Shown: in pieces, positions 1-20,036 of the stretch | Layout of the letters: the number at the start of each line of letters is the position of its first letter | Position numbering within the stretch: the first letter of the stretch is position 1 | IMG/VR virus record: IMGVR_UViG_3300007538_004429 | Span: 1-20,036 of that record | Length of the DNA stretch: 20,036 nt | From: a virus | Strand: one strand, 5' to 3' | Notes under the pieces: model-generated | Databases searched by the model: none | Told to the model about the DNA's origin: nothing | Seen by the model: only the letters and a program-made list of their open reading frames with translations | Program-made: the position numbers and the translations under genes

Positions 1-684
1 CACACAGTATGCCTGTTTAAGATCTGCCTCTAATCCTTCACCGCCTTGTGATCCACCCGATGTTAGGTTATCGCTCAATCTAATATTTTTTCCTTGAATA
101 CCCTGTGCTCCTTTGATTCCGCCATTGAGATTGCGTGGATGTGGCCGTATGATGATTTCTCTATCAGTGTATTTTCTAATCTCATTAACCGTGTGTTGCA
201 TCCATTCAGTAAATGATTTAAAACCTTGATTGTAGATTTCCACAATACTAGAATCACCTTCTTTTTGACCCATCAAGATAATTTTATCTCCAGGGCTGCG
301 CCAATCTTTTATTCGCAAGCCTGTAGTTCGCTCAAACTTTTGCCATCTATCAGGTGGTGAATTCTGGTTACCAAACACACCATCTGTCCATTTGTAACTG
401 TACCAACCTAATCGTTGGTATGTGCCTGCATACTTTCTAAAGTTTGGACTTTCTTGCACCAAAAACGGTTTGCCAGAATTTAAGATATATTCATATGGCC
501 CATTGCGATTTACTGTTGCAAATTTGGGTTTTAATAAATTTGTCTGTAAAAAAGCATCAGCTTCTTGTGCAACAGGATCGTCCACAGAATCTGCCAGTGC
601 ATAATCATCGCCGTGACTGCGAATACCTCTGGTTATGTGTTTTACTGCTTTAACACTTCCACGAATGCCCACCACGTTAATCAT
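1..684 (-). CDS. Capsule-synthesis-like glycosyltransferase, paralogue A (3' end cut by the window edge)
   Basis: The frame is open from the ATG at 684 to base 1, giving 228 residues of a longer protein. It belongs to the same family as four other genes here (1355-2269, 3185-3958, 4661-5593, 6808-7581). Shared landmarks are a DGVF segment (residues 101-104), KDWRSPGDKIIL (126-137), YTDREIIIRPHP (172-183) and DLKQAYCV at the cut, which aligns with the DDLNRAWC stretch of paralogue D just before its TYNS motif. The R-x-HP and later T-x-NS motifs recall capsule polysaccharide biosynthesis (KpsC/KpsS-type) GT-B proteins; that link is by motif only. The likely role is sugar transfer in glycan assembly. 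A ribosome site AAGGA lies 7 nt upstream, and the start forms an ATGA overlap with the stop of the methyltransferase gene before it. Donor and acceptor sugars are unknown. Confidence 0.72.
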   Translation of the reverse strand, partial: MINVVGIRGSVKAVKHITRGIRSHGDDYALADSVDDPVAQEADAFLQTNLLKPKFATVNRNGPYEYILNSGKPFLVQESPNFRKYAGTYQRLGWYSYKWTDGVFGNQNSPPDRWQKFERTTGLRIKDWRSPGDKIILMGQKEGDSSIVEIYNQGFKSFTEWMQHTVNEIRKYTDREIIIRPHPRNLNGGIKGAQGIQGKNIRLSDNLTSGGSQGGEGLEADLKQAYCV

Positions 685-1358
685 TCAACGATCCTTATAC
701 AACATTGATAAGAACCACTGATTGAGACAACTTCAAATGATCTGTCATATTTTTCAATCCATTCACACAGAGCTTTCCATTCACCTTCACGCCAGAGTGG
801 ATAAACTTTGTTTTTATCTGGTTTGTTGAAATAACACATCTCATCAAAAACAATAATAGTATTTTTTACGATATAATCGTTTAATTTGTCTAACACATAT
901 ATGGTAGATGAGTATAAGTCAGCATCTAAATGCAAAAATTTTACTTGCTGCATTGTGTTATTTTGTTCTAACCAAGGTTCCAAACTTTTATCAAAAAATC
1001 CCACAATCAGTTCAACATTAGAGTTAACTTCGGGAAGACTATTTCTAGAAAAATGTCCTTTTTTATGTTTAATATTATCAGGATCTGCTTTTTCTGAATC
1101 GGTCATGATCCAATCTTCGGGTAACCCTTCAAAAAATACATCGAATCCGTATACAGGTTGGTTTGGCATTTGATCTGCAATGAAATTAGTAGTCGATGCA
1201 GTATTAACCCCAAATTCCATAATTTCGCCAGGGATCGAGCATTGGTCTAGCGCATATGTTAGGTGCTGCATTCTTGCAACTCCGCCGCGTTCGCCAGCAC
1301 CAATTAATGTTGCATTTAAAAAATGCGAAATATCTATGTTATTTTTATCTACAATCAT
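681..1358 (-). CDS. TylF/macrocin-type O-methyltransferase
   Basis: This is a 225-residue class I SAM-dependent methyltransferase of the TylF/MycF (macrocin O-methyltransferase) type, a family that methylates sugar hydroxyls. Supporting motifs are PGEIMEFGVNTAS (residues 43-55, SAM-binding motif I), YGFDVFFEGLPEDW (70-83), FLHLDADLYSS (141-151, with the metal- and substrate-binding aspartates of the family) and IIVFDE (168-173). The frame continues upstream to a GTG at 1385. The ATG at 1358 is preferred because it makes an ATGA overlap with the preceding stop, like other junctions in this island. It sits between glycosyltransferase-like paralogues B and A, so O-methylation of a sugar in the same glycan is the likely job. 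The family call is fairly safe; the substrate is inference. Confidence 0.8.
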   Translation of the reverse strand: MIVDKNNIDISHFLNATLIGAGERGGVARMQHLTYALDQCSIPGEIMEFGVNTASTTNFIADQMPNQPVYGFDVFFEGLPEDWIMTDSEKADPDNIKHKKGHFSRNSLPEVNSNVELIVGFFDKSLEPWLEQNNTMQQVKFLHLDADLYSSTIYVLDKLNDYIVKNTIIVFDEMCYFNKPDKNKVYPLWREGEWKALCEWIEKYDRSFEVVSISGSYQCCIRIVE

Positions 1359-2269
1359 GTTATATAGTTTCTCATGTGTGACCACGCACTACCATTACTT
1401 AGCTCTTTAAAATTCCAATGGCTCATACAAATACGCTCAATCCATTGCTGTCTTTCAAAAAATTGGGGTGCTTCTATAGCCTTTATTTTAGTATTTGCAA
1501 CCGGGTGTGCCTGACTACGTTTTCCACCATCAACCGGATCAGTAACAAAAACCGGAATACCTTCAATAGCAGCAGCGACACCTGGGCTAGAATTATATGT
1601 TACCACACACCAGGCACGTTCAAAATCATCTAGTATGCTAGGCTGATTGCTGATTTCCCAGTTGCCCTGATTTTGTTGCAGGTATTCATTAGCACGTTTA
1701 TCACCTGGATGTGCTCTGACTAGAATCGGGCGATCAGTATGTTGCTTGATACTCTGAACTGTGTTGTGTAACCAATCCACGACAGCAAACCCATCCATGC
1801 TCCAGCCACCATTTCTTTGTGTGCATATCAATATATGCTTGCCAGGATGCCTCCAATCCTTTAGACTTATATTGTAATCACGTCTAATCTGCAACCAACG
1901 CTGTGGATCCGGATTATCCCAAAAATATTTTCCTGTGGTAGGAAATATTCCATCCATGCTATATCGATGGTATGCAGGAGTTTTGATACCAGTATAATTA
2001 AACAGGTTGCTATCTATGATAATGGTGTGACGATTATGTGTATTTTGTGAAACCTGTCTACGTAAACCTAGATGTTTTGTATCAGGACTATTTGCATGAA
2101 CCCATCCTTGTATGACACCAACATCTGCCTGTAATAAATCTCTTGAATTGTGTACAACACCGATGTCTCCAGCCGCATTTACACCGTCCGCAAATCTAAT
2201 GAGCATTTCTGCTTTTTCAGGATTCTTACGTGCGTTGGGTATCCCACCCAAATAGCTCACGACTTTCAT
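1355..2269 (-). CDS. Capsule-synthesis-like glycosyltransferase, paralogue B
   Basis: This 304-residue protein is a full-length member of the five-copy family. It shows DGIF (residues 106-109), YNISLKDWRHPG (132-143), HTDRPILVRAHPGD (177-190), ERAWCVVTYNSSPG (217-230) and EGIPVF (236-241). The R-x-HP and TYNSS-plus-small-residue motifs resemble the nucleotide-sugar-binding half of KpsC/KpsS-like GT-B enzymes. The N-terminal half is divergent, as expected if it binds the acceptor. An upstream in-frame ATG exists at 2293, but the start at 2269 gives an ATGA overlap with the pyruvyltransferase-like gene and a natural MKVVSYLGG N-terminus. The ribosome site is poor, so translational coupling is likely. 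There is no signal peptide or membrane segment, which suggests a cytoplasmic enzyme. The specific linkage cannot be predicted. Confidence 0.72.
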   Translation of the reverse strand: MKVVSYLGGIPNARKNPEKAEMLIRFADGVNAAGDIGVVHNSRDLLQADVGVIQGWVHANSPDTKHLGLRRQVSQNTHNRHTIIIDSNLFNYTGIKTPAYHRYSMDGIFPTTGKYFWDNPDPQRWLQIRRDYNISLKDWRHPGKHILICTQRNGGWSMDGFAVVDWLHNTVQSIKQHTDRPILVRAHPGDKRANEYLQQNQGNWEISNQPSILDDFERAWCVVTYNSSPGVAAAIEGIPVFVTDPVDGGKRSQAHPVANTKIKAIEAPQFFERQQWIERICMSHWNFKELSNGSAWSHMRNYIT

Positions 2270-3192
2270 GTTCTTTGTTTGATGATTTCCCAAAATTTTT
2301 CAGTGGCATTACAACACTCATCTAGTGCATTGTCGTATTGTTCAACGTCATCAATTATGTCTTGCCAGTCTGTACTGCTATTAATAAATGTTGGCTTGTG
2401 CTTCATGTAATTAAATTTACTACTCCAGGCATCTACTACAATAACTTTTTTGTTTAAAAGTGTCCCCCAGTATGCTCCGTGATAACTGTTGGTTATGATA
2501 GTGTTCGCACTGCCTAATAATTCAATAGTTTGCTCAATGTTGCTCCCTGAGTTAATAAATCTAGGCACGGATTCTGCACCAAAAGTCTTTATGAGTTGTT
2601 TCTTGTGCTCAAACCAAATCACATCATTACGCACAGTATATGTTTTTCTTAATGCCGGGTGCATGCAACTTGCACATGGTGCCCATTGGTATCCAGTGTT
2701 ATGATCTCTGACTCCCACTAGATCGTAATCAATTAGGTAATCCGGATATTCTAGATTCTGTGGTTTGATTTTTAGCGCCTTAGCATCAGAGTTGTTATGT
2801 CCTGCACCCCAAATAACTTTATATTCAGGTCCGTTGGGTATATTTGAGTAAGTGTCTTTAATTAATCTCTCAAACTCTTTAGTAAATTCTTTATGCATTT
2901 CGTCCAGAGATTGATCTGTCAGTTTCCAGCGCATTCGGAATAAACGTTTAAGTCGTACTCTATCAGGATGATCTGTTAAATCTTCCATGGCTTGGTTAAA
3001 ATTTGGATTGTCAATTAATCCCCCACCGCCAACAATCAGATTTGTATTCACAGGAAATCCTTTTTTGTTTAAATCGTCAATGTCAACTACGTCATATTCG
3101 TCATCATTCAAAAAATACTGTAATGGGTTAGCTGCCCAATCACCCACGTTGTTTTTGTCTGCACGATGTACTACTGTAAATTTTTTAGCCAT
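2266..3192 (-). CDS. Polysaccharide pyruvyltransferase-like protein
   Basis: These 308 residues carry the marks of the polysaccharide pyruvyltransferase family (CsaB/WcaK type): NNVGDWAANP (residues 14-23), LIVGGGGLID (52-61), VIWGAGHN (126-133), DLVGVRD (157-163) and ITNSYHGAYWGTLLNKKVI (233-251), the last being the donor-site S-x-HG signature. Known members add a pyruvate ketal from phosphoenolpyruvate to sugars of surface polymers, giving a negative charge. Some relatives in glycan clusters have not been tested, so the donor is inferred. The ATG at 3192 overlaps the stop of paralogue C by 8 nt. The gene lies between paralogues C and B, which fits a tailoring step on the glycan they build. 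Confidence 0.82.
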   Translation of the reverse strand: MAKKFTVVHRADKNNVGDWAANPLQYFLNDDEYDVVDIDDLNKKGFPVNTNLIVGGGGLIDNPNFNQAMEDLTDHPDRVRLKRLFRMRWKLTDQSLDEMHKEFTKEFERLIKDTYSNIPNGPEYKVIWGAGHNNSDAKALKIKPQNLEYPDYLIDYDLVGVRDHNTGYQWAPCASCMHPALRKTYTVRNDVIWFEHKKQLIKTFGAESVPRFINSGSNIEQTIELLGSANTIITNSYHGAYWGTLLNKKVIVVDAWSSKFNYMKHKPTFINSSTDWQDIIDDVEQYDNALDECCNATEKFWEIIKQRT

Positions 3193-3958
3193 ACCATTCT
3201 TCTAGTTTTTGTTTAGCACTACCATCAGTTAATTCATTGATATGAAATTGTCCATATGCTAAATGGCATGCCCATGCATACCGTTTATCGTTTGATGGAT
3301 AGTAAGGGTCTTCAATTTTACTCAGATCCTGTAGCCCGACGGGCTGAGCTGCATTAGGTGCTAATGTAAACACAGGAACACCAAAAAACACACTTTCTGT
3401 TGCTGCTACGCTATTAAATGTAACTAGCGCATGTACGTCATTACTTAGCGATTGTTCAAGCGTGTCTGTTAATCTTGCTATTCGTTGTTTGGCACGCTCT
3501 CTAACAACAACGGGCCTATCAGTGTATTTTTTAATTGTGTTGACTGTTTGATCAATCCACTGCTGCTGATTTACACCATAAAACTTGCAAGGTTTTTCAT
3601 CTGGTGCTGCAACAATTATTTTACTTCCGGTTTTCCAGGGATGTATTGCTTTATTAAACTTTTGAAACCTGTCTCCAGGTCGCTCAATGATATCTGTATG
3701 TTGTAGATTATTTTTAACAATTCTGTGCCAGTACTTCCAGGTACCTTCATTACCAAAGTATCCAGTATCCATATAATAAAACGTGCGGTTATCTTGCCAA
3801 CATCGTTTTATTATTTTGTGCTTTAGTATCCCACGTAGTACAATGGCATCGTTACTCTGGGCGTAATCAAACGTTTCGGTATCGGTTGGTACTGACTTGC
3901 AACCGCGTGCAAAATCATTAATGTATCTGTCTTGGCCATTTTTACTTAAAAATATCAT
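3185..3958 (-). CDS. Glycosyltransferase-like protein, paralogue C (HP-less subfamily)
   Basis: This is a 257-residue member of the five-copy family and the closest relative of paralogue E, which has the same length. Shared with E are the N-terminal Y-x-D-x-GYF-x-N block (residues 62-70 here), IIVAAPDE (114-121), YTDRPVVVRER (145-155), ALVTFNSVAATESVFFGVPVF (177-197), the LAP..(A)LQDLSKIEDPYYP block (199-221) and a C-terminal YGQF-x-(V/I)NE. The HP pair found in A, B and D is replaced by ER, so the catalytic or nucleotide contacts may differ. The ATG at 3958 overlaps the GT8 gene stop by 17 nt; no better internal start is seen. Function as a glycosyltransferase is inferred from family resemblance and neighbours. 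It could instead be a degenerate, non-catalytic partner. Confidence 0.65.
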   Translation of the reverse strand: MIFLSKNGQDRYINDFARGCKSVPTDTETFDYAQSNDAIVLRGILKHKIIKRCWQDNRTFYYMDTGYFGNEGTWKYWHRIVKNNLQHTDIIERPGDRFQKFNKAIHPWKTGSKIIVAAPDEKPCKFYGVNQQQWIDQTVNTIKKYTDRPVVVRERAKQRIARLTDTLEQSLSNDVHALVTFNSVAATESVFFGVPVFTLAPNAAQPVGLQDLSKIEDPYYPSNDKRYAWACHLAYGQFHINELTDGSAKQKLEEWYG

Positions 3959-4631
3959 GTTGCTCGCAGTATTCAGTTAAAATACGTTCGCGGTGCCATT
4001 CGCTACCCATAGGGGTATTAGCAAATTCGTGAAAACTTGGCGTACCTAATGTATAATGTAACAATTTAGCATCAGGGTTCACACCATACTCATCCGGTAA
4101 CCAGTTCCACTCTGCAGGTAGTTCGCCAATACGTTCATCTTTAATCCAGCTAAAGCGATGCAAGTGTGCGCCAGTTGCCTTTTGAATGTAATCTGGCTTT
4201 AACACTCTGTTAGGATGACTGTTACAATTCCAAAGTATAACGCTTGACCAGTTCTTGCGTGGATAATTTTCGTTTTTACTGCCAAGATACTTTGTGGTCA
4301 TCTTGGTTTCATAATCATGTTTGACTACCATCACGTCTTTATCCATCTCACGCAGCTCCCACAGTTTAACAATATCATCGCGCACAATCATATCGCCATC
4401 CATAAAAATAGCCCATCCAAGATAATCCATTAAGTGTGGGACAAGAAATCTACTGTAGATAAAATGGTTACTTCCATCTGTGTGCGTTTCCTTATAATCA
4501 TCAAACAAGTTCAATGCTAATGGAATAATCGATACTGGTTTGCTTGCATGTCTGATAATCGAATTAGCACACGTGTGATATGCTATAGCTTCTCTTGGAT
4601 CATATCCTATAAAAATTGGAATTGGTTTCAT
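3942..4631 (-). CDS. GT8-type (GT-A fold) glycosyltransferase
   Basis: A 229-residue protein of the GT8-like group, retaining glycosyltransferases that use UDP-sugars with a divalent metal. The N-terminus IFIGYDPREAIAYHTCANSI (residues 6-25) is the usual opening of phage and bacterial members. AIFMDGDMIV (74-83) holds the D-x-D metal site (DGD, 78-80). LLHYTLG (190-196) provides the late histidine that commonly completes the metal site. There is no membrane anchor. The start has a good ribosome site (AAAAGGA, about 6 nt upstream). The 29-nt gap to paralogue D is one of the few non-overlapping junctions in the island. Together with paralogues C and D it probably adds a sugar to a glycan or lipid-linked intermediate; which sugar is unknown. 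Confidence 0.82.
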   Translation of the reverse strand: MKPIPIFIGYDPREAIAYHTCANSIIRHASKPVSIIPLALNLFDDYKETHTDGSNHFIYSRFLVPHLMDYLGWAIFMDGDMIVRDDIVKLWELREMDKDVMVVKHDYETKMTTKYLGSKNENYPRKNWSSVILWNCNSHPNRVLKPDYIQKATGAHLHRFSWIKDERIGELPAEWNWLPDEYGVNPDAKLLHYTLGTPSFHEFANTPMGSEWHRERILTEYCEQHDIFK

Positions 4632-4660
4632 TTATATCCTTTTAGAGTCAATGTAATTAA

Positions 4661-5593
4661 TTATCTTGGCATACATTCTTTGAGCAAATTCCAAACATAT
4701 CCGCTGGAAAACTCATCTCCCTTCCATTGCTGAAATGCAATACGGTTACACCATTCTGATCGATCAAATTCCAAACTATCTTCAATCTGCAATATTGAAT
4801 CACCGCTAACTGGAGCAGCAACCGCACTTGAATCCAATGTTATGGTTGGAGTACCATATAACACACTTTCAACTGAACTGGTACTGTTGTACGTAATCAT
4901 ACACCAGGCACGATTTAAGTCGTCATATAAATCAGGCATTGTGGAAAACTCAATGTCTGAATGTTCTCGTTGTATGAAACGTTCACTTCTATGATCCAGT
5001 GGATGCGACCTAACAATAATTGGCCGATCTGTGTGCTGTTTGATATTGTCAATTACGCCTGACATATATTCTTTGTAATCGATATCATTATACGTCAGTC
5101 TGTTTAATGCTGAATCTGCTGCTACCTGAAGATTAATTAAAATAGCGTCGCCTCTGCGTTTCCAGTCGTGCAATCTTATGTTATATTTGCTCGATAATTG
5201 ATCCCATCTTCTATAACTAGAATCGTATGGAAATACGCCATCATCCATAAAAAAACTATTCCATGATAGTTTAATCCACATATCTTCAAACGGGACGCTA
5301 CCTCCAAAACCGCCATGCCTATTAGAATTAGATAATAACTGTCGTATAACAGGTGCCTCTCGTATTAATATAGGTTTGTTTAAACGCTGGCTTATTTCTT
5401 CAACGGCTTCGTAGATATAATTTGTTGGGCGTACCTTCTTTTTAATTCCGTTCTGTACAAAAAAGTCAAATTCTGATTTCTCAACATTTTCAAAATCGAT
5501 TGATTCAATACGATCATCTGTAGTGGTAGATATAATATTGTTAAACTGTTTAAGTTTTTTCCATTTTGGTTGTTTAACTATTATACCAATCAT
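4661..5593 (-). CDS. Capsule-synthesis-like glycosyltransferase, paralogue D
   Basis: This 310-residue protein groups with paralogues A and B: DDGVFPY (residues 117-123), YNIRLHDWKRRGDAILI (137-153), HTDRPIIVRSHPLD (187-200), DDLNRAWCMITYNSTSSVESVLYGTPT (224-250). An N-terminal stretch of about 100 residues is specific to this copy. A start four codons upstream (5605) is possible. The ATG at 5593 is chosen because it forms an ATGA overlap with the methyltransferase stop and has GGA about 7 nt upstream. The R-x-HP and TYNS motifs support a GT-B-like nucleotide-sugar-binding domain akin to capsule synthesis enzymes. Substrate is unknown. Confidence 0.72.
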   Translation of the reverse strand: MIGIIVKQPKWKKLKQFNNIISTTTDDRIESIDFENVEKSEFDFFVQNGIKKKVRPTNYIYEAVEEISQRLNKPILIREAPVIRQLLSNSNRHGGFGGSVPFEDMWIKLSWNSFFMDDGVFPYDSSYRRWDQLSSKYNIRLHDWKRRGDAILINLQVAADSALNRLTYNDIDYKEYMSGVIDNIKQHTDRPIIVRSHPLDHRSERFIQREHSDIEFSTMPDLYDDLNRAWCMITYNSTSSVESVLYGTPTITLDSSAVAAPVSGDSILQIEDSLEFDRSEWCNRIAFQQWKGDEFSSGYVWNLLKECMPR

Positions 5594-6195
5594 TCCCAGT
5601 TCCATTCAGTAATTTGTCCATCGAATGGCTCTGTTACAAATTCTGGTAGCCAAGGCTTCAAACGTTTTATATCACCTGAATCATATTTTAGCTTAGGTAA
5701 ATCAAAATCGTCAGCCTGCGCTATAACTGTGATGTTATAATTATACGTCTTAATATGTGCATTCTTACAGTTAAATCCTGCTAATACTAAGTTATATAAT
5801 AAAATACCTGCATTCCAAAGAGTTACATGACCGCCGACAATATTATGTTTCAATGGCGGAACAGTAATACACGTATATCCACCTATACGAGTTTCAGATC
5901 TGACTTTTTTAAGAAACTGGTTTACATTTAACTGATGTTCAAGCACGTGACTAGCCCAGGTTAAATCTTGTGGCACAAACGTTAGATCATTATAAAATCC
6001 TTTGGCGTCCATCGGATAGAATTCATCATTGATATCTGTTGACGTTACAATCTTGCCTGCTTCCAAGAATTGTTTTGAGTGAAAACCGTCGCCAGCCCCA
6101 ATATCTAATACAGTATGAAAATCTAAATTGTTAATACAAAATTCAAGACCGTCTTGTGCCCGTGATTTCTTTCCTTTTGATTTCTTAGTTTTCAT
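5590..6195 (-). CDS. SAM-dependent methyltransferase (class I)
   Basis: A 201-residue class I methyltransferase. Motif I is TVLDIGAGDGFHS (residues 28-40), the acidic end of strand 2 is TSTDIND (51-57), and SHVLEH (82-87) is the post-motif seen in many Methyltransf_11-type proteins acting on small molecules or sugars. IGGYTCITVPP (104-114) is the usual strand after the SAM domain. The first 14 residues are lysine-rich. The start makes an ATGA overlap with the stop of the sulfotransferase gene. Its place between the sulfotransferase and paralogue D suggests it modifies the same glycan; the methyl acceptor cannot be told. Confidence 0.75.
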   Translation of the reverse strand: MKTKKSKGKKSRAQDGLEFCINNLDFHTVLDIGAGDGFHSKQFLEAGKIVTSTDINDEFYPMDAKGFYNDLTFVPQDLTWASHVLEHQLNVNQFLKKVRSETRIGGYTCITVPPLKHNIVGGHVTLWNAGILLYNLVLAGFNCKNAHIKTYNYNITVIAQADDFDLPKLKYDSGDIKRLKPWLPEFVTEPFDGQITEWNWE

Positions 6196-6818
6196 CTTTT
6201 ACTGTTTTCCCATAAATCAAAATCAGTGGCATAATACTGTTCAATCTTAGATATTGTTTGTTGGTTAATCGCTGGCGTCGTGATATTGTCAGTAGTATTA
6301 AATCTATACAATTGAAGAGTCAAATTTAATGTTTGGTTTACTTTATTTAATCCTTGTTCAAAATTCTCAGTTGTAAATAATATACAGTTTTTAAAATCAT
6401 CGATGTGCTTAACAAACCAACTCTGTGAGCGTAAATGAACATTTCGATCTTCTTCTGACATATCGTTGATCAAATCAACAAAATAATCTAGATTTTTAAT
6501 GCCATTGCTAGCAATGCCATTGACCACAATGTTTTGTTTCTTACCTTGTGTGATATCTTTGAATGTTGATATCAATCGTTTAACTGGATCTCTAAAATGT
6601 ATCACTGTAGGTAACTTGTTTTGTGCTGGAGAAATATATGTTAAATATTTTTTATATTTTTTATACCAATCAATGTCCCAATTGATGTCTGATTCACTAA
6701 TGATTTTTTGTTCCAGCCAGACGCTAGTTTTGAAACTACTTGAACCATTTTTTGGAATGCCAATATAATCAAAATTCAAATCTGTGTATCTTATAATACA
6801 GTGTTCTTTAGTTTTCAT
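6192..6818 (-). CDS. Sulfotransferase-family protein
   Basis: A 208-residue protein with both PAPS-binding elements of carbohydrate sulfotransferases (Sulfotransfer_2-like): the 5'-phosphosulfate loop YIGIPKNGSSSFK (residues 18-30) and the 3'-phosphate motif FRDPVKRLISTF (75-86). The C-terminal IEQYYATDFDLW (about residues 192-203) matches the family's usual ending. The protein is shorter than most eukaryotic members but within the range of phage and bacterial ones. The start has a strong ribosome site (AAAGGAG) and overlaps paralogue E by 11 nt. The likely reaction is transfer of sulfate from PAPS to a sugar hydroxyl, adding negative charge to the glycan made by the neighbouring enzymes. PAPS would have to come from the host; no PAPS synthesis gene is visible here. 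Confidence 0.83.
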   Translation of the reverse strand: MKTKEHCIIRYTDLNFDYIGIPKNGSSSFKTSVWLEQKIISESDINWDIDWYKKYKKYLTYISPAQNKLPTVIHFRDPVKRLISTFKDITQGKKQNIVVNGIASNGIKNLDYFVDLINDMSEEDRNVHLRSQSWFVKHIDDFKNCILFTTENFEQGLNKVNQTLNLTLQLYRFNTTDNITTPAINQQTISKIEQYYATDFDLWENSKR

Positions 6819-7581
6819 AACGCTCCTTTAAGATATCGCGCATGAATCCGTTTTCAATTTCGTTTACAGTAAATTGTCCGTAACTTAGACTTTTGATCCA
6901 TTCCCAACGATTATCTGGATAGTATGGCTCTTCAATCTGGCTAATGTCTTGAAGTGCCATTAAATCGCAACAACTTGGTGCCAAGTTAAACACCGGAACG
7001 CCTTCGCATATGCTTTCGATACAGGCTAAACTCTGATGTGTAATTATGGCCCAGGCATCATGTAAGTAAGGTGTTAACGGATCGTCGCCGCGGTCTTTGC
7101 GTGTTTCTTTGAAACGATAAAATATTTTTCTGTCTGTATATTTGCGCAACTCGTGCTTTAGCCAAAATACCCATTCATATTCATTTTTAAATTCGGTGTA
7201 ATACTGAACTGGAAATTCATCTGGGGCGACTATAAGAATATAATCACCAGTCTTGCGCCAATCTTTGAGTTCTACATGATATGACCGTATGCGTTTGTCG
7301 TCGCAATCAAATATTTGTGACTCTTGGAGATTGTTTAAACTGAATCTGAATGTACTGGCTGCTTTAGTATTAAAGAAATACCCTTTATCGTAATGTAAAT
7401 ATTGTCCATGTTCGAATACCTGATGTTGATATTCATTGTATTTCCACGGACCAACGGTGAGATATGTTGATTTTAAATCAACTGTTGCAGTTTCTTCAAC
7501 AGGAATACTCTTGCTTATATGCGGGATCAGTTTGGCAAGAACATTATGCGGACGTTCAAAATATTTTAATTTCTCAAACAT
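6808..7581 (-). CDS. Glycosyltransferase-like protein, paralogue E (HP-less subfamily)
   Basis: This 257-residue protein has the same length as paralogue C and is its closest relative. Landmarks are YDKGYFFN (residues 64-71), VELKDWRKTGDYILIVAPDE (103-122), YTDRKIFYRFKE (148-159), AWAIITHQSLACIESICEGVPVF (176-198), LAPSCCDLMALQD (200-212), ISQIEEPYYPDN (213-224) and a late YGQFTVNE. As in C, the R-x-HP motif is lost. The asparagine of TYNS is also changed (THQS), so catalysis is uncertain. The frame could begin one codon earlier with TTG, but the ATG at 7581 is the better start. It is the first glycosyltransferase-like paralogue in the transcript, 18 nt after a methyltransferase gene. Confidence 0.62.
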   Translation of the reverse strand: MFEKLKYFERPHNVLAKLIPHISKSIPVEETATVDLKSTYLTVGPWKYNEYQHQVFEHGQYLHYDKGYFFNTKAASTFRFSLNNLQESQIFDCDDKRIRSYHVELKDWRKTGDYILIVAPDEFPVQYYTEFKNEYEWVFWLKHELRKYTDRKIFYRFKETRKDRGDDPLTPYLHDAWAIITHQSLACIESICEGVPVFNLAPSCCDLMALQDISQIEEPYYPDNRWEWIKSLSYGQFTVNEIENGFMRDILKERYEN

Positions 7582-7599
7582 CAATAAAACAATGTCTTT

Positions 7600-8355
7600 T
7601 TAGTCTTCGCCGAGCCAGCGAAGACTACGATCTAACCATTCGAGTACAAGGTCTTGCTGTCTAAGATACCCATATGAATTAATACTGTTAACAGCACTTT
7701 CCGGAAGTAGACCAGTCTCGGCCAAATCGTACCAGCGTGTAGTTTTTGGATCCATTGGATTAATATCTGATTTATATACAATAGCGCGAACCCATGGATC
7801 GCCTATATCTTTTTTCATAAACGCACAATCAAATCCAGATACTGATAGCATATGCATCAAGCTAACTGGAGTATAATGAAAGTATTCATAATCATATTGC
7901 CTAGCTGTAAACCTATTGAACACTAATTCAGTAGTTGATGGCACAGTCAAACAGAGCATTGCACCATCTGTCATTATATCATACCATGTTCTAAGTGTTT
8001 CTAATGGATTGACCGAATACTGAAACGCATTATTGCACCAAATAACATCAAAACCTTTCTGTTCTTTGTTAAGAGAATATGTTTCAAAATCTCTGCGTTC
8101 ATATACAATATTCTTGTATTGTTTTGCTATTGGCAAATTGGATTTTAAATCAACGCCAGTGCATTTAATATTTAATGGAATTTTGTTATCATCGTCATCT
8201 AAAATGTAAGCGTTTGCCCACCATTCTAAATCAAGACCACTGCCGCACCCCATATCAACAAGGGTATCGATACTCTCCATAAAACTGCTGTACTGCCACA
8301 GCAAATCTAATGTTTCAAGTGCATGTTCGTGAGCTTCTTGATCGTTTTTAAACAC
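7600..8355 (-). CDS. SAM-dependent methyltransferase (class I), GTG start
   Basis: A 251-residue class I methyltransferase: motif I TLVDMGCGSGLDLEWW (residues 31-46), strand-2 acidic residue in CTGVDLKSN (65-73), and the motif FDVIWCNNAFQYSVNP followed by an LRTWYDIMTDGAMLCLTVPS block typical of Methyltransf_11/23-like enzymes. The start is GTG at 8355, fixed by a strong ribosome site GGAGGA 5 nt upstream and an 8-nt overlap with uvsY. It is the first gene of the glycan island and directly follows the recombination genes, so its substrate could be part of the glycan pathway or something else. I cannot assign the acceptor. Confidence 0.77.
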   Translation of the reverse strand: MFKNDQEAHEHALETLDLLWQYSSFMESIDTLVDMGCGSGLDLEWWANAYILDDDDNKIPLNIKCTGVDLKSNLPIAKQYKNIVYERRDFETYSLNKEQKGFDVIWCNNAFQYSVNPLETLRTWYDIMTDGAMLCLTVPSTTELVFNRFTARQYDYEYFHYTPVSLMHMLSVSGFDCAFMKKDIGDPWVRAIVYKSDINPMDPKTTRWYDLAETGLLPESAVNSINSYGYLRQQDLVLEWLDRSLRWLGED

Positions 8356-8800
8356 TCACATCCTCCATCCCTGCTGTGCGTAACTTAACAATATGTCCCA
8401 TTTGCCATTGTTTTGAATCAAGACCCTTCATGATACCTAACCAGCGATTGCGCATCAATGCTACCTCGTTAATAAGCATTTCCATATCAATTACTTCGCT
8501 TTCGCCATCTACATACTTTTCAGCATCTCGACTAGTTAACGCACGAGCATAACCTTCCAAATATTTTTGAAAGTGTTTGCGTCTAATCTTGCGCAATTCA
8601 AGGTTAAGATAGTTTAGTACCGCTTCAATCTCTTGTAACTGATTAAACCGTTGTTCAGTAACACCCGGCAATAATTTAATATTTTGCTCTACATTACCGC
8701 CGATGCGAACTTCTCGTTTGGCTTCCTGTAGTTCATCGTTATAATAATCAATGAATGCAGGAAGTTGAGAAAGATCTTGTGTTACTTTATTGTACCACAT
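8348..8800 (-). CDS. uvsY: UvsY-like recombination mediator
   Basis: A 150-residue protein, close to T4 UvsY (137 residues). It has the family's helical, charged layout: a basic stretch LRKIRRKHFQKYLEGYARAL around residues 68-87, then YVDGESEVIDMEMLINEVALM, and the characteristic C-terminus LGIMKGLDSKQWQMGHIVKLRTAGMED, which parallels the T4 segment ending IKHIQDMRAFE. In T4, UvsY loads UvsX on single-stranded DNA and displaces gp32 at replication and repair intermediates. Here it lies two genes after uvsX in the same transcript, as expected for partners. It starts 2 nt after the stop of the 85-aa gene. No clear ribosome site is seen, so translation may be coupled. The assignment rests on recognised C-terminal similarity plus context. 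Confidence 0.85.
   Translation of the reverse strand: MWYNKVTQDLSQLPAFIDYYNDELQEAKREVRIGGNVEQNIKLLPGVTEQRFNQLQEIEAVLNYLNLELRKIRRKHFQKYLEGYARALTSRDAEKYVDGESEVIDMEMLINEVALMRNRWLGIMKGLDSKQWQMGHIVKLRTAGMEDVSV
8361..8366 (-). promoter_or_regulatory. Strong ribosome binding site deciding a GTG start
   Basis: The minus strand reads GGAGGA, 5 nt before a GTG at 8353-8355, inside the last codons of uvsY. The only nearby ATG is followed at once by TGA, so the GTG is the real start of the methyltransferase gene. Confidence 0.75.
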
Positions 8801-8802
8801 GA

Positions 8803-9060
8803 TTAATAGTCGTCGTTGTCGTCATAAAATCCATAATCATCATCGTCATCCAGATCATTTGAAATGAATGATTCATGATTATCAGAATACTCTGCAAGAC
8901 TTTTGATAATATAATTATCGTGTGCAACGTCTGCCATTTCGCTGGCATTCATACCGTTTTCAATTAAAACTGCAACAAAATCATCTGCTGCCTGTTGGAA
9001 TCCTCCACTAATATGTGGACGCAATGCTTCCCAAATTTCCATAACTATATCAGGACTCAT
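8803..9060 (-). CDS. Small protein with Asp-rich tail, between uvsX and uvsY
   Basis: An 85-residue protein of unknown function. The first ~60 residues look helical and ordered (SPDIVMEIWEALRPHI, then FQQAADDFVAVLIENGMN); the last 17 are nearly all aspartate, tyrosine and asparagine. I have the impression that similar proteins accompany uvsX in marine T4-like phages, but I cannot verify this here. The frame extends to an ATG at 9102 inside uvsX, which lacks a ribosome site. The ATG at 9060 is preferred: it overlaps the uvsX end by 11 nt and follows a purine-rich AGAAGAAG stretch. Its position suggests a role with the UvsX-UvsY-gp32 machinery. A DNA-mimic or protein-docking role for the acidic tail is speculation. 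Confidence 0.7.
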   Translation of the reverse strand: MSPDIVMEIWEALRPHISGGFQQAADDFVAVLIENGMNASEMADVAHDNYIIKSLAEYSDNHESFISNDLDDDDDYGFYDDNDDY

Positions 9061-10192
9061 ATTCTTCTTCTGCTCCAAGACTTTCAATTTCTTCAGACTC
9101 ATGGTTATGATCTGCTAAATTAGCTGCTGCATCCATTTCAAGAGCAACATCGTGGTTACTTATCTGTTCTTCAGAAAAAGCAAAATCCTTCATCAGGCGA
9201 TCCAGAACACCATCATCATTATTTTCCCAGGCCTTACGGAAAGCAAGCACTTCTTCACCAGTAGAACGCTCCACAAAACGCAAACGGTTACCTGACTTGG
9301 TCAGCAATCCTTTCTTTTCTGCTAAATCAACTAGTCCTGAATATGGGTTCATTCCTGTTTCATATGGGATCTTGACTTGTACGGCTTCAAACGGTTTAGC
9401 GTAGCGTGTCTTCATTACCTTACATGCAGCACGGATGCCTTGTACATCAGAAGTCTTATTACCATCCTCATCTTCTTTGAGCTTCAGTTTACGCATCGCT
9501 ACCACAATCGAACTCGCATAGATAAAGCCCTGACCACCCGAAATCTTATCGTCTGGATCAAACATGTCTTGTGATGCATATGTGTGATTAGTTGCTACAA
9601 GTCCGACATTATAACTACCGAACATGTTGACACAGTTGCGCACAAGTGCTGTTAATGCTTTGGGTTTGCGACCCAGGTCACCTTTGAGGTCGCCTTTATC
9701 GAACTGATCAATATCTGTTGGTGTCAACAACATGCCCAGAGAATCAATTACAAATAGTACTTTAGGTCTCTCATCTTCTGGCATTGTCTTATAATCTTTC
9801 ATGAACATTGATACAGTTTTGGCTACATCATCGATCATGCTCATGCTCAGTTTCATTAATTTTTCTTCAGATGTATCAACACCCAGAGCGTGCAACCATT
9901 GTTCGTCAAGTGCATTTTCTGAATCAATCAGTACAACAAAAATTCCTTGATCTTGCGCATGTTTGACAATATTACCAGAAACAAAATATGATTTACCTGC
10001 ACCGGATTCACCAGCAAACACAGTAACTTTCCCCATGGGGACGCCTTTATTAAAATCTCCTGAAATTAGATAATTAAGTGCATAATTGCCTGTTGAAATC
10101 CAATCAGTCGGGTCATTGAACCCAATGCTAAGTCCGTCAATTGACTTTGTAATGTCTTTACGGAATTTGCTCACGTCAAATGGTTTAGCCAT
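9050..10192 (-). CDS. uvsX: UvsX RecA-like recombinase
   Basis: A 380-residue RecA-family strand-exchange ATPase, close in length to T4 UvsX (about 390). Walker A is GESGAGKS (residues 61-68), followed by the catalytic-glutamate region LIDSENALDEQW (88-99), Walker B VLFVIDSLGML (145-155), and the DNA-binding loop regions around 160-175 (DIDQFDKGDLKGDLG) and 215-225 (KISGGQGFIYA). The C-terminus (about 340-380) is acidic, as in the family. It catalyses homologous pairing for recombination-dependent replication and repair, working with UvsY and gp32, both encoded nearby. The start has an AAAAGGTGA ribosome site and lies directly behind a consensus promoter. It is the first gene of a train that runs to the left edge. 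Confidence 0.95.
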   Translation of the reverse strand: MAKPFDVSKFRKDITKSIDGLSIGFNDPTDWISTGNYALNYLISGDFNKGVPMGKVTVFAGESGAGKSYFVSGNIVKHAQDQGIFVVLIDSENALDEQWLHALGVDTSEEKLMKLSMSMIDDVAKTVSMFMKDYKTMPEDERPKVLFVIDSLGMLLTPTDIDQFDKGDLKGDLGRKPKALTALVRNCVNMFGSYNVGLVATNHTYASQDMFDPDDKISGGQGFIYASSIVVAMRKLKLKEDEDGNKTSDVQGIRAACKVMKTRYAKPFEAVQVKIPYETGMNPYSGLVDLAEKKGLLTKSGNRLRFVERSTGEEVLAFRKAWENNDDGVLDRLMKDFAFSEEQISNHDVALEMDAAANLADHNHESEEIESLGAEEEYES

Positions 10193-10215
10193 AATTTTTC
10201 ACCTTTTAAAATAGT

Positions 10216-10244
10216 ATTATATAAATTTAATTGCAAATTGTCAA
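10216..10244 (-). promoter_or_regulatory. Consensus sigma-70 (early-type) promoter for uvsX and the genes after it
   Basis: The minus strand reads TTGACA (10239-10244), a 17-bp spacer (10222-10238) and TATAAT (10216-10221): both hexamers and the spacing are exactly consensus. The predicted transcript start is near 10209, 17 nt before the uvsX start. The -35 box overlaps the stop codon of the methyltransferase gene at 10241. Just downstream, TATAATACTATT differs from the extended T4 late-promoter sequence by one missing A, so dual use is conceivable but unproven. Confidence 0.85.
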
Positions 10245-11095
10245 TATTTCTGGTAATCCCAGAAACCGTTTTTATAGTTAGGATAACATGTTTTGTTTTC
10301 ATTCCAGAATACTTTAATCATTGCATTTGCATTTTTGATATAAAGACGAGGCGGCTCTGGCCAATCATACAAAGCACTTACAGATGGACATGGAATACCA
10401 TTAAAATATATGTCATTATCAAATACTATTGTTGCTTGATTAACATTTCTCAAATCAACCATGAATTCCACTGGTTCTGAAGAATTATCAATTGTGACTG
10501 AGAATATTCTGTTATGAATACCATATGGTTTTATGAAATCAAATTTGTTTAACTGTTCTATTAAACCAGCCGATAGATCGTTTCTGTTATCATTGATTAT
10601 TTTACTCGGATTATAATCATAAAACACACTATCGTGTATTCCTTCATAAATGTATGCAGATACTGACCAAGAATCTGGGATTGACTTAACAGAATTACCA
10701 AATAATGTTTTTGAATGTGTCAAAAACTGCCTCATCTTTAAATTATTTTGAAATTCATCGCCAATTCGCTCACATAATAAGATGTCAACGTCTCTTGGAA
10801 CATCATTCTCAGATAAACTTAAAAAATCAGTAGTCCATACTTGAAATTTGTTCTCAAAACCTAGATTTTTTAAAATTTCCTGGGTCATTTTAACTCTGGA
10901 TGATCGAATATCAATACCATAGTAATATGCGGCGCCAGCTTCTAGTGCCAATGATGCAAGAATACCGATTCCGCAACCAATTTCAAAAACCACTTTGTCT
11001 TTGACTGTTTTTAAAAAAATCTCTTTATACCAATTGTTTCGTGGTATATCATTGAGAAATGTTAATGCCGTTTTGATTTCTGGGTGTCTAAACAT
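10241..11095 (-). CDS. PRMT-like SAM-dependent methyltransferase
   Basis: A 284-residue methyltransferase with the order and spacing of protein arginine methyltransferases. Motif I is VVFEIGCGIGILASLALEAGA (residues 35-55), with YGIDIRSS after it (59-66). VDILLCERIGDEF (103-115) sits where PRMTs carry the first glutamate of their double-E loop. A beta-rich C-terminal half follows (after about 135), as in the PRMT barrel. The second loop glutamate is not at the usual +9 position, where there is asparagine; an acidic DE lies at +4/+5. So arginine methylation is uncertain and another acceptor is possible. The ATG at 11095 shares its A with the TAA of the preceding gene. It lies between gp32 and uvsX but ahead of the uvsX promoter, so it belongs with the cargo genes after the gp32 terminator. 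Confidence 0.72.
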   Translation of the reverse strand: MFRHPEIKTALTFLNDIPRNNWYKEIFLKTVKDKVVFEIGCGIGILASLALEAGAAYYYGIDIRSSRVKMTQEILKNLGFENKFQVWTTDFLSLSENDVPRDVDILLCERIGDEFQNNLKMRQFLTHSKTLFGNSVKSIPDSWSVSAYIYEGIHDSVFYDYNPSKIINDNRNDLSAGLIEQLNKFDFIKPYGIHNRIFSVTIDNSSEPVEFMVDLRNVNQATIVFDNDIYFNGIPCPSVSALYDWPEPPRLYIKNANAMIKVFWNENKTCYPNYKNGFWDYQKY

Positions 11096-12015
11096 TATAT
11101 TAGGTTCTCAAGGTAATCACCACTAAAGTATCGATCGTAATTATATTCAATAGTCTCTTGTTCTACCAAATATAAGTCTGTCCAATCATGGACCGACAAA
11201 TTAGAAAATTTTAAGATCATTTCAATCAATCGTATTAAACGGTGTATCGGATTAGTTATTTCATCAAATGAATAGTCAAATATTTTATCATATTTCTTAA
11301 ATCCATAAAATGTTTCCAGATTTTTGTGCCAGGTTGGCTGTGCATAGAACACAAAAAGTCCTCTGGTAACGATGCTTAACAAAAACTTTTCTGAATAAAA
11401 TGGATAATAACTTACCGGAATTGTCTCTGATGAGACATTTACAAATGATCTAGTTACAATGTTTTCCAATACCTGTAGATTATTTGTATGACTGAACTGT
11501 TGATAATTTAAACTAATAATTTTATTGTTAAAATCACTGGCTGAATCCACAAAAAATTTATCGTAGACAGAATTTCCGGCCAGTAGTTCAACATCACCAA
11601 TAATCTGGTCCCACGAAAATTGAAAATTTTTAGTACAGGTATTTTTGTTAAACAGTCCTGTTTTGTTTAAAATTGACAGTAGAAGACGGCGCCCAACATT
11701 GTGTGCGCCATTAAAACTACACAAAAAATTATCAAATTTAATTTCAGGATGAATATGGTAATTTCGATAAAATTCCATGCCACTCCAGAATGAATATTTA
11801 AACTCTAAATTTTTGTAATTCTGTCTTAATACCGTATCAATGGGAAAATCAAGATACACTAATCCTGTTACGTCATGTGCCCTTGCATATTCGTCAACAC
11901 GATCTAAAATTTTATTTTTGCCATATGCATAAAATCCACCAATGTGGTCCTCTAATCGCAGAGGAAAAACATATTCACGTGCAGTCAAATATTGTTCAAC
12001 TAATTGATCGTTCAC
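11095..12015 (-). CDS. Fucosyltransferase-like/glycosyltransferase-like protein, GTG start
   Basis: A 306-residue protein without a firm family. Two blocks recall a glycosyltransferase-like group in phages and surface-glycan clusters: FLCSFNGAHNVGRRLLLSIL (residues 97-116), and ETIPVSYYPFYSEKFLLSIV (197-216) followed by GFKKYDKIFDYSFDEITNPIHRLIRLIEMI (238-267). The second block has the 'SEK-K-x-G...F-D-SFD' layout seen in FUT-like enzymes. The frame runs upstream to a TTG at 12030 and beyond, without ATG. The GTG at 12015 is chosen because it forms a GTGA overlap with the stop of a 23-codon gene that has a strong ribosome site. Function in sugar transfer is a modest-confidence inference, supported by other glycan genes nearby. 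Confidence 0.6.
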   Translation of the reverse strand: MNDQLVEQYLTAREYVFPLRLEDHIGGFYAYGKNKILDRVDEYARAHDVTGLVYLDFPIDTVLRQNYKNLEFKYSFWSGMEFYRNYHIHPEIKFDNFLCSFNGAHNVGRRLLLSILNKTGLFNKNTCTKNFQFSWDQIIGDVELLAGNSVYDKFFVDSASDFNNKIISLNYQQFSHTNNLQVLENIVTRSFVNVSSETIPVSYYPFYSEKFLLSIVTRGLFVFYAQPTWHKNLETFYGFKKYDKIFDYSFDEITNPIHRLIRLIEMILKFSNLSVHDWTDLYLVEQETIEYNYDRYFSGDYLENLI

Positions 12016-12083
12016 TGTTTCTTTAAACAATAAAGCAAGTTGCCAATAGCAATAAATTCTAAAATAATTAACAATTCTATCAT
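12012..12083 (-). CDS. 23-residue hydrophobic peptide with strong ribosome site
   Basis: A short frame starts with ATG at 12083, 6 nt after GGAG (12090-12093). It encodes 23 residues: MIELLIILEFIAIGNLLYC followed by LKKQ. Residues 3-19 are almost all hydrophobic and a basic tail follows, so it could be a single membrane-spanning micropeptide. Its TGA overlaps a GTG start of the next gene (GTGA), so it may instead be a leader peptide that couples translation. It lies just after the U-tract of the gp32 terminator. No homologue is known to me. The strong ribosome site and the stop/start overlap are the evidence; expression is unproven. Confidence 0.5.
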   Translation of the reverse strand: MIELLIILEFIAIGNLLYCLKKQ

Positions 12084-12095
12084 AACAATCTCCAA

Positions 12096-12131
12096 ATTTA
12101 AAAACTCACACCCGGCTTTCGGGTGTGAGTT
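12096..12131 (-). terminator. Rho-independent terminator after gp32
   Basis: A perfect 12-bp stem (AACTCACACCCG, 12103-12114 on the plus strand, with CGGGTGTGAGTT, 12120-12131) closes a 5-nt loop. On the minus strand it is followed by TTTTTAAATTT. It starts 12 nt after the gp32 stop codon, so it ends the gp32 transcript; genes to its left need read-through or an unseen promoter. Confidence 0.9.
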
Positions 12132-12143
12132 AGTTACCTTAAC

Positions 12144-13121
12144 TTAGGATGATTGTCGTGCTCGGATCATAGCCAAAATATCTTTTGACTTGTCTGCACT
12201 TGCACCTGCTGGTGCTTGTTCTACTTTAGGTTCTACACTTGGTGCAACTTCAAACGGCGGTGCCGTCTCTGCTACCGGTGCTGCTGGTGCAGTTGGTGTT
12301 GCTGATGTCGTTGATTGTGATGCTTCTGAATTACCAAAATTCATACCTGCTGGCTTAAAGTAAGATCCCCATTTATCAGGATCATATGCCTTGCCATCAA
12401 CTGATGCTTCGAACATTTCAGTCATAACCTTTAGTTCAATATCATTTGGTTTATTTGGCAAGAACGATTTCAGATCATACAATCCATATTGCTCAATTGC
12501 TGCCAGTTCATCAGCGTTTAGTGCTGTTTCTTTACGAGCCCAAGTGCTAGTACTGTAATCTGCATATCCGCCCTTGGTAGTTTTGGTAATACGGAAATCA
12601 AGTCCGTTGTTGTAATCAGTTGGCAGATCATCAAAATCTGATGACAGCAGTGATGCTTTAACTGTGCCAAAAATCTGTGGTGAAATAATGAACCGACGGA
12701 TTGGATTTTCTGGTGTGTTATCATCTTCAAGAGGATTGTTATGTACAAAACCCTGGAACAAATAACTACGCTTCTTCCAATAACGACCAGCCATTTCTTT
12801 AAGACTTGGATCTTTATACCAAGGACGTACTTCTGCTAAAATCGGACACGATTCATTCCACATTTCTACGCAGGGTACTGTCACAACAACCTGCTTACTG
12901 TCTCCGCCTACAACGCCGTTAAATGGTAGACGAATAGTTTGACGTTCAATCCAAAAGAATGGGTTTGAAGTGTCACCATCAGGAAGGAAGCGAACAGTTG
13001 CGGTTTCGCCTTCGCCGATGTTCCAGTGTGGGTAAATAGCGTTATCGCCTTGGAATGTAGAGCCAGTGCTCTTGTTTTCTTGTGCTGCTAGACGAGCACG
13101 AATATCTGCTAAAGATGCCAT
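12144..13121 (-). CDS. 32: gp32-like single-stranded DNA-binding protein
   Basis: A 325-residue gp32-type SSB (T4: 301). The N-terminus ADIRARLAAQENKSTGS (residues 5-21) is the basic self-association arm. The core shows IYPHWNIGEGETATVRFLPDGD (29-50), NPFFWIERQTIRLPF (53-67), CPILAEVRPWYKD (92-104), GRYWKKRSYLFQGFV (112-126), PIRRFIISPQIFGTV and DFRITKTTKGGYADYSTSTW, all typical OB-fold and aromatic DNA-binding segments. Only two cysteines remain (84 and 92); the C-x2-C of the T4 zinc site is absent. A proline/alanine linker leads to a C-terminus DKSKDILAMIRARQSS, which is not the acidic tail of T4. It coats ssDNA in replication and recombination with UvsX and UvsY. The gene stands alone, with its own promoter, long leader (ribosome site AAGGAG) and terminator. 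Confidence 0.93.
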   Translation of the reverse strand: MASLADIRARLAAQENKSTGSTFQGDNAIYPHWNIGEGETATVRFLPDGDTSNPFFWIERQTIRLPFNGVVGGDSKQVVVTVPCVEMWNESCPILAEVRPWYKDPSLKEMAGRYWKKRSYLFQGFVHNNPLEDDNTPENPIRRFIISPQIFGTVKASLLSSDFDDLPTDYNNGLDFRITKTTKGGYADYSTSTWARKETALNADELAAIEQYGLYDLKSFLPNKPNDIELKVMTEMFEASVDGKAYDPDKWGSYFKPAGMNFGNSEASQSTTSATPTAPAAPVAETAPPFEVAPSVEPKVEQAPAGASADKSKDILAMIRARQSS

Positions 13122-13224
13122 AGTATATTTCTCCTTATGCCTTATGCCTATGTTTTTTTACCTTATGCCTAAGTGTATGCCTAGAATGTTTTTTCTAAAA
13201 CAAACAAAACTATTGCTACACTTA
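13122..13224 (-). promoter_or_regulatory. gp32 mRNA leader, candidate autoregulatory operator
   Basis: The predicted leader is about 100 nt. Its 5' end can form an outer 8-bp stem (TAAGTGTA, 13217-13224, with TACACTTA, 13170-13177) enclosing an inner 5-bp hairpin (TAGAA 13193-13197, TTCTA 13182-13186). The U-rich loop sequence TGTTTT (13197-13202) could pair with AAAACA (13151-13156) beyond the stem, giving an H-type pseudoknot. After it come repeated AGGCATA heptamers running into the ribosome site. In T4, gp32 represses its own translation by nucleating at a leader pseudoknot and spreading over unstructured RNA to the ribosome site; the layout here matches, by inference. Confidence 0.55.
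13136..13182 (-). repeat. Four AGGCATA heptamers in the gp32 leader
   Basis: TATGCCT on the plus strand (AGGCATA in the mRNA sense) occurs at 13136-13142, 13143-13149, 13164-13170 and 13176-13182. The first three starts are separated by 7 and 21 nt, multiples of the unit length; the fourth is 12 nt further. The repeats generate several AAGG sequences, of which only the last (AAGGAG, 13131-13136) is correctly placed before the gp32 ATG. Confidence 0.85.
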
Positions 13225-13231
13225 CCATGTA

Positions 13232-13261
13232 AGTATAACACAAAAGTATTTAGTACGTCAA
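13232..13261 (-). promoter_or_regulatory. Sigma-70-type promoter of gp32
   Basis: On the minus strand: TTGACG (13256-13261), an 18-bp spacer, and TATACT (13232-13237) preceded by TG in the extended -10 position (TGTTATACT). The predicted start is near 13225, exactly where the outer leader stem begins. It lies between the glycosyltransferase stop (13286) and gp32. Confidence 0.75.
13247..13254 (-). promoter_or_regulatory. Late-promoter-like box of gp32
   Basis: The minus strand reads ACTAAATA followed by CTTTT, close to the T4 late box TATAAATA. It sits inside the spacer of the sigma-70 promoter, so gp32 may be read both early and late. A start about 6 nt downstream (near 13241) would lengthen the leader by about 16 nt. 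Confidence 0.45.
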
Positions 13262-13285
13262 CTAGAAAATGGCAAATTATCTATA

Positions 13286-14140
13286 TTATTTTTTATTTGG
13301 CAATTTATCCCAGATAAATTCAATATCAATATTGCGAGACATCCACCACTCTTTTGTCATTTGCTTATCAGATAAGAAACACGTTGTGAAAATACCTTTA
13401 TTTGAACCGCTGGGTTGCGGAGGACAATAAAAAGATATTGGAGTTTGATTTAATATTTTTTCTTTGAACTGTTCAATGAGTTCCCATTCACTAACACTAA
13501 AGCGTGTGTCAAATTGAATATTCTTATGAATTTCTAAAAAATCATTACAGTGCAATTTACTAACATAACTCCTCAATTCATTAAGAGTCCATTTATCAAT
13601 GTCTCTAAACGGAACACCACTAGTAGCAACACATAATTCAGATGTCATCCTTATTGGCATCTCAACGTTTAGTGGTTGATAAGGGATCTTTAATATATAT
13701 TCCAGGTATTTGGCTTGTTGACTACTAACATCACCCGGACCAGGTTCTTGAACTGTTAAAGGTTCTCCAATCCATTTTGTAACATAACATGGGGTAAATT
13801 TATTATCAGGCAACTGTTCAAGAAACTCCACATCACCGTCAGTAATAAAGAACTCATCAAAATCTACAACTGTGTCAATATATAATTTGATCATTTGTTG
13901 TCGTAACCATCCGTCACCTTTAAACATTGTTAATAAATTTAATGTTTGGTTAGTTGGAATTACTTCTACACCGTAAAAAACTTTACAATCGTCAATATAT
14001 CCATTCCATGTAAGATTGCTGATATTATCTGCTATAACAGTTATGTTAGACTGTGGTGAGATCTTTTTTATTGATTCAATTGCAAGTTTAGACAATAAAA
14101 AATGACCAGGGTATGTAAGTAGTACTATGTTATTTCTCAT
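13286..14140 (-). CDS. GT-A-like glycosyltransferase (DUF6492-like)
   Basis: A 284-residue protein that looks like the DUF6492 group of putative GT-A glycosyltransferases. The N-terminus NIVLLTYPGHFLLSKLAIES (residues 4-23) is the Rossmann-like opening. WLRQQMIKLYIDT (78-90) precedes FDEFFITDGDVEFLE (94-108), with a D-x-D metal site (DGD, 101-103). Later come TSELCVATSGVPF and FSVSEWELIEQF. An in-frame TTG lies three codons upstream of the chosen ATG (14140); neither has a good ribosome site. It sits alone between the terminator of the 1172-aa gene and the gp32 promoter, with no promoter of its own visible. It probably acts in the cytoplasm on a surface or virion glycan; donor and acceptor unknown. 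Confidence 0.7.
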   Translation of the reverse strand: MRNNIVLLTYPGHFLLSKLAIESIKKISPQSNITVIADNISNLTWNGYIDDCKVFYGVEVIPTNQTLNLLTMFKGDGWLRQQMIKLYIDTVVDFDEFFITDGDVEFLEQLPDNKFTPCYVTKWIGEPLTVQEPGPGDVSSQQAKYLEYILKIPYQPLNVEMPIRMTSELCVATSGVPFRDIDKWTLNELRSYVSKLHCNDFLEIHKNIQFDTRFSVSEWELIEQFKEKILNQTPISFYCPPQPSGSNKGIFTTCFLSDKQMTKEWWMSRNIDIEFIWDKLPNKK

Positions 14141-14165
14141 GTTAGACAATTTGGTAAATCAGGAA

Positions 14166-14192
14166 GATAAAAACGGGCCAGTTAGGCCCGTT
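14166..14192 (-). terminator. Rho-independent terminator after the 1172-aa gene
   Basis: A perfect 8-bp stem (AACGGGCC 14172-14179, GGCCCGTT 14185-14192) with a 5-nt loop. On the minus strand it continues as GTTTTTATC. It begins 25 nt after the stop at 14218. The next gene starts only about 26 nt further on, with no promoter in between. Confidence 0.85.
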
Positions 14193-14217
14193 CTATTTTA
14201 GCGTATATTGTTTGAGC

Positions 14218-17200
14218 TTAATTGCCCATGCCTGCTAATCGTTTAATGTCTGCTAGTGCAGCATCAATTGTAGCACTTAATTCCATGCCTTTGTCAGCAA
14301 TCTTATCGCCTAAGTTCTTTTCTTTAGGCTCTTCAATCGGTGCAACTACAGCAATATCAGTTGTGCTAATTTCTTCTGGTTCAATTAAATCAACCGGTTT
14401 GTTATCTAACTGACTAGTAGCAGTGATGCCGTGTCCTAATTCCATATCTAAATCGTTTTCAAGTTCTGTTAAACTTTCATAAATTCCTTTACCAAACACG
14501 TCTGTTGCTCCTTCGCTTTCTTTTGCCATCTTAGTAGCAGTTGCGTACATTACTTCTTCTCCGCGCTTACCATAACGCTTTTTGAAGTCTTCTTTTGATT
14601 TCTTCATGCCCTTAACATACTTTTCGCGTTTCTTTTCTTCGCCTTTTGTTAATGAGCGTTCGTCAAGTTCTTTATCGCCTTTCTTTTCGGCATCTTGTGC
14701 GGCTTTTTTCATTGGCTCTTTTTTGTTACCATCTTTATCTAAATCTAGATAATCTGGCTTACCTGCTTCACTAACTTTGCTTTCGCCTTTTAGCCCAAGA
14801 TCCATTACGTCCATGCCCATCTTTCTGGTAGTTGGAACTTTGCTCTTGCTACCGTGCTTCGCTACGTATTGATCCCACGCTTCGTCACTACCTGGAGCAA
14901 ATTCACGCTCTTGGTGTGCTAATGCTGCGGTTTGATCTGAAGCAGGACTAGTGCCATACTTAGCACTTACACGATCTAAATCATCAATATCCATCTGATC
15001 GCTCCAGCCTTGTCCTATATTAACTGCACCCTTAGATCCAGTCTTGCTCAATGGTGTTGCTTTAATAGAAGTAGCTAATCCAGCATTTTTTCTTAGACTA
15101 GCAATTTCTTTTTCTGTTTCAGCACGGTTTCTTTCATAGTCTGCTGTAGAACCTGCGTCGCGTCCTAAGATACGAGCAATTTCCATATCTTTATAGAACG
15201 TGTCTTCTTTATCTTGTGCTGCTTTTTTAATAGCATCTGCTTTTGCTCTTGCTTTTGCTAGTTTTTCTGGAGTAACGCCTTGATCTAAACCATACTTCTT
15301 AAGCATCATTGATCTGCGTAGATCATTACCTGCCTTATATGAACCACTAGTTAACCAGTTTTCAATTTCATCCCATTCATTATCAGCGTCTGTATCAAAC
15401 CTGGTCATGTTGTCTCTGGCCCAGTAATCAGGATCCATGTTTGGATCTCTCCAGTTTGATAAATTACCCGACGGACCAACTAAAATACCTTTAGGTCCTA
15501 CACGCGAATAACCCGGAGGTAATTGTTCGTCGCCCGGTGCTTCTTCTAACTTTTCGTCTTTTGTACCTTCGTGCCCTGGGACAATTTGTGATGGATCGGT
15601 GTTTTTACCTTGACCTAATTCGTCATCTTGTTGTCCAAACTTACCAGCATCTACTTCTTCTACTTTATAACGTTTACCGTCAACTTCAAATTCTGCTTTT
15701 CCTGATGCTTTTGCTTTTTCTAATGCACCGCTAAACGCATTGCCCTCTTGCGTCTTTGTTGCGCCTGGAGCAATTGTTGGTTGTGGTTTAGTTGGCTTAC
15801 GATCAAAACCATAGTTAGGATCATCACGTGGATCATCACGCTCTGGATCGTATGGTTCTGTATCTGATGGTGCAAACCAATCAACACCTTCTTTGCCTAG
15901 ATCGCTTGCATTTAATTCATCTAAAATATTATTGTTTAACTTACTAGCACGTTCTTGTTCGGTCATTTCGATAATACCCATTTTGCGTGCTTCGTCATTT
16001 AAGCGATTAATACGGTCCTGAATTAATTGCTGTGTTTTTTCGTCCTGAAATTCAGGATTTATCATCATATCATATAATGCCTTGCTCTTTTCTAAATAAT
16101 CTTCTCGATCCAATAATGGGGTATCGCTGTAACCTTCTTCAACTTGTTGTTGTGGCTCTTGGAACGCAGAAAAATCTTCATATACTTTTTCTTGCATGCC
16201 GGCTAGTTTGCGCCATGCATTCATTTCTAGCATATGATCACGTTCTGCCTTGCGTTGTTCTTCACCAGTATCAATATCTAGTTGTTCATTAACATCGTTG
16301 TTTAATTCTTGTTCTTGATATGCTTTTAGTTCTTCAATATTATTAAATGGGCCGGCTACTACCTTACCATTTAATAGTGCAAAGAAACCTTGTGCTGTTT
16401 TAATAGCACTCATACCATATTTGTTCATTCCACGTGCACCAACATCAGCAGCCTCGTCAAATTCTAATTCATCATTACCGCCAAGTATACGATCAGCTAA
16501 ATCTTCTAAACCTGGATGAGAATCAGTATACATTTCAAGCCAATGTTCAATAACTGGACGAGCATCTGCTTCTGGATCATCTTCTGCTAATGCTGCTAAA
16601 CTATCAAATAATTCATCGTCACCAATTACATCATAAAGAATCTCAGTGGCGTTCGATGCGTCTGTTCCAACTGGAAGTGGTTTTGCTAAAATATCTTTTA
16701 GTTCTTTAATTTTAGCTTCGTCGTCTGGAATAGCCCAGGTGCCTTCGGTTACGTTCTCTGCCCAATTGGCAAATTGATCAAATTCTTTCATAGTCGATTC
16801 CTTGGTGTCGGTTGGTTGAATGTTTTGTGCGATATATGGAAGTGCTTCTTCGATCTGTGCAGGTACAGATTTTGTAATAAATGACCCACGCAATGCTTCA
16901 ACAATAGCACTATCTTGTTCTAATGTGGCAGGATTCCAAGATTCTTTATATGCATTATATCCTCGCTTGCCTGCTAGACTTTTTAATCTGTTACGCACAG
17001 TTTGATAGCGATCACGGCCTGCTGCAACAACTTCATATTGTTCCGCATCATCATTCTCAGTAATTGACTTTGTTGTTCTTACAAATTTACTTAAAATATT
17101 TGCCTCACGTACCATTTCTGTGATGTGTTGTCCGAACACATCATATGGTGTTCCGCCTTCAGCCACGTGTCTGGCCATGGCACGTCCGCCCACTAGTGTA

Positions 17201-17736
17201 GTAAACGGTAATTTAAAACGTTCGCCTTCGGCATTTTCAACAAATAATTTATCAATAGCTCTCCACCGCTGATCGCCTTCTTCAATTGCTTTACTGTGTA
17301 CAATCTTTAGTCGTGTTGTTCCTGGCTTATTATTATAGCTAGTGTGTTTGGATCCATTCCAACCCTCAAACAACCCTTCATTGATAGCAGCCATGCCTTG
17401 CATGCTATACTTTAATTTGTTTAAATTTTTTGGTGTAAACGTTAATAAACTACGTGTGGCAAATGTTTTTAATTGATTTAAAAAATCATACCAAATATTT
17501 TTATCAGCAGGATCCATAGTTTTACCAATATTATCGCCAAAATAAACTTCAAAGTTACTCTCATCATCGAGCAATATAATTACAGTCCCGTAATTATTAC
17601 GATTTGCTTCAAATTCAAATCTGAACATAACGGCATCAGACGGCGATATAACCGATTTACCCTTTTTATCCAGGGTTTTAACATTGAAGTCTTTGCTGAT
17701 TAATAAATTAAAAAGATCAATTGCTGTGCTATCCAT
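14218..17736 (-). CDS. Large uncharacterised late protein (1172 aa)
   Basis: I do not recognise a named function. The N-terminal ~120 residues look like a folded domain (VMFRFEFEANRNNYGTVIIL, then YFGDNIGKTMDP). The middle is acidic, rich in Glu, Asp, Lys and Gln, and low-complexity in places. Near residues 998-1004 is a DLDKDGN stretch, a D-x-D-x-DG calcium-loop-like motif. Residues 1029-1073 form a very basic helix-like block (KREKYVKGMKKSKEDFKKRYG, ending EVMYATATKMAKE), a motif I associate with large proteins of marine T4-like phages. There is no signal peptide or clear membrane segment. It directly follows gp17 with its own late-promoter-like box and a terminator behind, which suggests a virion, scaffold or injected protein. 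In T4 the neighbours of gene 17 are gp16 and gp18; this protein resembles neither. Confidence 0.8.
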   Translation of the reverse strand: MDSTAIDLFNLLISKDFNVKTLDKKGKSVISPSDAVMFRFEFEANRNNYGTVIILLDDESNFEVYFGDNIGKTMDPADKNIWYDFLNQLKTFATRSLLTFTPKNLNKLKYSMQGMAAINEGLFEGWNGSKHTSYNNKPGTTRLKIVHSKAIEEGDQRWRAIDKLFVENAEGERFKLPFTTLVGGRAMARHVAEGGTPYDVFGQHITEMVREANILSKFVRTTKSITENDDAEQYEVVAAGRDRYQTVRNRLKSLAGKRGYNAYKESWNPATLEQDSAIVEALRGSFITKSVPAQIEEALPYIAQNIQPTDTKESTMKEFDQFANWAENVTEGTWAIPDDEAKIKELKDILAKPLPVGTDASNATEILYDVIGDDELFDSLAALAEDDPEADARPVIEHWLEMYTDSHPGLEDLADRILGGNDELEFDEAADVGARGMNKYGMSAIKTAQGFFALLNGKVVAGPFNNIEELKAYQEQELNNDVNEQLDIDTGEEQRKAERDHMLEMNAWRKLAGMQEKVYEDFSAFQEPQQQVEEGYSDTPLLDREDYLEKSKALYDMMINPEFQDEKTQQLIQDRINRLNDEARKMGIIEMTEQERASKLNNNILDELNASDLGKEGVDWFAPSDTEPYDPERDDPRDDPNYGFDRKPTKPQPTIAPGATKTQEGNAFSGALEKAKASGKAEFEVDGKRYKVEEVDAGKFGQQDDELGQGKNTDPSQIVPGHEGTKDEKLEEAPGDEQLPPGYSRVGPKGILVGPSGNLSNWRDPNMDPDYWARDNMTRFDTDADNEWDEIENWLTSGSYKAGNDLRRSMMLKKYGLDQGVTPEKLAKARAKADAIKKAAQDKEDTFYKDMEIARILGRDAGSTADYERNRAETEKEIASLRKNAGLATSIKATPLSKTGSKGAVNIGQGWSDQMDIDDLDRVSAKYGTSPASDQTAALAHQEREFAPGSDEAWDQYVAKHGSKSKVPTTRKMGMDVMDLGLKGESKVSEAGKPDYLDLDKDGNKKEPMKKAAQDAEKKGDKELDERSLTKGEEKKREKYVKGMKKSKEDFKKRYGKRGEEVMYATATKMAKESEGATDVFGKGIYESLTELENDLDMELGHGITATSQLDNKPVDLIEPEEISTTDIAVVAPIEEPKEKNLGDKIADKGMELSATIDAALADIKRLAGMGN

Positions 17737-17759
17737 AATTCTTCTGCTTTAATACAGTG

Positions 17760-17767
17760 TATTTATG
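17760..17767 (-). promoter_or_regulatory. Late-promoter-like box before the 1172-aa gene
   Basis: The minus strand reads CATAAATA followed by CACTGTATT, 7 of 8 matches to the T4 late box TATAAATA. The expected start is near 17754, giving an 18-nt leader with a weak AGAAGAA ribosome site. The box overlaps the intergenic side of the gp17 stop (17769-17771) by only a one-base gap. Confidence 0.6.
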
Positions 17768-17768
17768 T

Positions 17769-19337
17769 TCAGAACAGTATAAACGGCATTGGTTCTATAA
17801 CTTCGTCGCCAAAGTCGGCAATTTGTGTGTTGAGTTCTGCATGGTAATTTTGTAGTACTTGCATCATACGTACCGCTAGTACCGTTGCCATTACTAGATC
17901 ATCGGTCTCGCCAATTTTAGCAGCATAGCTTGTTCCGTGTGCTACGAATGTTTTAAATTCTGATATAAGACTTTTGCTATTAACAGTCATCTTTTTTGTT
18001 TCGACTAAGTTTTTGAGTTTAGCACAAGCAGAAATCTTAGATTTGTTGGTAGTGTTAAATCCTTTTCGTATACGCACACCAGAAGACCTAGACACTTTAG
18101 GTTCACTTAACATCATGCCCGGAAAATTGTCTTCACCAAATTCTGCTAAACTAATCAGCGCCGCTTCACCAATAGTGTTGTTTTCTATAGAATAATAAAT
18201 GGAAGTACCATCTTGTGTTTTATCATAGATTGCTTTCACAATATCGTTAAGAATGCGTATCTGTGTTGGAATAGGTGTTTTGTTATGCTTCCACTCAGCA
18301 ATTTGTGTTGTGCTATTCGCTTCGAATACCTGTATTGCTGCCGGATCCCCACCTGTGCCTAGACTAGGATCAAGTGCCACAACGTATAACCGCCCAGGTT
18401 GTGGTTCTTTATACCATCTGACCTGCCCTGTTTTGTATACGGGTTCAACTCCTTCCATATCAACAAGTGTAGTAGCGTTAATAAGAGTCTCGTCGTTGAT
18501 AATGAATTCGCAATCCATTTCACGGCGGAAACGTTCTTCGCCAATGCGCCCACGTTCTTCTTCTGCCCACTTATCATCTCTATCTGGATGATCTCTCCAG
18601 TAAGATCTATAGGCACGGAATCCGTTAATTCCTAGCTCTGTTTCGTTGCCAAACTCATCTTCTGTTTTGTTAGCTTGTTTCCAAATTAACGCGAACTGAT
18701 CTTCGTCTGAGTTTGGTGTAGAGGTAATAATTGCCTTACCACCTGTTGATAGTGTGGGCGAAATGGAAGTCCAGAATTCTTTAGCAATACTAGGTCGAAC
18801 AAACGCAAATTCGTCACAATATAATAGTGTAATACTCATACCACGCCCAGTGTTATCAGTAGTTGCTTGTGCCACGATACGTGATCCATTGTCAAATTCA
18901 ATTGATCCTTTGTTATAGGATGTTACACCAGCACGTATGTGATCTGGGCATAATTCATATGCATAACGGATACGTTGCATAATTTCCTGGGCGCCTGCGT
19001 ATTTGTGTGCAGCAATCAATATCGTTGAATCTGGTTTAAACATACCATACCACAACAGATATCCTGCAGCACTGGTTGACTTACCAGTTTGCCTGGGCAT
19101 CAGACTAATACTAAATCGATAGTTATGATAGGTTTCAATCAATTGTTTTTGATATCCAAATGGATGATAAACCATTTTTCCTTTAGTAGGGTGTTGGATA
19201 TAGAAAAAGTTATCCATGAAATACACAGGACCAAGAACTGGATCAGCACATTTTACAAACTCCTGTAATTGATCAGAAGTGTAGTTCATTTTAGCGTGTG
19301 CTTTTTTGGTCAATACTCCTTCAAGACTTTTTGACAT
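17769..19337 (-). CDS. 17: Terminase large subunit gp17
   Basis: A 522-residue packaging motor (T4 gp17: 610). The ATPase domain has Walker A PRQTGKST (residues 81-88), Walker B LLYCDEFAF (171-179, with D175/E176) and the coupling motif TSTPNS (205-210). The RNase H-like nuclease domain carries its three acidic residues at D323 (VVALDPSLG), E385 (YSIENNT) and D479/D480 (GETDDLVMA), matching T4 D401, E458 and D542 in order. It translocates DNA into the prohead through the portal and cuts concatemers. The N-terminus is shorter than in T4. The start at 19337 has an AAGG ribosome site and a late-promoter-like box. No small terminase (gp16) lies next to it; a divergent HNH gene does. Confidence 0.96.
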   Translation of the reverse strand: MSKSLEGVLTKKAHAKMNYTSDQLQEFVKCADPVLGPVYFMDNFFYIQHPTKGKMVYHPFGYQKQLIETYHNYRFSISLMPRQTGKSTSAAGYLLWYGMFKPDSTILIAAHKYAGAQEIMQRIRYAYELCPDHIRAGVTSYNKGSIEFDNGSRIVAQATTDNTGRGMSITLLYCDEFAFVRPSIAKEFWTSISPTLSTGGKAIITSTPNSDEDQFALIWKQANKTEDEFGNETELGINGFRAYRSYWRDHPDRDDKWAEEERGRIGEERFRREMDCEFIINDETLINATTLVDMEGVEPVYKTGQVRWYKEPQPGRLYVVALDPSLGTGGDPAAIQVFEANSTTQIAEWKHNKTPIPTQIRILNDIVKAIYDKTQDGTSIYYSIENNTIGEAALISLAEFGEDNFPGMMLSEPKVSRSSGVRIRKGFNTTNKSKISACAKLKNLVETKKMTVNSKSLISEFKTFVAHGTSYAAKIGETDDLVMATVLAVRMMQVLQNYHAELNTQIADFGDEVIEPMPFILF

Positions 19338-19356
19338 ATTTTACTACCTTAATCGT

Positions 19357-19372
19357 GTATTTACGTAAATAC
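19357..19372. promoter_or_regulatory. 16-bp palindrome with divergent late-promoter-like boxes
   Basis: GTATTTACGTAAATAC is a perfect palindrome in the 39-bp gap between gp17 and HNH. With one bulged base the symmetry extends through flanking CGTG (19354-19357) and CACG (19373-19376). Each strand carries CGTAAATAC: the minus copy faces gp17 (expected start near 19352, 15-nt leader with AAGG) and the plus copy faces HNH (expected start at about 19377, the A of its ATG). It may be two overlapping late promoters, a dimeric-protein operator, or both. Confidence 0.55.
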
Positions 19373-19376
19373 CACG

Positions 19377-19919
19377 ATGGCTCATACATTAGTTTTAGGT
19401 CCGGATTACCAACCATTAAGTTATATTCCACTCAGTGCCGTGCATTGGCAACAAGCAATTAAACTATTGTTTCTTGACAAAGTGCATGTTCTAGAATGGT
19501 ATGATGACTGGAACGTTCACAGTCAAAAGACTATCATGCGTGTGCCAAGTGTAATTGCATTAAAATCTGGATATACCAAACGCAAAACAAAAACGTTTAG
19601 CCGAACAAACTTATATATTCGCGACATGTTTCAATGTCAGTATTGTGGAGACACGTTTGCTCCAGCGCAATTAACAATTGATCACGTTGTTCCCAAAAGC
19701 ATGGGCGGTAAAACAGAATGGGATAACTGTGTCAGTGCTTGCAAACCGTGTAATTGGGCAAAGAGCGATCGACTGATTAAGCCTAAACGTTCTCCATTTA
19801 CACCAGACTACTATCAATTGGCAAATTCAATACGCAAAACACAAATACGTATCAATCACCCTTCGTGGGCACAGTATTTAAATCTAGAACAAGAACCCGT
19901 TGTAATTAATCAACGATAA
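19377..19919 (+). CDS. HNH endonuclease
   Basis: The only plus-strand gene. Its 180 residues begin with the common N-terminus of this HNH type (TLVLGPDYQPLSYIPLSAVHW, residues 4-24) and carry the zinc-stabilised HNH core: CQYC (87-90), LTIDHVVPKSMGG (99-111, catalytic H103), N117, and CKPCN (122-126). The product is a metal-dependent nuclease that nicks or cuts DNA. Two roles are possible. It may be a homing-type or free-standing mobile nuclease next to gp17, or a packaging-associated HNH protein like those beside terminases of HK97-type phages. No ribosome site precedes the ATG, and a predicted late start coincides with it, so the mRNA may be leaderless. Base composition looks like the neighbours. 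Confidence 0.9.
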   Translation: MAHTLVLGPDYQPLSYIPLSAVHWQQAIKLLFLDKVHVLEWYDDWNVHSQKTIMRVPSVIALKSGYTKRKTKTFSRTNLYIRDMFQCQYCGDTFAPAQLTIDHVVPKSMGGKTEWDNCVSACKPCNWAKSDRLIKPKRSPFTPDYYQLANSIRKTQIRINHPSWAQYLNLEQEPVVINQR

Positions 19920-19941
19920 AAAAGCCCGCTTTCACGGGCTT
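19917..19941. terminator. Terminator at the end of HNH, likely bidirectional
   Basis: A perfect 7-bp stem (AAGCCCG 19922-19928, CGGGCTT 19935-19941) with a 6-nt loop. On the minus strand it ends in a run of six T (19918-19923), so it is strong for transcripts entering from the right. On the plus strand the tail (CTTCTCACTTT) is weaker but could end the HNH mRNA. Confidence 0.75.
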
Positions 19942-20033
19942 CTCACTTTAAAAGCAATGGTAGCGAGAGTTGCTTCTGGGTAGCTAGCACCAGACGCCTG
20001 TGGATTTTGCCACAAGCCGTGCCTATAATGGTC
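19932..20033 (-). other. Possible 3' end of a virion-type protein (fragment, unproven)
   Basis: One minus-strand frame reads 33 residues, starting DHYRHGLWQNP and ending TLATIAFKVRSP before a TGA that lies in the loop of the terminator. The composition looks like a real protein C-terminus. However, the three bases at the very edge are an in-frame TAG, so under the standard code the frame does not extend further right. A second minus frame is open to the edge and ends just before the hairpin (TGA at 19943-19945), but its residues look less protein-like. I cannot decide without the sequence beyond 20036. Confidence 0.25.
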
Positions 20034-20036
20034 CTA

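Follow-up and report, generated by a model that had tools for sequence, protein, structure and literature searches.

Described glycan loci and the window island

Hypervariable, multi-gene glycosyltransferase islands rich in GT8-family members are known from T4-like marine phages, namely the host recognition cluster of Pelagimyophages and the LPS cluster of cyanophage P-SSM2 (PMC7029224, PMC7824862). The retaining beta-Kdo transferases KpsC (GT107), the N-terminal domain of WbbB (GT99) and KrkA (GT140) carry a QxxxD motif, a (K/R)xHP motif and a Glu with an Arg at +5 (PMC9587256, PMC10148158, PMC12887879). The window, which is the whole 20,036-nucleotide stretch of viral DNA analysed (positions 1 to 20,036 of IMG/VR record IMGVR_UViG_3300007538_004429), holds a similarly hypervariable, GT8-rich glycosyltransferase island of a T4-like marine phage. 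Unlike the Pelagimyophage cluster, which is located between VrlC and gp14 with tail fibres, this island lies among DNA-metabolism genes, between uvsX with a conserved 150-aa gene and uvsW. It also differs from both clusters in that one Kdo-transferase-like family dominates, a family left unnamed in the passages of those papers that describe them. The locus combines several glycosyltransferases with sugar modifiers in a hypervariable stretch framed by conserved core genes, which is the makeup of a phage host-recognition or LPS island.

Two other phages resemble it in part. In Pelagibacter phage Mosig EXVC030M (Mosig_00183-00191), two family members flank a sulfotransferase, with a GT8 gene upstream and methyltransferases alongside; however, the genome position and the orthologue groups are different, and the Mosig sulfotransferase has no tblastn-detectable relation to that of the window. 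The Caulobacter giant phage CcrPW (gp134-gp137) likewise has a pair of family members with GT8 and an FkbM methyltransferase after them, but its pair is directly adjacent and lies beside tail-fibre genes.

An earlier note on this DNA had described eleven genes of a modified-glycan island, and all eleven were recovered at those positions, on the minus strand and in that order. The 5’ edge is a class I SAM methyltransferase gene (7600..8355; PF08242, 39.2 bits, cut-off 30), followed by paralogue E (6808..7584; group 0), a sulfotransferase (6192..6818; Sulfotransfer_2, 35.8 bits, cut-off 22, with PKNGSSS and RDPxxR motifs in its sequence), another class I SAM methyltransferase (5590..6195; PF08241, 25.8 bits, cut-off 21.2), paralogue D (4661..5605; group 30), a GT8-family glycosyltransferase (3942..4631; Pfam GT8, 32 bits, cut-off 24.3), paralogue C (3185..3958; group 10), a polysaccharide pyruvyltransferase-like gene (2266..3192), paralogue B (1355..2293; group 26), a TylF-type O-methyltransferase (681..1385; PF05711, 37 bits, cut-off 23) and paralogue A (1..684; group 33), which the window edge cuts. 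Upstream, also on the minus strand, lie the conserved 150-aa gene (8348..8800), the uvsX-side island border in 68 loci, and the flanking core gene for a UvsX-like recombinase (9050..10192). Pfam thus backs the TylF, GT8, Sulfotransfer_2 and methyltransferase assignments. In the case of the pyruvyltransferase-like gene, the window copy scores 22.7 bits, just below the Pfam cut-off of 25.3, and seven of seven homologues tested match the Pfam family (best E 1.6e-7). The sulfotransferase cluster consists of this phage and near-identical contigs only.

The five-paralogue layout stood as far as five homologues interspersed with one or two unrelated enzymes are concerned, but the full island has a sixth copy. 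In the near-identical 45-kb contig IMGVR_UViG_3300022200_000090, paralogue A is 306 aa long and the sixth paralogue lies beyond it. That these are diverged paralogous glycosyltransferases was borne out by pairwise blastp among B, C, D and E (E 4e-40 to 1e-10), and A aligns with them. The proposed common core of DWR-x-x-G, TDR and TxxS held for TDR in all five; however, C reads PWK and D reads DWK in place of DWR, and A’s TxxS falls beyond the window.

Gene order across related islands

The regular separation of paralogues by modifying enzymes in the window could be read as a principle of the locus. Among 52 dereplicated related islands, however, 56 of 137 consecutive family-member pairs were directly adjacent, and 40 of the islands had a tandem paralogue pair, the kind of arrangement in related phages that the earlier note had named as refuting its reading. 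Orthologues of E and D lie 23 bp apart in island L071, whereas in the window the sulfotransferase and a methyltransferase stand between them. The chance of no adjacency under random order is 0.045 for five of eleven genes and 0.075 for the complete island, with six paralogues among seventeen genes, a weak statistic for a pattern spotted after the fact. Strict alternation is thus a local feature of this phage, and the tempting pattern does not hold generally.

The same islands bear on the reading that every paralogue has a modifying enzyme of its own and moves with it as a ‘transferase plus decorator’ cassette, which the gene order in the window suggests. A pyruvyltransferase-like gene does stand immediately before a paralogue of group 24 or 26 in seven of seven dereplicated islands, but it is only an optional occupant of the C-to-B slot, which was empty in 26 of 43 cases and otherwise held the pyruvyltransferase-like gene (7), another paralogue (6) or GT8 (4). 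The TylF gene adjoins differing paralogue groups or GT8, with different neighbours in nearly every island, and the adjacency of E and D orthologues in L071 also speaks against pairing. The gene-order survey found no paralogue–decorator co-travel; decorators are facultative and move independently of the paralogues. As a general rule the cassettes are already refuted by the adjacency counts, and we give this reading hardly any credence.

The one stable companion of the family is GT8, which the window layout would make a mere separator. Separate GT8 copies directly precede a paralogue in 26 of 32 instances, and in 18 of 58 dereplicated loci, in other phages, a GT8 homologue forms the N-terminal part of a fusion with a family member. 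The paralogues themselves are old orthologue groups, and an island almost never has more than one copy of any of them. On this ground, and because B, C, D and E find their best matches in other phages, recent local duplication is rejected; duplication with insertion, which the earlier note had offered, is not supported as a recent event.

The repeated family and its predicted kinship to Kdo transferases

Family members are single modules of 250-320 aa, encoded without useful annotation in hundreds of marine phage contigs. Structure models of two copies, D (pLDDT 92.4) and E (pLDDT 93.8), both have the GT-B-derived fold of Kdo transferases, and the KpsC-type link that had been proposed as a check came out positive. 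For D, the 15 best PDB matches were all retaining Kdo transferases (Z 16.2 for KpsC, 13.5 for WbbB and 12.0 for KrkA, with the next unrelated structure at 10.7), and the top 25 Foldseek matches belonged to the same group (best E 2.8e-8). For E, KpsC and WbbB scored 12.6 and 10.3, and the first unrelated structure 8.9. Unlike this predicted fold, sequence kinship to KpsC, WbbB and KrkA is barely detectable: Pfam Capsule_synth matches 7 of 47 QxxxD-type members weakly (best E 1.7e-5), and a PDB profile search with the family reaches WbbB at E 0.32 only. With a QxxxD-only alignment the same kind of search gave chance matches and did not reach WbbB.

The catalytic residues divide the family into four active-site subtypes, namely A with D, B, C with E, and the sixth copy. 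A and D share the full set of the known enzymes. The QxxxD motif with its Asp nucleophile reads QKEGD in A (D144) and QVAAD in D (Q160, D164), RxHP is present (R199 and H201 in D), and a Glu has an Arg at +5 (E78/R83 in A, E83/R88 in D, assigned from alignment and spacing only). The +5 spacing and QxxxD in D equal those of WbbB (E158/R163/D232), and the D-to-H spacing is 37 in D versus 33 in WbbB. In the other copies the nucleophile-bearing motif is absent (QRNGG in B, PDEKP in C, PDEFP in E and QHRSS in the sixth copy) and the Glu column is Asp. B and the sixth copy keep RxHP, and C and E, of a P....K/R type, lack (K/R)xHP and have RxR or RxK there. E83, Q160 and H201 are kept in 55 of 55 members that have D164, and R199 is invariant in 192 of 192 family members.

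Our best reading of these sequences and models is that the family belongs to the retaining beta-Kdo glycosyltransferase superfamily (GT99/GT107/GT140 fold), as a diverged branch carried mostly by phages. It would differ from KpsC, WbbB and KrkA in being phage-encoded, sometimes fused to GT8, and in having four co-resident subtypes, three of them without the nucleophile. The name ‘Kdo’ does not cover B, C, E or the sixth copy, from which the nucleophile invariant in known retaining Kdo transferases is absent. We found no description of phage Kdo-type transferases in an open library of published journal articles.

Proposed function and its alternatives

We consider it reasonably probable that the locus is a hypervariable glycan island whose Kdo-transferase-like family builds an acidic, decorated glycan in T4-like, probably jumbo, phages. 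In A and D, a CMP donor would supply Kdo or a related ulosonic acid, moved by the double displacement of WbbB and KpsC, with the Asp taking the sugar, the His-Pro holding the CMP phosphate and the Glu activating the acceptor. Since the nucleophile is absent from B, from C and E, and from the sixth copy, these would form other linkages through a different mechanism or from another donor. GT8 would add a hexose, and the methyl-, sulfo- and pyruvyl-transferases would cap the chain, giving an acidic oligosaccharide with one transferase per linkage, whose structure would change as single genes enter or leave the slots. Should A and D prove to be Kdo-type transferases, the acidic-sugar chemistry of Gram-negative capsules would be encoded by phages too. 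The subtypes offer a natural series in which to study the loss of the nucleophile from a double-displacement glycosyltransferase and the activity that follows. Slot-wise gene swapping also provides a concrete map of phage glycan diversification.

The likeliest target would be the host LPS core, with the receptor changed during infection, and the virion appears nearly as likely. Decoration of the virion, in which soluble cytoplasmic enzymes would glycosylate capsid, tail or fibre proteins so that a variable coat alters adsorption or shields the particle, is a real if tentative possibility. Glycosylated virions are established in mycobacteriophages (cited in PMC12619734), and the family adjoins tail-fibre genes in CcrPW. 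In addition, a simple hydropathy screen of the 532 genes between the islands’ first and last family members gave no clear multi-span membrane protein, and no flippase, polymerase, transporter or ligase of a complete surface-polysaccharide assembly (Wzx/Wzy or ABC type) was seen among them. However, the window island lies among DNA-metabolism and not structural genes, no acceptor protein was identified, and Kdo and heptose-type nucleotidyltransferase genes in related phages suggest LPS chemistry. The same lack of a clear membrane protein counts against a host surface glycan.

The family could also be a general GT-B family that uses ordinary UDP/GDP-sugars, its Kdo-like motifs being coincidental. 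Three of four subtypes do lack the Kdo nucleophile and unrelated GT-B folds also reach Z 9-10 against the model, but the perfect co-segregation of the catalytic set in 55 sequences and the first rank of Kdo transferases for both models make this unlikely. T4-like phages carry DNA glycosyltransferases, and DNA-hypermodifying glycosyltransferases of viruses are known (cited in PMC12619734), so that DNA hypermodification of the T4 kind might be considered. We regard it as highly improbable: no thymidylate-synthase-family gene (dCMP/dUMP hydroxymethylase family) was found in 14 related records, mostly fragments and one of 337 kb, and sulfo-, pyruvyl- and FkbM/TylF-type decorators together with KdsA/KdsB better suit a surface polysaccharide.

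Beyond the favoured acidic-glycan island, a more specific proposal, to which we give limited weight, is that four active-site types co-reside on the Kdo-transferase fold (one bearing the nucleophile, two nucleophile-less with HP and one without HP), and that islands pick roughly one of each, so that CMP- or related sugar acids are built into an acidic glycan particular to the phage. If true, the family would write glycans in a combinatorial manner that known cellular capsule loci do not share, and a switch between double- and single-displacement chemistry would have occurred inside it.

Genes for the activated sugar occur in relatives. KdsA, above its curated cut-off and adjoining a KdsB-like cytidylyltransferase, lies downstream of uvsW in related phages, and a family member is found within 10 kb of 40 of 80 phage KdsA loci. 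The pair stands beside the island in a sister clade, whose islands end in group 19 and which thus additionally carries activated-sugar genes, and was not found in the window’s clade (group 17). That KdsA/KdsB track the QxxxD subtype was rejected; several KdsA-carrying islands lack QxxxD, and the genes follow the clade instead. A cellular origin was rejected on a family-profile search of 100 genomes from one bacterial phylum, which matched a single MAG (contigs C57 and C77); the island retrieved from it has gp32, uvsX and uvsW at its borders. A plasmid collection gave one weak match, and a Capsule_synth search in the same phylum provided no cellular yardstick.

The island and the predicted fold of its paralogues

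The island (positions 1-8355) holds eleven genes, all on the minus strand and in the order given in the earlier note. The five glycosyltransferase-like proteins A to E are homologous, as that note had proposed: B, C, D and E find one another by blastp with pairwise E-values of 4e-40 to 1e-10, and A, truncated at the window edge, can be aligned with them. In the near-identical record IMGVR_UViG_3300022200_000090 (45,480 bases) the full A is 306 aa, and the remaining island comprises two glycosyltransferase-like genes, an FkbM-like protein, a methyltransferase, a sixth paralogue and one further glycosyltransferase-like gene. Core phage genes border the island, with UvsX, a gp32-type SSB and terminase on one side and UvsW on the other. 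PA5oct-type Pseudomonas jumbo phages have the closest TerL (53%), while the nearest UvsX proteins are those of Vibrio phage 2.275.O and further jumbo phages (up to 68%). Related records as long as 335 and 337 kb make a T4-like jumbo phage the probable source of the window. Three genes amid the core genes (10241-12030 and 13286-14149, minus strand; 284, 311 and 287 aa) have no PHROG match; a VFEIGCGIG motif in the first suggests a SAM methyltransferase. Adjoining terminase is an acidic 1172-aa protein (14218-17736, minus strand) with a match to a virion structural PHROG at its N-terminus.

Confident AlphaFold2 models of D and E (pLDDT 92.4 and 93.8) bore out the suggested comparison with KpsC-type GT-B proteins, as both match KpsC best. 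For D, the best 15 PDB matches by VIA-align were all retaining beta-Kdo transferases (Z-scores of 16.2 for KpsC, 13.5 for WbbB and 12.0 for KrkA, against 10.7 for the first unrelated protein), as were the top 25 by Foldseek. E gave 12.6 for KpsC and 10.3 for WbbB, with the first unrelated protein at 8.9 and KrkA lower at 8.6. Sequence-level evidence is thin, yet suggests the same direction: among 47 family members of the QxxxD type, Capsule_synth (the KpsC/KpsS Pfam family) matches seven (best E 1.7e-5) and DUF6716 ("putative glycosyltransferase") ten, while a PDB profile search reached WbbB only at E 0.32.

Active-site types and possible Kdo supply

Retaining Kdo transferases use a nucleophilic Asp in QXXXD, the His of (K/R)XHP and a general-base Glu, and WbbB has an Arg at +5 from that Glu (PMC9587256, PMC10148158, PMC12887879). 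In the phage family (D numbering) R199 is invariant in 192/192 sequences, and all 55 sequences bearing D164 also have E83, Q160 and H201. This QxxxD type takes in A and D. The nucleophile is absent from the types QRNGG+HP (B), QHxxS+HP (sixth copy) and P....+K/R (C and E), and column 83 is Asp in B, C, E and the sixth copy of the window phage. A typical island has about one member per type, the QxxxD type occurring zero to two times. From these residues we infer that A and D are probably double-displacement Kdo-type transferases and that B, C, E and the sixth copy would require another mechanism or donor.

A contig search found KdsA, over the NCBIfam cut-off, downstream of uvsW in related phages, adjoined by a KdsB-like cytidylyltransferase. 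Viral KdsA loci had uvsW somewhere in their flanks in 54 of 80 cases and a family member there in 40 of 80, with KdsB adjacent to KdsA in 65 of 74. KdsA was not found in the flanks examined in the window's own clade; the window phage would need CMP-Kdo from its host. This negative result, and the fact that KdsA tracks islands ending in a group-19 orthologue and not the QxxxD subtype, limits the support from Kdo supply but does not remove it. Contigs PBPT01000082 and PBPT01000016, the larger of 335 kb, carry gp32, uvsX, the island, uvsW, KdsA and KdsB and are binned in a Marinimicrobiota MAG; this is apparently a jumbo phage within a bacterial bin, with the region on two contigs.

Gene order and origin of the paralogues

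The alternating layout described earlier, in which no two paralogues touch, is present in the window; random placement would give no contact with a chance of 0.045 for five of 11 genes and 0.075 for six of 17. An IMG/VR survey with the family profile yielded 58 dereplicated loci, 52 of them with at least two members. Alternation is no rule there, as 40 of these 52 islands have a directly adjacent family pair, and 56 of their 137 consecutive family pairs touch. The common frame runs from uvsX through a 150-aa gene, a variable 5' block, a nucleotidyltransferase-cupin gene and GT8 to family members in recurring order, a block often on the opposite strand, the last family member and uvsW. The slot between C-type and B-type members is empty in 26 islands and holds a pyruvyltransferase-like gene in seven, an additional paralogue in six and GT8 in four. 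In the related locus L071, 23 bp separate the E and D orthologues, where the window has a sulfotransferase and a methyltransferase, and the partners of decorators such as TylF differ from island to island. The interposed enzymes are therefore facultative, the proposed pairing of each transferase with a decorator does not hold as a general rule, and the window is one extreme within a variable arrangement.

The sole stable pairing found is that of GT8 with a family member. Fusion proteins of 549-625 aa that begin with a GT8-like segment and end with a family segment occur in 18 of the 58 loci. The separate GT8 gene of the window, which shares 17 bases with the beginning of C, encodes a homologue of this GT8-like segment. 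Of 32 unfused GT8 genes, 26 lie immediately before a family member. The nucleotidyltransferase-cupin gene, an HldE/TagD-like nucleotidyltransferase fused to a mannose-6-phosphate-isomerase-type cupin (L095:8507-9304, plus strand, on one of the MAG-binned contigs; homologues in 63 loci), has a fixed site ahead of GT8 or family genes in most islands and was not found in the window's island.

A recent date for the duplication with insertion that was also proposed is contradicted by identity: each window copy shares 50-75% with its closest orthologues in other phages, versus 25-37% among the window siblings. In a FastTree phylogeny of 192 non-redundant members, groups are nearly always single-copy per locus. 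Sequence comparison thus indicates that the duplications are old and shared and that islands draw their members from one pool. The clearest recent tandem duplication seen is in a related locus (L064:9152-12627, plus strand), where two successive fused members belong to the same orthologue group.

Possible targets of the glycan and earlier descriptions

A simple hydropathy screen of 532 island genes revealed no clear membrane protein, and these phages therefore seem to lack a complete system for export or polymerisation. The product may be placed on host LPS, with pelagimyophage and cyanophage clusters as precedent (PMC7029224, PMC7824862), or on the virion, with mycobacteriophage virions as precedent (cited in PMC12619734). 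DNA modification is disfavoured: a thymidylate-synthase-family gene was found in none of 14 related records, most of them fragments.

LPS-type glycosyltransferase islands in phages are already known, and KdsA was reported earlier in a marine viral genome (PMC5332604). In the open-access literature we found no account that assigns this large and unannotated family of phage proteins to the beta-Kdo transferase fold, nor any of its four active-site types, GT8 fusion and slot-wise exchange. A B12-binding radical SAM protein resembling RiPP and P/C-methyltransferase families lies between island and uvsW in another related locus (L089:5404-6945, minus strand) and is a possible extra decorator.

Follow-up and report, generated by a model that had tools for sequence, protein, structure and literature searches.

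How a phage single-stranded-DNA-binding protein might control translation of its own mRNA is the question raised by the leader of the gp32 gene analysed here. The window, meaning the whole 20,036-nt stretch of DNA examined, is a virus record whose terminase, uvsX, uvsY and gp32 genes are of the RaK2/PA5oct kind. The features on which the argument depends, all on the minus strand, are the following.

12144..13121, minus strand: gp32, single-stranded-DNA-binding protein of 325 aa (PHROG 1192, E 3.7e-62)
12103..12131, minus strand: intrinsic terminator directly 3' of gp32, with a 12-pair stem, 7 G-C pairs and a T tail
13232..13261, minus strand: sigma70-like promoter TTGACG-18-TATACT, with the -35 element at 13261 and the -10 box at 13237-13232
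13224-13217, minus strand: 5' arm UAAGUGUA of the outer stem, fully complementary to 13177-13170
13177-13170, minus strand: 3' arm UACACUUA of the outer stem, which continues into AGGCATA copy 2
13182-13176, minus strand: AGGCATA copy 1, invariant in the clade
13170-13164, minus strand: AGGCATA copy 2, invariant in the clade
13149-13143, minus strand: AGGCATA copy 3, invariant in the clade
13142-13136, minus strand: AGGCATA copy 4, touching the Shine-Dalgarno and invariant in the clade
13136-13131, minus strand: Shine-Dalgarno AAGGAG, invariant in the clade, with the gp32 ATG at 13121

The gp32 gene and its conserved leader

By sequence, the gene at 12144-13121 is a distant homologue of T4 gp32. 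A family profile matches the solved T4 and RB69 gp32 structures at E values of 7e-6 to 2e-5; the protein of the record alone scores 18.7 bits, under the Pfam gp32 cut-off of 26.8. Because the terminator at 12131-12103 follows immediately, gp32 is taken to be a one-gene unit. The genes on either side (11095-12030 and 13286-14149) have no PHROG match, and a gene block unlike phage core genes occupies 681-8355, between uvsX/uvsY and the left end of the stretch. In relatives of the record the C-terminus of gp32 (DILAMIRAR) resembles the protein's own N-terminus (SLADIRARLAA), a likeness that might reflect competition between both protein ends. The gp32 genes of this phage family were also seen on contigs (L462-L465) binned to metagenome genomes of Pacearchaeota, Pelagibacter, Rickettsiales and another bacterium, a placement that is probably binning contamination.

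Transcription from the sigma70-like promoter is predicted to start near 13225, giving a gp32 leader of about 104 nt. Promoter scan scores of at least 9 were obtained for 227 of 256 gp32 upstream regions, compared with 69 of 256 shuffled ones. When viral contigs were searched for exact matches to AGGCATAAGGCATAAGG, 17 stretches were returned, all but three of which precede a gp32 start. Across 11 aligned close relatives, the record included, the four AGGCATA copies, the 3' arm of the outer stem and the Shine-Dalgarno are invariant. Measured against the record, and with the near-identical leader L267 excluded, identity is 91-97% in the leader, 77-86% in gp32 nucleotides and 63-87% in the upstream DNA. 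The greater conservation of the leader relative to both the gp32 gene and the upstream DNA implies strong selection, and marks it as a real regulatory leader.

The 8-bp outer stem proposed in the preliminary description is present, its arms being complementary over their full length. So are the AGGCATA repeats leading into AAGGAG, whose four copies go beyond chance, as they are invariant in the clade and their AGGCA core is enriched across the family.

A sense-strand repeat word at gp32

Five protein-guided scans of viral contigs, an exact search and the named phages together gave 414 leaders, of which 257 are unique. The AGGCA counts come from a non-redundant set compiled earlier, which comprises 144 gp32 leaders of RaK2/PA5oct-type jumbo phages. 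There the word was counted 183 times in sense orientation and once as its reverse complement. Its density is 14.1/kb in these leaders and 1.1/kb in 250 other leaders from the same loci; at least two copies are found in 47 of the 144 gp32 leaders, against 1 of the 250 others. Among 5-letter words, AGGCA is one of the two most enriched in gp32 leaders. Where non-coding triple clusters were placed, on 24 long contigs, they lie at gp32, and the other checked clusters fall within reading frames, a few further matches not having been traced individually. More specifically for the clade of the record, AGGCATA pairs on five contigs (one of 213 kb) are found at gp32 only. The AGGC copies are modestly more open than expected (0.53 versus 0.47).

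The word is not universal, since AGGC is missing from 51 of 186 non-redundant leaders. The preliminary description had looked to related phages for the stem and the repeats: the plan that combines them is indeed widespread, but some clades keep the promoter and hairpins without AGGC. Many related giant phages retain the plan with the letters changed. Other words occupy the same place in other clades, namely AGGTATAA (L063), TTAGCACAA (Atu_ph07), AACAAAGAAAC (Munch) and a TTAAGGATAA-like word (PA5oct), in leaders L063, L083, L253 and L254. In the leaders lacking AGGC, a word-free repeat test showed no distinct excess of repeats, with about 10% of leaders at p<=0.05, and because of this the RaK2-, PA5oct- and Atu_ph07-type repeat words are treated as single sightings, with no proven rule. 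A tiny hairpin, AAGA-CCA-UCUU, stands before the ribosome site in several clades (L007, L045, L047, L306, L323 and many more), with the compensatory versions GAGA-CCA-UCUC and GACA-CCA-UGUC.

It had been suggested that the leader combines a pseudoknot with a landing array phased at 7 nt, the spacing being set by the gp32 site size. In the record, three of the four copies do share one 7-nt register, with start-to-start spacings of 12, 21 and 7. An arithmetic estimate gives about a 7% chance that at least three of four randomly placed copies would do so. The spacings are 12, 20 and 7 in every close relative except L267. The run between copies 2 and 3 has seven A in the record and L267 only and six elsewhere, so that the spacing becomes 20 and the register is gone. 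Of the 116 distances between copies measured in relatives, 18% are divisible by 7 (14% expected); they concentrate at 10-14 and 24-29 nt and show no 7-nt periodicity. The 7-base spacing is an accident of one sequence. The proposed loop pairing to 13151-13156 consists of complementarity between a U run and an A run, in a clade that offers no informative variation there, and AAAAAACAU occurs twice in the leader, at 13194-13186 and 13158-13150. With a register confined to the record and its near-identical relative and a pseudoknot that lacks comparative support, the phased array is very improbable.

Two further proposals concern what might read the word. Decoy Shine-Dalgarno sites were considered and judged unlikely, since AGGC, the core common to the copies, has poor complementarity to 16S rRNA. 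The AGGC words could also be bound by a different RNA-binding protein, encoded by the phage or its host, which would act as a repressor or activator of gp32 translation. A short, fixed, strand-specific word is unlike what a non-specific single-stranded-DNA-binding protein needs. General repressors such as T4 RegA, however, act on many genes (PMC3014915), whereas this word clusters at gp32 and not in other leaders. Its restriction to one gene favours the leader's own gene product over a general repressor, and a separate binding protein is considered unlikely.

Two mutually exclusive pairings of the 5' arm

An outer stem with an inner hairpin nested in it had been described for this leader. Both are predicted by folding, but the whole-leader fold barely beats its shuffles (z -1.5; 16 of 200 shuffles as good). 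Within the record's own clade the outer stem shows no informative variation and no covariation, and in L255 and L259 the AG that forms the UAG/CUA pairs of the inner hairpin is lost. In L002 and L269 a change from UUAC/GUAA to UUG/CAA keeps a second, upstream hairpin paired and costs the outer stem just its outermost pair. That hairpin and a neighbouring promoter-like element are placed as follows.

13214..13240, minus strand: upstream hairpin UGUUAUACUUAC-AUG-GUAAGUGUAGCA, overlapping the -10 box and offering the 5' arm an alternative partner
13247..13253, minus strand: CTAAATA, late-promoter-like, within the promoter spacer and counted across the family as NTAAATA

Consensus folding of 33 clade A leaders with RNAalifold did not succeed, probably from MAFFT gaps misplacing the arms, and a partner-swap test was used instead. 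In this test the first ~14 nt of each leader, from its predicted start, are paired with the leader's own partner segment and with the segments of other leaders. Relatedness should make the comparison conservative, because arms exchanged between relatives may still be complementary. For the 5' arm and the segment immediately preceding the first AGGC, the pairing energy is -5.25 kcal/mol, compared with -4.11 for swapped segments (z -7.2, 129 leaders; z -6.1 once leaders more than 75% alike are removed). With the segment overlapping the -10 box the values are -7.14 and -5.14 kcal/mol (z -12.8, 184 leaders; z -10.6 after the same removal). For three control segments, z lay between -1.0 and 0.2. 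Distinct arm pairs reaching -6 kcal/mol number 42.

A sister clade (GUUAGUC...GGCGAA) shows covariation. Its 5' hairpin is paired in 100% of cells, with both partners changed in 4 of its 8 pairs. Taken together, the clade's two helices have 98.7% of their cells paired and 25 cells with both partners changed. None of 500 shuffles reaches the observed score, and sliding the partner cuts pairing to 33-59%. The T4-like folded 5' element of the preliminary description is thus supported as a stem beside the first repeat; a second, exclusive pairing of the 5' arm had been missed.

Two other loop contacts were tried and set aside. One would join the clade A loop UCUCC to the Shine-Dalgarno: GGAG is present in 22 of 22 non-redundant leaders that carry UCUCC, against 83 of 176 without the loop motif. 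It is not claimed because most of these leaders share one origin and the loop often has only three bases. Kissing of hairpin loops (AUGGU/ACCAU) fits well in two leaders only, L306 and L311.

These pairings also bear on whether the repeats might function at the DNA level, serving as direct repeats that a transcription factor or a replication or recombination protein would recognise. The repeats lie just downstream of the promoter, and the upstream palindrome straddles the -10 box, as such a role might predict. A single orientation (183:1), copies that run into the ribosome site and a 5' arm that pairs with the pre-AGGC segment in stems of variable sequence suit RNA instead, and a function in DNA is quite improbable.

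The outer stem and the upstream hairpin exclude each other, because both use the same 5' arm. Folded from the sigma70-like start, RNA of the window's clade forms the outer stem with a pairing probability of 0.88-1.0; begun 15 nt earlier, at about the start expected for a putative CTAAATA late promoter, it forms the upstream hairpin (1.0) and no outer stem. Of 184 gp32 leaders, 148 have NTAAATA in their promoter region, inside or just before the sigma70-like promoter and at two preferred distances from the -10 box, about -32 or -14. In 538 other leaders TAAATA has a strand bias of 92:18. The occurrence and the bias fit a T4-type late promoter.

These observations may be combined into a switch set by promoter choice. 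RNA from the sigma70-like promoter would form the AGGC-side stem and be open to autorepression by gp32; late-type (NTAAATA) or read-through RNA would form the upstream hairpin, with altered repression; and lineages would differ in their sequences and repeat words. The proposal is tentative and rather doubtful; if true, nature would have supplied a set of protein/RNA codes, co-evolved in different lineages, for a binding protein that otherwise lacks specificity.

The upstream hairpin may have a simpler role, since it could be a weak terminator overlapping the promoter. As such it would merely insulate gp32 from upstream read-through and take no part in fold switching. The hairpin at 13214-13240 scans as terminator-like, and clade B hairpins precede T runs. 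In clade A, by contrast, no T run follows the palindrome, and still the pairing persists throughout the family. This reading is quite possible, at somewhat less than even odds, and is compatible with an operator at the leader because it concerns the second pairing only.

A probable autogenous operator compared with known gene 32 leaders

The best explanation, held with a probability of roughly 0.6, is that the leader is an autogenous translational operator of the T4-gp32 homologue, for which we infer binding, nucleation and spreading, and repression. RNA from the sigma70-like promoter would form a stem at its 5' end, with an AGGC word adjoining the 3' arm, and further copies would sit in fairly open RNA as far as the ribosome site. 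When in excess of available single-stranded DNA, gp32 would nucleate at the folded 5' element, contact the AGGC words, spread across the ribosome site and block its own translation. The position of the leader, its folded 5' element, the fairly open repeats and their restriction to one gene fit such an operator. Against it stand an outer stem that does not covary in its own clade and loses its outermost pair in L002 and L269, the 51 of 186 leaders in which AGGC is missing, and a T4 model that has no need of a fixed word, because T4 gp32 has no strict preference for sequence. The preliminary description had proposed T4-like autocontrol built from a different sequence, and this remains the best-supported reading by virtue of homology, selection, gp32- and sense-specific repeats and the 5' stem; the phasing attached to it fails, and the pseudoknot lacks comparative support.

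The features, their conservation, the restriction to gp32, the sense-strand bias and the family support for the 5' stem were computed here, and a search of open-licence papers gave no report of the repeat word, of its sense-strand and one-gene restriction or of the two alternative stems. Control of the gp32 type at the leader probably extends to RaK2/PA5oct jumbo phages. How gp32, with little sequence preference for single strands, picks its own mRNA has been called unclear for T4/RB69 (PMC535899). A family with a constant plan and a changing word and hairpins would make this choice testable by pairing protein and leader across clades.

The leader of T4 gene e (lysozyme) resembles the present one in that the transcript start decides the possible leader structure (PMC3014915), through predicted folds here. 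In gene e a structure that covers the ribosome site blocks the longer RNA, whereas here two alternative predicted 5' stems share one arm. The RB49 gene 32 leader is likewise reported to retain repeat words with no recognisable pseudoknot (PMC535899); its words are UUAA/UUAAA, and binding by gp32 is putative in both.

The closest comparison is with the T4/RB69 gene 32 operator. T4-type gene 32 mRNA undergoes RNase E processing near -71. Both systems share the gene family, the position, a 5' folded element and short repeats that extend through open RNA as far as the ribosome site. In contrast, the word is AGGC here and UUAAA/UAAA there, a simple or nested stem is predicted here where a pseudoknot is proven there, and the 5' arm here has a second partner upstream, with word and hairpins varying by clade. 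UUAAA is absent from 13122-13224 and UAAA occurs once, so that the T4-type repeat pattern is not seen, and Rfam 15 gave no match at curated score for the leader in the record or 16 relatives. On present evidence the leader would work like the T4 operator, yet it is not a member by sequence, having no UUAAA words and a pseudoknot that is only proposed. T4 gp32 represses itself by way of two essential elements, a pseudoknot at the 5' end and UUAAA/UAAA repeats downstream of it (PMC535899; PMC3014915). Because the T4 operator itself needs these repeats after its pseudoknot (PMC535899), the repeats described here are less new in kind than was first thought. What appears to be new is a different repeat word, confined to the sense strand, set on the already known logic of T4.
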